From NCBI GenBank assembly GCA_907163375.1, contig CAJQUW010014401.1, forward strand, positions 124,001 to 188,000: 64,000 nucleotides of DNA. The letters run 5' to 3'. Position numbers and translations under genes: made by a program. How positions within the stretch are numbered: position 1 is the stretch's first letter; every line of letters begins with the position of its first letter. This stretch comes from Prostheceraeus crozeri (lineage: Eukaryota; Platyhelminthes; Polycladida; Euryleptidae). Under the pieces are notes generated by a model. That model was not told the origin of the DNA. It saw only the letters and a program-made list of their open reading frames with translations, and did no database searches. Below are positions 1 through 64,000 of the stretch, one piece after another.

Positions 1-1110
1 AGATTGCTTCAGTTGCCACTTTTAAGATAACATGATCGTGAGAATGTCACACGTAGTGAAAATTCCGAAATCGACAGACAGACAGACCCTTTAGCAAGGG
101 CATCGATTCTTTGGAAAAGCTGATTGTGAAAACTCCTTCCAAGGCTCCGAGAAAATGTGTGGATGATCACAAGGCGCGAGGACTTTCGGTTGTCAAGGTG
201 GTAAATATCGTTGCAGCTTTCGAAGATGATTCCATCAAGAAGGGTTGATTGAACAAGAAGTCGAATTTTCTCTGTTTCCCGAAAGCAATGTACTCAAGGA
301 AGGGTTATCAAACATTTGAAGCATACAGTTTTACAGTAAGCTATTTGAAACCTTAAGTTATTCGTAATGGACTAATTTTATCTTTTGATGATTGAAAGTT
401 TAACATATAGGATTCTATATTGTATCTTCAATATCAGTTTTAGTGATCAGGCAACATTCGCAATTTGAATGTCAACCTCACGAACTCACTTGACCTCACT
501 TGATTGACACGAAACCGAGACAATCACCTTTGACAATTTGTTGTTCTGTGGTCTCATATTACATGTACCTTATGATTGGATAAGTTGCCAGGTAATGGAG
601 GAAGCAGTCAATGTAGAACGGCACAAAGGCATTTTGTTGTACAAAGTATTTCCAGTCAAGACACGGCTATGAAATCGAACACGGATGCACCAATAGGTTG
701 GGACAGGGTGAACTCCAGACATCAAAATTGAATAATCGTTTGATTGATCGGGAAAAGCCGACTCCCTTTTCTCCAAAAAGCATAGACGTTCCACTGTTGA
801 ACTACTGGGTGTGGAGCCAGTCGCGAAATGGTGTTTGATATACACCGTACCTAAAAGACATTTGCATGAATTGAAACGAAAGCTAACATTATTAATTGGA
901 CAACATAAACACAGATTAAGTAAGGAAGGGGTTAATTAATCATCGTGCTTGAAAGCACTTTGTCATGCGCCATGAGCTTTGCATATTCTGTGATATAAGT
1001 TACATGGAACTCGTTTTCAGTGGACTTCGACTTTTGGTTATTTAAACATTGTAAAGACCTATGTAATATTGCATGATAACAACTTGTAAAAATCCGCAAG
1101 AAGATCATGA
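1..1110. other. Intergenic, no recognisable gene
   Basis: AT-rich host DNA. The longest open frame (minus strand, 570-845) has no family features I recognise and is probably chance or an old repeat. No RNA gene or structured repeat was seen here. Confidence 0.5.
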
Positions 1111-1111
1111 A

Positions 1112-1206
1112 CACCCTGTATATATATATATATGCCAGGTATATATATACATAATAGTATACATAGTATACATAGTATACATAAGTATACATATATATAC
1201 TTAGAC
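1112..1206. repeat. TA/TATAC microsatellite
   Basis: Runs of TA followed by repeats of GTATACATA. A CACCCTG word at 1112-1118 abuts the TA run, and an outward-facing CAGGGTG at 1451-1457 abuts the next TA run (1433-1450). Both look like transposon-end words lodged in TA tracts, but no partner ends were identified. Confidence 0.7.
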
Positions 1207-1238
1207 AAGTTACCTGGCAATTGATAAATTTATCAAAT

Positions 1239-1423
1239 CTCAACAGATGTAACCACCACGAGACATGTTTCGGCCTGTTGGGCCTCATCAAGGCCTGTTA
1301 GCCTTGTGGTTAGAGAGTATGCTTGCACGTCCTCTAGCTCCAACATCGCTGGTTCAAACCTACCCACGACTGATGAGGCCCAACAGGCCGAAACATGTCT
1401 CGTAGTGGTTACATCTGTTGGGA
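1239..1423 (+). mobile_element. tRNA-like repeat bracketed by inverted hammerhead arms
   Basis: Two arms of about 50 bp (1239-1290 and 1371-1423) are inverted copies of each other. Between them lies a tRNA-like stretch with a good RNA polymerase III A box (TAGCCTTGTGG, 1299-1309) and B box (GGTTCAAACC, 1351-1360), about 42 bp apart as in tRNA genes. The right arm contains a hammerhead core and the left arm carries the same sequence on the minus strand with one core base changed. A decayed relative lies at 14,758-14,893, so this is a dispersed family. A retrozyme- or SINE-like non-autonomous element, perhaps mobilised by Penelope-like elements, is my inference. Confidence 0.65.
1363..1408 (+). 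ncRNA. Hammerhead ribozyme motif (type I-like)
   Basis: CTGATGA at 1370-1376 is followed by a perfect 4-bp stem II (GGCC 1377-1380 with GGCC 1386-1389, loop CAACA), then GAAA (1390-1393), a minimal stem III (AC/GT around a 2-nt loop) and a GTC cleavage triplet at 1397-1399. Stem I can form between ACGA (1366-1369) and TCGT (1400-1403), with a further CCAC/GTGG pairing beyond an internal loop. All invariant core bases of the hammerhead are present. Penelope-like elements and animal retrozymes are known to carry such short-stem-III hammerheads. Confidence 0.7.
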
Positions 1424-1539
1424 TTTGATAAATATATATATATATATATACAGGGTGATTCAAAAGTCGCTGCATAAAAGAAATGTTTATATCTCGGTAA
1501 GTACGAACGATATCAGCCTGCTTCTTTCTGGTTTGAGTT

Positions 1540-1830
1540 ACTCAGGGTATGCGATATGTTGGACAGACATCCAGAGTGGTATCAAAGCGCATTTCGGAAC
1601 ATATTCGCAACATACGATTGTATCAAAGATATCCTACATCTGTGTCTGCTAATTTTTCTGGAAATTGCAACATTTCCCATTTTTCTTTTACGTTACTAGA
1701 GCACTGTCCAAACCGGAGTGTTTATTCCAAACAAAAGCAAGAGACTGATAAAAGAAAATGCTTGAATTAAGCGTCTTTGTACTTTACATCTTAGTGGTCT
1801 TAACCAAGAATTGAATCCCTGTAAAGATAT
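1540..1830 (+). pseudogene. Penelope-like element, GIY-YIG endonuclease fragment
   Basis: The frame from 1549 contains YVGQTSRVVSKRISEHIRN, matching the GIY-YIG nuclease domain at the C-terminus of Penelope-like retroelements: the YVGQT strand, the catalytic Arg in the R-I-S-E-H region, then an HFSGN-like block and a terminal LE block. After a stop, the remaining C-terminal codons continue in another frame (about 1765-1830, with a TLH-x-GLNQELN-like stretch). No reverse transcriptase domain is upstream, so this is a 5'-truncated, frame-broken copy. The hammerhead-bearing repeat just upstream fits the known link between Penelope elements and hammerheads. Confidence 0.7.
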
Positions 1831-1849
1831 GCACTTGATTTTGCCATAC

Positions 1850-2960
1850 AGTGTGTGTAGTCAGATAGTTCCACAATGACATCTTGTTCTTCCTGAAGAG
1901 TTGGGACCGTCATGGCACGGTGTGAGGACCCTAGGGTTGATCGTCTATATTTATGTACACAAATATATATATTCATTTACACATACACATTATACACATA
2001 CACGAAGAAGACATCTGACCAACTTTATTATAATTTCATGACTTACCGAGAAATAAACATTGAATAAACACATGTATGATGCCATTGGTTAACAAACTGG
2101 ACAAGATTATATATTTTTCATTATGGCTTAAACGCGCTTATCAGATACGTCATTTGTATTTATTTGCTTCTGCAATCTGCTGGTGTGGTTGCTGAGGAAA
2201 CTTATTTCAGTTGATTAAACAGATTTTCATATCATTTGCAAATAACGCAATGTAAATTAATACGAGTGTTCGTGGGGTCATTAATTATATCAAGTGTTGC
2301 AACAATTGCATCGTTTATTGCTGAAGGCGAGAGACATGCTTTACATGAACTTTTTCCTCTGCGTATGTTCTTTGCAACCGTAGAAAGACATGCTTTACAG
2401 TGTCATAGACCGGTTGCTAAGATGGAGAGATATTGCATCATTCAATCATATTCTTTACAGTGCTATTGCTAACAGTCTTCTTCCTTTCAACATTGTTTTT
2501 TATCTTTTTTTCCTTTGCTTTATGCAGTCTTTTCGCCAACTCTCTAGAAAGCACTCGCGGAACTATGTTCGATTTCTGCATCATGAAAAACTTGCTCAGC
2601 ATGGAAAGCTTCCCAAAGAATCTGACTCCATGAGGAACCTGATATCATCATTTATACTATTGGCTCCGACGTACTGCATAAAGCAGTGGTCAAGAGAATA
2701 TATTCAAATTGCAGTGGATTTAAGGGCTGTCACACTGGTGAGCATTTAAAGGCTACCCTAGCCCTAAAAGTCTAATGCATGATCATCATCCTAAATCTGA
2801 AAATTTCTCAATTTTTGTAGTTCGAAGCATAGTTGAATATCGAAGCATTGAATAATCATATTTGAATCTGCTTTGATTGAAGTCAATACAGCATGCTGTT
2901 CAATGAAAGGATCGGATCAGATTTAATGCTGTGCCATGCCTCTCGAACTTTTTCTTGTAG
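1850..2960. other. No gene recognised
   Basis: Several 60-120 codon frames (2236-2749) overlap one another on the plus strand, but none shows domain features. Nothing else was seen. Confidence 0.4.
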
Positions 2961-2967
2961 AACGAGA

Positions 2968-3466
2968 GATACTGACACTTTCTTCCTAAATTCGAGCACA
3001 AAAGGCTCAATAGCATGGATTTGTAGATCTTGAAGCACTGAATACAAAAATCATAGTCTTAAGTGTCGCAGCCAGTCGTTTTCGGTTATAGGTAAGGTTA
3101 AAGGATTCCCATTGGAATCCAATTGTAAAATTCAAGAAATATCCATGGATTGTGAAACACTTGTCAATTTTCGTACATTTTCTTTTGCAGAAAAGAAACC
3201 ATTTATCAGGATGCCATGAAATGTGAAACATGATTGAGTTCAGAACATCAACTTCGATGTAAAAGTTGAAGTGAGTCACACGATTCAGTATTTGATATTT
3301 GAGAGCCTCTACAAAATGAGTAAAATCGCCAAAATTAAGTCAAAACATGAAATTTACTCATTTTGTAGAGGCTCTCAAATAATTTTGTATTCAGTGCTTC
3401 AAGATCTACAAATCCATGCTATTGAGCCTTTTGTGCTCGAATTTAGGAAGAAAGTGTCAGTAGCTC
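2968..3466. repeat. Nested palindrome (two concentric inverted repeats)
   Basis: Outer arms of about 85 bp (2968-3051 and 3384-3466) are inverted copies. Inside them a second, perfect 28-bp inverted pair (3297-3324 and 3353-3380) encloses a short spacer. The whole unit is about 500 bp and has no coding potential I trust. It looks like a foldback or MITE-type element, or a locus able to produce hairpin RNA. Confidence 0.7.
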
Positions 3467-3469
3467 CCG

Positions 3470-6400
3470 GAGTATTGACACACAAATCTGCTGCTACTTT
3501 GATTTCTTGCTTCAATATCTGACAGTCTCACCAAGACATGAATTAGCTGATTCAAAATTTGTCATTCATCGTAATAATTGCATAATAATACCTGCGGATG
3601 GTCGTAGGGCTCATGCTCCTAGTGACAGCATGAGTGCAGTACTCAGTCAAGGGTGTAGTGGCGTTCTTAAATGCATTTGCTCCATGCACCGCCGCTGAGT
3701 TGCCTAGGCTATACAAAGGTGGAAAATATCCTATTTTCCTAGACTAACTGTCTCAACAGCGAAATTCTATGAAGCACATGCATACGGTAATGGTTTGGGG
3801 CATCATGACAATTCAAAGTGCTGGAAAAAATGCGAATGCTCGATTTGGAAAAGGCAGCATCTCAACGTCTTTCCTGCCGGATCAAGCGGGTCACGGATCA
3901 ATAGGCTGATAAGTTCATACTGTGTTGAAAATATTATAACTAAATCTTGGAAGGTACAGGCACATCTCCAGCTCACGCATTAAAGGTTTAATCGTGCACA
4001 ACCTTCGTAAAACCTTGCTTTCGACTTTACATGTCCTAGATATCAACTTTCTGTAAGGCTTATCACAGTTGGTGTGCAGCGCGTGGCCCGTCGCCACATT
4101 ATGGGTGGCCCACATTTTTCTAAAGTGGTAGTGAATTAGTGATGTAAAATTGGCCTACTCCAATTTCAACCCTTAAAAAGTGCCTCTGTGGATTAATTAT
4201 TTTCTTTATAATTTGCAAAAACAATTAAAATCAATTAATGCATTCATCCTCATCGGCATCAGATACAGTAAAATAAAACGTTCAAAGGAACATCAATAAT
4301 TATGTTTGATTAAAAATCGACGGGTACCCAATGCGGTAGACTGCTCTGTCATTATGTCCCTGTGCAACTACAAAAACATTTGACCCACTTTACATCAAAT
4401 GATGTGATATAGTTTCATGTTCCAATTTCAGAAATATGCTCATTTGAACATGTGTTAAAAGGTGTGTGGGCTAAAGGATTTCGACAGTTTTCTGATGCAG
4501 ACTTACTGTTAACCGATGCTTAACCTGTGCGGATGGATGTTAACCGTGATTATTAGAAGCCAGATGCACGTTGTCACTTTGCTTCCTAGGCCTATCATGC
4601 ACATGCTTTTTGTTTTTTATTCTCTTCTACTCTTCTTTATCTCGATAGAAGATTCGACTGAAGGCCCTTCTTGCACTATATTTAAGCACAGGCATGCAAT
4701 ACCAGTTCAGTCAAGTTCCTGAGATCATTGGTGCTAAAACATCTGCATTGACTTATAGAGAAAAAATCTTCATCTTGTAGAGAAAACAGTCCCTTGAGGA
4801 CATATAAAAAATATAAGAAATCTAGGAACATCCTGAACTTTCCAGTTGAAGTCGTGAGTCTTTTTGAAAGATAATGACCGTCATTGGGCCTCAGCAATGC
4901 TCTCTTGTTTGAGCAGTATACTCTCTTGGAATATGCATAGAAATTCAAGCATCTACATGTATATCAAAAACACGTTTACATACTTATCTACGGATAACCT
5001 GGAATGTGCATTAGAAGATGTAAATTGATGCAGATCTGTCCATAGTAGGGGATTAATCTTGATGCATTTCTATCGGCATGACTCGCATACATAACGTAGA
5101 ATGATTGTATTATAAGTCAGACTCTTTTTCTGCGAGAGTAAGCTGAGGCAGACACAGATTTATAAAAGTATGGTCTATTCCAAAAATCTTCCGGATGATA
5201 GCTACTAGCCCTTTTAGTCTCGACAAACGACTGAGTCTCTCACGTCCAAATGAGGCTGCGTGTCCTCTCAGCACTTTCATATGGCTTGCAGTGAATCATG
5301 TGGCCTAGTTGAGTTGATAGACACCATGCCTTGATATCCAAATGAGACTTGCTTTCTATGAATGTACTGCATACTTGGCACCATGTCGACTATAATGTAG
5401 TTCAACCGGAAAGCATATGAACCCCGAAATCCGAAACGTATGAGAGTACATGACTGTGTAACATTGTGTATATATATATGCATTTTGTGGTTTTATTTAT
5501 CTGACTTTGTGATTCATCTCCAGATTTTATTTGGGCATTTGTGATATTTTCATGCGACAATAAAACCCTCTGAATTTGAAGAGAGAGAGAGAGAGTGTGT
5601 GTGTGCGTGTGTGTGTGAATGTGAAAAGGCAGGTGAGTGAGTGAGCGAGGGTGAGGCTTCAGTAGCAAATAACAAACACATCCGTTTGACTTTATTACTT
5701 CAAAGCTTATAATTTGAAATATTTTGATGATTAAGACAGATTTCAACTTTCACGAATGTGTCCAAATAAGCGAGATCGGTCAAAAATGTCATTTTCGAAG
5801 CACATGATTGATTTTTCGCATCAGAGTGAGTTCAAATAATGTTCCAATGCCTCCAGATGTTTAAATTCAGGTATGCAAACTCCCAATATTAACTTCTATC
5901 AAGAATTCAATATTAACAAGATGCTAGCTATGTTTGAATGCAAATATTCAGAAAATTTTCCTCATTCTAATTCGACATCTGCTGTTTCTTTAGTTTCAAG
6001 ATATCAAAAAATTGTAAATGAGAACTATTTCATTCTTGAATTTCTAAACGAAGCTATCTTGCAGTAATATCATATGTCTATCATTGTAGGCTTTTGTGGC
6101 AGGTGGGAGTTCAGTCAGTTTCTCTCTGAGACTGAGCTGTAAGAAAAATGAAATTAAATTGCATTCTTTTCATGAGATTTGATGCAGCTCATTCAAATAG
6201 ACAATTAAGAAACTGGTACAATGTGACATAAGGAATTTCATCAGAATTTGTCTTTAATCCATGCGTGAGCTGTTGTTTTAAGATTTTCAATAGATGGAAA
6301 GAAATTTAAAAAGCACCAATTTCGTTTTGAAACAATAATAATGTTTCAGGGCATTTAGCCTCAAATTGATTTATGACACAGATATAATAATGAGAAGAAA

Positions 6401-6756
6401 TTCGCAGGAATTCTTTCCACAATCTGTAGCAATCGAAACATGCTAAAATATGCCCTTAGGATGAAAGTTGCACTAGGGATTGCGATCACAGGACTAATTA
6501 AGCACTTTTTTGCATTTTTTAACTTGTTTGCGAAGGGAAACTCAGTGCGTTTTTCAATAGTATCGATATCCTGCAATATTTTCTAGCTATTACCATTAAC
6601 GGATCCATGATTGACTTCCGATGATATGCAATATTAAAGTTAGAACCAGCGGACATGCACACTGAAAAAATACCATGCCATTGCGCAGAATGTCAAATGA
6701 GCAGCGGCTTGCAATGGATTGTACAATTAGTACCTTCGATTATACAGTATAATATG

Positions 6757-6790
<34 letters not shown>

Positions 6791-7430
6791 TATACAGTAT
6801 ATACATCAAATTCCTTTTCAAAATTTTATCAGCAGTATAATGACGCTGATAATGGAATAATAGAAAGCTGATATTGCAGTTACATTGGGAGAGCGGTGAA
6901 TTACCGTTTCTTACGGTATACTTTATGCGATATCTGATGACAATTGGTAGAGACAAAAATGAATTCAGTTATTTGGTGTCACAGTGCAATAAACGGAGAA
7001 CCAAATAATACAGTACTAAGTAATGCACAATCCTACCCTCTCCTATATTGAAAATATATAAAGAAAGTTGAACATCAACTGCTAAATACACACCAGATTT
7101 CATGACATACTTCGGACTTAAGAAAAGATATACTCTGCTCTAGGTACACAATGAAAGCAAATAAAATTCTGCCTAAAACAAATCCAATAGCCGAAGAACA
7201 AATCTGAACGTATGATATCCTAACTACTGAAGTATTGAAGTATGCCGATCTTCAAGATTTTAAAATCGAAGCCAGAGGTAGTGTTATCAAGGGTCTAGAA
7301 ACACGGCATCATAGCCGAAAAAGGAATTTATTAAAGCAAAATTAAATTGTGCAGTCACGACACACAGCCAAAAAACAAATCAAATAATGCAATTAATGCT
7401 AAGTCTATTAAGACAATTCATGTCCAAACT
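3470..7430. other. No gene recognised; microsatellites
   Basis: AT-rich host DNA with only short frames. There is a GA/GT microsatellite at about 5580-5640 and a TA run at about 6755-6785 beside a palindromic TATAC segment. No conserved domain was seen. Confidence 0.4.
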
Positions 7431-7436
7431 ATCAGG

Positions 7437-7666
7437 AAGCGAAAATGTTGGCCTCGATGTGATACAAAGTATATTTATTAGAGTAAACTGTGACGGGCCT
7501 TCGGCGTCCTGTGCCTTCTGAGGTCGTGTAGCGTTGTTATCTATGTTATCGGTGGTGGAACGCTATACTATCGACCTCAGAAGGCGCAGGACGCCGAAGG
7601 CCTGTCACACTTTGCTTTAAGAAATATATTTTATATCACTTCGAAGCCAACATTTTCTTTCTCCAG
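7437..7666. repeat. Foldback repeat, about 110-bp arms
   Basis: The segments 7437-7545 and 7556-7666 are diverged inverted copies. The inner part, around GGCCTTCGGCGTCCTG and its complement, is nearly perfect. The two arms are almost contiguous, so the transcript would fold into one long hairpin. No coding content. A MITE-like foldback is the likely nature. It sits about 120 bp from the mariner element but is not part of it. Confidence 0.7.
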
Positions 7667-7784
7667 GAGTTTGTACATGAATTGTCTTAATGAAAACGGA
7701 AAATTATCCCGCTGCCTGGTCAATTATGCGAAAATCTATCAATTATTCATACATGTACGTGTATGTGAACTAAATACATGTATA

Positions 7785-9520
7785 CATGGTGGCGTACGTA
7801 AACCGCCGGATTTTAAACTTTTGTTACTCCTCAAATATTCATCCGATCGTCATGAAATTTCGACTCATACTAGTTTGGAGTATAGGATTTATGATGACTA
7901 TACCTGTTGCACTGAGCATTGTCAGAAAATTCTGATTCTATTGACCGAATGACATGTAGTAAAATTGACATACCAACAATGCATCTTAACATGTAAAATT
8001 TAGTGATAAACTTTTCCCTTTATTTCCCCCACGTCTTTATCAATAATGACCAAAACGAATTAAGGTAAATGTCATAGAAAACATTTATTAAATGAAAAAC
8101 ATAAGAAAAAAGTGTTAGTAGTCATCGAACTTCAACGTGTCCTCCTCCATTCGCGAGGACGGATTCGAGTCGCTTTTGGTAGGCCAGAGCAGTTTCTCGA
8201 CACATCTCAGTTGTCACTTCTTGAAATGCTTGTATGATGCGGTCCTTCAGGTCTTGCATGAATGTTGGCCGTGTATGGTAAACCTTGGACTTGGCAAAAC
8301 CCCACAAGAAGAAATCGCAAGGCGTCAGGTCAGGTGAACGCAGTGGTCAGGGCATGTTAGGAGATCCACGTCCCATCCATCTGTTAGGCATCTTCTTGTT
8401 CAACCACTCACGCGCAGGAGGTCCCCAGTGTGGAGGTGCACCATCCTACATGAATATGATGCTCCTGCCTCTTCTGTCCGACTGCACCGCTGGCCAAAAT
8501 TCCTGTAGCATCTTGAGATACCGATCCTTGTTGACGGAGGTGTCGAAGAAGAACGGTCCGTAGATACCTGATTGGCTGATTGCCGCCCAGACGGTGGTGC
8601 GTGGCGAGTGCATAGACTCTTGCTTGATCCAGTGAGGGTTCTGATTGGCCCAATAACAAAAATTGTGGCGATTCACACCACCATCCAGATGGAAGTGAGC
8701 TTCATCGGACCAGGTTAGTTCCACTAAATGGCTCGGGTTGGCTTGGATGCGCTGTAGCTCCTGTCGTGCGAACTCCAATCGGTTTTCCAGATCTTCTTCG
8801 TGCAATTGGTGCACCACCTGTGCCTTGCACGGATGCCATCCATAGTCATGGAGGATGTGCTGGATAGTGCGACGACTCACTTGAAGGGCATTAGATGCAC
8901 GACGGGTAGATGTGTTTGGGTCCTCCTCGAAGTGCTGCACAACTCGTTCCACATTCTGCTCCGTTCGTTCAGAAGATGACCGGTCCCGCTTGACAGTCAC
9001 CACACTACCACTGGTCAACAGGTTTGTATGCCACCGCTTTATGGTACGGGCATCCGTGCTCTCGCGTTCTTGCCATACTCTGAACGATAAAGCCTTTGTA
9101 CCTCCACTGGACTCTTGAGCCATTCGTACCAAGCCGCACATTTTGCTCGTTCTGCAATCGAATAATCATCCATTCTTCTATGTTCGATTCTTTTCAGATA
9201 GTGATTTAATCGTCGAATGGTATTTTATATGACATGGAAGTAACTGAACAATATTCACTTCAAGACTGCGCACAATTCGTTGTGCAGAATACGATTCATG
9301 CTAAGTTAATTAACTTGATCTAGATTTTCGATGTCAACAAAATGAGTACATGTCATTCGGTCAATAGAATCAGAATTTTCTGACAATTCTCAGTACAACA
9401 GGTATAATCATCATAGAACCTATACTCCAAGCTAGTTTGAGTCGATATTTCATGACGATCGGATGAATATTTGAGGAGTAATAAAAGTTTAAAATCCGGC
9501 GGTTTACGTGCGCCACCCTG
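7785..9520 (-). mobile_element. Tc1/mariner-superfamily transposon with long TIRs
   Basis: Inverted repeats of about 170 bp (7785-7956 and 9348-9520) begin CA(T/G)GGTGGCG and are flanked by a TA dinucleotide on both sides (7783-7784 and 9521-9522), the target duplication of this superfamily. The element is 1,736 bp and encodes one minus-strand transposase that is now broken. The two TIRs differ by scattered substitutions, so the insertion is not very recent. Confidence 0.88.
8122..9141 (-). pseudogene. Mariner-type transposase with two stop codons
   Basis: One frame of 340 codons runs through the element. The N-terminal half (about residues 1-120) holds two helix-turn-helix-like segments. 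The catalytic part shows LTWSDEAHFHLDGGV (first Asp), DGAPPHW (second Asp) and SPDLTPCDFFLWGF (third acidic position). Two in-frame stops interrupt it: TAG at 8446-8448 just before DGAPPHW and TGA at 8347-8349 just before the last motif. Both look like single C-to-T or G-to-A transitions from sense codons. The frame is otherwise intact to its C-terminus at 8122, so inactivation came from point changes, not truncation. Confidence 0.85.
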
Positions 9521-9524
9521 TATA

Positions 9525-12500
9525 ACAAAATACCGAACTAGCAAGAAATGCAATAAAGGCTGACTTAACAGTAGAACGAACTAATCAAATGTGTCCAATT
9601 CATCATATGAAGCCATAAACTTATGCAAAGTACTAAAGAACACATTGAAATAGATCTAAAGCATTAAACAACTCCCAAAATTTCAATTACATGTCGACTA
9701 TATGATGTGAAATGTAAGTATCAAAATTGCAAGCTTTAATTCCGAAGATGCCATTTTGTTGCATGAAGTTTGCTCTTTAAGAAATTCCAATAGTTTGTGG
9801 ATACACATGGGTGCAGTTCACCTTCACTTTTGCGCCATATGTTTGAATATCAACTGCAAATACCAATATTTTCAAAGTACTTTTAAGTGTGACGATATTC
9901 AGAATTGAAGCTATACTTCATAGCATTCCATCTCGATGACTTTGTCAAAAAGTGCAAGCCGAGTTGTTTTCGATGTGTAGAAGAAGTAACAGCTGCACTC
10001 GAAATAGGAAATCAGACTGAAATATGCGGTTAGCGTAATTGACTCTGATGCATTTTATGAGTTCTCATATCCACAAATTATCGTTGTGCAAACCTTAAGT
10101 CAATACAGGAATCGAATGAAATAATTTTCTGTACCAATGTTATTGTAGTACATTCGGATTTGTACTGAAACTATTTGAAATAAATGTTTGTGAACTTTCG
10201 TAAATGCATTTGAAATGTCGTAACCAATTTTAAATGTTGTTTATTATTAGAGGCATATTTATATAGTATCAATGGCGATTTTTTGTAGGAAAACTCCAAG
10301 TGAAAACAAACAAAACTTTCGAACAATTCAAAGTAAGAAGTTATTTCCATCCACTGCATGACTATCTGCTACGTAAATTCAAATGATATTCAGGATGATG
10401 AAAACATTCCTCCGAAAAATTAGTTATAACTCCTTGGTGAATAAGGATTGGGAAAGTATGCCATTTTCAATCAAATGTGCTGTCATCTCATGTCACCCTG
10501 GTTCAATTATGCTCCGTATCTTGGGATATTAAATAGCTCGGAATGGAGTTTTACATATTTTTGCCTTCTTCGTTGACTTTTGCACTGATTGCATTCGATC
10601 ATGCGCTACTCTGAGAACACAGAGAAAAGACTGAGGGAGGGAGAAAGAGAGATAAATTAACTTCGCGAAGAAGGGACAATGCGTAAGAATGCTGTTTATA
10701 TGATATGTAAGGGAAAAGATTTGAATACAAAAAATGGTTGCTTGTCATCAATAATATTTACTTGAGCAGCAATTACCTTTATTGGATCGTCGATCATGGA
10801 TAATATTCACCAGTCATTCTAAAACTGCGATCAGCGGGTCAGGTATGACCCTAAAATGTTTTTCGACACTGAATGTTAAATGTGTAAGATTACAAACTGT
10901 TGTGCTTTCATTATCTCAATTTGATGAAATCTTGTACATAATTAAACCAAGCAGGCATGCAGGAACGATTTCATGGAAGGGACAGGGGTGACTTAAAGTT
11001 TAGATGTCACAAAACACGTTTTATGCGGGTAATGGAGGCATACTACTCATGGCACACTACACTCGCGGAAAATATGTTCGTCTTGGATGAAACTGATCTT
11101 TCCATAATGGTATGATGAAAGACAACAGAAAATGAAGAATGAAATGACAGAAGAAAGGAAAGAAAGAGGACAACTAAGTCAAAACATTTGTCGATCGCCA
11201 TAGGAGTACATAAATGCAACTTAATTTGCATTACTGACATGAAAAAAACTGAAGATGGTGCGTATATAAATATATCGATCATGATGGTATTTAAAAAGAG
11301 AGGAGTAGTTATGCATGTACATAGAAATAATTATAATAATGCATTCACGAATCAATGCGGACGCCCACTGACCGTCGGTTGGATAGTTCAACGACGTTTG
11401 GAGTCCTTCAGGGATCTCAAGCTGTTAAATGCTATAATGTAGGTCTCTGGTCTCACATATCTTATGGAATCGACTACGTTTTAGATTTATAGACAAAGGA
11501 ATCGGATTTATTTATTCCCTATAGAACAAAAGCGATGCATTTATCGGAGTGCGTCACTGCATTGTCATAACATTACTTATCACACTTCACACCGCCGTCT
11601 CCATTGTCACCACAGCTCGTGTTGGCTTGGTCGATGAGCTTTGCCATTCTCTCCGACATTGCTGTCAGTCTTGCTAATGTCTATCATCCTCCGCGACTGC
11701 GCTTTGAGTCCTGCCAACTTTTACCCACTTCACCGACTCCGCTTTGCCTCTTGTGCATATTTTATTGATCCAAATGCATTTGCGCCAAAGCAGTTCTTTG
11801 TGAATAACTCTGATACGCTTGTGAGTCATTGCTATATTGATGTTTCATCACATTTGTACTTGGTAAGAATTTTAGTACTTCTGTGAATTTAAGTTCGATA
11901 ATTTTAGTACTCTTTCATTCAGTACTCATATTGGAACTTAATTAGGACTTCATGATCAAAAAGTACTTCTTGATCAATCAAAAATCACCTTCTTCTTCAC
12001 AGAAAATATTCTAAACATTCTTAAGCATACTTTTCAATTCATGCTTCATTTGTTAGTTCATCAAATGGCATATGTTTGATGAAAAAAATCAGAGTCAAAC
12101 AGTTCTTGAATATATCTTCACTTATGTTCAATACAAATGACCTTTAGGCGTATAGACTCTTCCCAATTCTAAAAGCATGGTATTGTTATTCTCTCGTGAA
12201 TGGGGAATGCGTTTGATTATTATTCAAAAGATAAATTGCGTTTGCATATTTCCATGTGGGAATGTGGTTGCATTTTTAGTGAAAACGTCAACATTGTGCA
12301 AATACATACTTTCGATTCAACTTTTATTTTCAAAAAATGTAGCATCAAAATCGCTATGTAGATGTGTAGGTCAAAGGATTCCGTGTCCGACTATAACCAG
12401 GCGTTGAAGTCGACGCGGAGGGTGCTGAAAGTTATTTGAAAGTTTGCATTTGTATACTACTAGACGCTCAATTTGTCGAGAATGTCATATACAACTTAGC

Positions 12501-14750
12501 AAATTTCAAGTTAATTGAATAATTATTTAGCATGACATTTCCGAAATTGTGCAATTTCATGATGTGAGTAATCCTCTGAAATGTCTTTATCTGCACATTT
12601 GATTCCAAATCTGAAATTTTCAAAACTTCTCTTAACAAATATAATGAAAGTAATGATGCTGTTAGAGCTTCCTCGAGTTGCTGATGTTATTAGAGAGTCC
12701 ATTATTTCATTAATTCATAATGCAGCTAGAGTTGTTATTAAAATTATAAGAGAAGAGTAACACTTAGTTTCTGACACAGATCTCCGAATTATTTTGGCAG
12801 TTGGTACATGCCGCTTCCCGAAGATTTTAGTCACCGACCGACCTTTGAGATGGCACCTCGAACACACGTAAAAGCAAAATGACAAGAAGACATGTATCAG
12901 GGGTTTTTTCAGACAACAATCGGAGCAAAATCCCCTCGTCCTTCCTAAAATCAAGTCCCTACAGCATAATTTATTGCATCTATCCGGCCAATGTGCACCA
13001 CCATCATTTCAATACATTGCAGCTGAAAAGATTACCTGAAGTTTTTAGTGTGGACAGTAAGTCAAAGTCATGAAAATTTAATGAATAGAACAAACTTATA
13101 CTTGATAGGCTGGCAAAGAATGCACATAGGCGCTTCACAGCAAGAACTTAGTGCATTCCATGTTCATAAAAGGTAATTCATTCAATGATGACCATGATTT
13201 CTTGAAAGTCAGTGATAAGACCGATCGCTACTATTGAAATCGGAAAATCGTTTGTAGAATCTTTTACAGGCATGCTGCAATATCATGCTGTTCAGGAGGG
13301 TTTGCAATGGATAATGAAGTTTAGTCTTGCACGAATTGAGAATGAAAATCTGTGGTCACAAGATCAACCTTTATTACTTTATTTCATGCGGTATACAGGC
13401 CTTGTTTATTGTCAATTCTTATTGACATTAAAGCATTCGACATCTCTCGAGTGGATGATACTCTGTGTGTAATTTTAGGTCAAGCGGAATATACATGTAC
13501 ATAAGATGCTATTTGAAGATGTACTAGACAGAGAAGCTCTGAGTTAGATCCGGTGCTTGAGTCCTCTATATTGACTTCAGTAGCAAAGATCTCTGATTAC
13601 TATGGCACAAACGAATATTATGCAGGTGATGTGAAATTCTCATGAGCAGTTGGTAAACAATTTTGTGAACAGGCGGTAGGCATATTGAGAGCTGCAAGTT
13701 CGTTAGCGGATTTTTTTATCAAAGATGATCAAAAAACTTAAAAATGCATCACAACTTCCCCAATTATAAGGTATCTGATGATATCTCTATAAACCTATAA
13801 ACAGTCTATAAACAACGGAGTATTCGCAACCACGACAAAGCATATTCTAATATATTTTCTCCGCTTCTGCATCTATTATCACAGAAGTAAACGTATGGTC
13901 TAGACTAGATTTTGTCTATGAAAATGTATTTCATTATTTGTAAGCATCTATTGATTCAACTTTCAATATGGAAATTGCGATGTTAGAAGCAAACAATGAA
14001 ATGTTATGATGACTACTGGAATAACGTAACAATAAAACAGGAACAGCAAACATCAAAGCGAGTATTTGAATTGCGAAATTTCGCAACAATAAATCAAGAA
14101 ATGAATCATAACATTTGAGCTAAGAAATCAATGAAGGGGAATATCCATAACGACGATGGATAATGAAGCATCAAGTTTATGGAACAAATCTTCAAAGCTG
14201 AAGAAGAAATCGCTTTTTCGGAAAGCTGAGGATGAAATTTGGAAAATTAGGAAGAAGAAGAATTAGGAAAATCACGAATCATTGAAAAAGAAACTACATA
14301 CTCATGTTAATCAAATGTCATTTTCAAAAATAGAAACAGCGAAATCAAACACACCGAATAATGCTATTACCAGAATATTCAGTACTTCACTATATAACTA
14401 GAAGCAAGAGCATTAGCAATTGAGGAATTGCCGAAGTGTGCTTTCATGGCAGTTGCCTGTTGTCAATCGTCGGAGCTAACTATCCATGATTTCACCAAAG
14501 TTCTTGAACTTCCTGTGCATTCGAGTAACATTACAATAATCAACAATTATTATCCATCTTGCGGTCTATCTTAAATATGATAACCAATGCGAGACATGGA
14601 TCAGGGTTCTGCGTGTCTCATCAAGGTGACAATTATCGCATTAGCTACATATGAATTTGTACAAAAATCGCAGCCATCAATGCTTTAATTTATCGAGACA
14701 AAATTCTTTGTAGCAATCATGATTTTTTATAAAAAATTATGGAGATGTTT
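9525..14750. other. No gene recognised
   Basis: Over 5 kb of AT-rich host DNA. No frame here shows a domain signature. The plus-strand frames at 11,188-11,442 and 13,212-13,472 are the longest and look random. No structured repeat was found by eye. Confidence 0.4.
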
Positions 14751-14757
14751 TGCTTAT

Positions 14758-14893
14758 CAAATCTCAACAGATGTAACCCCCACGACACATGTTTTGGGTT
14801 GGTGGGCCATATTGGGCGTAGGTAGAACCAACGACGTTGATGACGATATATGACGTGCAAGCATAGCCTCATAACCACAAGGCCACCAGACCA
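14758..14893 (-). repeat. Decayed copy of the tRNA-like/hammerhead repeat
   Basis: Read on the minus strand, this begins with GGCCTTGTGGTTA and ends with GGGGTTACATCTGTTGAGA, the same flanks as the repeat at 1.2-1.4 kb. A B-box-like GGTTCTACC remains. The CTGATGA core has been lost, while ACATGTGTCGTGG around the cleavage region is still recognisable. It is therefore an old, single-armed and probably inactive relative. Confidence 0.65.
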
Positions 14894-14899
14894 ACCTCT

Positions 14900-16250
14900 T
14901 CAAAATTCGAGACAGTTCCTATGCTTGTTCGAAACTATTCTACTTGAAAAAGAAATATGTGTATAAGAGGACATAAAGCTGCTTATGTTGTCAATTGCAT
15001 CCTACTGCAAAAACACAAGTTTGCCACGTTTTTAAATATATTCAAAGCTTATTACATCTTTCCCTACAGTGGCGGTGACGTGACGCGTTTTTTCTGTGGC
15101 CCCTTGGAGCGAAGCTGTCTGACCAACGATGTTGTGACCTTTAGTTTTAGAGCATTTTCAAATGTCTATATTGGAAGGTGAAATTTAAGACCTACGAGTA
15201 TATTGGAAAGTACTTTTTAAGTCTGTAATTTGCTACTCTTTGCAATAATGGTCTGCGATACTTTTCAACGAAATGTATCGATTTTCATTAGGAGAATTGT
15301 CTTTTATGAATATGAGTCCATATTTCGTAATGATCTGTTATACCATAGACATTGACTAAATTGATGGAAATTCAAATGCTATGTAAATAATACTTATTCA
15401 ATTCCTTAGCATTAATGGTCCAAAAAAGTAGTCATTTTTTAGTGTTTTCTTAATCATTTGAATTGTTGTTTATCTACTAGTCCTCCTTTTTTATAATCAC
15501 GTTTGAATTTACTTGGAACCAGTGTTTCGGAACCGAAGTCGCCCGAAGCTGTGGTAGATAGTCGCAGCCGTAGCCGTGGCAGCTGGACAATGGCTCCGAA
15601 ACCCTGCTTGGAATTGTAGAACATAATTTCACAGATGCATTGCAATGGTTGCTTTTGAAGGAAAATCTTTCACACTCCGTATAGTACTGTGGTAGGTCCT
15701 ATTCCTTTCCGAAATCAAACTTATCATTATGATTCTGCGCTCATAAATATTATATCATTGCATTTAACCAGCTTGGCATCGCAAATAGCAATCAGTTCCG
15801 CAATTTATGTTCAAATTTAATAAAATTTCAAAATTTTTAAAAAATGTTCAAAATTGTTGTTTATAAAATTTGAATTGCTAATTGACATCGATGCGCGATA
15901 GAGCGCGGTGTGGACAAGGGTAAAAGATCTAGCGCTCCCTCTAGCAAAAATTCGTAATCTTGAAGCCACTGAGGCTCCCGTCATTCCTCATAAAGGAAAG
16001 GTTGAATTTTCTCCGATATTGAACATTTCAATTCTTCGATTTCTCTTTTATTAGTAAAATGCTGTAACAAGGCATCAAAGTTATTCTTTCAATAACTTGT
16101 ATACTGACCTCCAGCTGCGAAAAACCTCTCAATTCGAGCTGACATATGATGCTCGCTGGTCCTGATGACGTCGTTGCAGTGATGAGCATGATTTAAAAAC
16201 TAACGACTCGACTCGGATTTCCTTTGAATCTCAACTTTCGCAATCGATTT
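14900..16250. other. No gene recognised
   Basis: Short unconvincing frames only. Nothing structured was seen. Confidence 0.4.
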
Positions 16251-16274
16251 TTAAGGCAACCCTATAAGTTCTCA

Positions 16275-16620
16275 TTAGGGTTTAAATCGAAACCATTTCC
16301 CGAGCATAGTAACTCGTGCAAACTCATGAAAGTCTTGACTGTTCAAGCTGTGTGGTAAGGTGCCAAGTGATGAGTGGTGAGCCCAATTCGTTCCTTTGAA
16401 ATATTTTCCTGCCTGGGGAACCGCACGATGTTGCAGCACATTCAGATACTGGTCAGCGTAATTGGACCCTCGCAGACACAAAGTCGCTCCATTCCTTAGA
16501 AGCTTGTGTCCCAAAAACAAAGAGTTTGAGGCGATGTTTAAAGTGCAGCTGCATTAGACTCAGCTGCAATGCTCTGCTGCATTAGCATACTGAGCTGCTC
16601 CTACCCTGATATGGGTTCCC
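16275..16620 (-). pseudogene. Possible Tc1-like transposase relic
   Basis: On the minus strand a frame reads ...QYLNVLQHRAVP then ...GKWFRFKP. This resembles the region before the second Asp and the final SPDLNP-like block of Tc1-family transposases, with the key residues eroded. Upstream codons (about 16,520-16,620) continue in a similar style. No inverted repeats were found. The assignment is tentative and the sequence is clearly non-functional. Confidence 0.3.
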
Positions 16621-17229
16621 TCGACGACCAGCGATTGAATTGCGTCTTCTGATGACAATTCTCTGCCAACTGCACCTTTTGAAGAATCCAAAAACAGCGA
16701 TAATGTTTCATGTCGATTTGAACGTGTTCTTTCTTTTTAGTTACAATTCATCTTATTTGTCCAAAAACTCATTATTAGAGATGTGTCGAAGATTCAATTG
16801 ACTTGGATAACGTCAATAATGGCTGTAATAACTTGCTAGTGATGATTGAAAATCGAAATTTTTAATCGATAGTGACACGAAAGCAACATTACGATGCATG
16901 ATTCAAATGACTTAAATAGAAAGTTGATAGTGAAAATATGTCGAGGAACTGCAAACTTAGACGGTTTCATTAACGAATGCCTATAGGGCCTAATAGGGCC
17001 GGGACTAGCAGGGTCTAACAGGCCTCCCAAGATCAAAATATTGTTACAAATTATCAGTTATAGAATGGAAATTATGAAAACTTGTTGCTAATTACATAGT
17101 ACTTATTTGTAGAGCAAAATGACGTTATGAAAATACAGAGTTATCAAACTCTGTCACGTTCTGTTCGAGGAGTATTCAATGATTTGAGTAGAACCCTTCT
17201 CTTCTTCTTCTTCCTCAGTCATTGTCAAT

Positions 17230-18340
17230 CCACTGCTGGATGAAGGCCTCCACATGAGTTCCCAAGTTGTCCTGTTCTGGGCTGCTCGAATTCAGTTGGC
17301 TCCTCCTACCGTCTTGAATGATATTATCCACCCAACGAGTCTTCTGTCTTCCTTTCCGTCTCTTTCCGTCTCTAGGATACTATTCTGTCACATCATTTGT
17401 CCAACGTCCGTCCTTCTGCCGTACAACATGCCGCGCCCATCTTCACTTTTGTTTTGCTGCCTCTTTAACACATCTTTGACTCCAGTTCTTTGTCTTATCC
17501 AGGTGTTCCTCTTCTTGTCTCTTCCTGAAATTTTCAGCATCGATCTTTCCATCGCTCGCTGTGTAGTGCTTAATTTCATATTTTGCTTCTTTGTTGTCCA
17601 CCACGTCTCGCTTCCGTATATCAACATCGGTAGAATGCATTGGACGAAAGCCTTCCTTTTTAGGCATATTGGGAGGTCGCTTTTGAATACTACATCGCCT
17701 CTGCTGAATTTCTGCTTCCGCTCCTTCTGTCATGCTCATCACTTGGCCCAAGTATACGTATCGATCCACCTCCTCTATCTCTACGCCATTTATCATAATT
17801 CGGCACGGTGTCATGAATTTGCTTCTCATTACCTTAGTTTTCTCGGCATTGAGTTTCAATCCACTTAAGCTGCTTGAATCTGAGATTTCATCAATCATTT
17901 CTTCTGCGTCTTCCATTTTTTGGCGAATAATATGATGTCGTCTGCAAACTTGAGGTGGCTAAGGTATCTGCCACTGATTGATACACCCTTTTGGCTCCAA
18001 TCTAACTTCTTGAATATCTCCTTCAGAAGGGCCGTGACCAGCTTCGGTGCCTTACTCCTCTTTTAATGTCAAAAGGTTTACTTTCGTCTTCCATTCTTAT
18101 CACTGACTTTGCTTCATTGTAGAGTTTTTTTAATATATCTATGTATTGGATATCAACTCCTTGTTTCTCTAGAGCTTTGAATACACATCCATTTTTTTAC
18201 AAAGTCAAGTGCTTTTTCAAAGTCAATGAAGCCAATAGAGAGTGGTTGGTGGTACTCACTCGCTTTCTCGATCAGCTGGCTCACAGTATAAATGTGGTCT
18301 CGTAGAATAAATTTGAGTAGAACCCAATTCCACCTTAATA
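17230..18340 (-). pseudogene. RTE-type non-LTR reverse transcriptase fragment
   Basis: Minus-strand pieces in several frames align in order to the reverse transcriptase of RTE-like elements: a finger/palm block ending GFIDFEKALD (about 18,200-18,330), FADDIILFA (the catalytic Asp-Asp box, about 17,930-17,965), GLKLNAEKTKVM (about 17,840) and the C-terminal LIYGSETWWTTKK and QRAMERSMLKISGRDK blocks (17,390-17,630). The frame changes at least three times and the endonuclease domain is missing, so this is a dead 5'-truncated copy. The 204-codon plus-strand frame over it is antisense shadow. Confidence 0.85.
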
Positions 18341-18349
18341 GCATAAAGG

Positions 18350-20370
18350 AAGACTTATACTAGTAAGGTATTGAAAAGTAGTCTTGATTATTTTACAAGA
18401 ATCATATCGACTGATTATGTGCACGCTGTAAAAGGCGATGCGACGGGAGAAACATCATCGAAAAATGTGTGACATTTTGCAGACTCTGCATGCATGCATG
18501 CTACGTAAAATTATAGCCTTTTTGAGGATTGGTATGAGAAAAGCTTAGTAGCAAAGTGATAAAATTGAATTACCGAACCATCGAAGCATAAATATCACCA
18601 CTTTACCAAAAAGGTGCTGATGCTTCTACATTTCAAATATTAAATCTCAAACTAAGGTTACACGACAATTGAGGTATCAGGCTGCTCGCCTCCTTGTCCC
18701 AAAATAGGATTTCCTATGGTTTTACTTGCAAAGTTTTAACGACGCACGATTTGATAACGGTTTTTCTGAGTCTGCGAGTTAAACACAGAAAGTATCAAAA
18801 ACAATCACAGGAGTTTATTGAATATCATTGCAATTGTAAATTATTTGTTTATTCTACTCTCTGGCACCGCCGCTGACAATACCAGCAGCCGATTGGTGGC
18901 AACATAGAAATCTTAATGAAGGGCGGATAGAGCTTTCATTGAATGACGTTACAACACACCCTTGAAAAGTATCAAATTAATTATCAAAAACAGAATAATA
19001 ATGATCATAAATTTTTTTCTTGAATTAATACCCCAATATTAAGAATCGTGAGGCTTAATACATAATAACATAAACATAAATTAACATATATATAAATGAG
19101 CAATAACAAAGAAAGAAACAATCAAATGAATCGATGAAGTTCAACTTTCATAGAGATTTTCGGAACGAATATGCCTTTCACTCCGTCAATCAACTTGCTT
19201 TTGCTACTCAATGCATTGATTTTGAACCTAGGAATCAGGACACTTTCAAATTGCTCAAATTACATGTAGGTACGGTACGAATTTTTACAGACTGAAGTGA
19301 TGACAAGGCATGAAACTTTTGAATTGCCATCGTCGAAAATCACGCATGATTTGTCATCACGTTTGATCTTTTGCTTGATATATGAAGCATCACATGTCAT
19401 TATCGGGGTTCATTTAATTCCTCGTATGCTTTCATTATTATTTTGAATATCCTAAATAAACGAAGAATGAAATAAAATAAAGGAACAAAGTTTGTGTTCA
19501 TATTCAGCTGTACTAGATGTGCTTATTTGTATTCTTTAATACAGAGCATTCGTTTTAGTGTATGCATGGCAAAAAAGTATACAATTTTCAGGCGATATTA
19601 TATTGCAATAAAAAACCGGTTAATGTCAACAAACCTGACACCGGATGAAAATCAATGGCACGAAATTATGTGGGTGGGCTAAAATGATGTGGACCGGTAG
19701 GGTCAAGAACTTAGAAAAATAGCGTCCGACAGTTACTTTGAGCATTCAACAAGCTCCTTGATGATAATGTTAGCTCATTGCGTGATTAATTAACTTCTGA
19801 AAATGAAGCAAGCTGCATGCACTTCGCTGCTCGAAAATTTCAGCCTTGGTGAAATCATCACCCACAAAATGTGGGCATAATTTAATAAAAGTAATTCCGC
19901 TTTGCATCAGAAGAATCAGAGCTCTTGGAATACTTATTTGTTATGTAACTTTTTCAGGGTTAAAGCGAAATTAATTGTGTCACCGATGCCATAGTCCTTG
20001 CCCTTCATCAGGGGTTAGTGAATTTAACTTGTCATACTTATTACATTTTCACTTATAAATTGGCTGCAATATCAATCAAGCTGAAATACTAAACTCTTGG
20101 AGGTCAGGTTTGTCCTATTTCCTAAAAGCAAAATGACACATAGTCAGTTCCAAGAAAATTTTGCGATTGATCAGTTGAAAGCCGATATTCGATTTGAAAT
20201 AGATAGCACAGCTTTTCAGTCATGGTAATGGCTCTATACTAAGAAGGCTAGTATAAAGGAGTAAAGTAGTATAAGTGTATAAAGTAGTAGTAATATACTA
20301 GTATAAACTAGTATAAGCCTCATACATAAAGGCTCTATATGTTTAATGTAATAAGACACCAGATGGTACA
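18350..20370. other. No gene recognised; short GTATAA repeats
   Basis: AT-rich host DNA. About 20,245-20,320 holds irregular repeats of TAGTATAA just outside the Harbinger element. No coding signal was seen. Confidence 0.4.
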
Positions 20371-20530
20371 TAAGGCTGGAGTTACATAGAACGTCACGTT
20401 TCACGTTTGACGTGTCACGCTTCACGTTTCACGACTCATCGCTTCACGCTTTGCGACTCACGATTCACATAGGCATCACGTCATTTCCTTTTCACGCCGG
20501 TTGTTATTTTATCACTGTTGTGTATGCGAA

Positions 20531-22918
20531 ATGGACGTCTCTCCTGATGAAGCTATTGTCATCTATTTGATTCTTCGCAAACGAAGAAACAGACGACGGA
20601 AGCGAGCTGTATGGGCGCGCGAGCATTTTCTGCTGAGACCGAAACTTGGAGAGTTTTTTCGGACCTACAGAAGTCTGAAAGACAACCCTGATCCAGACCT
20701 ATTTTTCAACTACATGCGAATGTCGTACGAAAGTTTTGCTGAGCTCCTATCCTTGGTTCGCCCTCATCTGACACCCAAAGGATCAAATTGGAGAACACCC
20801 ATCTCAGCTGAGGAGAAATTGGTTTTGACTCTTCGGTGAGTAAGCTTTGATATTTCTAATATAGGCTTTGCACTAGCGCAATGTGTGATTAATTGCCTTT
20901 AACAAAATTTTCCATGTAGTTAACAAAATCACTTATCAGCAATTTTGTGCAAGACATTCGAACTTTTTTGACACTTGTGACTGTAGGCCTAATGCATGTG
21001 ATATTTGATGGACCACAAACTACAAACTTTGGTTGATGAAATTTTTGAGACAATTGGCATAAAATTCTATATGTAAGCAGAATCCCTCTTTGAGCATTTA
21101 ATTGAGATCTTCATAATATTATGATTTTAATTTCCTAATTTTTCACAGCAAGGACAATGCAACTCCACTTGGAATTCAAAGAACAAATTAATCCAAAAAT
21201 ATTTATTGCAGCTGAACTCGACAAAACTGAACTGGACAAAATCACTAAAAACTTGATTGATCGCGCAAAAGTTTTAACACGTTTATTTGAAAGTCAATAT
21301 ATGTGTCATCAGGCAAGCTTTGTACTTGAGAGAGGAGTGATTTGAGGAACATCAGACGTGGCGATTCTTGATTCTTGTCTTCCAAGCTTTTCGTCAGAGC
21401 CTTTACAAGCGATCCTCCTCACTCACTTCTCTATGTCGTTTCTTACCTCTCTTGTTCAGAGGACTTTCTGTGACACCAAGGACCGAGGCACTCCGTGACT
21501 GCAAAAAACTGGGATCCATTTGAGAAGCAGCAAGCTCAAGAGTGTCAAAATTTGACAGATCCTGAAGCACGAAAGAACTGGTTAAAGGTAATTGCTCAGA
21601 TTCAACATCAGACGGATCACTCGCTATACTGCATGACGTATGTCGCTTGCTCTTTGAGCTCTTAAGAAAATTCATGGCTTTCTCGAACTTCCATGCTGCC
21701 GCTGACGCCGCACTTCCAAAGCGCTTTTCCTTGCGTTTTAGGGCATTGCAATAGCCTCTTTGTAGCTGGTTCCAGACAACCTTCGCCTCTGTGCCTGAAT
21801 GTAGAAACCTATAGTTAAGTCCGTATCAGAAACAATGTTTACTTTATGTCACATACAACTGCCTGAATTGCATGTCTAATTGTCAATCATAGCATCTGGC
21901 ATTCTGCGCAAAAGTTCTACCAACTGAGTTACCATCTCGTCTGGATGGCGCTCGCTTTAAAGCCTTCCTTGTTAGCAACTTTGTTTTTAGATGGCTATAC
22001 AAGGACTTGAACTACAATTTATATGGCCAAATGGCACTTGACTTTCACTTTCCGAATATCTAAATACAGTAGAATTGTGTGAAGAACCAAGCGCTCTGAT
22101 CAACTGAGATACTGTCATAGTTATAGGCCCTACATGTACTTAATCATATCATTTCACATTTTCAGACATCTTGCAACTGGATCATCGTTTTCCTCCATGA
22201 GCGTTCCCTTTCACACTTCTCCAGCATCCATTGGTCAACATGTCACAGAAACTTGCCAGGTGCTATGGGAAATTCTGAAGCCGTCACCGATGCCGCTGCC
22301 TACCGCAGAAGAATGGAAGACAATTGGACAGCGCTTCGACCAACTGTGGGATTACCCCTTCACCATCGGGGCACTTGATGGAAGACACATTTCTATCCTC
22401 AATCCTGCCAAAAGTGGCTCACTCTTTTATAATTGCAAAGGATTTCCGAGCATTGTGCTGTTGGCTTTGAGCGATGCAGACTCGTGCTTTATTCTAACAG
22501 ACTGCGGTCAATACGGAAGGGTCAGTGATGCGGGAGTTTTTAACGCTTCCAAGCTTTCGTCTCATTTAGAAGATAGTAGGTTGAACATTCCCACTGAAGC
22601 TTTCAAATTGGGTGAAAACTCGGATGGCATCCCATTTGTTATTGTGGGGGATGAGGGTTTCCCTTGAAGAAGTATCTTATGAGGCCGTTCTCTTCAAAGA
22701 CTCTTAATGACCAGACAAGAATTTATAATTATAGGCATTCACGCTGCAGACGTACAGTTGAATGCGCTTTTGGCATACTCAGTAAGAAGTTTGAAATATT
22801 CCAACGGCCAATGCGTGTGGGTCCAGATAAATCCATAATCCTCACCAACGCTGCTCTCGTTTTGCACAACTTTGTTAGACGAAGAGATGAACTCCTGAAC
22901 TCCTGCCATACAGTATGA
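20531..22918 (+). pseudogene. Harbinger transposase, spliced, one frameshift
   Basis: Exon 1 runs from ATG 20,531 to 20,835 (donor GTGAGT). Exon 2 starts at 22,166 after TTTTCAG and the splice keeps the frame. Exon 1 encodes the N-terminal domain (FFNYMRMSYESFAELL, then TPKGSNWRTPISAEEKLVLTL). Exon 2 carries the DDE nuclease: IGALDGRHISI (first Asp), SDAGVFNASKL (second Asp region) and ECAFGILSKKFEIF with the catalytic Glu near the end. At about 22,660-22,667 the frame breaks after DEGFP with a TGA, and the rest continues in the next frame from 22,664. One base has probably been lost, so this copy is likely inactive. Confidence 0.85.
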
Positions 22919-23702
22919 AGACAGCAAAGCACCATCCGGGATGAAACCCTTGAAGACAATTACTGGTCGAACTTCCAATGATGGGAGGTGAAATCCGCCA
23001 GAAGATATGCAACTTTTTTAACAGCCGAGATGGCAGTGTCTCTTGGCAGAACGGACATGTTTTCCGAAATGTTGATCACTGAAGCATTTTGCATTTTTCA
23101 ACTTTCATGTTTTGAATAGCAGAATAACATCTCGAATTGATTCTGATGGCAAATATACATTTGTTGATTGAAATCAGCTAGCTCTACACATTCATGATTA
23201 GAAGAAGTGTACATGTAGACAATTTTTGTACATTCGTTAAATGGATGTGGGAATGCATGACCATACATGAGGTATCAAATGAAAATGATGAATGTGTCGG
23301 CTTAATAAAATCAAAATTTTTCTCCTATATATTCTGAATCAACATTCAAAAACATTCAGCTACATGAGCATATACATGTACATGCATTTTGTACGCGGTA
23401 TGAGTTCGACATAGTGTACATTTCCTCCATGTATGATGCTTTGCGACAAATTTAGGCGAATATATCGAAATCAAAGCAAACCATCACTTACCGTCAGGAG
23501 CGGGGAGGCGCTGATCAATTGCCTCCCACACTTGCTTCCGCTGGTCCTTGTTCTTATAATCGGGATGTGTAGGATCCCACAGCAGCTCATTTTCCTGCAC
23601 GTGGGCACACAACTCTTCCTTGTAAGCGTCCATTTTTTCACGATCAGCAAATACAGATGAAAGCCTGTACTGCTTCAAATTGTCCCCATTATAAAACATC
23701 AT
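21403..23702 (-). CDS. Harbinger second ORF: MADF/trihelix DNA-binding protein
   Basis: Two exons on the minus strand: 23,702-23,493 (or 23,492; donor GTAAGT) and 21,794-21,403 (acceptor ATTCAG). The splice joins a codon in phase 1 and keeps the frame. Exon 1 has the start of a MADF/Myb-like domain (ENELLWDPTHPDYKN, KQVWEAIDQRL). Exon 2 continues it (WNQLQRGYCNALKRK) and ends in a Ser-rich tail. In this group the second protein helps bring the transposase to the nucleus and the element ends. No stop or frameshift was seen, so it may still be intact although its transposase is broken. ATG at 23,702 is the first of two adjacent candidates. Confidence 0.75.
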
Positions 23703-23953
23703 CCAATCACATTTCAGTCTGCGATGCTGACATACAATCTTTTCTTTTTCACGTCACTTTTAATGGTCGGAATCATTCTTCCTTTCACGCGTGAAACAGG
23801 AATGGCAGAGTGAAGACACGTGGAAAGTGACACATGAAACTCTATGTAAACGATTTCTATTCTGGCAATGCATCCATTTTTCCCTTCACGCGTGACCAGT
23901 GAAAAATGAAAAGTGAAACGTGAAACGTGACGTTCTATGTAACTCCAGCCTAA

Positions 23954-26086
23954 GAAACTACTCTATCATTGTATATAAAATGACAAACACACTACAAATT
24001 ACAAATGACTAAGTTTTGCAAAAAGAAGACATCTGAAATCATTAATAAGAATCATTTGGTGATGGCTGATCAAAAGCTATTAATGAATTATTAAAAGTAA
24101 TTCATTCCGTCAGATTATTGTGCTAGGAGTCACAGCTTAAGAATTCTATACCCCTAGCAGCATTTTATGAAACATGTATTCGTCAAGATAGTTTCCACAA
24201 TGTAGCACTTTTTCATTCATAAATCTCAGCCAAGTCTGCAAATTAAATTCGTCAAAACCGCAATGAATAAATGCGATCTTCATTGACAAGTTTTAGCTAA
24301 TCACTTTTAAGCTCTTCTATTACCTATAGAGACAGTTGAGCGTGACCTTAGTGATCTGCTCGCAATTTTGCTTGAGTTGAAACTATTCGAAATAATACGA
24401 AAGCAAAACTCTATCTCGATTGAAAAGGAAGCTTTTCAAAACCATTAATTGCCTTTTCAAACTGAATCAAGTAGATCCAAAGAGTTGAGCAGACTTGAGA
24501 AAATTAAATGGTTGGGCAAAATGAGTAAGATCGTGATCGAGAAATACAAAAGCCAAGTGCTACGGAAGGAAAGGTGATAGACAATGAACGTTTACATGAG
24601 CTAGCTAAGTTTCTAAAGGATGTGAGAATATTTTGAGAAGAAAAAATCGATTGTTAACCTATTGTATATTTCAAACGAAATTAACTCTTGGTATGAATAG
24701 ACAGCAGACTCTCAGAAAGACAATATCTCACCGACATATTACTTTCACTAAAAGAAGACTCTCTTAAATCTCCTTAATATCTTCTATAGAATGTGATTGA
24801 AAGCAAGAGTAATTGTCTATCAACAGAAACCTTACAAATGAATTACGAAGTTGGAGCTTCGCAGATGCACTCATTTGACTGAGTCGATTGCCAGGAAATG
24901 CAACTTAATATTGGGTTTGTCATGGTGAAATTGAAATAGTGCATGTCTTAATCCACTGATGTTCTACAACATGTCCTACAGTTTAGAGTTGATATTTTGC
25001 ACATTTGCATGCGGTACGCTTAGTCCTCCAATAAATCAATGTTCGAACCTATGTCGGATAAGTTGCTTCGATACCTGGAAAATTTATTAGGTACTGCTAA
25101 TTCAAATTATGTAATTCAGTAGTGTGTTATTTAAGAGCATGTACTGCTGTTTAACATCACTATCTTTGTGAACAGAGGATATAATGGCACTCACATTGTG
25201 TTAAATTATGCTCCACTTACAGCAATTTCTACTCATTTCTCACTGATTATTCTTCTTATCTCTGCCTCTTCTACCACTTGTCTTGGAAATCTATGAACCC
25301 GAGAGCGACAAACATGAATTAATAGATGAACATGAAAAACACTAAATTACAAAACCAGCACATTTCATAGAATTATAATCATTGTAAATGCTTGATCCTA
25401 TGTTTTAGCTGAAGTGGCCTGATCGCCAAAATGATATTATACATGTATTTTTAAGAATAAACTCATCTTCATTTCATAATTTAAGTGTGCGTCGATGATT
25501 TTTGCTTCATCGTACAGCAATTTAGAAGACAATTATTTAATTCAGGTGATTTTCTCAAAAAATCCTGTTTTTTGTTACCACATCGAAAAAAGTCAGTTGC
25601 AAACGCGACACACACAATTTTTTGCGGCGTCTTAAAATATTTGAATGAGGTATAAAAAGACGTTATTGAGAGATAGAAACCTCCGAAAGGTAGAAACCTC
25701 CGAACCTGCTCGTCCTTCGTCCTCAACAGGAAAATTCAGGCACATTCAGACAATTACTAATCTCATAAGCGCCCGTGTATTCAATTTTTCATTGATATAT
25801 TGCATGATAACTTAACATTGAGTTATCAAAGTAATAAACCTCATAAAACAGCGACCAGATTTTCAAGGTGCACTTCGGAGATGTTGGCTAAGTGGAAATA
25901 ATTGCAACTGAGTATAAATGGATTTTTCCCGTTATTTTTATCAAGCATATCAGTCTTAAACATGATATGCTTGACGACGAACCGCCTTAACATGAACACG
26001 GTCACAGCTCAATTTTTGAAAAGATGATACTTTGGAAATTTTGGCTGGAGAGCTACGAAATGCATATATTATTATAATTGCACAAA
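23954..26086. other. No gene recognised
   Basis: AT-rich host DNA between the Harbinger and piggyBac elements. Only short random frames. Confidence 0.4.
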
Positions 26087-26090
26087 TTAA

Positions 26091-27892
26091 CACTAGAAGG
26101 ACCGACCGGTCATTTTTGACCGCTGCCAAACTGCGAAGTGTTATAGCTTCTATGATATTCGATATTCCGACTTAGTTTGTCTTGACTTTTCTTGAATATG
26201 TAGTGGCTCCATATTAGTCGCATCACTATTTGATTGGACCTATCACTTTCTTTGTTTTATGTGTGTCGACCTACAAGGACCGGACCGGTCAAAAATGACC
26301 GCTTATTAATATCGCTTAGAATCTTTGTACTTTGAATTCAATTTTCGAATAGAAATTGAAATAGGCGTGTCTCAAACCAGATTGCTGCATTGTTAAAAGT
26401 GAGTGAAATGTATCGCATGAGTAATGATTTTCACATGGACAGGTCAACCATGGGCCACGCATCATTCATTATACCTTTGACTTCTATTTTATTATACCTG
26501 AACCATGGCAATTCATTTCCGAAAATCCCTCATATTCACAATTTCATGAAAATGCGATATGCAGAAACACGTACTGAACATCATTTCTTGCTTATATTTT
26601 GCACAAATTCCTTTGGTATGCCAACAATCGACATTGATCTTCAAACAAGCAACCAAGAACCATGGAGAGGAGATGATGAATAAGTTCATGGAATTCATTA
26701 GTCAGTGACTGTGTAGATATCATGACTGTTTCATTGGCAACCGCATGGCCAACGGTGATCGAAGCAATGAGTAGCCAAGAAGGCTCATCGCTAGTCAGAT
26801 ACTGACTGAGTTGCAAAGAATCGATTGGAATGATTCGAACGACGACGAAGACAAACAAAATAGTGACTAGCATGCGGACTACTCTGACAGTGACAGTGAA
26901 ATTGATCGCGAAACAATTAAACTTCTGTAGCATCACGTTCAAGGACTGAATGGATATTTGTTATTATGATTTCGAACATGAACAAGTGCCTGCAGGCAAA
27001 AGCTTTCGGCAATGATCGGATCCAGCGTCGTGCTTGATCAAGAATTTGATTAGCATCCAAAAAGGATTCCTGAAACGATTACATGTTACGACACTGCAAA
27101 ATGTGGAGCTGTTGTTTTCGACCAGATGTCGAGTTGCCATTCATGCAAAACTGGTAGTCGGCGTTTGCCAATGGCGATGCTTTCAACCTCATTGATATGG
27201 CGGTAATAAATTCATCGACACTATTTCGAAAGACAGCTACATACGATGGATCACAGCGACAGCATGTACTACTTGTATGTATTTCAAGACAATGTACAGA
27301 CAGAGACAAAGCAGAAGTGGGCCTACCGCAAACGCATTGCAGTCGATTCAAGAATCGCGAGAATGTTGGCATTGGCGGAGAAAATGACAGTATTGCTATT
27401 CAAATAAATCTGTAACATAATGCGGAATGTGCAAAAAAAGTTGCTGCGGAATGGTAGAAAAAGAGGCAGTTTGTCATGTTTCATTGCTACTGAAGTGAAG
27501 TAGTTTACATTGTTCCACTTTTTAGCCTATTCTTTACAAGTCGATTGGATGTTCAAAAGAAACTTTCATGTAAACTACCTAATTTCTGTGGTAGTCGACT
27601 TTGATGGAATCTTTTTAATCATCAAACTATCATTATTTTTTCAATTTCTAGTAATCACATCATCATACATGATGATTGCATGTACATGTCATATTATGCA
27701 ACACTGGATTAGATGTGATATCATGACATCGGACATAATGGGTAATGACTAAAATAATAACTGATGGAATAATATAAGTGAATGATTATAATTGAGTGGA
27801 TGAAAATAGTTTAATTAACTACTAAAGATATGCCGGTCAATTTTGACCACTTTGGTCCTTCTAGGTAGTGAAATTTCTTGGTCCTTCTAGTG
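26091..27892 (+). mobile_element. piggyBac-superfamily transposon relic
   Basis: The left end begins CACTAGAAGGACCG just after TTAA (26,087-26,090). The right end finishes GGTCCTTCTAGTG just before TTAA (27,893-27,896). The inverted ends and the TTAA duplication define a piggyBac-type insertion of 1,802 bp. A GGTCA(A/T)TTTTGACC palindrome recurs inside both ends (about 26,108, 26,288 and 27,838), likely part of the subterminal repeats. The internal transposase is badly decayed. Confidence 0.85.
27088..27300 (+). pseudogene. piggyBac transposase fragment
   Basis: The frame from about 27,088 reads YDTAKCGAVVFDQM followed by SCKTGSRRLPMAM. This matches the piggyBac transposase block around the last catalytic Asp (the VVDQM motif) and the R-R-W-P-x-A-x-F motif. 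The next codons, in another frame from about 27,194, read DMAVINSSTLF, the continuation of the same domain. The rest of the element (26,390-27,060) has only scattered fragments with many stops. Confidence 0.7.
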
Positions 27893-27896
27893 TTAA

Positions 27897-28500
27897 ATTC
27901 TATGGTTTTGGAGGATCAATCAAATCACTATCTGATCCTGATAATACTTCCTTGACGTCGAATCATAGCCATAATCCGATGATCCAATAAATGATATTGC
28001 AATATCACAATGACAATCGGAAGTAGTATGACATAAGAAAGAATTACTCGGCAATGCACATGACGTACTGAGATCCAGACGTGAAAGTAAGCCGGGTGGT
28101 CAATGGGCTGGGCTTGGATCTGGTACTTTGCATTTTTTAACAGAACCATTAGTTTACTTTTATTCTTGTGAAGACGAGAGGGTCAATAAATCAATTTGAA
28201 TGCTATTATTGGGAAGTATTCTGATACAAATCACATGGTGTTGAGGTCTTGATGAATGCATACACACATTCCAGCTGGTTTATTGCTGACATGCATGCAA
28301 AACAAAAGCAGCCCTCATCGTGATCTAGAAGTAATGAAATATAAAAGTAAAACTAAACAAGCGCAAATCGTGGAATTTGAATATCTTGACGTTTTTCTCG
28401 TGTTAGAATACATAACACAGTATAATAAGTTGTCAAATTACAGCTATCAGTTACTAAAGTTAGGAAGATATAGGCCTATAGATAATGTTGACTGGAGATT
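27897..28500. other. No gene recognised
   Basis: Short frames without features. Confidence 0.35.
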
Positions 28501-28505
28501 TTCAA

Positions 28506-28770
28506 TGACGCAAGTCGGACAATTTGACGCAGAAAACCATTTTTACCAACTGAATTCGTCACTTCAGATACGTGACGTGACGCAAGTCGGTCTTTATGAC
28601 GCAAATGGTATATTAGACGCAAGAAGTATATTTGACTCAAGCTGAAGTAAATGAAAATTGAAGTCAGACTTTTTGACGCAGTTCGTATATTTGACTCAAA
28701 ATCATGAAATAAATTCTGAAAACTTCCTGACGCGTCCGAACAATTTGACGCATTTGGTATATTTGACTCA
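28506..28770 (+). repeat. Cluster of TGACGCA/TGACTCA words
   Basis: About ten copies of TGACGCA or TGACTCA in 260 bp, at about 28,506, 28,524, 28,578, 28,597, 28,633, 28,673, 28,690, 28,728, 28,746 and 28,762. They are usually preceded by TTT and spaced 15-40 bp apart, often in a degenerate unit with AAGTCGG or GGTATATTTGA between them. A similar cluster in opposite orientation lies at 36,018-36,298. The words resemble bZIP (AP-1/CREB-like) sites, but subterminal transposase-binding repeats are at least as likely. Confidence 0.65.
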
Positions 28771-28779
28771 AAAACGATC

Positions 28780-29980
28780 GATAATGCAATGCGGTATATT
28801 CATATCTAAATATACGGACAGAAGTTCTCTCAACAATTTTATGTATCGAATAAAGCGCTTATCTCAAAAGAATAAGCTAATATGGAATCAAATAGGCCTA
28901 TATCAAATGATGCCCAAGATTTACAATCTAAGTTCAGACAGCGGTTCATGGTAAATTTTGCATCACAGAAATAAGGCGATCATGCTTTCTTCCAATGCAA
29001 TGTTATCCACTGCTAGAATTATTTGTCAAGATAATTTGCTTTATTAAGTTTCAATGATCATCACACTATAAATGAGCTAATCGCAGGGGCAATTTTCTGT
29101 CATCTGGAACATTCATCGTAATCGAAATATAATTTGCAGAATGTTCGAATCGATCAATTACAAAATTGCCATCTCATGTCAAGTAATGAGACCGAAAAGT
29201 TGACACTCTGTTTGTCAGGAGGGCAACGACATGGCCTGAATAGTAGGCCTTGCCTACATTCTTTGGTTTATTCACAGGATCGTCAAGTAGGCAAGTCATT
29301 CCTTGAAAATGCATGAAACTGAAGGAAGGACTTGTGGAATTGAAACTGAGAAATTGTTTAGGTCTAATTTTTGGAAGGTGAATTTAGCAAGGAAGTGGAA
29401 GGGAGCACAGTATGGAAGTTACAATATCCGAAAGCAATGGACCTATTGTCAATAAGATCTTTGTAAAGCGATATAACAGCAGAGCATTTATAGGCCTCAC
29501 ACCAAGTGAGGAAAAACTTGACAACAATAATAAATATGAACAGGACAAAGAACAAGAATAGAAGGATATCAGCAGATGTCACTTCCCTTTCAGACTATGA
29601 TTTTCAATGATTTTTGTTATTTTCTTGATATTGTTATTTATGAATTGAAGCCAAAATAGGCTACCAAAATTCACTCTAAGCATTCGATAGGGCTCTGAGG
29701 TTCTTAAAGATATTTTTATATGCTGGGATTAGAAAATGAGAGAATCTAAAAAAGCAAGAAATCGCAGTGGGCAGCAATGGTATGAATGCACATGTAGACA
29801 TACGATAATTAGACTTCTAAAATATCTGTCACATGCATGTGCAGATATCATCATTACGAGAAAACATTACTGTCTACTTTCGTCTACATTGTACCATAGT
29901 TAAATTAGGCACAATGATGATGCTGAAGCACTGCATGTCGCCTTCTTTAAATCGCACCTCTCCGAGCAAACGGATACCCG
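28780..29980. other. No gene recognised
   Basis: Host DNA without recognisable coding or structured elements. Confidence 0.35.
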
Positions 29981-29984
29981 ATCA

Positions 29985-30235
29985 GAATCTTATAGTTTCT
30001 CCGGATATCCACGGATCTTCACGGCTGAACGGATGCACACCATTATTTCTACGCCAGGAGCCGCTTGGATATCCAGTCTATCACCGCGGACAACAAATTT
30101 TTATCCCAAGGAGATCAGTATCTTATAAGCGGATATGTTTGATATCCAACCGATATCTGGTTCGTTGTTTTTGACGGATATCCGTGCTATCGGCTGTGCT
30201 TTCTGGTTATCCGCCTGGCATCCCTTTGTTAACAA
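29985..30235. repeat. GGATATCC-rich repeat fragment
   Basis: GGATATCC occurs at 30,003-30,010, 30,067-30,074 and 30,177-30,184, with further GGATA, GATATCC and TTATCCGC variants between. The segment ends near TGGCATCCCTTTG, which resembles the end words of the hAT-like MITEs elsewhere in the window. Probably the subterminal part of a non-autonomous DNA transposon. Confidence 0.45.
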
Positions 30236-30395
30236 TGGATATGTAGCAATCGCGACTTTGATGTCAGTTTGCTATTAAAACAGAAAAGTTATCAGTTAGC
30301 CAAACTGCTGTATTATTATCCAATCTTACAAATTTTCACCGATATGACGGCCTGTTCACGTAAAAAGGATTTTCAAATTACATCTTACATAAAAA

Positions 30396-30788
30396 TCAAA
30401 ATATCAATGTCTGATAAGTTGAACATTCATCTTTGTTATTGAGGCTTGGCTTCATAGATTTTATTAATATGGCCTCTCTGAAACGTAGGTTAATGTTGTT
30501 TGTATCAAACGCTATGATTTTGACTGTAAACGGGAAAGCTATGTTAGGAGAGCAACTTAGGTGATGTTTGAGTACACTTGAGTCTTTGTTTGTGGCATGT
30601 TCTTTAATGCGTGTATGGAGTGAACGGACTGTACTCCCGATATGATTGCTTTTACACGTTTTGCATGTTATTTCATACAATACCATAGCTCTCAAACAGA
30701 TATTGTTGTCAGCAATAACGCACTGATTCAATTTACACTTATGTTTGGAATGTGATTTTCTCAAAGCCATTCGTAAATAGAAAATCAC
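30396..30788 (-). CDS. GIY-YIG endonuclease domain, left palindrome arm
   Basis: A 130-codon frame with a C-x2-C pair (ITCKTCKSNHIGST) followed by VRSLHTRIKEH and SSVLKHHLSC. This is the pattern of the GIY-YIG domain at the C-terminus of Penelope-like elements: a Cys pair, the (Y/H)IG strand and the catalytic Arg helix. It lacks any reverse transcriptase and ends with a normal stop, so it is a truncated C-terminal piece. ATG at 30,788 lies next to the palindrome loop and may be accidental. Whether it is expressed is unknown. Confidence 0.6.
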   Translation of the reverse strand: MIFYLRMALRKSHSKHKCKLNQCVIADNNICLRAMVLYEITCKTCKSNHIGSTVRSLHTRIKEHATNKDSSVLKHHLSCSPNIAFPFTVKIIAFDTNNINLRFREAILIKSMKPSLNNKDECSTYQTLIF

Positions 30789-31144
30789 ATTACAAACATA
30801 AGTGTAAATTGAATCAGTGCGTTATTGCTGACAACAATATCTGTTTGAGAGCTATGGTATTGTATGAAATAACATGCAAAACGTGTAAAAGCAATCATAT
30901 CGGGAGTACAGTCCGTTCACTCCATACACGCATTAAAGAACATGCCACAAACAAAGACTCAAGTGTACTCAAACATCACCTAAGTTGCTCTCCTAACATA
31001 GCTTTCCCGTTTACAGTCAAAATCATAGCGTTTGATACAAACAACATTAACCTACGTTTCAGAGAGGCCATATTAATAAAATCTATGAAGCCAAGCCTCA
31101 ATAACAAAGATGAATGTTCAACTTATCAGACATTGATATTTTGA
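30779..31144 (+). CDS. GIY-YIG endonuclease domain, right palindrome arm
   Basis: Mirror copy of the gene in the left arm. The encoded residues are identical over essentially the whole domain and end at the same stop. The open frame extends back through the loop to 30,752 but has only a GTG there, so the real start is uncertain. The identity of the two arms at protein level reflects nucleotide identity of the palindrome, not independent selection. Confidence 0.55.
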   Translation, partial: RKSHYKHKCKLNQCVIADNNICLRAMVLYEITCKTCKSNHIGSTVRSLHTRIKEHATNKDSSVLKHHLSCSPNIAFPFTVKIIAFDTNNINLRFREAILIKSMKPSLNNKDECSTYQTLIF

Positions 31145-31259
31145 TTTTTATGTAAGATGTAATTTGAAAATCCTTTTTACGTGAACAGGCCGTCATATCG
31201 GTGAAAATTTGTAAGATTGGATAATAATACAGCAGTTTGGCTAACTGATGACTTTTTTG

Positions 31260-32780
31260 ATTTAATTTAAAAATGCTGCTTAAAGAAAATTATATCTCAT
31301 TATTGAATATCAGTTTGCTCTCCCTACGCTGTCATCTAGTATTTGATTTCGATATTCGTTGGTTATACATTCGATGCGTGAAGCTATCCGCAAATGATGA
31401 ACAATCCAAAAACCAACTAATCCTCAGACCGGACAGAAAATTGTAATCTATACAATCCGGGGATCCACTGGCTTCTGGCACAGTTTTTGACTGAAAGCCG
31501 AATGACGATTCTCATCTTACCTACTTGCACGTACACACAACTAAAAACATTCATTCAAGCAATTCATGCAGTAACAGAAAAAACAGACAAAAATAACAGA
31601 GATGCCGACAAGCCTCAAGCAACGTAATTTTTAATCCAGTGGATACAGCAGCGCATCCATGAGGATTCAAAACTACCGACTTTAAGGTATACATGAAAAA
31701 TTACTGAAAATACTTGTATTTTTCAACATTAGGAGGCTTGCCAAATCTGAATGTGAATAGCCTCACAGACAGATTTGCGTGCATAGAAAATGATCTGAAG
31801 AAACTGCATATAAAAAATCTTTGTCCTATTGCATCGAAATGTGTTTTTCTTTGATCGTATCTGACAAGATAAGGAACCGGATAGAACTCGACAGATGCGC
31901 AGCTTCGTGGTAGGCTTATTTCATTCTGTAAAAGTCTCATTTTCGGCATTGTTCCTAGCAGAATCTCGTTGTGGCTGTTTGACTATTTCTGTGGAACTAG
32001 TGATCTTTGAACTCGTGCGATCAGGCCATAGCAATGGATTAGGCCTATTCATGTATTCGACTGCTCTGTGTCACTCGAAAGGAAGTAACACTGAAGACGC
32101 GTAGCGCCAGACGATTTAGGCTGATCATTTGAAAAGTATATGCAGTGTTACTGAACTAAAAATCTATGACATCAAAAATCTAAGATTTTGATCTGTAAAT
32201 GACTGAAATCAATGATAATTTTCTACAGAGCCCATGCAGCTCAGAACATTAAAGCATGTCAAGCTTGAGATATCGACTAATCATAATTGTGAAACATAGG
32301 AATCTCCTTAATGCCATTTTCAATGGGAACGAGAAGATGGATGGTGAAATGCTCCTACCTCAATGGTATCACACAGCAAATTAGACGGTCTTAATCACTT
32401 AATCATGCAATAAAGGCCGTCTAATTTGGAATTGGAGCTATATAAACGACTTTCATAGAAAAATGACATGTGAAATATTGGCGGACAACCCTATACTAAC
32501 AATGAAATCGATGACATACCACCCGGCCGTAATGGAATGGCAAAAAGAATGTTTAGGCTCACATAATAGGGTCCAGTAGTTGAAATGATTCCGAGTTTTA
32601 TTTAAGTAAACCTTCTTCAGAGAATTGTCGTGTGGCATGCACTTCTACTCCTCTATAGTAAAATTGTCAATTCGAAGATGAAGCAAGACAAAAAATCCTT
32701 ATAACGTTATGTTTCTGGCAACTTCTGCAAAAGATTTTGACCAATTATTGTAAGGGTAGAATTATTTAACCCACTGCGTA
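31260..32780. other. No gene recognised
   Basis: Short frames only. A TTAGACGG...CCGTCTAA pair at about 32,381-32,428 could be the ends of a very small MITE. Confidence 0.35.
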
Positions 32781-32799
32781 AATAACTATGCTTGTCTCT

Positions 32800-33005
32800 A
32801 CTGACTTTCTGTTGATTGTTTTTAGCTTTTTTGCCCCTTAAGAAGCGTGAATACACGAAACGTCGGTCCTGTAGGCCTACACAGTTTTATTACAATTTTA
32901 TAGCCAATAAATTCTTTAAGAAGATACCTCAACGTACTTTTGGTTCATCGTCTGTTTGCGACAATCGTATTCATCAAATAAAGTGTGAATTCCAAAAACA
33001 ATAAT
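32800..33005 (+). repeat. Penelope-type repeat end with eroded hammerhead
   Basis: CTTAAGA, then a perfect stem GCGTG...CACG, then GAAACGTC at about 32,838-32,866 keeps the second half of a hammerhead (GAAAC plus GTC) with a good stem II. The first core (CTGATGA) has mutated to CTTAAGA. The AT-rich tail to about 33,005 ends in TATAG repeats. Fits a decayed Penelope-associated repeat. Confidence 0.4.
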
Positions 33006-33009
33006 TAGT

Positions 33010-35990
33010 ATTATAGGTAGTTATTTATAGTACTTTATTATAGTAGTTCTATATTAGTATTACAGTATCATAGAACAATGATAGTAGTATTATTAGTTCT
33101 CCAACGTTATCAAAATGTTGCCATTAATTCAGGCCTCCCCAGCCAAAATACAAATTTTTCTAGGCTTTTAGGTTTTCAAAAATCTCTCGAAATCTGCACG
33201 AGCGAGATCAAACAAAAATGGGAGACGTTAATTTGGGACGGCAGAAAATGGGAAGCATCATCAGCAAAGCTATAGCGAAGGATGTAAGCCTAATACAATC
33301 CATGAAGACTGGAAACAAATGGAATAAGATGAAAAGCAAGTAGGCCTATACATGTAGTCTACCAACTACGTTCAACTAGAATACTGCAGGTACTATGGTA
33401 CTGTCACAAATCGGAATTCCCAGCTAACACACGTAAGTACAAATCTACTTGATGCACCACACTATCCCGAAGAAGGATTCTTCAGATGCCCTCACCGAAA
33501 TGCCCTCAAGCACAGTCTATTAATCAGGACTTTCGACTTTGATGCTCAGAGAAATTGATGAGCCAGTCGCTGCAGTGTCGATTTCATCCCTCTAGATGAA
33601 TTTTGATAACTATGAAGCAATGGGAAAAATTCTCCTAACAAATTATACTTTGGTGTAAATAACGAATCCTTTTTAAGAGATGAAAGAAGAAATAGAGACG
33701 GCTGATGATACCGTAGTACATGAAAAAGTACATGCATAGGCTATACCCTCATTCAAGCTAAAATTCAAACCACAAGCCATATCCATTATTATTACAATGA
33801 CATGAGACAAGTCATTGCTCAAAATGATGTATCTTTCAATACGACCGAATTTTAATTTCGACCGAAAGTCTGAGTGCTTTATTGTCTTAGAGTATGATAA
33901 TAAAGCACTCTATTTGATTTAAAGCATATATATTTACCATTTGAAAGCAGTGCTATTTTTTCTCTTAGAAAATATAACACCGGTGAGGAAAATAAAGTTC
34001 AGTTATCCTAGATCCACATTTGTCTCAAGTTAAATGATGTACATCTGTGATTTACGGCAACTCCAATTTCACAGTCCTAGATATATTTCAAGCATTGCAC
34101 CATTTATATTCAATATTATTCTCCTGGTGTCTGCTTTTTGATTTGTAATCAAATTATGTGCTACTCTGAGAGGTAGGCAAAACACTTCTATGCTTTCGAC
34201 AGCAAAATGCAGCTTCAAAATCTGTTTCACGGCAGGCCTATGTGAAATGGAGAAGATCCTTTTCAAGAACTCATACCTAAAGTGCTGCTTCGTTCCTATG
34301 CCGCTAGTTGACTGCTTCTTGACAAGCATCCTTCCTTTCGGTCCATATTTCTCTACAACCAAGTTTGTGTATCATACGCATCAGGCTAATTGTACTACAT
34401 AAATCGATGAATTAATTTATAGATTATTTGCTGGTGTTAACGATGACTTTACTGTGTTTTATAAGCTCACTGCTATATAGCCGTTTTTCATTTGAAGCAA
34501 AATATAAATTTATAGTGGAAATGTATTATAGTATGAAATTATTTTCTTTTCCGTTCCTGCAAATGCGAATATACATGTACCTATTTGACACTATGCATAT
34601 AAGGCTTATATTCGTAGCAGTAGGATGTTGACAATTTTATGTTGCACTTAAATTCCAATGAACAGACAGGCGAAACATGCCCATACACGCTTTCCAAAAG
34701 TTATATGTAATTGAAGCAACTGCAAAAACGTGAATTGTGGTAAACGCCATTATAGAAATGACACTATTTTATAGCATGCAGCTACGGACTTTCAATTGAG
34801 ATATTGTTGAAATTTTGTTTCATAAGCATTAGAATGATAAGGTGGACCGGGGCAAGCTGTTAACAAAGTGACCTTGTAGAGAAGAATGTCGAATAAAAGC
34901 ACCTTAATTGACAGAGATGTCCCCTAGCTTTGTTAAAGTATAGGCCTTAATATTCAATTCATAGCACTATTTGTAAATTGCAGATAGAATCTATGTTTTT
35001 CGTAGTGAGTAAAAAGTAAAATCACTTTTTTACTTTTTTGCCCACAGTATTACTGTATGCGTATCAATTCATCATCTCAAACTAAAGGGTCATTTTCACA
35101 GTTTTCTGCTTGAGGCTCATGTGTGCTCTTAAGATTGCAGTTTTGTCATTTTTTCATGATTTGTATTGATTTTAGCTGTAGAGGATTTTGCTATGGGAAT
35201 GCAAATATTGTGAAAAATTCACAAGTGTGACGTGGCAAAATTCTTTCCCTGAAGAAGCGTTTTTTCAAGGTGACAAATAAGTGGAGATTGGATTCGCGCA
35301 CGAGTCGACACTGAGAATTAGGCCTAGCTTAAAATGTCACACTTGTGACTACAGAACATTTAAGAAATCGTATGAGACTTACAGGGCAGTTTTACTACCC
35401 GTTTGTTTATTTTCTGCACCCAGAAACTATAAAAATATTTTTATATTTTTTAGACCATTGAATATTGATACTTTGAGAACTTCTGCCAAATTATGGTTAC
35501 ATTATTGTGTAAGGTGACCATTTGATCAAGATGAATAATTCTAGGATTTGTATGGCAACTTGCCCTGAGCATGTTGACGCAGTTTTCATTTTCTGTTTTT
35601 GCTGCATTTGTGCAAAATTTCTGCATGTCGCTAAGTGACGACTAAAAATTGCTAAGAGTTATTTGCCAAATCTGTCTAGTGCTCTATCATCAGTGTCTAA
35701 CATATATTGGAAAAAATTAGTTTCTCGATTTAATATGATGCATTTATGCAAGACAGGCGGTCACCCTACTATATAGTCATGGAATTCGGCACCTTGAAAT
35801 TTACCCACTTCAATTAGATTATGGTAGCCTATTTATTGACTATCTTGAATAATAAATTCTAAGGGGACCTCGTCAACCAGTCCCTCTGATTCTACCAGGC
35901 CATATTTGCATGCAAGCCTAAACTATATGAAGAGGTATAGACGTTCTGTAACTTACTCTGTGATGGTTGATCGCGATTATGAATGCATGA
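33010..35990. other. No gene recognised; one 12-bp hairpin
   Basis: Mostly unstructured host DNA. A perfect hairpin with arms GAGTGCTTTATT and AATAAAGCACTC sits at 33,872-33,910 (15-nt loop). An AT-rich TAGTA-type microsatellite is at 33,005-33,095. No gene was recognised. Confidence 0.4.
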
Positions 35991-36017
35991 TTCTCCCCTC
36001 CAACTTAGTATGCAATC

Positions 36018-36298
36018 GTGAGTCAAATATTCAATATGCGTCAAAACGTCTGACTTGCGTCTAATAGTCCAACGTGTCAGAATACCGTCGTGAGTCAAAA
36101 AGTATGACTTGCGTCAGTAAGAACGAAAATCTGGAGTCTCCGAATCCGAAACCGGCGGAAAGTATTGAAAGCATGTATTGAGTACATCTCAGCTAAATTC
36201 ACCTGTACACCAAATTTGGTGAGATGCGAGCGTGCGGAACAAAGTCCATTTGCGTCAAAATGTCCAACTTGGCGTCATTTTGTCTGACTTGCGTCATC
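36018..36298 (-). repeat. Second cluster of TGACGCA/TGACTCA words, inverted
   Basis: About eight copies of TGACGCA(A) or TGACTCA on the minus strand, at about 36,018, 36,039, 36,057, 36,091, 36,111, 36,252, 36,274 and 36,292, with AAGTC(A/G)GAC-like spacers as in the plus-strand cluster at 28.5 kb. The opposite orientation of the two clusters 7.5 kb apart is what subterminal repeats of one large element would give, but no shared termini were found. Confidence 0.6.
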
Positions 36299-36599
36299 TA
36301 CTGACTATAAGGGCGCGTTTTTTGCCGCACCGGATGCTCTTGCAAATTTTGAAAAAAGAAATTTCTCCTCTTAGACTTTTTAATTGAATATGCCTATCGC
36401 TTGATTATCAACTTCCAAAAATTATATAATGTACAGCATGCGCAGCTTGCGACGAAAATCTAGTTCAAGTTCATAAAGTTCATGGATTCAAAGATTAGAT
36501 ATTGAGAAAATCAAACAAGAATTTACACGTATGTACGACTATATTGTGCTCGCAATAGTGTATATCATACAGGATGAATCAAAATTAGTCATGAATGAT

Positions 36600-36725
36600 A
36601 AAATAGCCTTTCCTTAGTTGCTTTAGCTGGGTGACCATGTGCAGACCATGGTAATTATTTAATTTGCTTTATTAACCTCAGCCTCCTCTTAGGCCATCAT
36701 CAGAAGCAGAGCAATCAGAGAAGCT
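36600..36725 (-). repeat. Penelope-associated repeat tail with CTGATGA
   Basis: On the minus strand, TTCTGATGATGGCC with a GGCC.../...AGGC pairing is followed by CTGAGG, where a hammerhead would have GAAA. Then comes an AT-rich tail with AATTACCATGG. Similar to Penelope-element ends; the ribozyme core is not intact. Confidence 0.35.
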
Positions 36726-37001
36726 ACTCTCTTCAGAGAAGGAGAGCGAAATTAAAATAAGATAATCTTCATTGCCTCACAGTATGATAAATCGGTGAGC
36801 ACATTACAAACATCGATGACAATATTTGTAGAATGAAAGCAGACTAAAACGCAATGGTCATTTCATTCGTAAATAAAACCGCTTACAAAATTTGATAAGG
36901 AAATTATTTAGAAAAAATTAAATCTCTATAATAAATAGTTAAAGACTATGATTGCCAATGACCTTAGTAAATCCTAAGTCATTATCCTATTTAGTTGGAA
37001 T

Positions 37002-37667
37002 CATGGATGCGGAGTCGGAGTCCCGGAGTCTCATCATTTTTGCTGGAGTCGGAGTCCCATCAAATGATAGACCCGAAATATAATACAAGTAAATTCTTTA
37101 GTCATTCTTTAGAAGTTAGGCAGCAGTGCATAGCTGTCACTGACTTGATGTCAATTTTCTCCGTCAAACAAAAGTACAGCTACAGCAGTGTATGCAAAGC
37201 TTGTAATAAGGGAATGAACCGTGATAGTGAACCAGATTTTTTTCACTCGGTGATTTAGTAGAGAAGACAAGCCTTCCTAGTCTCGATCACACCTACGCAC
37301 CAAATGTCAGAGACAAAACTGAAATACTAGTTTGTTTGAGAACATTACCCTCACGCTAATCGTGATCGTGTGTGATTTCTCCTCCAAAGCGCATATTAAA
37401 GTCGAAAGTGTACTCATATTTTTTGGAGAAGGATGGGGGATTTTCCTGCCTGGTAGAGACTGGAGAAAAACCGTGTGCAGCACACCGTGTGATAAACTTT
37501 CATCGAAAATGATTGATAATTGGTGCAACAATGATCTCTAAAAATAGGTTCAGGTAAAGCCTATATAATGATCTATGATGTAGGTTGACATTTTTAAAAA
37601 AACTAGGCTTTATAAAATTGCCACCGGAGTCGGAGTCCTATCAAAATGATAGGACTCCGCATCCCTG
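37002..37667. mobile_element. hAT-type MITE with 8-bp target duplication
   Basis: The element starts CATGGATGCGGAGTC and ends GACTCCGCATCCCTG, nearly perfect inverted ends. GTTGGAAT flanks both sides exactly (36,994-37,001 and 37,668-37,675). An 8-bp duplication and CAGGG-type ends are the hallmark of the hAT superfamily. The 666-bp interior has no transposase. GGAGTCGGAGTCC repeats and a TCATTTTGATAGGACTCC hairpin sit near the ends. Confidence 0.85.
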
Positions 37668-39075
37668 GTTGGAATTATAGAGTAAGTATATAGTAGGTAG
37701 TGTCGACTGAAAGAAGTATCTGTATACATTGAAAATTTTTTAACAAAAGATTCAGCTTTTGTGGAGATTACGTTCCAGTGGTCCAAAAAAATATTTGGTC
37801 ACTTTTTAAGAAGCTAAATTTTTGCAAATTTTTCCTGGGTTTATACACTATTGACATGAACCTATTTTATTATGAATTATGTATTATGAAACTTGTTGGA
37901 TATCACAAGAAATGAGCATTTAATAACCAGTATCTTAATGAAGCGGAAATTAAGCTGATTATCAAGGGAATTAATTTCATGGACCACATAATAATGCAAG
38001 TCTTCATGAAAAAGTTGAGATCTTATTGAGTTTTTTGGCTGAGATTTCATGTTTTTAATTCAATTTTCATCGGCATGATTTTATGATTGACTGAATTTAT
38101 GTTTCATTTCTTGAATCTGAATTATAATGTGGACCCATTGACATCTTTAAAGTTAATTATGATCATTGTCCTTGATCAAATTTGCTTTACCAGTTGCAGG
38201 TTGCTTGTGATATGATCACGTTTAAGAAAATACCCTTGAGGCTAAGCAATAATAGTAATAGCAACCCATTGAATTGCTAATTTAGCAAACGTTACCACTC
38301 CAAAGTTGTCATGACACGGAGGATTTGCAAAATGCTATTATTCCTTCTGTATTGCTATCATGATCAGTCAATTCCGTGGAAATTTCTCCAAAAGTGCAAA
38401 AATTTGCAAATCTCACATGTCGGTACTGGGTCTCAACTCGCGTTCATTTAATGAAACGAAGCTGTCTACACATTGGGGATTCAGTTAATACTGAGTTGCT
38501 ACTCTACCTAACATAAGGTTGGGATCATCTCCACAATTGATTTTCACCTCTTCCATTCCTTGGGTCGTCATTACTTATGTTAGAAAATTACACAATTAAG
38601 AAGGTAATCAAGGGAATTTCAAGCATCATAAATCCATGTTTGTCAATCTCATTACTTCAGATGCTTTACAAGTGAATCCAAGATTGAACCCTTTCATCAC
38701 ATTGAAAATAGAACGTTTTCATTTTTCCTGTTATCTACATATAATAGTGTTCAATTGCATGGTAGTGCATTATCTTGTACTCTTAGAACGGCAAGTTTGC
38801 TATATGGCAGCTTGATTCAATCTCGCCAGAATTGAGTACTACATGCAGGCATTTTCGAAGAAGAACTTAGGGGAAACCCATGCTGATAAGATTAATGAGC
38901 TTCGAAAATTGAATCACAGCACTATTCTACAAGCATATTGCAAGTTACAAGTCGAGGAAGCTTGACCAAATGATGGTATGCTTTCTTAATGCAAATTGGG
39001 GAACATTTTGCTGTGATTGAATCATTTCCATGGTTTTCAATCTACGTACGTGTTCATCACAAGTCTCAAATAATC

Positions 39076-39142
39076 TCATGGAACCGGATCTTGGGATTTT
39101 TCGTCAGTTCCGGCGGTTTCCGTTCCGGTTCCGCATCCATGA
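39076..39142. repeat. Short hAT-like relic
   Basis: Begins CATGGAACCGG and ends CCGGTTCCGCATCCATG, so the ends are partly inverted and match the end words of the 37-kb MITE. Repeats of TTCCGG fill the middle. No clear target duplication. Confidence 0.4.
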
Positions 39143-39149
39143 TTATAAG

Positions 39150-42100
39150 TTATCATTTTGCTTTAACTAAAAATCGAGACAAGATATGCAAAGGGTCATC
39201 AGCGTGAAATCGTTGAGTCCGGATGAAGTATATGAAAAAAAGTTAGAAAGAGACCTCATCGTGCTGAAAAGCGCAATCACGAAATCGTCTGTACGCGTCA
39301 GTTGTAAAACATGAATTATGGCATAAATTATAACGGAAAACTTTTTCAGTGATAGCTTGGTGTCATACTAGAGGTTTTGCCAGTATTTTTCTAAAATCCA
39401 CAATATGGTGCTTTGGATTTTAAAGCAGGGAATTGTCTCTGACATATGAACCAATTAGGACGCTTTGCGATATGATGGCAAACTATAGGAGGCCGAATTG
39501 AAAGAATCATGGTGATACATTCCAAAACTGGTCATGTTTTCACCGTTCATGTTAGCTTCATTTGGATTTTGTCTGTTTATGAATGCCAAACATATCTATT
39601 TCCAATTACTATTATTTGTATTGTAAAGCGCACATAATTTCCCTAGTTACATTTCCCTATTCTGTGAGCATAAGTGACATCATCATTAATGATGGATTTG
39701 CCGGATGAATATAAAATATAAACACGTTAGTACCTACCGACAAAGGGCTCTTCTGAATTGCTGTTGCCGTAGATTTCCTATCTACATCTAGAAGAGAGTT
39801 CCAATTCTCTGGTTGATATAAATTATTTAAAGATTTTCCATCTATAACGTCTATCTAGTCTTGCCTCCATAATACAAGCTAAACCTTGTATGTACCTATT
39901 AATCATCAGCACATCGTTTGTCTGTCTATGTTTTTAAGATATAAATATATTCTCTCTTTGGTCACACAAGACAAAAAGTAACACTTTGAAGACAGAAATC
40001 ACTTAATCAAGGAGTTTCGGAAATTCAAACTCTCATCAAGGATTTTAGGTGCAAACACATTCTCCACAATTCAAAGAGAAACATGTCTTAAACAATAGCT
40101 CATTCTGTATAGTATTACTTACATCACCATGGCAACGTCTATTCTAAAGATGAGAAATCCCCGAAAATTGAAGCATGAGGTATATGTCCGTATTTTCAAG
40201 CTTCTGCGTAGATCGTGTGCATCGAATGACTAATATACCTGTGACATACGAGTACAGATAGCTTGTGCTTGAAGATACATAGAAAATTTTTATGTTTCAA
40301 ATATTTTGGAAATGGGATATAATAGCAGATGGTTGTCATGCGGAATACATGTAGATTCAAACAAAATTCTTCATTTCCCAAAAATTATTTCTGAGTTTTA
40401 AGCACCTCCATCAAGCAAACTTACCTTCCACTTTTGAAATCGAATTTACGGCGGTGGTTGCCATCATCTGTCAATCATATTGAAAATCATCGCTAGCATT
40501 CAGTCATGAACACTAATGGATTACATTTTTTCTATCATCAATCACCAATTATCACTATGATATTTCCGACAACACGAAATATTGAAGTTGCATGCGATGA
40601 TCTCAGATCATAGTTGGGACATGCAGCAATTATACTGTTGTTGATGTTATCAAATGTTGATGTTGTATGTGAAATTATACAGATTGCTAGGCACGGAGCG
40701 ACTAATTATGCACTAACAAAGGAAACCACCCTCACAATTCAAAGCAAAGCTTGCTTATACTTAGCAGTGTTGTCAAAAATTAATTGCATTGCATTTAATT
40801 TCATTGCTACTATCAAGAAATTCCAATTAATTGGTGTCATCGCATGATTTCAATGAATTGATTGTTGTCAGTCAGCAATTGCAATCAATTGACTCAACCG
40901 ATTCATTGCATTGTAACCAAATCGGCTCGACCAGCTCATTCTCTTCAGATTCTATTTCGTAGGAGGAATTTTTTCCCCAATATCAATGACACTTATCAAT
41001 AATACCTGTTGTGTTTGATTTCTTTTTTTATTCGACCCAATTCATGTCTGTTTTTAAAAGCTTTATGACACTGACTAAGAAAATATTAATCATGCTTGCA
41101 TCACACTGCATGTATTGTATTGATATCCTTCAAACTTTGAATCAAATGCGCTTTTGCTGTACCGCACTTTTATCAATTTTTTACATGTAAGACACGATGA
41201 CAGATAATTGCAATTAATTCATTGATGACACCGATTTATTGCAATTACATGGTTTCTGCCACAGAATAATCATGATTTTTGATTGCTTATTGTATTAAGT
41301 TCCGTGTGAACTCTTGTATTAATTTGCTTGTTTGTTGCTATAAGCTGCGTAAAGCCATCCAGAGTACAACATGGAAGTAATAATATCAAAGAAGAGCTCC
41401 TTCTTTGTAGGATTTTCAATGAGATTGGCGAATTTCATAATAACACTTTCACGCAACGCCACAACCCTTTGTTCACTTTTCCCTGTGTATGTTTCCAAAT
41501 GATGCGGATAGTCGGCAGAGGAGCAGAGGGTCTACCACATGGTGACCGCAATGCTAGATCGTAACCAGCATATTTATTTTTAGAATTGAAATTCTTTATT
41601 GTTTTCGGGGAAGCAAATTTTTTCTACTGAATTCGCAACATCGATGTCATCAAAACGCATCAATGCGCAAATAAAATTAATTCGGTCAATTGTCTTGGAA
41701 ATTCTTCATTTCACATTCAATCAACACATGCACCCAAAAATCCACATGTATGGTGTTGTTGGTGTTGACTTCTGATTGGCGGAATGGCGTGAATGGTAAT
41801 AAACATCTTCATTCCATTTTTTTCCATGAAAACCATTTGCTTGATTCACTATATAGGTGAGCTATGCATGCATGTAGGTAAGCTGTTATTCAGTTATCCA
41901 ACCCCAAAGACTTTTTGCAGTATAGCAATGAGTAAATTAGCTGATCATCATTTTTAATGAATGAGATTCTTCTCTTAATTTCGACATGATGCGTGTAATA
42001 TACCACGGTCACTCATTTCTGCTTTGCGTTGGGGTCAGGCATTGCTGCGTGTTCCAGGAAGGTCAATCAAACTTCCCTATCAGACAAGACGGTTTCAGCG

Positions 42101-42950
42101 CAATTTCCTGCACCTCAACGTTGATTATCTGGCGAACATCTCGCGGTTAGCATTGATTGAGCGAATAAAAGCAATATACATGTATGTTATATTCGTCCGA
42201 ACTACATGTGGTGATGGATGCAAACAATAACTTTTTTTACTAATAGGAGAGCTAAAAGTTCAATTAGAGTTCATGACATGAGCATTGAGCGACATCTTGT
42301 CGATCATCTAATGTCTATCATTTTCCAACAAATGTCAAAATTAATAATTAAAATCCACTGAGCAAGTGAATCGATCATTCTGAAATCTTTCCGTCAACTT
42401 TTTCAACCACAATGTTGTACTTTGATTACAGTGCGTCGATCATGCGATAAATAAGAAGATTGCTTTTATTGTTCTTTGAAGTTATCCCAAAAGGGAATAA
42501 AAGCAATTGTCATCGTCTAGTTTGTTAGATAGAAGCAGCTCATACAATAAATTAAATGCTTGTGCTTACAAAATGTAATCTGCTATGACATAGTAGCAAA
42601 AACTTATCTTAATCATAATCATCTTTCCCTTCAACTCATTTGTCTGATCAATAGCATCATTAACGGAGCACAATTAAATTAATACAATTATTTTATATTT
42701 GTAATAAAAAACTTAATACTCCTATGCAGGGTTACCGTGTTGCTGAAGTTTTGCACATACTAGTCGCCACCACCAATTAAATTCACGCACTATTTTTAAT
42801 ATTCTTCATTCTAGTCAGTGCACTTTTGCATGTATAATTAGATCATTTATCTACTTTCGATCTTCTTAATTACATTTGGTAGTGTTTGTTACATTCGGAC
42901 GATAGCAACAACTGACATTTTAGCCTGCATGTAAATTCATGAAATGCTTG
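39150..42950. other. No gene recognised; AATTGCAATTAATT-rich stretch
   Basis: AT-rich host DNA. From 40,770 to 41,240 the words AATTGCAATTAATT and CAATTAATTGG recur, and one edge begins CAGTGTTGTCAA like a hAT end, but no second end was found. A 12-bp hairpin (ATTGCTTTTATT/AATAAAAGCAAT) is at about 42,459-42,512. Confidence 0.4.
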
Positions 42951-43020
42951 ATTTCAAAACGGACTGTCGAAAATGGCTAGAGCTGAAAGTAGTAAGCAAA
43001 ACTCCACTTCTGGACCGCGC

Positions 43021-43700
43021 AAGATGGCGGCCACCGCTGCGTCCCCCCCCCTCTGGCACGGCAGAGTGTCGTGGTCGGCCGCCGTGGTGCTTCGTGTCTG
43101 AGTCCCCCCCCCTCTGGAACGACAGAGGTTGTGGTCTGTCGTGGTGTGCCGGCCAGGTGGGTCCACGTTCACAACATGTTCGCTGACGTCCCCCCCCCCT
43201 CTGCAACGACAGAGTGTGAGACTCGGGTGAGTTGGTCCGACCGCCTGGTTGACGTGGGCGACCGTCTAGGTTGACGTGGGCGACCGCCAGGATTAGTCTT
43301 GAGGCTATAGTGTGTGATGTTTTTGGTGTGTAGCGTCCAAACGAAGCATCGGATGAGAAAACGGAGGCCAGATTCGGAATCTACGTGAAATTTTGGGTTA
43401 GGAAGGATGTTTCCAGTGAAATCGGAGAAAAAAATTTTCGGCTGACGTCCCCCCCCCTGGACAGCTTGCTTCCAGTGGACGGATTTTGTCGTGCGATAGC
43501 TCGTTTGAAAGCTAAGAGTGAGACAAATTCAGTGAAAGAATCGGCTTGTTCGTATCTGCCTTCGTTTAGATGTGAGACGCCATTTAAGATTTTGGGACAT
43601 TGGTGAAAAACGACAGAGTTAGAATTTGGGACGTTTTGGGCTGTAGCTTCAAAACGAACTATCGGATTGGTAAACGGATGCCAGATTTGGAATCAACTTG
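43021..43700. repeat. Left terminal region: poly-C/hairpin repeats
   Basis: Four units of GTC followed by 7-10 C and CTCTG(G/C)(A/C)ACG(A/G)CAGAG lie at about 43,041-43,066, 43,102-43,127, 43,188-43,214 and (degenerate) 43,446-43,466. In each of the first three, CTCTG and CAGAG can pair around a 6-nt loop. A 22-bp tandem of TTGACGTGGGCGACCG follows at 43,249-43,289, and a diverged 75-bp repeat recurs at about 43,318 and 43,630. AAGATGGCGGC at 43,021 matches a YY1 site. GC content is far above the host. Probably part of the terminal inverted repeat. Confidence 0.65.
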
Positions 43701-43750
43701 ATGTTATTGTCCAATGAGGATCATCATCCAATGAGAATCAAGCATTTCTT

Positions 43751-43785
43751 TATAAATAGCGAGCCTTCCACAGTGAGAATCATTC
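43751..43785 (+). promoter_or_regulatory. TATA-initiator promoter of the first gene
   Basis: TATAAATA at 43,751-43,758, with TCATTC at 43,780-43,785 and the initiator A 31 bp downstream of the TATA start. The first coding ATG (43,859) follows 77 bp later. Confidence 0.75.
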
Positions 43786-43858
43786 CATCGTTGAATCACA
43801 CGAGTGACGGACGCACATTTTCTCTCTCTCTAGTTCCCTGTTCTATTATCCAACTAAA

Positions 43859-44634
43859 ATGGTAAGTCGCTACTTCCCTCCCTCTCCTCCCTTGAACGTA
43901 AACTTAATACAATCTTTTTTCATTTTCAGGCATCTACTCCATCTGCTGCACTAGTAGGACAAAATGGCGGTCAAACGTTACAAGGTTCGCTACGGTCAGA
44001 TCATCTACAACTGAGGCCAGTGGAAGAAACATCCAAGGTACATAATCCTACACCGCTACAGCGTAAATTTAAACAAGCCTTGCGTTATGATGATCATAGC
44101 GTAGTACTCCAAACGGGAATGCTCCCTTCCACGGATGTCAAGATAATGCACAATCAGTATGGGGACTACATACTGATCCCCGTGAGTCCATACATTCGCC
44201 ACCAACTTGATATTATTGAGGAGTACGTGACATTAAATATGGACATTCCTACTCCTCTTGCTCAAGAGTGGAAGGCGAGAGATGACAAGGATACTCCCTA
44301 TAGAAAGATTTGGGATGGTAATCACATTTGCCTACCGGTATCACATTGGTGTACTTACTATAAGAAGGAGGGAGATCATTCAATACCCATCAGATGTGAT
44401 GAGCTCGGAGAAGGTACTTGGGATATCCTTTTCAAAGTGAATGGGCTATATTATGGTCGACACAAGGATAATAAAATAGCCTCTCTCTCCATGCATATGG
44501 AATCCATCCTATATATTCCGAAACCACCCAACGTGGACGACATAATTGATCAAATCCTTAACAGCAGTGGTACGAAGCGCAAGTCGGAGAAGAATGCTAC
44601 ATCAAAACGCAAATCAAAGAAGGAGAATTGCTAG
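43859..44634 (+). CDS. Spliced early-type protein of unknown function
   Basis: The reading frame has no ATG at its front. It is supplied by an upstream exon made of only the ATG (43,859-43,861), followed at once by GTAAGT; the intron ends TTTTCAG at 43,929. Exon 2 (43,930-44,634) continues in frame, giving about 235 residues. The N-terminus is Ser/Thr/Gln-rich, the middle folds into probable beta strands (a WDILFKVNGLYYGRH block near residue 175) and the tail is a Lys-rich KRKS-type likely nuclear signal. I do not recognise the family. The beta-rich core and basic tail would fit a nucleic-acid-binding protein (OB-like), which is a guess. It is the first gene inside the left end, under a TATA-initiator promoter. 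Confidence 0.8.
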
Positions 44635-44794
44635 TCCTTTCCTAACTCTACCCTATGACAATTCGCTTATGTGCTTTGAGTGTCGTAGACGTGGTCTTAT
44701 TAGATACATTTTACTTCTTCGTTGCCATCATATCATTTGTGTATTTTGTCGTGAAAAGCATCGATGTAATTCTTCATTTTGTAATATGTTATAG
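44546..44794 (+). CDS. Small RING-like zinc-finger ORF
   Basis: An 82-codon frame overlapping the end of the previous gene. From 44,668 it encodes CFEC, then a 13-residue spacer, CHHIICVFC and a last Cys pair, the C-x2-C...C-x-H-x2-C-x2-C order of a RING finger. The final Cys pair is spaced C-x4-C, not C-x2-C. The start is uncertain: ATG 44,546, 44,591 or 44,668 are all possible, and the ORF could be an exon of the next gene (a splice acceptor lies at 44,828). RING proteins in viruses often act as ubiquitin ligases; this role is inferred only. Confidence 0.4.
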   Translation: MIKSLTAVVRSASRRRMLHQNANQRRRIASPFLTLPYDNSLMCFECRRRGLIRYILLLRCHHIICVFCREKHRCNSSFCNML

Positions 44795-44846
44795 AACGTT
44801 TCCTTAGATGTGTAAATTTCCGTTTTAGGCTTCTATCATCATTTTT

Positions 44847-45377
44847 ATGGATTGTGAGGGTGAACCTGTACAGGAGCTCAGTGCTATTGCTATGAACAAT
44901 TGGACATATCAGATTGTTAGTGTCTATCATCAACATGCCAACTGCGATCCCAATGTTGATCAATGGGCGAGAAAACACATTCATGGACTTAATCTGAAAT
45001 ATTTGCAAGACTATGGCTTTTCTTGTGAGAGTGCTCTTCTTATTGACTTTAAACGATGGTTAGCTGCTTTCAATGTTATACGCATCTTTTGTAATAATCC
45101 TGGTAAGGAGAGGAAAGTATTTCCCAATCTAATCATTGATGATATTTTGCTCCCACCTTGGGATAGTAGAGTGAATCAACATTATCATGAAGTCACAAAA
45201 CGTTTTAAGGATTTGTGTGTTCCTTTTTTGTCTGTTCGTTGTAGTAGCTACGTTCATAACCAATGCTTCTTTCCTCCTTACCTCAACACTGCCAAAGTCC
45301 TGTATGGTTATCATTGCTCGCTGTATGATAGTTACCAGCTGTATCTATTTTATCTCTTTCAAACCATTGATTTATAA
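44847..45377 (+). CDS. DEDDh-exonuclease-like protein
   Basis: 176 codons from ATG 44,847. Close to the start lies MDCEG, a D-x-E pair in the place of Exo motif I. Near residue 85, IRIFCNNPGKE occupies the motif II region. Near the C-terminus, YHCSLYDSYQLYLF has the H-x4-D spacing of motif III in DEDDh exonucleases. A stop lies just upstream, immediately preceded by TTTTAG (acceptor at 44,828), so a spliced 5' extension adding the usual first strand is plausible. The central Asp of motif II is not obvious, so activity is uncertain. A proofreading or RNA-degrading role is inference. AATAAA at 45,399 could end the transcript. Confidence 0.5.
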   Translation: MDCEGEPVQELSAIAMNNWTYQIVSVYHQHANCDPNVDQWARKHIHGLNLKYLQDYGFSCESALLIDFKRWLAAFNVIRIFCNNPGKERKVFPNLIIDDILLPPWDSRVNQHYHEVTKRFKDLCVPFLSVRCSSYVHNQCFFPPYLNTAKVLYGYHCSLYDSYQLYLFYLFQTIDL

Positions 45378-45464
45378 TGCATGCTTGTTACCATTATTCA
45401 ATAAATGTTACTATGAGAAGAGTTGTTGTTTTCATGTAATGGATGGGTTAGATAAAGGGCGATC

Positions 45465-45875
45465 ATGTCTTTCTCAAACGACTGCGGAACATTACGTTTT
45501 CATAGGCAAAGTTTAAAAGGAGCTGTTCAAGATTATGTGATAAAATTTCATAAAGATGAGACCGACATCGAAGCAGTGGTCGATGATGCTAGCACTCTAT
45601 TTCTAGAGTTAATGAATACATTCTCTGATAGCATTATCATGGCGCGATTAGTTGCGAAAATTAAGTTTAGTCATTTTGGAAAGGAAGAGGTGGAAAGTCG
45701 CTCTTTCCATTTTGCTTCTTATTCAATGGAAGTGGTAGATCACCCCCAAGAATTTTTTAAAAGACATATGATAAAAATTGCTGAACGTCTTAACGCATTT
45801 AACCATCATGGTAGCAGTCTAGTGATTGAAGCGATTTCAGATATTCACATTCAACTTTCCATAAAGAAAAATTGA
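45465..45875 (+). CDS. Free-standing paralogue of the PolB N-terminal domain
   Basis: 136 codons. The segment ARLVAKIKFSHFG...SRSFHFAS...EVVDHPQEFF...ERLNAF...SSLVIEAISDIHI matches, in order and spacing, a stretch of the element's own DNA polymerase (residues about 152-240: LIYLKLKYIKID, RIQFHIPSSS, EVVDCESWL, VDKFNQRDSALIFDGVDSAIF). So the same domain occurs once fused to the polymerase and once as a separate small protein. Its function is unknown to me. Because Polinton polymerases are protein-primed, a role with the terminal protein or in assembly of the replication complex is a reasonable guess. It sits among early-side genes and its stop is next to the following start. Confidence 0.7.
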   Translation: MSFSNDCGTLRFHRQSLKGAVQDYVIKFHKDETDIEAVVDDASTLFLELMNTFSDSIIMARLVAKIKFSHFGKEEVESRSFHFASYSMEVVDHPQEFFKRHMIKIAERLNAFNHHGSSLVIEAISDIHIQLSIKKN

Positions 45876-45877
45876 AA

Positions 45878-46201
45878 ATGCAGTGGTACTTGATTGTAGC
45901 ACAACTGGTTTTCGAGCTATGTCTGCTCACTCTCGAAGTATATTCCTTCTGTACATGCGTCTATTATTTAGAAAAGGCTAGCAAATTCATATCTTCAAAA
46001 AGACTTGCTATAGACATCAGTAACGGTGAAACTATGTGTTGCGATGTATGTAAGCGAAAGGATGGAAATGAAAAGCGCATCTTCAAGAGATGTAAGCATG
46101 CTTTTTGTCAACGCTGTTTCATACGTAATTGCATTCAACTTTGCCAATGTAACCACTGTGACATTGCTCATTTCGAGTGTCACTTATGTCGCAATAGTTA
46201 G
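45878..46201 (+). CDS. Membrane-anchored RING-like protein
   Basis: 107 codons from ATG 45,878, three bases after the previous stop. Residues about 5-30 are a hydrophobic segment (LIVAQLVFELCLLTLEV), a likely signal anchor. The C-terminal half has CCDVC, a 13-residue spacer, CKHAFCQRC, then CQCNHC and CHLC, a plausible RING/treble-clef cross-brace with extra Cys pairs. Membrane RING proteins of this layout resemble viral ubiquitin ligases that down-regulate host membrane proteins; here that is inference from architecture only. Confidence 0.6.
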   Translation: MQWYLIVAQLVFELCLLTLEVYSFCTCVYYLEKASKFISSKRLAIDISNGETMCCDVCKRKDGNEKRIFKRCKHAFCQRCFIRNCIQLCQCNHCDIAHFECHLCRNS

Positions 46202-46206
46202 TACCT

Positions 46207-46214
46207 ATGCAAAT
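46207..46214 (+). promoter_or_regulatory. ATGCAAAT motif before the basic protein gene
   Basis: ATGCAAATGTGG starts 6 bp after the previous stop and 46 bp before ATG 46,253. One of six such motifs ahead of genes in the element. Confidence 0.45.
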
Positions 46215-46252
46215 GTGGTAAAGATAGGTTTTAGCAAAGACTAACACGGAAA

Positions 46253-46609
46253 ATGGCGAAACGTAAAATGACGAAACGTAAAAGTCAAAAGTTTTCTTCA
46301 GCCATTCAAGCTCTCCGACGAATGAAAGCAAATCAGCGATACAATGCTATACGACATGCTAACGATAAATTCATTTGTGAAATTATTTCTCATGTGAGGA
46401 AGTTGAGGACGAAGAAATTAGCGCCAAAACAACGAAAGTTACTTAAGCGATATGCTACGAAATTGCGTTTCATCTCCAATCCTAAAGTCGCCCTTCAAAG
46501 AAAGAGGAAAACTCTAACACAAAAGGGCGGTTTCCTTTCAGCAATACTTCCAATGATAGCTCCTGCCGTGGGCAACCTATTGGGAAATATCTTTGGCTCT
46601 AAGCGTTAA
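46253..46609 (+). CDS. Small basic virion-type protein (pVI/pX-like)
   Basis: 118 codons, very rich in Lys and Arg, with an N-terminal KRK-M-TKRKS patch. The C-terminus has TQKGGFLSAILPMIAPAVGN, a Gly-Gly followed by an amphipathic/hydrophobic helix. Polintons and adintoviruses commonly encode a short protein of this build near the ATPase; the Gly-Gly-helix unit recalls adenovirus protein pVI or pX, which is cleaved by adenain and disrupts membranes or binds DNA. The element encodes its own adenain-type protease, and TQKGG is a candidate cleavage point. Exact role inferred. Confidence 0.6.
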   Translation: MAKRKMTKRKSQKFSSAIQALRRMKANQRYNAIRHANDKFICEIISHVRKLRTKKLAPKQRKLLKRYATKLRFISNPKVALQRKRKTLTQKGGFLSAILPMIAPAVGNLLGNIFGSKR

Positions 46610-46611
46610 TT

Positions 46612-46619
46612 ATGCAAAT
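46612..46619 (+). promoter_or_regulatory. ATGCAAAT motif before the ATPase gene
   Basis: ATGCAAATGTTG lies 2 bp after the previous stop and 29 bp before ATG 46,641. Confidence 0.45.
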
Positions 46620-46640
46620 GTTGAGTCTCAAAGTAATAAA

Positions 46641-47258
46641 ATGGATTTCAGACTTCAATGTGATAAAGTTCTGACTGTATCAGGTCCATCTCATGCAGGT
46701 AAAACTGTTTTCACGCTGAATTTATTGGATAAAAGAAGGGAGTTGTTTAAGGAACCTATCAATCGAGTGATTTGGTGTTATGGTATTTATCAACCGTCGC
46801 TGTTTCAGGAATTACAAAGTCGCAACTTTATTCGACATGAAGGAATTATTCCAGTGGATAAACTTCAGTCTAATGATGTTGTTGTATTGGATGATTTATT
46901 AAAAGAAAGTAAGAATTCAAAAGATGTTACAGATATGTTCACTCGCGCAGCACACCATAAAAGGTGTTTTATCATCTATATTACACAAAATTTGTTTCCT
47001 GATGGAAAAGAAGCTCGTACACGAAACCTGAATACACACTATTATGCTATTTTCAAGAATCCGCGAGATAAAAGTCAATTTGAAATTTTAGCGCGACAAG
47101 TTGCACCCAGAGGATCAAAAGCCTTAATTGAAATTTTTCAAGCAGCTACTGAAAAACCATACGGTTACTTATTCATTGACTTTACGCAAGAGTGTCCGGA
47201 AGAATTTAGATTTCGAAGTGATATTTTGAAAACTCCCATGATTATCTACAAACTATGA
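46641..47258 (+). CDS. Packaging ATPase (A32/FtsK-HerA type)
   Basis: 205 codons from ATG 46,641; the frame is open further upstream but has no ATG there. Walker A is GPSHAGKT (residues about 15-22) and Walker B is VVVLDDL (about 88-94). A conserved TQNLF and a NPRDKSQ block follow at about 130 and 155, as in Polinton and large DNA virus genome-packaging ATPases. It would drive DNA into preformed capsids. The stop overlaps the next start (ATGA at 47,255), implying translation from one transcript or tight packing. No defect seen. Confidence 0.9.
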   Translation: MDFRLQCDKVLTVSGPSHAGKTVFTLNLLDKRRELFKEPINRVIWCYGIYQPSLFQELQSRNFIRHEGIIPVDKLQSNDVVVLDDLLKESKNSKDVTDMFTRAAHHKRCFIIYITQNLFPDGKEARTRNLNTHYYAIFKNPRDKSQFEILARQVAPRGSKALIEIFQAATEKPYGYLFIDFTQECPEEFRFRSDILKTPMIIYKL

Positions 47259-47947
47259 GTTCTTATTCTCGCATGATTGTTATTCCTCAGGATGAATATG
47301 TACAATTGACTGCCATGCAGCAAGTAAAGCAACCTCTTGCAAATCAAATGTATAGGAAAGAAATAGATTATCAGCAAAATGTTCACATCAAAGATCCACA
47401 TCGTGCTGTATTATTACAATCGGAAACTGTTGAGCAATTGAAAAACTTGAAGAATAAGATGCGTGACTCTGTATCGACTGCTACACCTTTAGCATCTCGC
47501 GCACATGCCATATCTCTTTTCAACAGTATTGAACCCCATCTCAATGTAAATGATAGAGGAGAAATCATTACAGATGAAAATAAAGTGATTGATGCTTCAC
47601 GTTATGAAGACTTGATTCAGTATGCGACACGTAGAAAGCGCCGTCAGGGCTATGTTCCACCTGGTTGGTCATACTTTCTTAAACTATTGAAAAAGCATAA
47701 TGTGCCAAAATTTGCTTTAAATAATGAGACATTGAAAGAACTTGATTCAACAGTGGCTACTACTCCAATGCTTCAGGCGATGAAAATGCCAACAAATTGG
47801 TTTAAGACGTCACCTGCTACATCCCCTCCCACACTCACTAAGCAAAAAAGGGGAAGAACTCGACGTAGATCTGTATCGCCACTAAAACTGGTAAAAGGAA
47901 AACGTAAAACAGCTCCTCCCAGGAAATACATGTTCTCAGACTATTAA
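47255..47947 (+). CDS. Conserved Polinton protein of unknown function (PW/PC1-like)
   Basis: 230 codons, overlapping the ATPase stop by 4 bp. The middle (residues about 75-150) contains NDRGEIITDENKVIDAS, EDLIQYATRRKR and QGYVPPGWSYFLKLLKKHNVP. This block recurs in the protein that follows the ATPase in animal Polintons. The C-terminus is strongly basic (RGRTRRR, KGKRKTAPPRK), suggesting DNA or virion-core binding. Its exact function is not known to me. Position between ATPase and integrase agrees with usual Polinton order. Confidence 0.6.
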   Translation: MSSYSRMIVIPQDEYVQLTAMQQVKQPLANQMYRKEIDYQQNVHIKDPHRAVLLQSETVEQLKNLKNKMRDSVSTATPLASRAHAISLFNSIEPHLNVNDRGEIITDENKVIDASRYEDLIQYATRRKRRQGYVPPGWSYFLKLLKKHNVPKFALNNETLKELDSTVATTPMLQAMKMPTNWFKTSPATSPPTLTKQKRGRTRRRSVSPLKLVKGKRKTAPPRKYMFSDY

Positions 47948-47948
47948 T

Positions 47949-48164
47949 ATGAAGCAGATGTGTTGCTTGCCATGTAATGAGCCGCCAGAGGTGAATGTCG
48001 TTGTCACTTGCACTTGCTGCGCCAGCTCTCATAATGAAACCCCTAAGCAATGTGAACACGATCGCAAAACCGCTAAAGCTAAATGCTGCAGTTGTTGTAA
48101 ATGTAGAAAGGGAAGAAAACAAAAAGATGAGAAGGAGGAAAAAGAGTCAGCCGTCATCGACTGA
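47949..48164 (+). CDS. Small Cys-rich ORF
   Basis: 71 codons starting 1 bp after the previous stop. It contains CCLPC, CTCCASS and CCSCCKCRKG, 14 Cys in all, then a KD-EKEEKE acidic/basic tail. It overlaps the integrase start in another frame. The Cys spacing resembles no zinc-finger family I can name. It may be a real small metal-binding protein or an alternative 5' part of the integrase gene. Confidence 0.4.
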   Translation: MKQMCCLPCNEPPEVNVVVTCTCCASSHNETPKQCEHDRKTAKAKCCSCCKCRKGRKQKDEKEEKESAVID

Positions 48165-49220
48165 ACGTTTGAAGTCAATCTATTATGATGTAAAACATCC
48201 GGCAGGATTTGCATCTATCAAGAAATTATCAAAAGCGAGTGGTCTTCCACAATCACAAGTGAAACGATGGTTAAAGGGTCAGGCTACCTATACACTCCAC
48301 AAACAAGCGAAAAAGAAGTACCGCACCCGCCATTATATTGTTCATGACATCGATGAACAGTGGCAAGCAGATTTGTGCGATGTTGCCTCCATTTCAAAAC
48401 ATAACTCGGGCAATAATTTTATTTTAACCGTCATTGATATTTTCTCGCGTTATGCGTGGGCTCAACCTTTAAAAACTAAAGAAGGGAAAGGAGTAGCAAA
48501 AGCATTTTTCGAAAAACAATTTTTCGAGAAGGTCGCATTCCAAAAAGAATTCAGAGTGATCAAGGAAAAGAGTTTGAAAATCAGCATGTGACAAGATTAT
48601 TTGAGAGGCATGACATTGAGTTGTTTAGTGTAAAGAGCGCTTATAAAGCTGCACTCGTTGAACGTTTTAATCGCACATTAAAAAATCGTTTGTGGCGACA
48701 TTTTACTGCCAACTTGACACAAAATTGGACAAAGGTTCTACAAGATACACTCCATGCCTACAATCACTCTATCCATCGTTCTATTGGACTCAGACCAGTA
48801 GATGTAAATGCTGACAATGTAGATAAAGTGCGCGAATCATTCCAACGTAAACGCACTCATGTGAAAAGTGATGTGAAAATTGGCGATAAAGTTCGTATCT
48901 CAAAAGTGAAAAGTGTTTTTGCTAAAGGGTACCTCCCGAATTGGACAGAGGAGGTATTTACAGTATCAAGGATTAATCAAAAAGACTCTCCGACCACCTA
49001 CAAGTTGAAAGATTACGATAATGAAGAAATTGAGGGTAGCTTTTACCGCGATGAGATTGAGGTAGTCACTGAAAGTGAAACATATTTGGTAGAGAAAATC
49101 ATTCGATGTAAAAAACGGCAAGGTGAAGAATGGTGTCTTGTTAAATGGACTGGTTATCCTTCAAGTATGAACTCTTGGATGCGTCGTGCCGACATCTTTC
49201 ATCTAAGTGATCGACAGTGA
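48127..49220 (+). pseudogene. Polinton integrase with chromodomain, frameshifted
   Basis: Retroviral-type DDE integrase that inserts the element into host DNA. The N-terminal part (from ATG 48,127) has an HTH-like region and WQADLCDV with the first catalytic Asp, then DIFSRYAWA. The second part has QSDQGKEF (second Asp) and VERFNRTLK (catalytic Glu, about 33 residues later). The C-terminus carries a chromodomain (YLVEKIIRCKK, then WCLVKWTGYPSS), usual in Polintons and thought to target chromatin. The reading frame changes by one position at about 48,505-48,530, inside a duplicated ATTTTTCGA word rich in A and T runs. No stop precedes the shift; the first frame ends at 48,591. An inactivating indel or an assembly error is likely. 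Confidence 0.88.
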
Positions 49221-49223
49221 TTC

Positions 49224-49231
49224 ATGCAAAG
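49224..49231 (+). promoter_or_regulatory. ATGCAAAG motif before the pX-like gene
   Basis: ATGCAAAGTTGT, 4 bp after the integrase stop and 38 bp before ATG 49,262. Confidence 0.45.
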
Positions 49232-49261
49232 TTGTAACTAACAATGTTTAGGGTTTGAGCT

Positions 49262-49717
49262 ATGAATCCAACTGCCTCATTTTATTCACGACCCTCCTAC
49301 GTAAGTGGTGGAGGACAAATTTACATCGGTGCTCGCCGCCAACGTGGAGGTAGCATACTTGGTGCACTGAAATCTGTTGTAGCACCTCTCATATCCAATG
49401 TCGGTAGATCTTTAAAACGAAATGTTTTAAGTAATGCCGTTGGCTTTGCTGGTGATGTTGCTAGTGATCTTTCCAGAGGTAGAAGTTTTAAGAGCAGTTT
49501 GTTGAATCGTGGGAAGGAACGCGGTTTAAAAACATTGAAGCAGACCATTGCTGGTGTTACTCAAGGAAAGAAATCACCTAAACGAATGAGAAAAGGAAGG
49601 AGGAAACATCGCGGAGCTGGTAAGGTGCGATCTTCAGTCAAAAGGCATTCACGCAAACGTCGCAGAGGCTCTAATCATTCATCAGGCGCTAAACGACGAC
49701 GCTGCTATAACTTCTAA
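49262..49717 (+). CDS. Basic virion-core-type protein (adenovirus pX-like)
   Basis: 151 codons. The N-terminus has SGGGQIYIGARRQRGGSILG, two Gly-Gly sites that resemble adenain cleavage points. A Leu/Val-rich amphipathic segment follows, and the C-terminal third is mostly Arg/Lys (GKRSPKRMRKGRR-type and SRKRRRG). Proteins of this layout directly precede the capsid gene in adintoviruses and Polintons and are compared with adenovirus core or membrane-lytic proteins. It is 3 bp from the capsid gene, consistent with joint expression. Confidence 0.6.
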   Translation: MNPTASFYSRPSYVSGGGQIYIGARRQRGGSILGALKSVVAPLISNVGRSLKRNVLSNAVGFAGDVASDLSRGRSFKSSLLNRGKERGLKTLKQTIAGVTQGKKSPKRMRKGRRKHRGAGKVRSSVKRHSRKRRRGSNHSSGAKRRRCYNF

Positions 49718-49719
49718 TC

Positions 49720-50997
49720 ATGGAGTGTAAAACTTCCGGTTTTTGTTTATTCGATCAACAAGCCATACAGACAGATATTCTTAGTTCAAGTATTGTAGAT
49801 TATCATCCTCGAACAGCTGAGAATGCTGGCCCCATTGAATTTGTTATTCCTGGTGGTAGTGATGACTACATAGATTTGAGTTATGCGATGCTTGATTTGA
49901 GGTTTAGAATTCAGCAAGCAGATGGAACTGCTATTGACGATGCACATAAAGTTGGACTGAACAATTTACCATTGACTACATTACTTCGCGATGTTTCTCT
50001 AACGATTGGAGAGCAGCAGGTGGAAGGTGGTCAAAGCGATTATCCCTATAAATCATATTTCACTCATGTATCGCAGTTTCATCCAGCAGCACAAAAAAGT
50101 CATATGGAAGCCATGGGATGGTACAGAGATGAAGCAGGAAAATTTGATGTTGAAACAAACAGTGGCTTTGTAAAGCGATCTGCTATGATTAAAGATAGTA
50201 GAGTATGTCAGCTATATGGTCCGCTGAATTTAGACTTCTTTAGACAGTCAAAGTTTTTACTCTGTAATACCAGCATGCGACTCAAGCTGACATTGAATAA
50301 GCCTGAATTTGCGCTGAATGCATTTGCTAAAGTTGACAATTTTAGAATTCATGTGGAAGATATTGCACTTTACATTCGTCGAGTAGTACCGAATCCAAGT
50401 GTCATTAGAGGGCATGCTGAAGGTCTTAACCGCCAAAATGCCATTTACCCCGTTCAGCATACAAAGCTTCTCACCTTTACAATTCCGAAAGATCAAAAGA
50501 GTTTCATGAAAGATGGCCTCTTTCCATCGGAAGCACCGAAGCTCCTCATGGTGGCAATGGTTGAAAATGATGCATTTAATGGTAATATAAAGAAGAATCC
50601 TTTCAATTTTAAACACAATCAGTTAAGTGAAATTGCTTTACGTGTTAATGGTGTGAGTCATCCTGGTCCACCCTACAAACCAGATTTTGCTTCGGATCAA
50701 TTTATTCGCAGTTATGTTGATTTTATGGATGTCTTTGGCTTTTACAATACGGATGATACCAACGGACTGACTATGAAAGAGTTTAAGAGTGGATATACTA
50801 TTTATGCATTTGATTTGACTGCTGACAGCGATATTAGTGCACCCTATCGTCAAGCGAACGTGCCTCATAATATTCGTTTGGATTTGACGTTCAAAAGAAC
50901 ACTACCTGAGACGATCAATGTATTAATTTATGCAGTCTTCGATTCAAATATTGAAATTACAAAGTATCGTGACGTGATTCTTCAGTATAATCGTTAA
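49720..50997 (+). CDS. Major-capsid-type (double jelly-roll, F54H12.2-like) protein
   Basis: 425 codons. The early part has IDLSYAMLDLRFRI, then NNLPLTTLLRDVSLTIGEQQV and YPYKSYFTHV, the pattern of the first jelly-roll of hexon-like proteins. The second half (about 215-425) contains a second beta-rich domain ending in TFKRTLPETINVLIYAVFDS. This size and pattern match the protein annotated in animal genomes as F54H12.2-like, a capsid homologue in Polintons and adintoviruses. It would form the virion shell. The stop overlaps the protease start (TAATG at 50,995-50,999). No defect was seen, which argues that the element may still make virions or was integrated recently. Confidence 0.8.
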   Translation: MECKTSGFCLFDQQAIQTDILSSSIVDYHPRTAENAGPIEFVIPGGSDDYIDLSYAMLDLRFRIQQADGTAIDDAHKVGLNNLPLTTLLRDVSLTIGEQQVEGGQSDYPYKSYFTHVSQFHPAAQKSHMEAMGWYRDEAGKFDVETNSGFVKRSAMIKDSRVCQLYGPLNLDFFRQSKFLLCNTSMRLKLTLNKPEFALNAFAKVDNFRIHVEDIALYIRRVVPNPSVIRGHAEGLNRQNAIYPVQHTKLLTFTIPKDQKSFMKDGLFPSEAPKLLMVAMVENDAFNGNIKKNPFNFKHNQLSEIALRVNGVSHPGPPYKPDFASDQFIRSYVDFMDVFGFYNTDDTNGLTMKEFKSGYTIYAFDLTADSDISAPYRQANVPHNIRLDLTFKRTLPETINVLIYAVFDSNIEITKYRDVILQYNR

Positions 50998-51458
50998 TGA
51001 GTTGGTTGACTGCTGACGATATTAAGACTAAAGTGCAGCGTAATGCAGACGAAGCGACGTTGAAAGCTTTCGATAATGTCTATTCACTCGATACCTTACC
51101 ACCTGCAGTAAATCACTATCCCATCTTTATTGTGCTAAACACTCATTCACAGAATTTAGGCGGTGAGCATTGGAAAGCGATCTTTATTGGAGAAGACCGA
51201 CGTGGTGAACTATTTGACTCTCTTGCTCAACCTCCAAATATACCAACACAGCAGTGGTTGAGAAAACATACGCGTCAATATCAGCGAAATGAACGCATAC
51301 TACAACATCCACTTTCATCAACGTGTGGTGCTTTTGTACTGTACTTCATCTTAAAACGTTTACATGTATCTCGATTTGCATCTGTTATTCAAAACTTTTC
51401 ATGTAATCCATCCTCTAATGAAAAAATGATTTGTAAGTTCTATCATGATTTGAAATAA
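50997..51458 (+). CDS. Adenain-type cysteine protease
   Basis: 153 codons. The catalytic set of the adenovirus-type (C5) protease is visible: GGEHWKAIF (His, about residue 60), ELFDSL (Asp, about 77), LQHPLSSTCGAFVL (Gln of the oxyanion hole and catalytic Cys, about 118). It would process the basic virion proteins and capsid during maturation. ATG overlaps the capsid stop. The stop codon lies inside AATAAA (51,454-51,459), so transcript end and coding end coincide. Confidence 0.9.
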   Translation: MSWLTADDIKTKVQRNADEATLKAFDNVYSLDTLPPAVNHYPIFIVLNTHSQNLGGEHWKAIFIGEDRRGELFDSLAQPPNIPTQQWLRKHTRQYQRNERILQHPLSSTCGAFVLYFILKRLHVSRFASVIQNFSCNPSSNEKMICKFYHDLK

Positions 51459-51489
51459 AAACATCATGTTGGAAAAATTGTTTTTTATT
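51454..51489. terminator. Convergent polyadenylation signals overlapping two stop codons
   Basis: AATAAA on the plus strand at 51,454-51,459 overlaps the protease stop. AATAAA on the minus strand at 51,489-51,484 overlaps the TBP-like stop. The two convergent genes are only about 25 bp apart. Confidence 0.65.
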
Positions 51490-52030
51490 TTACAATCCGC
51501 TGGGTACGTACATACTCAATGAGATAGTCTAGGATCATATTTGCTTGTTCATGAGATTTTAGTCCAGTAATGATCACTTTACTATTATGAAAGATTGCCA
51601 CATGCACAGGCAACCAACAACTAATGAGAGCTGCAGGAAAAAGTTCGGGTTCATAACACAAACTGTAACTGCTGGTACGAATCTTCAAAAATGATAGACT
51701 GTCACTCAATTGAGTAGAGATCACCATATTGTCCACAGTCAGATTCGACATCACACACCTCTCCCTCTTCCATATCCGACGTAGTAGTCTCTGTAGCTCT
51801 AAGCGCATTGACTGCGCCGATGAATGAGAAAGGGCGCCGAGAATCTGTACAGTCCCATTTGGGAAGAGTTGAAGATTCCGCGAATTGTTCATCTTCACCA
51901 CTAACATTTGAGGACGGCCCGGGTAATACTTGCTGTTTGGAAGCTGTTGGCGTAATGTTGTGAGATCGATTTTGGTGTAGAGTCTGAAGCGACGGAGAAT
52001 GTTGACGATGGTGTAGCGATGGCGCTTCAT
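51485..52030 (-). CDS. TATA-binding-protein-like (TBP-fold) protein
   Basis: 181 codons from ATG 52,030, the length of a bare TBP core. Two repeats are evident. Repeat 1 (about residues 5-85) has YTIVNILRRFRL, IDLTTLRQQL, YYPGRPQMLVVKM and LQLFPNGTVQILGA. Repeat 2 (about 93-178) has VMSNLTVDNMV, YEPELFPAALI, AIFHNSKVIITGLK and a closing helix. YEPELFP is the signature of the second TBP repeat. Of the four DNA-kinking Phe positions of TBP, three are kept (LFPNG, ELFPA, AIFHN) and one is Pro (RPQML). It should bind TATA DNA and set transcription starts on the element's own promoters, one of which drives this gene. Its first 329 nt overlap another ORF. Confidence 0.82.
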   Translation of the reverse strand: MKRHRYTIVNILRRFRLYTKIDLTTLRQQLPNSKYYPGRPQMLVVKMNNSRNLQLFPNGTVQILGALSHSSAQSMRLELQRLLRRIWKRERCVMSNLTVDNMVISTQLSDSLSFLKIRTSSYSLCYEPELFPAALISCWLPVHVAIFHNSKVIITGLKSHEQANMILDYLIEYVRTQRIVK

Positions 52031-52352
52031 GATGAAAGAATGAGTAAATTGAGCGATGTACCTTCCTTTTATACTTTTCCCAACTACCTTGATGAAATGT
52101 GAAGTTAGTATGAAGTTGGGAATGATAGAGTTGAATTCGCCGATTGTTGACGCGCAGCCAGATGCGATTTCCAATACGTGAATGTCTTTTCATATAGAAG
52201 TATTTCAAGTCCTTCATGATATGATGTAGAGATTGAAAATGACGATAAGATAAAACAAACTCTCTTCTCACATTTCCAGTTGAATCTTTGAAATAGACGT
52301 TTCGATCATGATCCGTTTCAATACGTTGTAGGGAATCTAATTTCCAACTCAT
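51702..52352 (-). CDS. PC4-like protein 2 with long tail overlapping the TBP-like gene
   Basis: 216 codons from ATG 52,352. Residues 1-110 match the neighbour at 52,375-52,731 along their whole length (LDSLQ, then D-R-N-V-Y-F-K, WEKYKRKVHRSI). Two repeats of strands then helix (V-x-F, then L-S-x-R-x-F-x-x-L; later WLRVNNRRIQLYH, FTFHQGSWEKY) recall the PC4/SUB1 coactivator fold; this is pattern-level evidence only. Residues about 110-216 are His/Ser/Pro-rich then acidic (DMEEGEVCDVESD) and are read in a different frame through the first TBP repeat. The 109 stop-free codons in the overlap suggest a real tail, but this needs expression evidence. Confidence 0.55.
   Translation of the reverse strand: MSWKLDSLQRIETDHDRNVYFKDSTGNVRREFVLSYRHFQSLHHIMKDLKYFYMKRHSRIGNRIWLRVNNRRIQLYHSQLHTNFTFHQGSWEKYKRKVHRSIYSFFHHEAPSLHHRQHSPSLQTLHQNRSHNITPTASKQQVLPGPSSNVSGEDEQFAESSTLPKWDCTDSRRPFSFIGAVNALRATETTTSDMEEGEVCDVESDCGQYGDLYSIE
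52038..52073 (-). promoter_or_regulatory. TATA-initiator promoter of the TBP-like gene
   Basis: TATAAAAG on the minus strand at 52,073-52,066 and TCATTC at 52,043-52,038, initiator A 32 bp downstream, eight bases before ATG 52,030. The promoter lies inside the coding region of the PC4-like gene and supports the ATG choice. Confidence 0.8.
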
Positions 52353-52374
52353 GGTGCGTGGTAATCATATCTGA

Positions 52375-52731
52375 TTAAGATTTGCATAGTAGGGCGATGA
52401 ACTCACGACGAATAAATGTCATGATGGAGCGATGTATGCATCTTCTATACTTCTCCCAATTGTATTTGCGAAATGAGAAACAGTTTGCGGAATGAGAATG
52501 GTAGATTTGAATTTCATTTCTGTAATGTTGAAGCCAAACTTGATCACCCAAGGAGATGAATCTTAATGTTTCAAAATATTCCAAATCCCTCATGATATCA
52601 TTGAGGTTGACAAATTGTCGCCATGTTAATGTAATTCCTCTTGATGTATGACCATGAGAATTTTTGAAATGTACGTTTCCATCACGATCAACTCTGATAT
52701 ATTGTAGAGAGTCCAAAATCCAAGTCTTCAT
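52375..52731 (-). CDS. PC4-like protein 1 (paralogue)
   Basis: 118 codons from ATG 52,731 (upstream frame lacks ATG). It contains DGNVHFKNSHGH, GITLTWRQFVNLNDIM, then SLGDQVWLQHYRNEIQIYH and WEKYRRCIHRSI. The first block resembles PC4-family DNA-binding domains (G-x-V-x-F then G-I-x-L-T-x-x-Q/F-x-x-L), which bind single-stranded DNA and help TBP-dependent transcription. The tandem relation to the next gene shows a duplication inside the element. Family assignment is tentative. It lies divergently to the virion-type pair, with 35 bp between start codons. Confidence 0.55.
   Translation of the reverse strand: MKTWILDSLQYIRVDRDGNVHFKNSHGHTSRGITLTWRQFVNLNDIMRDLEYFETLRFISLGDQVWLQHYRNEIQIYHSHSANCFSFRKYNWEKYRRCIHRSIMTFIRREFIALLCKS
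52380..52387 (-). promoter_or_regulatory. ATGCAAAT motif before PC4-like gene 2
   Basis: ATGCAAAT on the minus strand inside the last codons of PC4-like gene 1, 28 bp upstream of ATG 52,352. Confidence 0.4.
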
Positions 52732-52737
52732 GATGTT

Positions 52738-52745
52738 ATGCAAAG
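52738..52745 (+). promoter_or_regulatory. ATGCAAAG motif in the divergent 35-bp intergenic region
   Basis: TTATGCAAAGTTGC lies between the divergent starts at 52,731 and 52,767. It is 29 bp upstream of the plus-strand ATG. Confidence 0.45.
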
Positions 52746-52766
52746 TTGCAGATTAGCAATATAAAA

Positions 52767-54164
52767 ATGTCGTTTTATCATATTTTGCTTAGCAATGCGG
52801 CTACAAAGAGATTTACTAGCAATCGAGCCGCACTCTTTTCTACTCCCATTGATCATGCACAACAGCTAAATGGGAATTGGGAAGTGGGTGTCACTCAACT
52901 TGTTTATAGCAACTGTGTCTATACTTTTGATCATGAGGTGATGACTATTAATATGAGGCGTACAGCTGCTTATCAATGTGAAAAGGGGTGCCGAGTATAC
53001 ATTCCACAGTGGCCAAAGAAAGATCTCTTATCATGTAAAAAGTTTATATATGATTTCTTGAATAAAGCGTGTAAACATATTGTCCAATTTACTCCGCACA
53101 ATGATGATTATAATTATGTACATCATGTAGTTGAGAAAGATTGGATTGTTGGTTTAAGTCCAAGTTTAAGAAATGATTTAGGCTACCTCGCTAGCGCCTT
53201 AACAAGCTATGATAATTTTAACGTTAATTACCACATAAGTGGTCATAAGCAGTTAATATATCGAGAGGAAGCTTATTATGTAGATCTTATTCCAAGAAAT
53301 GAGAAGACGTTGGTGAAGAAGATTGTGATTAAGCCAAGAAAGACAAACATGACTCCTGAAACATTATTGAAGAAATTTAATTATCTCCTTCGAGTTGATG
53401 ACAAACAAGTGGCAACATTGACTTATATTAAATCATCTAATCATATTGCAATAAGTAAATTAAATGATGATGATCTAGTATTAGTTTGTTCAAAAGATTT
53501 TCATCAGTTCTTACGACATCGTTCTGCAGCTGTTCATGGAAAATCTGATATGCAACATTTACCATGTGAAAGGTCAAATCAATTTGATACAGAATGGGCC
53601 GTATCTTTATACAGAAAGTGTGTAGAGCCTTTTGGTGGTTTCTTACATGAAACAAGAGTGTTGATGCCTCGCATTATTACTTCGGTTAAATTGGTTGTAG
53701 ATTATTTAAATGAAGTGATTAATGAGCAACATATTTCATTTTCTGAAAAAGAAGGTACTTTGTCTCTCACTATAAATGGAAAAGGTATTGAACTAATTAT
53801 GGATAAAACTCTAATGGACATTTTGGGTTTTGATCAAAATATCTTTAAAAGTGGTACTGTAACCAAAGCTAGCGCAGACATGTCGCTATCGCGTCGTATT
53901 AACTATTTTCAGATATATTCCAATATTGGTGAAGATGTACGTGTGGGAGATGTTGAAGCTCCATTGCTAGCAATGATACCATACCAGCCAAAAAGCTGCA
54001 GTATTTTATCTGAGCATACTTTCAAGAAAGTGCATTATACAAAGCTGAAATCAAACTACATCCCACAAATTGATATTGCCATTTATGATGATGCTGGTGC
54101 GTTGATTCCTTTTCATAAAGATGCTGTGACAAGTATTACACTCCATTTCCGAATGAAGAGTTAA
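52767..54164 (+). CDS. Virion-type protein A (WEVGV family, tandem paralogue)
   Basis: 465 codons from ATG 52,767. The N-terminus reads YHILLSNAATKRFTSN, then LNGNWEVGVTQLVY, the same order as in the next gene (LPSNASMNKFPKN, LEGEWEVGVSSICY). This start block is common in a family of proteins found with Polintons in animal genomes. The rest is beta-rich (two repeats of a strand pattern at about 200-300 and 350-465). Minor capsid, penton or spike protein is plausible; I cannot assign which. Its stop is 10 bp before the next frame opens. Confidence 0.6.
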   Translation: MSFYHILLSNAATKRFTSNRAALFSTPIDHAQQLNGNWEVGVTQLVYSNCVYTFDHEVMTINMRRTAAYQCEKGCRVYIPQWPKKDLLSCKKFIYDFLNKACKHIVQFTPHNDDYNYVHHVVEKDWIVGLSPSLRNDLGYLASALTSYDNFNVNYHISGHKQLIYREEAYYVDLIPRNEKTLVKKIVIKPRKTNMTPETLLKKFNYLLRVDDKQVATLTYIKSSNHIAISKLNDDDLVLVCSKDFHQFLRHRSAAVHGKSDMQHLPCERSNQFDTEWAVSLYRKCVEPFGGFLHETRVLMPRIITSVKLVVDYLNEVINEQHISFSEKEGTLSLTINGKGIELIMDKTLMDILGFDQNIFKSGTVTKASADMSLSRRINYFQIYSNIGEDVRVGDVEAPLLAMIPYQPKSCSILSEHTFKKVHYTKLKSNYIPQIDIAIYDDAGALIPFHKDAVTSITLHFRMKS

Positions 54165-54171
54165 TGCAAAA
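54164..54171 (+). promoter_or_regulatory. ATGCAAAA motif before virion-type protein B
   Basis: ATGCAAAAGTATG begins on the last base of the preceding stop codon, 10 bp before ATG 54,174 and 40 bp before the more likely ATG 54,204. Confidence 0.4.
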
Positions 54172-54203
54172 GTATGCTAATATATTTTTCCAATGTGAAT
54201 AAT

Positions 54204-55724
54204 ATGGAAAGTGAAAATAAGGACTCGTTTCTAATCTACTTGCCCAGTAATGCTTCTATGAATAAATTTCCCAAAAATAAACCATCAGACTATCGAGTAG
54301 AATTAAATCGGCCACTGCATTTAGAAGGTGAATGGGAAGTTGGCGTTTCTAGTATTTGCTATGATAGCAATATTCAGAATGTGAATGATTTGGAAGAAAT
54401 GATATTGACTCCTCGCACCCATGATGGAATAACGATGAATAATGCATTTCAGTTCCCATACAATTTAACATCAGATGGAAAGTGGAACTATGAATGGATT
54501 CAGATAAAATCAGATTCTTATGAGCCATTTGGGAATGAGAAAATTATTAAGGCATTCAACAGTGGTAATACTTCCATCATGAAGAATAAAAATCAGAAAG
54601 CTTATGAGTTTACTATCTATCATTGGAGTGGGAGACAGTTCCTCCGCTTTCATTCTTTTACTAAAGGTCTTACGCTGAGGTTGGATAGTGAATTCTATCC
54701 ACATCTTGGTTTTGGTCATGGACTACATCTAACGTCAATTGCTACTGCAAATGTTAAAAAAGTTTATTCAACTCGAATCAACAAATTTCATTATAGATTT
54801 AAAATATTTGATGAAGATGTTGTAGAATGCGAAGAACGCATCATTTTGAAAAAGCGTGGTGTTCAACCTTTATCACTTATTGAGTTAGTAAAACGATGGA
54901 ATGAGACTGTGGGTAAGAAGTATGGAGAGAAAATTATGGCGGACAAAAATAAGTTGGTTATTCAGAAATATAATGACAAACTTACAGTTTATTTCTCTCC
55001 AACCTTGCGTCATTTTGTAAGACATTATACGCCTATTATTGGAAGCGGTGTGGTGTATGGTTCTCATGAATATCACACTAAAGCTGATTCAGTTAATGAT
55101 GAATGGTGGGTGGACATCTATGGCGATCGCATCAAGAAAATTTACCAGTCTTATGAAGAATCTAAAGTTGCTATCAATATAATGCCGCGTCTATATCATA
55201 CAGTTGAAAGCTTCATTCATGTAGTAAATCCTTATATACAACAGAAGTTGAAGCATGTGATGAAAAGTAAATATGATGTAAAGACACACCACATTTCGTT
55301 TTCAATTGAAAAACAACGCGTTGTTCTGAAACTGGGTGATGACATTCAATGTCAATTGAGTAAAAATTTGAAAAAACTCTTTGGCTTTTCAATGCTACAA
55401 ACTGTGTTTGCTGCTGCGCATACGATTGGTATAGAAACACCAATGACACTTGATAAACATGAACAACACCTTTACATTCAAAGTGATTTGATTTTACCTA
55501 TTTCTGTTGGCGAGAAAAAAGAATACATTTTACGTGATTTCATTCATGATAAAGACGCTTCATATGGAATAGTCGAGAAGATGTTTGAATCTATTTTCTA
55601 TCATCCCGTCGTCAAACAAACTATACCCTCTATTGCTATCAAAATTACCAATGGTTTACAAGAGTGTATCCATGTGAAAGATACTAAATCCCTCGTAACT
55701 TTAGTGTTTCGGAAAACAAAGTGA
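54204..55724 (+). CDS. Virion-type protein B (WEVGV family)
   Basis: About 506 codons from ATG 54,204 (ATG 54,174 would add ten residues; the conserved family start begins near SFLIYLPSNAS). It shares the N-terminal block and overall plan with the preceding gene: N-terminal strand block, central region around residues 200-300 with RHYTPIIGSGVVYGS (compare RHRSAAVHGKSD in A), and a C-terminal beta-rich domain beginning PRLYHTVESF (compare PRIITSVKLV). So the pair arose by tandem duplication and diverged strongly. Structural role likely but unproven. Ends 22 bp before a convergent poly-A region. Confidence 0.6.
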   Translation: MESENKDSFLIYLPSNASMNKFPKNKPSDYRVELNRPLHLEGEWEVGVSSICYDSNIQNVNDLEEMILTPRTHDGITMNNAFQFPYNLTSDGKWNYEWIQIKSDSYEPFGNEKIIKAFNSGNTSIMKNKNQKAYEFTIYHWSGRQFLRFHSFTKGLTLRLDSEFYPHLGFGHGLHLTSIATANVKKVYSTRINKFHYRFKIFDEDVVECEERIILKKRGVQPLSLIELVKRWNETVGKKYGEKIMADKNKLVIQKYNDKLTVYFSPTLRHFVRHYTPIIGSGVVYGSHEYHTKADSVNDEWWVDIYGDRIKKIYQSYEESKVAINIMPRLYHTVESFIHVVNPYIQQKLKHVMKSKYDVKTHHISFSIEKQRVVLKLGDDIQCQLSKNLKKLFGFSMLQTVFAAAHTIGIETPMTLDKHEQHLYIQSDLILPISVGEKKEYILRDFIHDKDASYGIVEKMFESIFYHPVVKQTIPSIAIKITNGLQECIHVKDTKSLVTLVFRKTK

Positions 55725-55739
55725 AGTCATTGTGATATG

Positions 55740-55753
55740 TTTATTGAAATAAA
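55740..55753. terminator. Convergent polyadenylation signals
   Basis: AATAAA at 55,748-55,753 (plus, for virion-type protein B) and AATAAA on the minus strand at 55,745-55,740 (for PolB, 160 bp beyond its stop). Confidence 0.6.
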
Positions 55754-55903
55754 AATATGTATATGAAAAAGTCTTTTCACAGTTATAGGGGGAATGGGCT
55801 GACTGTAGGCATATATTCACAAGGAAGAAACGATCTCATGCGATACATAAAACAACCATGTATATCTACAAAAAGCAACATCAAAATACTGAGTTAAAGT
55901 TGA

Positions 55904-58900
55904 TTATGTCAATACATCTCCTGAATGTGGTAGCGTGAGTTTTATTCTTTTGGGTGGAGGTATGTTTGTGTCAGGATGTCCATGTGGAAGAGATGTGTTA
56001 TGTCCTATCCAACACCTCTTATCCTCCCATGCTGAAAGTGCTCGTTTCTTGAACGTGTACGTTTTCACAGTATGAACTTGAGATTTTAAGATTGTCATAT
56101 TGACAAACGTTATAGTTTTATTTTTATAGGCCTTCTTATAGGACCGATGTTTCATTTTATGAACAATGGATTTTGATATACCTTTAGCACGCTTAATACT
56201 ATCTGCACATTCTTTTAGTTTCATGGAATACATTTTAGGACGGAGGAGAATCATTTCATCTATTTCCTTTCCTGCTGTTTCATCCTTAAAACAACCAAGT
56301 TTGGCTTTATTCTGTATGGAATAGAGTGGATGAGTGGGATTGTAGTTAGATGTATCGAAATATTTTTCTAATGACTTACCTACTTCATTAAAATTTAAAT
56401 CTTTTTGAGTGGTAATTCCTAAAAAGAAACTATCTGTATCACCACCCAGCAAGCGAACCTCTTTTACGAGAGGGCATGGTTTTAATATTTTGTAGAAGAG
56501 TTGATACATTTCAAGCTTGGAATAATCTAAAACGGCTTGCCCAATATAGATGGGTTTGCACAACTCAACTTCTGATTTAATCATTTTAACACCTACAAGA
56601 TCCTCATCGATGATGTCTCTATCAATGAAAAGAGGTGATGAGGTCAATTTGTGATATTTTTGTTCATCAACGACTAGTTTGTAATTCATACGTTTTCTAA
56701 CATCCTCCATGGTCTTTCCGAATAGACTATTATTCTTATATTTATAAAAATCCTTTTCAAAATTATTTTGGGCGAGTGCACGTTTTTGACTGTTACTATC
56801 TATGTAGGGTTTGAGGAAGGCTTTCTGTCTAAATTTGATAATGCGGTGAACTGACTTTAGAAGCATGCCCATTTCTAAATAGAATTTTAATATGCAGAAG
56901 TGTACGAGATAATTTTTCTTATCATATTGGGTGAGTAAAAGTTTGCGGCATGGTTTGTACCTTGGCTGTCCACACTCTGTTAAGTTATTATGAAATTGTG
57001 ACATGAATGGTGAAAACATATCTTCAGTCACTTCGCCAGATTCAGGTGCGAGTGGGAAATCAGCAGTTTTATTTTTAATACTATTTGGATAAATCAAATC
57101 CACTTCAAAATAATATCCCCAATCACCTTCATCTGGAATATTCAGTATGTTTGAAGGGTTGGAGTAATACTCAAGCTCATTTTGATTTAACCAACTAAAC
57201 TCGGAATGAGGTAGTGGTTTAGACAGTGAACTGCCATATAAATTATTTTGGTCATAGTACTTTAGGTGGATATGATCATCACCTACTGTTTCAGATTTTA
57301 TATGATGTTTATTTACAAATGTGAGACCACCGCGTATTCCGCGCTCAAATATATTATACATCTCCGGGTCTTGTAAGAGATGAATGGTCTCACCAGTCAT
57401 TTTAAAGGCTGATTTAAAGGACATGGCTGGTAGACTGACAAAGTGGATAGGATCTAATTTGTCTTCTTCTAATGCCACTCGTCGAAACTCCTGAAAGACA
57501 TCAGCCAGCAAAATGACATCTAATTCTAAGTAAGCGATCATATAATCGCCAAACGTTTTACAATTAAATTTTAACCATGCCTCTTGAGCATGTTCATAGT
57601 CCTCTACTGGACAATCTTCACCCGTCAAATCGTTTTTGAATTTGTCAATGGAAGGAAGGGTTGTTTCATTTAGTTTAGACATTGAGCTAAAATACGCATA
57701 AGGAAAGACTCCTTTGCGAGTGATTATTTCATCCGTTAAGTTTGGATAGTGTTTCTTCAAAGTTTGACTATGGGGAAGAAACTTGAGATTACGAACGAGA
57801 GAAGCTAGTGACGCTGACATGAATTGAAATGAATCTAAAAATTTTATTTCGAAGAAGACTGTCTTATTTTCTTTAGTTTTATCTACTGGTACTTTTGCTG
57901 TCATTGCCATGAATTTTTCTCTCGTTTGTGCTATTACATTAAACTGCCACGATTTCATCTGGCTCAACCCTCCTTTTATGAGCATATGACTGTCATAGCC
58001 CTTAAAGTTATGAAAAATGACGGGTAGTACACGACGTCTCAACCTAAGTGAAAAATTACATTTGGAGCAGAGTGCGTTTCTAAATTTACCAGTGATGTGA
58101 TCATGATCACGCACTTTCTTAATTTTATCGTCATCAAACGTTTTATGACATTTAGGACAGGATGTGCAACTTTCAAATTTTTGTTTGTCTTCATCTGACA
58201 TATGTAGTGACTTACGCTGCAATTGGGAATCATATGATTGTTGAAATTTTGCAGCTTTATCGAGAAATTCTAGAAATTTTGAAATGCAATCTTCACCTTG
58301 CCAAGTATGCATTTTGTTTTGTCTATTCCTAAAGTGGTCATGCCATACTTCATAGCAGGATATGGCTGCTGGCTTGTGGATGATATCATCAATGTAGCAT
58401 TCTATGTCTGCGTAAATGACACGCAGGGGACTTAATTCGTCACCATTATCCCTATGTGAAAATATTTTATCTTTGGGCATGCGTTCCATTTGTAATTTAC
58501 CTCGCTTGCACCATTCATAGTGAGTTTCAAATTTATCTTTACTCCAAAATGAGCGGATGCAGCGGTCGCATACAAAATGTTCACCTCTTTTAGAGTGCCC
58601 CAAGTGAGTGTACAAGCGAGAGATTTTGGGAATACCACAGTAGTGCCATTCCTCGCTATCATCTTGTTTTACTAATAAGAGGTTGACTACACGTTCATAA
58701 CAAGTTGAACGTGAATTATAGCGGGCACCCTTCAACCCCTTCTCCCACACGTGAACGACAATTTTAATCTTATTATGTTTTTCGAACGTTTCTACATCTT
58801 TGATTTTCATGTTGTTACTATCACAACCTTCAAAGTCTAGTTCATCCTCCCACTGTCTATAGCTATAGGTGCGATCTCGATGCGCGTTGATATCATTATA

Positions 58901-59876
58901 GTGAAGGATGGATAGGACTGCATATTTGAAACACTGTGATTTACAATCAACATTGATGACAGCTTTCTTATTATACAACGTTTTTGGAAGTTTAAATGTG
59001 CCTCGAGCTGCATGACTTTCTAATAGGGAAATTTTGAATATGGCTGAGTCCACACCATCAAAAATGAGAGCGCTGTCGCGTTGATTGAATTTATCTACAT
59101 TTGATTTTAAACATTGAATGTGAAAATTTAGCCAAGACTCGCAGTCTACAACTTCGGTTGCGGAAGAGGAAGGAATATGAAACTGTATTCTCTCCGTCAC
59201 TTGACCCGTTTGAAAATCTATTTTAATATATTTTAGTTTAAGGTAGATGAGCGCCTTCATTCTAAAATTGTCTAAATTATTGAAGAGCGCTTCGATAATG
59301 TTAGAATTTTGAAGGAGCCACCCAGGAAAATCTACAATTTGAGTATTGGACTCCATGCAGTAGTCGCGTACTAAATTATTATGTGAAACATTAATGAGGG
59401 AGATGGTAGAGGTACCGTTGGTGTAGTGATCATTTGCATGCGTGTGTTGAAGTCTGTGCGAAGATCGCTGAAAGTGACTATCAAAAGAAAGAGGGCACAA
59501 ATCGCAAGGAAAGGAGATGTCATCGTCAGAATCAACTTCACCTCCGGAGATTGACACCGCTTTGCGTTGACACACACGTTGTTTGATGTGTCGAAGGAGA
59601 CTGTGCTTCCTTGTAAACATATGTCCGCAGTCGGCACATTCCCACTCGTTGCCTTGCCGCGAGAGTCCTGAGCTGGAACTCACATCACCTGAAAGAGAAA
59701 TCATTCTTTCATCTCTGTTCAAGCCTCAGTGTAGTGTTACAACCTACCTTGACTCAATAACTCTAAACTTTCCTCGAGAAGAGAGGGCGTTGGTGATGAA
59801 GTTGATGCCTGAAATTGAGGAAGATGCTATTAGTCACACGTTTGAGGGAGATGAGAGGAAATTTTCAACTTACCAT
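55904..59876 (-). CDS. polB: Protein-primed DNA polymerase B, three exons
   Basis: Replicates the element. Exon 1 is only the ATG (59,876-59,874) followed by GTAAGT; exon 2 is 59,808-59,748 (donor GTAGGT); exon 3 is 59,688-55,904 after CTCTTTCAG. Phases agree. In exon 3: two zinc-finger-like units near the front (WECADCGHMF; FPCDLCPLSF with H-x3-H); a domain shared with the 45,465 gene (about 150-240); a Cys/His region starting VDCKSQCFKYA (about 255) that resembles OTU-like proteases; exonuclease motifs YADIECYID, FHNFKGYDSH and YLELDVILLAD; polymerase motifs DQNNLYGS (A), KNNSLFGK (B) and GGDTDSFF (C). All catalytic residues are present and the frame is intact. Residue numbers count from the open frame at 59,722. 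Confidence 0.92.
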
Positions 59877-59984
59877 TTCAACGAAATCAAGTTTAAGGTT
59901 GATACTTCTACAAGATAGAGACTTCACTCAAATAATAGTCAAAGAGAGAGATCGTGCGTTCGTCACTTGTATGATTCACAGATT

Positions 59985-60019
59985 AAATGAAATGACCTGA
60001 ATGTCACTTTGCTTATATA
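59985..60019 (-). promoter_or_regulatory. TATA-initiator promoter of PolB
   Basis: TATATAAG on the minus strand at 60,019-60,012 and TCATTT at 59,990-59,985, initiator A about 31 bp downstream. The ATG-only exon follows about 110 bp further on. Confidence 0.75.
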
Positions 60020-60054
60020 CTTTCATCCTCTTCATTCATTGGATGTTCATTCTG

Positions 60055-60106
60055 ATTGGCTGCTTGTGTATACTTAAGAATTAGAAAAATGTTAAAGTTA
60101 TCATTA
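60055..60106 (+). promoter_or_regulatory. Divergent promoter of the 60.1-kb gene
   Basis: ATTGG (inverted CCAAT) at 60,055, TATACTTAAG at 60,069-60,078 and TCATTA at 60,101-60,106, initiator A 34 bp downstream of the TATA start. Together with the PolB promoter it forms a bidirectional control region. Confidence 0.55.
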
Positions 60107-60132
60107 TTCAAAGTCAGCATTTCAAAGACAAC

Positions 60133-60570
60133 ATGACAAGTCCTCCAACAACACCAAATACCGCATTGGAGTTCTCCTCTCCATATACATCAGCAAAGGT
60201 GCTCGTTACACCAAATGCACCAAGAAAGGCGAAGGTGGAGAAGACATACAATCTCGACAATATACGAAAGTTATCATTATCGGAGGAGGATGAAGAGGAG
60301 TTGCCCGACCTAACAGGCATACGGTGGAAATATTTACAATATGATGCCGAAGGGGTGATGGAGATGACCAGCAAGTCGCACTTGCATCAAATATGGGAGT
60401 GGTACACCCCTAACTCCCAACCGCGAACCGTGGCGGAGTGGGCGTACATTGAGAAAGTGAGGGACGCTGCAGAAGAACGTTTAAAGCAGCTCAACTGTTT
60501 TTGTAATCTATGTGAAGCCAGACTCTGGGACGATATTGACGATGAAGACCTTTTGAAATACATGCCATAA
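60133..60570 (+). CDS. Small acidic protein, divergent from PolB
   Basis: 145 codons. The N-terminus is Ser/Thr/Pro-rich, then KLSLSEEDEEELPDL (acidic) at about residue 50, a WKYLQYDAEGVMEM...HQIWEWYTP block, and NCFCNLCEARLWDDIDDEDLL at the end with a C-x-C-x2-C cluster. I do not recognise it. Its own promoter and the stop codon overlapped by AATAAA (60,569-60,574) support it as a real short gene. Acidic early regulators of this size occur in many DNA viruses; the role is unknown. Confidence 0.65.
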   Translation: MTSPPTTPNTALEFSSPYTSAKVLVTPNAPRKAKVEKTYNLDNIRKLSLSEEDEEELPDLTGIRWKYLQYDAEGVMEMTSKSHLHQIWEWYTPNSQPRTVAEWAYIEKVRDAAEERLKQLNCFCNLCEARLWDDIDDEDLLKYMP

Positions 60571-60635
60571 TAAATGTTTATTTCGTATTATCTTTGCTTT
60601 CATACTGACTTACTTGAATGGGGTTTTAGTGAATA

Positions 60636-61025
60636 ATTTAACCATGTATACTTTTTCATTTGGAAATAGTAGCACGCTTAGTCTAACTTGTAAATCTAAA
60701 AACATTTCATATGGACGATGATGGTAGATAAAATAGTGTCAAATAAATTAAGATAGCTTACACTTCTGATACAGGGATAGCAATCGACTGCGATCCATGT
60801 GTAAAGAGCTTGTTAGACTATGGATGGGCTTAAGTGGATGATTTAACCATGTATACTTTTTCATTTGGAAATAGTAGCACGCTTAGTCTAACTTGTAAAT
60901 CTAAAAACATTTCATATGGACGATGATGGTAGATAAAATAGTGTCAAATAAATTAAGATAGCTTACACTTCTGATACAGGGATAGCAATCGACTGCGATC
61001 CATGTGTAAAGAGCTTGTTAGACTA
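60636..61025. repeat. 205-bp-period tandem duplication
   Basis: Copies 60,636-60,820 and 60,841-61,025 look identical over 185 bp, separated by 20 bp. No convincing coding frame. Each ends with a CAGGGATAGCAATCGACTGC word that also occurs twice in the 519-bp repeats at 61,865 and 62,384. Confidence 0.85.
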
Positions 61026-61521
61026 CGGAAGAGAGAAGTGTGTTATGTTGCGTGTGGCGCGTGAGTGTCCTCCCATTTCATTCCATTCATCAATTCGTCT
61101 CATTGATAGAGACAGGTAGAACTCATGGTTCTCATAACGTATGCAATGGAAAGTTTTAGGCAACCTTCGACAGTTGGCTAAATGTCGCCCTGGCGCGAAT
61201 GCATACTACGTTGAGACAGAGGCAATCACTTGCAAACATGACGCAGAGAGGTTTAACAAGATTGACCATTGCCGAATGTCCCTTGCGGTATACATAGCTA
61301 CGGGTTTCACCGCCGCCCTTTACAGGAACGCCCGTCGAAAGGAAGTATTACACCGAACTGCATTTGCAACGTTCAAGTTGACTGATAGCAGATTCAACTT
61401 AATGATAGTATTCGCCAGTCCGAAGACTGCCCAGGGCAAACCGCGAGGAGGTTCTATCATGTCTTGCCCCATGGTGGCCCTTAAGAGAGCCGATGGTTCG
61501 TTCTCGGGAGTAACAAGATGA

Positions 61522-61773
61522 CTATTGGCTTGAATAGTCAATAGGTATGACGGTTAGGTTCTCGTATACCCTATACCGCCTAAGCCGTGGTGGTGCATCT
61601 GGCACCTTTCGGATGCGGGTGGTATTTGGAGTCCACACCTCATCCGTCCAAACGATCCTCTTGATCTTCCCCTTCTTCTCATCCTCATCCCACTCGTCGA
61701 GGATGACGAACTCGGGAATGCCGTTGTCTTCATCAGTGAAGACGGGAATATTGTCGGCAGATGTCGCTTCCAT
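61522..61773 (-). CDS. Small acidic protein, copy 1
   Basis: 83 codons from ATG 61,773. An acidic stretch (FVILDEWDEDEKKGKIKRIVW at about 22-42; first 20 residues of it are the key part) is followed by PDAPPRLRRYRVYENL. No known domain. A TATA-initiator promoter 15-48 bp upstream supports it. Copy 2, 519 bp to the right, is identical in protein. Confidence 0.6.
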   Translation of the reverse strand: MEATSADNIPVFTDEDNGIPEFVILDEWDEDEKKGKIKRIVWTDEVWTPNTTRIRKVPDAPPRLRRYRVYENLTVIPIDYSSQ

Positions 61774-61787
61774 CGTGACTTCAAATT

Positions 61788-61821
61788 GAATGAGAAGCGC
61801 TACAATCTTCTGGCTTATATA
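61788..61821 (-). promoter_or_regulatory. TATA-initiator promoter, small gene copy 1
   Basis: TATATAAG at 61,821-61,814 and TCATTC at 61,793-61,788 on the minus strand, initiator A 30 bp downstream. Confidence 0.75.
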
Positions 61822-62040
61822 GGGTTTTCAACAATGAATTGCTCAACAGCGAATCAGAATGCTTCAGGGATAGCAATCGACTGCATAATGTTCAAGTTGA
61901 CTGATAGCAGATTCAACTTAATGATAGTATTCGCCAGTCCGAAGACTGCCCAGGGCAAACCGCGAGGAGGTTCTATCATGTCTTGCCCCATGGTGGCCCT
62001 TAAGAGAGCCGATGGTTCGTTCTCGGGAGTAACAAGATGA

Positions 62041-62292
62041 CTATTGGCTTGAATAGTCAATAGGTATGACGGTTAGGTTCTCGTATACCCTATACCGCCT
62101 AAGCCGTGGTGGTGCATCTGGCACCTTTCGGATGCGGGTGGTATTTGGAGTCCACACCTCATCCGTCCAAACGATCCTCTTGATCTTCCCCTTCTTCTCA
62201 TCCTCATCCCACTCGTCGAGGATGACGAACTCGGGAATGCCGTTGTCTTCATCAGTGAAGACGGGAATATTGTCGGCAGATGTCGCTTCCAT
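62041..62292 (-). CDS. Small acidic protein, copy 2
   Basis: Exact duplicate of the 83-codon gene in the first 519-bp unit, with the same promoter. Identity at both DNA and protein level points to a very recent duplication, gene conversion or an assembly effect. Increased dosage of an early protein is one possible benefit (inference). Confidence 0.6.
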   Translation of the reverse strand: MEATSADNIPVFTDEDNGIPEFVILDEWDEDEKKGKIKRIVWTDEVWTPNTTRIRKVPDAPPRLRRYRVYENLTVIPIDYSSQ

Positions 62293-62306
62293 CGTGACTT
62301 CAAATT

Positions 62307-62340
62307 GAATGAGAAGCGCTACAATCTTCTGGCTTATATA
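62307..62340 (-). promoter_or_regulatory. TATA-initiator promoter, small gene copy 2
   Basis: TATATAAG at 62,340-62,333 and TCATTC at 62,312-62,307 on the minus strand, same spacing as copy 1. Confidence 0.75.
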
Positions 62341-62556
62341 GGGTTTTCAACAATGAATTGCTCAACAGCGAATCAGAATGCTTCAGGGATAGCAATCGAC
62401 TGCATAATGTTCAAGTTGACTGATAGCAGATTCAACTTAATGATAGTATTCGCCAGTCCGAAGACTGCCCAGGGCAAACCGCGAGGAGGTTCTATCATGT
62501 CTTGCCCCATGGTGGCCCTTAAGAGAGCCGATGGTTCGTTCTCGGGAGTCGTCATC

Positions 62557-62823
62557 CTACAGCCTACCAATTCTGCTGAGAGAGTCAAAGACTCTCTCTT
62601 TGGTAGCACTGTCGACTTCCACACTAACTGGCATGTGAGTATAGAGTGGAATGTAGCACCATTCCGTTGGATTGACAGCAGTTGCTGTCATCGGATTGCC
62701 AATCCGAGCAAGATTGTTGTGGACTCTGTCTTGCTCCTCTAGCCTGACAAACTCCTCAAATAAATTTCGCGGCCTTATCTGCGGTCCGCGAGGAGAGCTA
62801 ACTTGACTGTTCGGCGTCTGCAT
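62557..62823 (-). CDS. Small protein with its own TATA promoter
   Basis: 88 codons from ATG 62,823: QTPNSQVSSPRGPQ at the front, then NLFEEFVRLEEQDRVHNNL and PTEWCYIPLYTHMPVSVEV. No recognised domain. It is unique sequence adjoining the third 137-bp core. Promoter TATATAAA lies 32-39 bp upstream. A plus-strand frame overlaps it, but the promoter favours this strand. Confidence 0.5.
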   Translation of the reverse strand: MQTPNSQVSSPRGPQIRPRNLFEEFVRLEEQDRVHNNLARIGNPMTATAVNPTEWCYIPLYTHMPVSVEVDSATKERVFDSLSRIGRL

Positions 62824-62828
62824 GATTG

Positions 62829-62862
62829 AAATGAAATGAAATGAGAGGCAGTGGTTTATATA
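62829..62862 (-). promoter_or_regulatory. TATA-initiator promoter of the 62.8-kb gene
   Basis: TATATAAA at 62,862-62,855 and three overlapping TCATTT words, one at 62,834-62,829 with initiator A 30 bp downstream. The fourth 137-bp core begins 22 bp further upstream. Confidence 0.65.
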
Positions 62863-63119
62863 CCCCTCTAACGCGACGCAACGTTCAAGTTGACTGATAG
62901 CAGATTCAACTTAATGATAGTATTCGCCAGTCCGAAGACTGCCCAGGGCAAACCGCGTGGAGGTTCTATCATGTCTTGCCCCTAGGTGGCCCTTAAGAGA
63001 GCCGATGGTTCGTTCTCGGGAGTAAATTGATGGGGTGGTGAAGGCGGGCAAAGATCTGCAATGAAAATGATATGTATTAAAATAGGATATACTATCTTAT
63101 TTGCTTTTCACTTACCAAG

Positions 63120-64000
63120 TTAGTCATCCTTAGGTAGTCTCGCGCGTTTCCGAATCGAAAATTTATGCAAGTGACCGCGCATTCGTAAGCTGGCGTGGAG
63201 GCATTTTTTCGTGGGATGACCGTTGTAGCATAGGATGGATTCGTCTAAATTCTGGTTTACGAGTACTTCGCCGGCCAAATGATTGTCCCGAATAGGGATG
63301 TGAAATTCAAACAAACGATCCTCATTCACACGTTCCCACTCATCCCTCATGCGCTCCAACTTCTCACACGCCTGCCTCTCATCACCCCGCCGAGCCACAG
63401 TCCTCTCCAACTCAACATTCCTCGCTCTCAACACACTCATCTCCTTCATCATCTCCTCAAACTTCGCCTCTGCATCTCTCATTCTTCTCTCCGCAGCACT
63501 CGCCCTCTTCTCACACGCATCATTCTTCTCTTCCAACTCTCGCGTCTTATTCTTCAAATCAGTCACACAACGCCTCATTCTAATGTTTTCATCCGCCACC
63601 TCCTTCGACTTCAAATCCTTCTTTTTCAACTCATCCAACTCCTTCACAACTTCATCCTTCACTTTCTTCAAACTCTCAAACTTATTCACTAACAACTCAT
63701 GCGCCATCTGCTGCGAAACATGTCTCTTCTCTTCATCCTTCAACCACCTCGCCGACTGCATACGAATCCCACCACTCTTCACTTTTGGGGAAGATGAGCT
63801 CTTCGGGGGGTCGGTGATGACGATGTTGGACACCTCCGATGACGAAGAGCTCAACTTCCTCACACGCTTCCTCACACGCTCCCTATCTAAATCCACATCA
63901 TCCTCATCATCACTCTCAAGCACTCTCTTCCGCTGCTCAATCTCACCCTCCAACGACGCAACCGCTCTCGCCAACTCATCATTCTCAACAACATTCTCAA
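63120..64000 (-). CDS. Coiled-coil protein, 5' end outside the window
   Basis: The frame is open to the right edge, so the start is beyond 64,000; over 293 codons are visible. The first part is acidic/basic (ESDDEDDVDLDRERVRKRVRK), then Ser-rich. Residues about 95-225 form a long heptad-type coiled coil (KFESLKKVKDEVVKELDELKK, and several similar stretches). The C-terminal 60 residues include HIPIRDNHLAGEVLVNQNLD and a Cys/His region (ILCYNGHPTKKCLHASLRMRGH) ending in a basic tail. Family unknown to me. Residues 20 apart are cited only as markers. A structural or replication-scaffold role is possible. Confidence 0.6.
   Translation of the reverse strand, partial: ENVVENDELARAVASLEGEIEQRKRVLESDDEDDVDLDRERVRKRVRKLSSSSSEVSNIVITDPPKSSSSPKVKSGGIRMQSARWLKDEEKRHVSQQMAHELLVNKFESLKKVKDEVVKELDELKKKDLKSKEVADENIRMRRCVTDLKNKTRELEEKNDACEKRASAAERRMRDAEAKFEEMMKEMSVLRARNVELERTVARRGDERQACEKLERMRDEWERVNEDRLFEFHIPIRDNHLAGEVLVNQNLDESILCYNGHPTKKCLHASLRMRGHLHKFSIRKRARLPKDD

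Follow-up and report, generated by a model that had tools for sequence, protein, structure and literature searches.

Why would a virus-like element in a flatworm carry a TATA-binding protein (TBP), and what might this protein do? We analyzed a window of 64,000 nucleotides from Prostheceraeus crozeri; all positions below refer to this window. A preliminary description of the locus, made from the letters alone, had proposed that an open reading frame (ORF) at 51485–52030 encodes a 181-residue protein with both TBP repeats.

The TBP homologue and its family

The ORF is on the minus strand, with its ATG at 52030 and its stop at 51485, and its 181 codons are intact. The preliminary description had suggested a profile search with PF00352. 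When this search was run, PF00352 was the sole Pfam-A match to the protein (E = 7.6e-21; 74.2 bits, with a cut-off of 22.9), and it matched in two stretches, so both the repeats and the coordinates are borne out. Based on PF00352, TBPs in the PDB, and family alignments, the N-lobe is at about residues 6–85 and the C-lobe is at about residues 94–175. A scan of NCBIfam gave 11 models: ten are for TATA-box-binding proteins (best E = 1.7e-19, all ten under their full-length cut-offs) and the remaining one (MPN552, E = 0.062) is a chance match. Searching the PDB with phmmer gave 37 distinct sequences, of which 35 are TBPs or TBP fusions (the best is 2z8u, E = 2.8e-14); the two TonB rows (E = 1.6–1.7) are chance matches. 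Furthermore, a profile of the window TBP and 46 homologues matched solved TBPs with E-values from 4.9e-24. By these sequence comparisons, the 181-residue protein is a real, intact, and conserved TBP homologue, and a chance resemblance is excluded. A two-lobe saddle fold is predicted because of the homology in sequence to solved TBPs.

The window TBP is not a one-off: by sequence similarity it belongs to a broad family. Among the 5.8 billion predicted proteins that were searched, 99 were candidates, and 60 of these are homologues at E = 0.01 or better. These are 34–81% identical to the window TBP; each has a precomputed match to PF00352, and none is annotated by name. The largest contig that bears any of them has 24,690 bases. 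With the window TBP, the family set comprises 61 sequences, in an alignment of 47 (A1) and a more distant second group of 14 (A4). Re-scanning A1 found PF00352 in 47/47, and the other 14 have the precomputed match. In IMG/VR viral contigs, no relatives were confirmed for the TBP, PolB-like, capsid-like, or small-ORF queries; nor were any confirmed in GTDB genome contigs for the capsid-like and TBP queries. Phage records gave no match, and plasmid records gave only four TBPs from haloarchaeal plasmids (28–32% identity). When the window TBP is compared with four cellular references, 22–23% of aligned residues are shared with each one; this level is alike for all four and favors neither a eukaryotic nor an archaeal source.

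To count residues, all 61 family sequences were aligned with the four cellular TBPs. Contact residues are given in human numbering. Human F197, F214, F288, and F305 are the phenylalanines that kink the DNA. In the alignment, these positions have the expected spacing, and they correspond to P40, F56, F131, and F147 of the window TBP. As had been described, three of the four phenylalanines are present and the fourth is proline, and the signature YEPELFP is found at residues 126–132. A definition of TBP that demands all four phenylalanines does not cover the window protein: on the evidence of its sequence, it is a TBP by profile homology but not a canonical TBP by its set of residues.

The departures are in the N-lobe. 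On the DNA face of the C-lobe, N257, V259, P289, and F305 are found in 61/61 sequences, and F288 and T313 in 60/61. The C-lobe stirrup also has the pair of glutamates that contact TFIIB (E127 and E129 in the window TBP). Across the family, E284 is kept in 60/61, with a single Asp as the exception, and E286 in 61/61. In A1, E129, P132, A133, and L135 are invariant (47/47), and in A4, EPELFPAALISKW of the stirrup is invariant (14/14). Few stretches of the family alignments are as conserved as the TFIIB stirrup. In the N-lobe, F214 is kept in 61/61 sequences and N167 in all 49 that have a letter at this position. The F197 position is proline in 57 of the 58 sequences with a letter (three have gaps). 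The V220 position is glutamine in 61/61, a residue that all four cellular references lack there. T222 is lost in every member (Leu in 55, Met in 4, and Phe in 2). The E191 position, which is presumably a contact for TFIIA, is Lys in 45/58 and Arg in 4/58. Mean identity to the Arabidopsis TBP is 15% for the N-lobe and 29% for the C-lobe (among members with over 40 aligned columns); in the window protein itself, the two lobes are alike (19/85 and 19/80 residues shared). Judging from these residues, the family has a canonical C-lobe and an N-lobe whose DNA face was rebuilt in a fixed way.

The element and the overlapping frame

The ORFs around the TBP gene resemble those of Polintons and adintoviruses as a set, which agrees with the preliminary description of a virus-like element. 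Several of the individual matches are below their cut-offs, and the PolB-like and capsid-like proteins lack profile support, so this call, which comes from predicted proteins, rests on the gene set. The element is roughly 16 kb, with approximate ends. A left end segment (43711–43943, plus strand) and a right end segment (59795–60059, minus strand) are similar in inverted orientation, as candidate terminal inverted repeats; they have diverged, and their local alignment scores 110, versus at most 52 in 20 shuffles. The left segment has an inward TATAAATA (TATA at 43751), an ATG, and an intron-like GTAAGT...TTTCAG; the right segment has an inward TATATAAG at 60019, directed towards the PolB-like ORF. 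Because the inward TATA, the ATG, and apparently the same short intron are shared, inverted, between the ends, the first exons of the left-end and PolB-like genes may be of one kind.

Between the ends, on the plus strand unless noted, are a small basic ORF (46253–46609; Adeno_PX, E = 0.0024, below cut-off); a packaging-ATPase-like ORF (46593–47258, first ATG at 46641; Pox_A32 and AAA_14, both E = 0.022 and below cut-off); a chromodomain integrase in two ORFs (47995–49220; Chromo is above cut-off with E = 2.7e-7, while rve_3 at 0.0023 and rve at 0.0084 are below); a small basic protein (49262–49717) with no significant profile match; a capsid-like protein of 425 amino acids (49720–50997), assigned by its place and conservation, with no Pfam or PDB match; and a Ulp1/adenain-like cysteine protease (50997–51458; Peptidase_C48, E = 0.0012, 19.2 bits with a cut-off of 20.7, and Peptidase_C5, E = 0.043, both below cut-off). 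The capsid-like protein has 264 homologues, and the best 120 of these are 53–100% identical to it. Beyond the TBP are ORFs of 465 amino acids (52767–54164; no significant Pfam match) and 516 amino acids (54174–55724; no Pfam match). Last is a PolB-like ORF of 1,272 amino acids (55904–59722, minus strand). We call it a polymerase from motifs recognized by eye; scans of Pfam and NCBIfam gave no polymerase profile and there was no PDB match. It does have an Endonuclease_7 segment at residues 499–557 (E = 8.3e-7, above cut-off) and a weak N-terminal zf-C2H2 match (E = 0.0035, below cut-off). The TBP gene does lie between the protease and PolB, as had been noted, but so do four further ORFs (the 216-residue ORF discussed below and those at 52375–52731, 52767–54164, and 54174–55724). 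A frame change near 48.5 kb breaks the integrase, so this copy of the element may be decaying, though its TBP gene is intact. Searching the window for Rfam families and tRNAs found nothing.

Other features of the window were noted as well. Just to the right of the element are tandem repeats at 60621–61029 (205 nt, two copies) and 61366–63032 (about 519 nt, three to four copies). By eye, we saw a pair of GIY-YIG-looking ORFs at 30396–31144 (Penelope-like), nearly identical and inverted relative to each other, and transposase-like ORFs at 8446–9141 (minus strand, mariner/Tc1-like) and 20501–22667 (plus strand, Harbinger-like). The transposase-like ORFs point to a host genome of animal type.

The TBP gene is overlapped by another minus-strand ORF, of 216 amino acids (51702–52352). 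Its N-terminal part of about 105 amino acids is paralogous (42% identity) to the product of the 118-residue ORF at 52375–52731, also on the minus strand, and its C-terminal part overprints the TBP. Relative to the TBP gene it is the +2 frame, and within that gene it stays open for about 108 codons. None of 2,000 synonymous shuffles of the TBP codons matched this (the median was 18 codons), and repeating the shuffles gave the same outcome. Of the 30 same-strand frames that were compared in 15 genes, the runner-up was reached by 9/400 shuffles. An antisense frame of the 54174–55724 ORF is open for 94 codons, which 0/400 synonymous shuffles reached, so unusual openness is not unique to the TBP overlap. 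The overprinted tail is acidic (17 D/E and 7 K/R of 110 residues) and rich in S, T, and P (31/110). Most likely, the TBP frame and the overlapping frame are both in use.

The 118-residue protein has four homologues, one at 99% identity, and profile scans with it gave only weak, chance-level rows. By eye, the two small minus-strand proteins had suggested PC4/Sub1 (LTxxQFxxLxDIM). This is unsupported: there was no Pfam match to PC4, hhalign gave probabilities of at most 1.6%, and a profile search of the PDB gave six chance rows. An internal repeat in these proteins was also unsupported. Our literature search found nothing that joins Polintons, PC4, and transcription.

Is the TBP family linked to Polinton genes elsewhere? 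We compared the sizes of contigs bearing 60 TBPs, 4 small-ORF homologues, and the best 120 of the 264 capsid-like proteins, with jittered sizes as the control. TBPs and capsid-like proteins share one contig size (7106), versus 0.48 expected by jitter (P = 0.39, chance level). TBPs and small ORFs share one (1771 bases, with TBP P0002 and small-ORF homologue P0063; P = 0.034), and small ORFs and capsid-like proteins share two (12876 and 11119; 0/5000 jitters). This suggests that outside the window, linkage of the TBP family to Polinton genes is supported for the closest relatives only.

Promoter motifs and the proposed role of the viral TBP

The preliminary description had pointed to a TATA box at 52,073. 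It exists (TATAAAAG, 52066–52073, minus strand; the ATG of the TBP gene follows 43 nt downstream), but it lies within the coding sequence of the upstream 216-residue ORF, in another frame. The translated leader of homologue P0003 retains SIKG at the same 15-residue distance as TATAAAAG, as judged from the protein. We considered that TATA boxes might be the element's general promoter and rejected this: TATAWA is within 100 nt upstream of 1/17 starts (TBP only), versus 6.3% of random stretches, which is no more than chance. (This list of starts included some that are not ATG; with ATG 52767 as the start, the TATAAA at 52760 lies directly against it.) The inward TATA boxes of the end segments are over 100 nt from their ATGs.

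A different motif, ATGCAAA, is within 70 nt upstream of 6/18 ORFs, on the coding strand, if the first ATG is mechanically taken as the start. On the plus strand, it is at 46207–46213 (46 nt upstream of ATG 46253), at 46612–46618 (29 nt upstream of ATG 46641, of the ATPase-like ORF), at 49224–49230 (38 nt upstream of ATG 49262, at the head of the run of small basic, capsid-like, and protease genes), at 52738–52744 (29 nt upstream of ATG 52767, which is the same ATG that TATAAAAA at 52760 abuts), and at 54164–54170 (10 nt upstream of ATG 54174). On the minus strand, it is at 52381–52387 (35 nt upstream of ATG 52352, of the 216-residue ORF). Some of these genes head tight runs: the stop of the capsid-like gene overlaps the start of the protease gene, and the stop of the ATPase-like ORF overlaps the next start. 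ATGCAAA was first spotted by eye, but the control covered all 7-mers: the best 7-mer reached six genes in 3/3000 random placements and 0/1000 block-shuffled sets. Between 43.6 and 60.7 kb there are nine occurrences, six of them gene-linked. Because the motif is no denser in the element than in the rest of the window, the evidence lies in its placement. ATGCAAA is a candidate core promoter, perhaps a late one, or a POU-type site; that the viral TBP reads it is our hypothesis.

The 18 element ORFs of at least 110 amino acids that were scanned gave no match to a TFIIB or RNA polymerase profile (the scan covered neither smaller or spliced ORFs nor the ORFs at 50257–50616 and 59583–59918, which reach 110 amino acids but are nested antisense). 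The element may encode a TFIIB-like protein that is too divergent, spliced, or small for the scan.

We propose that the gene probably encodes a virus-borne TBP that serves as an alternative promoter-recognition factor and borrows the host's TFIIB and Pol II for a modified promoter. The C-lobe would hold on to the first half of a TATA-like box and offer host TFIIB its docking site. The N-lobe would bring its family-wide rebuilt DNA face and its charge-changed position for contacting TFIIA. The viral TBP would bind a variant box at the element's own genes, would then recruit host TFIIB and Pol II, and would evade those host factors that target the N-lobe, namely TFIIA and perhaps Mot1/NC2. We propose the variant box, the recruitment of TFIIB, and the escape from TFIIA because the C-lobe is canonical and the N-lobe is rebuilt. 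The fold, DNA binding, TFIIB docking, promoter choice, and timing of the viral TBP are inferred. That one half of the protein is standard and the other is rebuilt suggests that it would steer the host's gene-reading machinery to the element's own genes. Instead of re-aiming DNA binding, the changes at F197, V220, and T222 could make it weaker.

If DNA is bound poorly, then the protein might be a competitor that keeps the surface for TFIIB, titrates host TFIIB, and damps host transcription, with no role at viral promoters. The conservation of the TFIIB stirrup fits with this, as does the absence of one kinking phenylalanine and two base-contacting residues from the N-lobe. However, a pure decoy for TFIIB would need no DNA-face residues, and N257, V259, F288, P289, F305, T313, F214 (61/61), and N167 (49/49) are equally fixed, so we consider a decoy unlikely. 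It is much less probable still that a host-type TBP was recently taken up as cargo and has an ordinary TBP function with no special viral role. The overall match to PF00352 is strong, and TBP genes are reported from large dsDNA viruses (PMC7221094, PMC12085832, PMC11464507). But just 19/85 residues of the N-lobe and 19/80 of the C-lobe are in common with the Arabidopsis TBP, and the derived N-lobe residues that the family shares, such as Gln for V220 in 61/61 with no counterpart in the four cellular references, largely refute a recent uptake. Because of this low identity and the shared Gln, the window TBP family is, as far as sequence can tell, an old and separate lineage. We also considered that the 216-residue ORF might be the true product and the TBP frame a relic. 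The 108 open codons of the overlapping frame, with 0/2000 synonymous shuffles, would fit, but the TBP is open for 181 codons, and 60 homologues show its residues to be conserved as protein sequence. This refutes a relic for the TBP frame, and we give the idea the least credence of all.

The alternative that we take most seriously, while still doubting it, competes with only the promoter part of our proposal: ATGCAAA might be an octamer-type site for POU-domain factors of the host, with the viral TBP using an ordinary TATA box or none. Three of the six gene-linked sites read ATGCAAAT, the octamer sequence that POU factors bind. A weak point is that the sites are 10–46 nt before start codons, which is close for an upstream activator.

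Building on the proposal of a virus-borne TBP, we speculate that a Polinton-type virus with a half-rebuilt TBP has a two-step gene programme; taken as a whole, this is a tentative model that we would not expect to hold in full. In this model, the early genes (PolB-like, the left-end gene, and TBP) would be on an ordinary TATA read by the host's TBP, and at the structural genes the viral TBP would recognize a core box of the TATGCAAA type. The canonical C-lobe would hold the 5' half of this box and hand over to host TFIIB, while the altered N-lobe would read the 3' half. The overprinted acidic protein from upstream would be a co-activator of the viral TBP.

Comparison with known elements and viral TBPs

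Like Polintons/Mavericks and adintoviruses, the window element has a gene for a chromodomain integrase; its Ulp1/adenain-like protease and its ATPase-like, small basic, capsid-like, and PolB-like proteins are putative further counterparts. It differs by adding a TBP, a pair of small ORFs that are paralogues, and an overprinted frame. The preliminary description had not known TBP as a standard gene of Polintons or adintoviruses; we too found no report of a TBP in a Polinton, Maverick, or adintovirus in the literature searched, which does not prove its absence from print. Adintovirus-like elements of Amoebidium, whose polymerase is closest to those of adintoviruses, are described as carrying the late transcription factor VLTF3 (PMC11244446).

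If our proposal is correct, then a Polinton-like TBP with a fixed TFIIB contact and a re-made N-lobe would make up a very small system by which a virus-made TBP re-aims host Pol II, and a natural experiment on which lobe of TBP sets the choice of promoter. TBP may also point to a transcription programme in a group that, according to PMC7805220, has been put forward as ancestral to many eukaryotic dsDNA viruses.

Cellular TBPs (PF00352, both eukaryotic and archaeal) have in common with the window family the two lobes, the DNA- and TFIIB-contacting residues of the C-lobe, and F214 and N167 of the N-lobe. The family differs from them at F197 (Pro), V220 (Gln), T222 (mostly Leu), and E191 (mostly Lys or Arg).

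Viral TBPs in the cited work are from giant viruses, poxviruses, mirusviruses, and herpesviruses, and their contact with host TFIIB is often lost (PMC10132985, PMC7221094, PMC12085832, PMC12529657, PMC11464507). According to PMC7221094, TBP-like sequences are in 107 viral genomes; C.L3.2 and C.L3.4, whose glutamates are tied to TFIIB docking, are variable, with about 40% conservation at C.L3.2 and a negative charge kept in some; a TFIIB-like protein accompanies the viral TBP in nearly all cases; and use of host TFIIB was judged unlikely. An algal giant virus (PMC12085832) and megavirus chilensis (PMC11464507) are likewise described as having TBP plus TFIIB. The large dsDNA viruses of PMC7221094 share with our family a two-lobe TBP on a dsDNA element, with changed contact positions in the N-lobe. 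They differ in having about 40% conservation at C.L3.2 and mostly a viral TFIIB, versus Glu in 60/61 and no TFIIB match in 18 ORFs for the window family and element. In mirusviruses, TBP is reported from 59% of genomes, so TBP is a recurrent viral gene there as well (PMC10132985). Compared by their description, mirusviruses differ in their very large genomes (one contiguous genome is 431.5 kb), their HK97-fold capsid, and their own RNA polymerase subunits.

A parallel to our reading of the window TBP, as a TBP mimic that uses host Pol II at a variant box, is the vTBP of beta- and gamma-herpesviruses: KSHV ORF24 is described as acting on late genes via host Pol II at the variant box TATTWAA (PMC12529657). 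ORF24 has the four phenylalanines and is without the TFIIB glutamates, and the window family is the opposite, with the glutamates kept and one phenylalanine lost. In PMC7221094 and PMC12529657, viral TBPs tend to lose the TFIIB glutamates, while the window family goes the other way. What appears to be new, as predicted from its sequence, is a viral TBP variant that combines a host-type TFIIB face with a rebuilt N-lobe.
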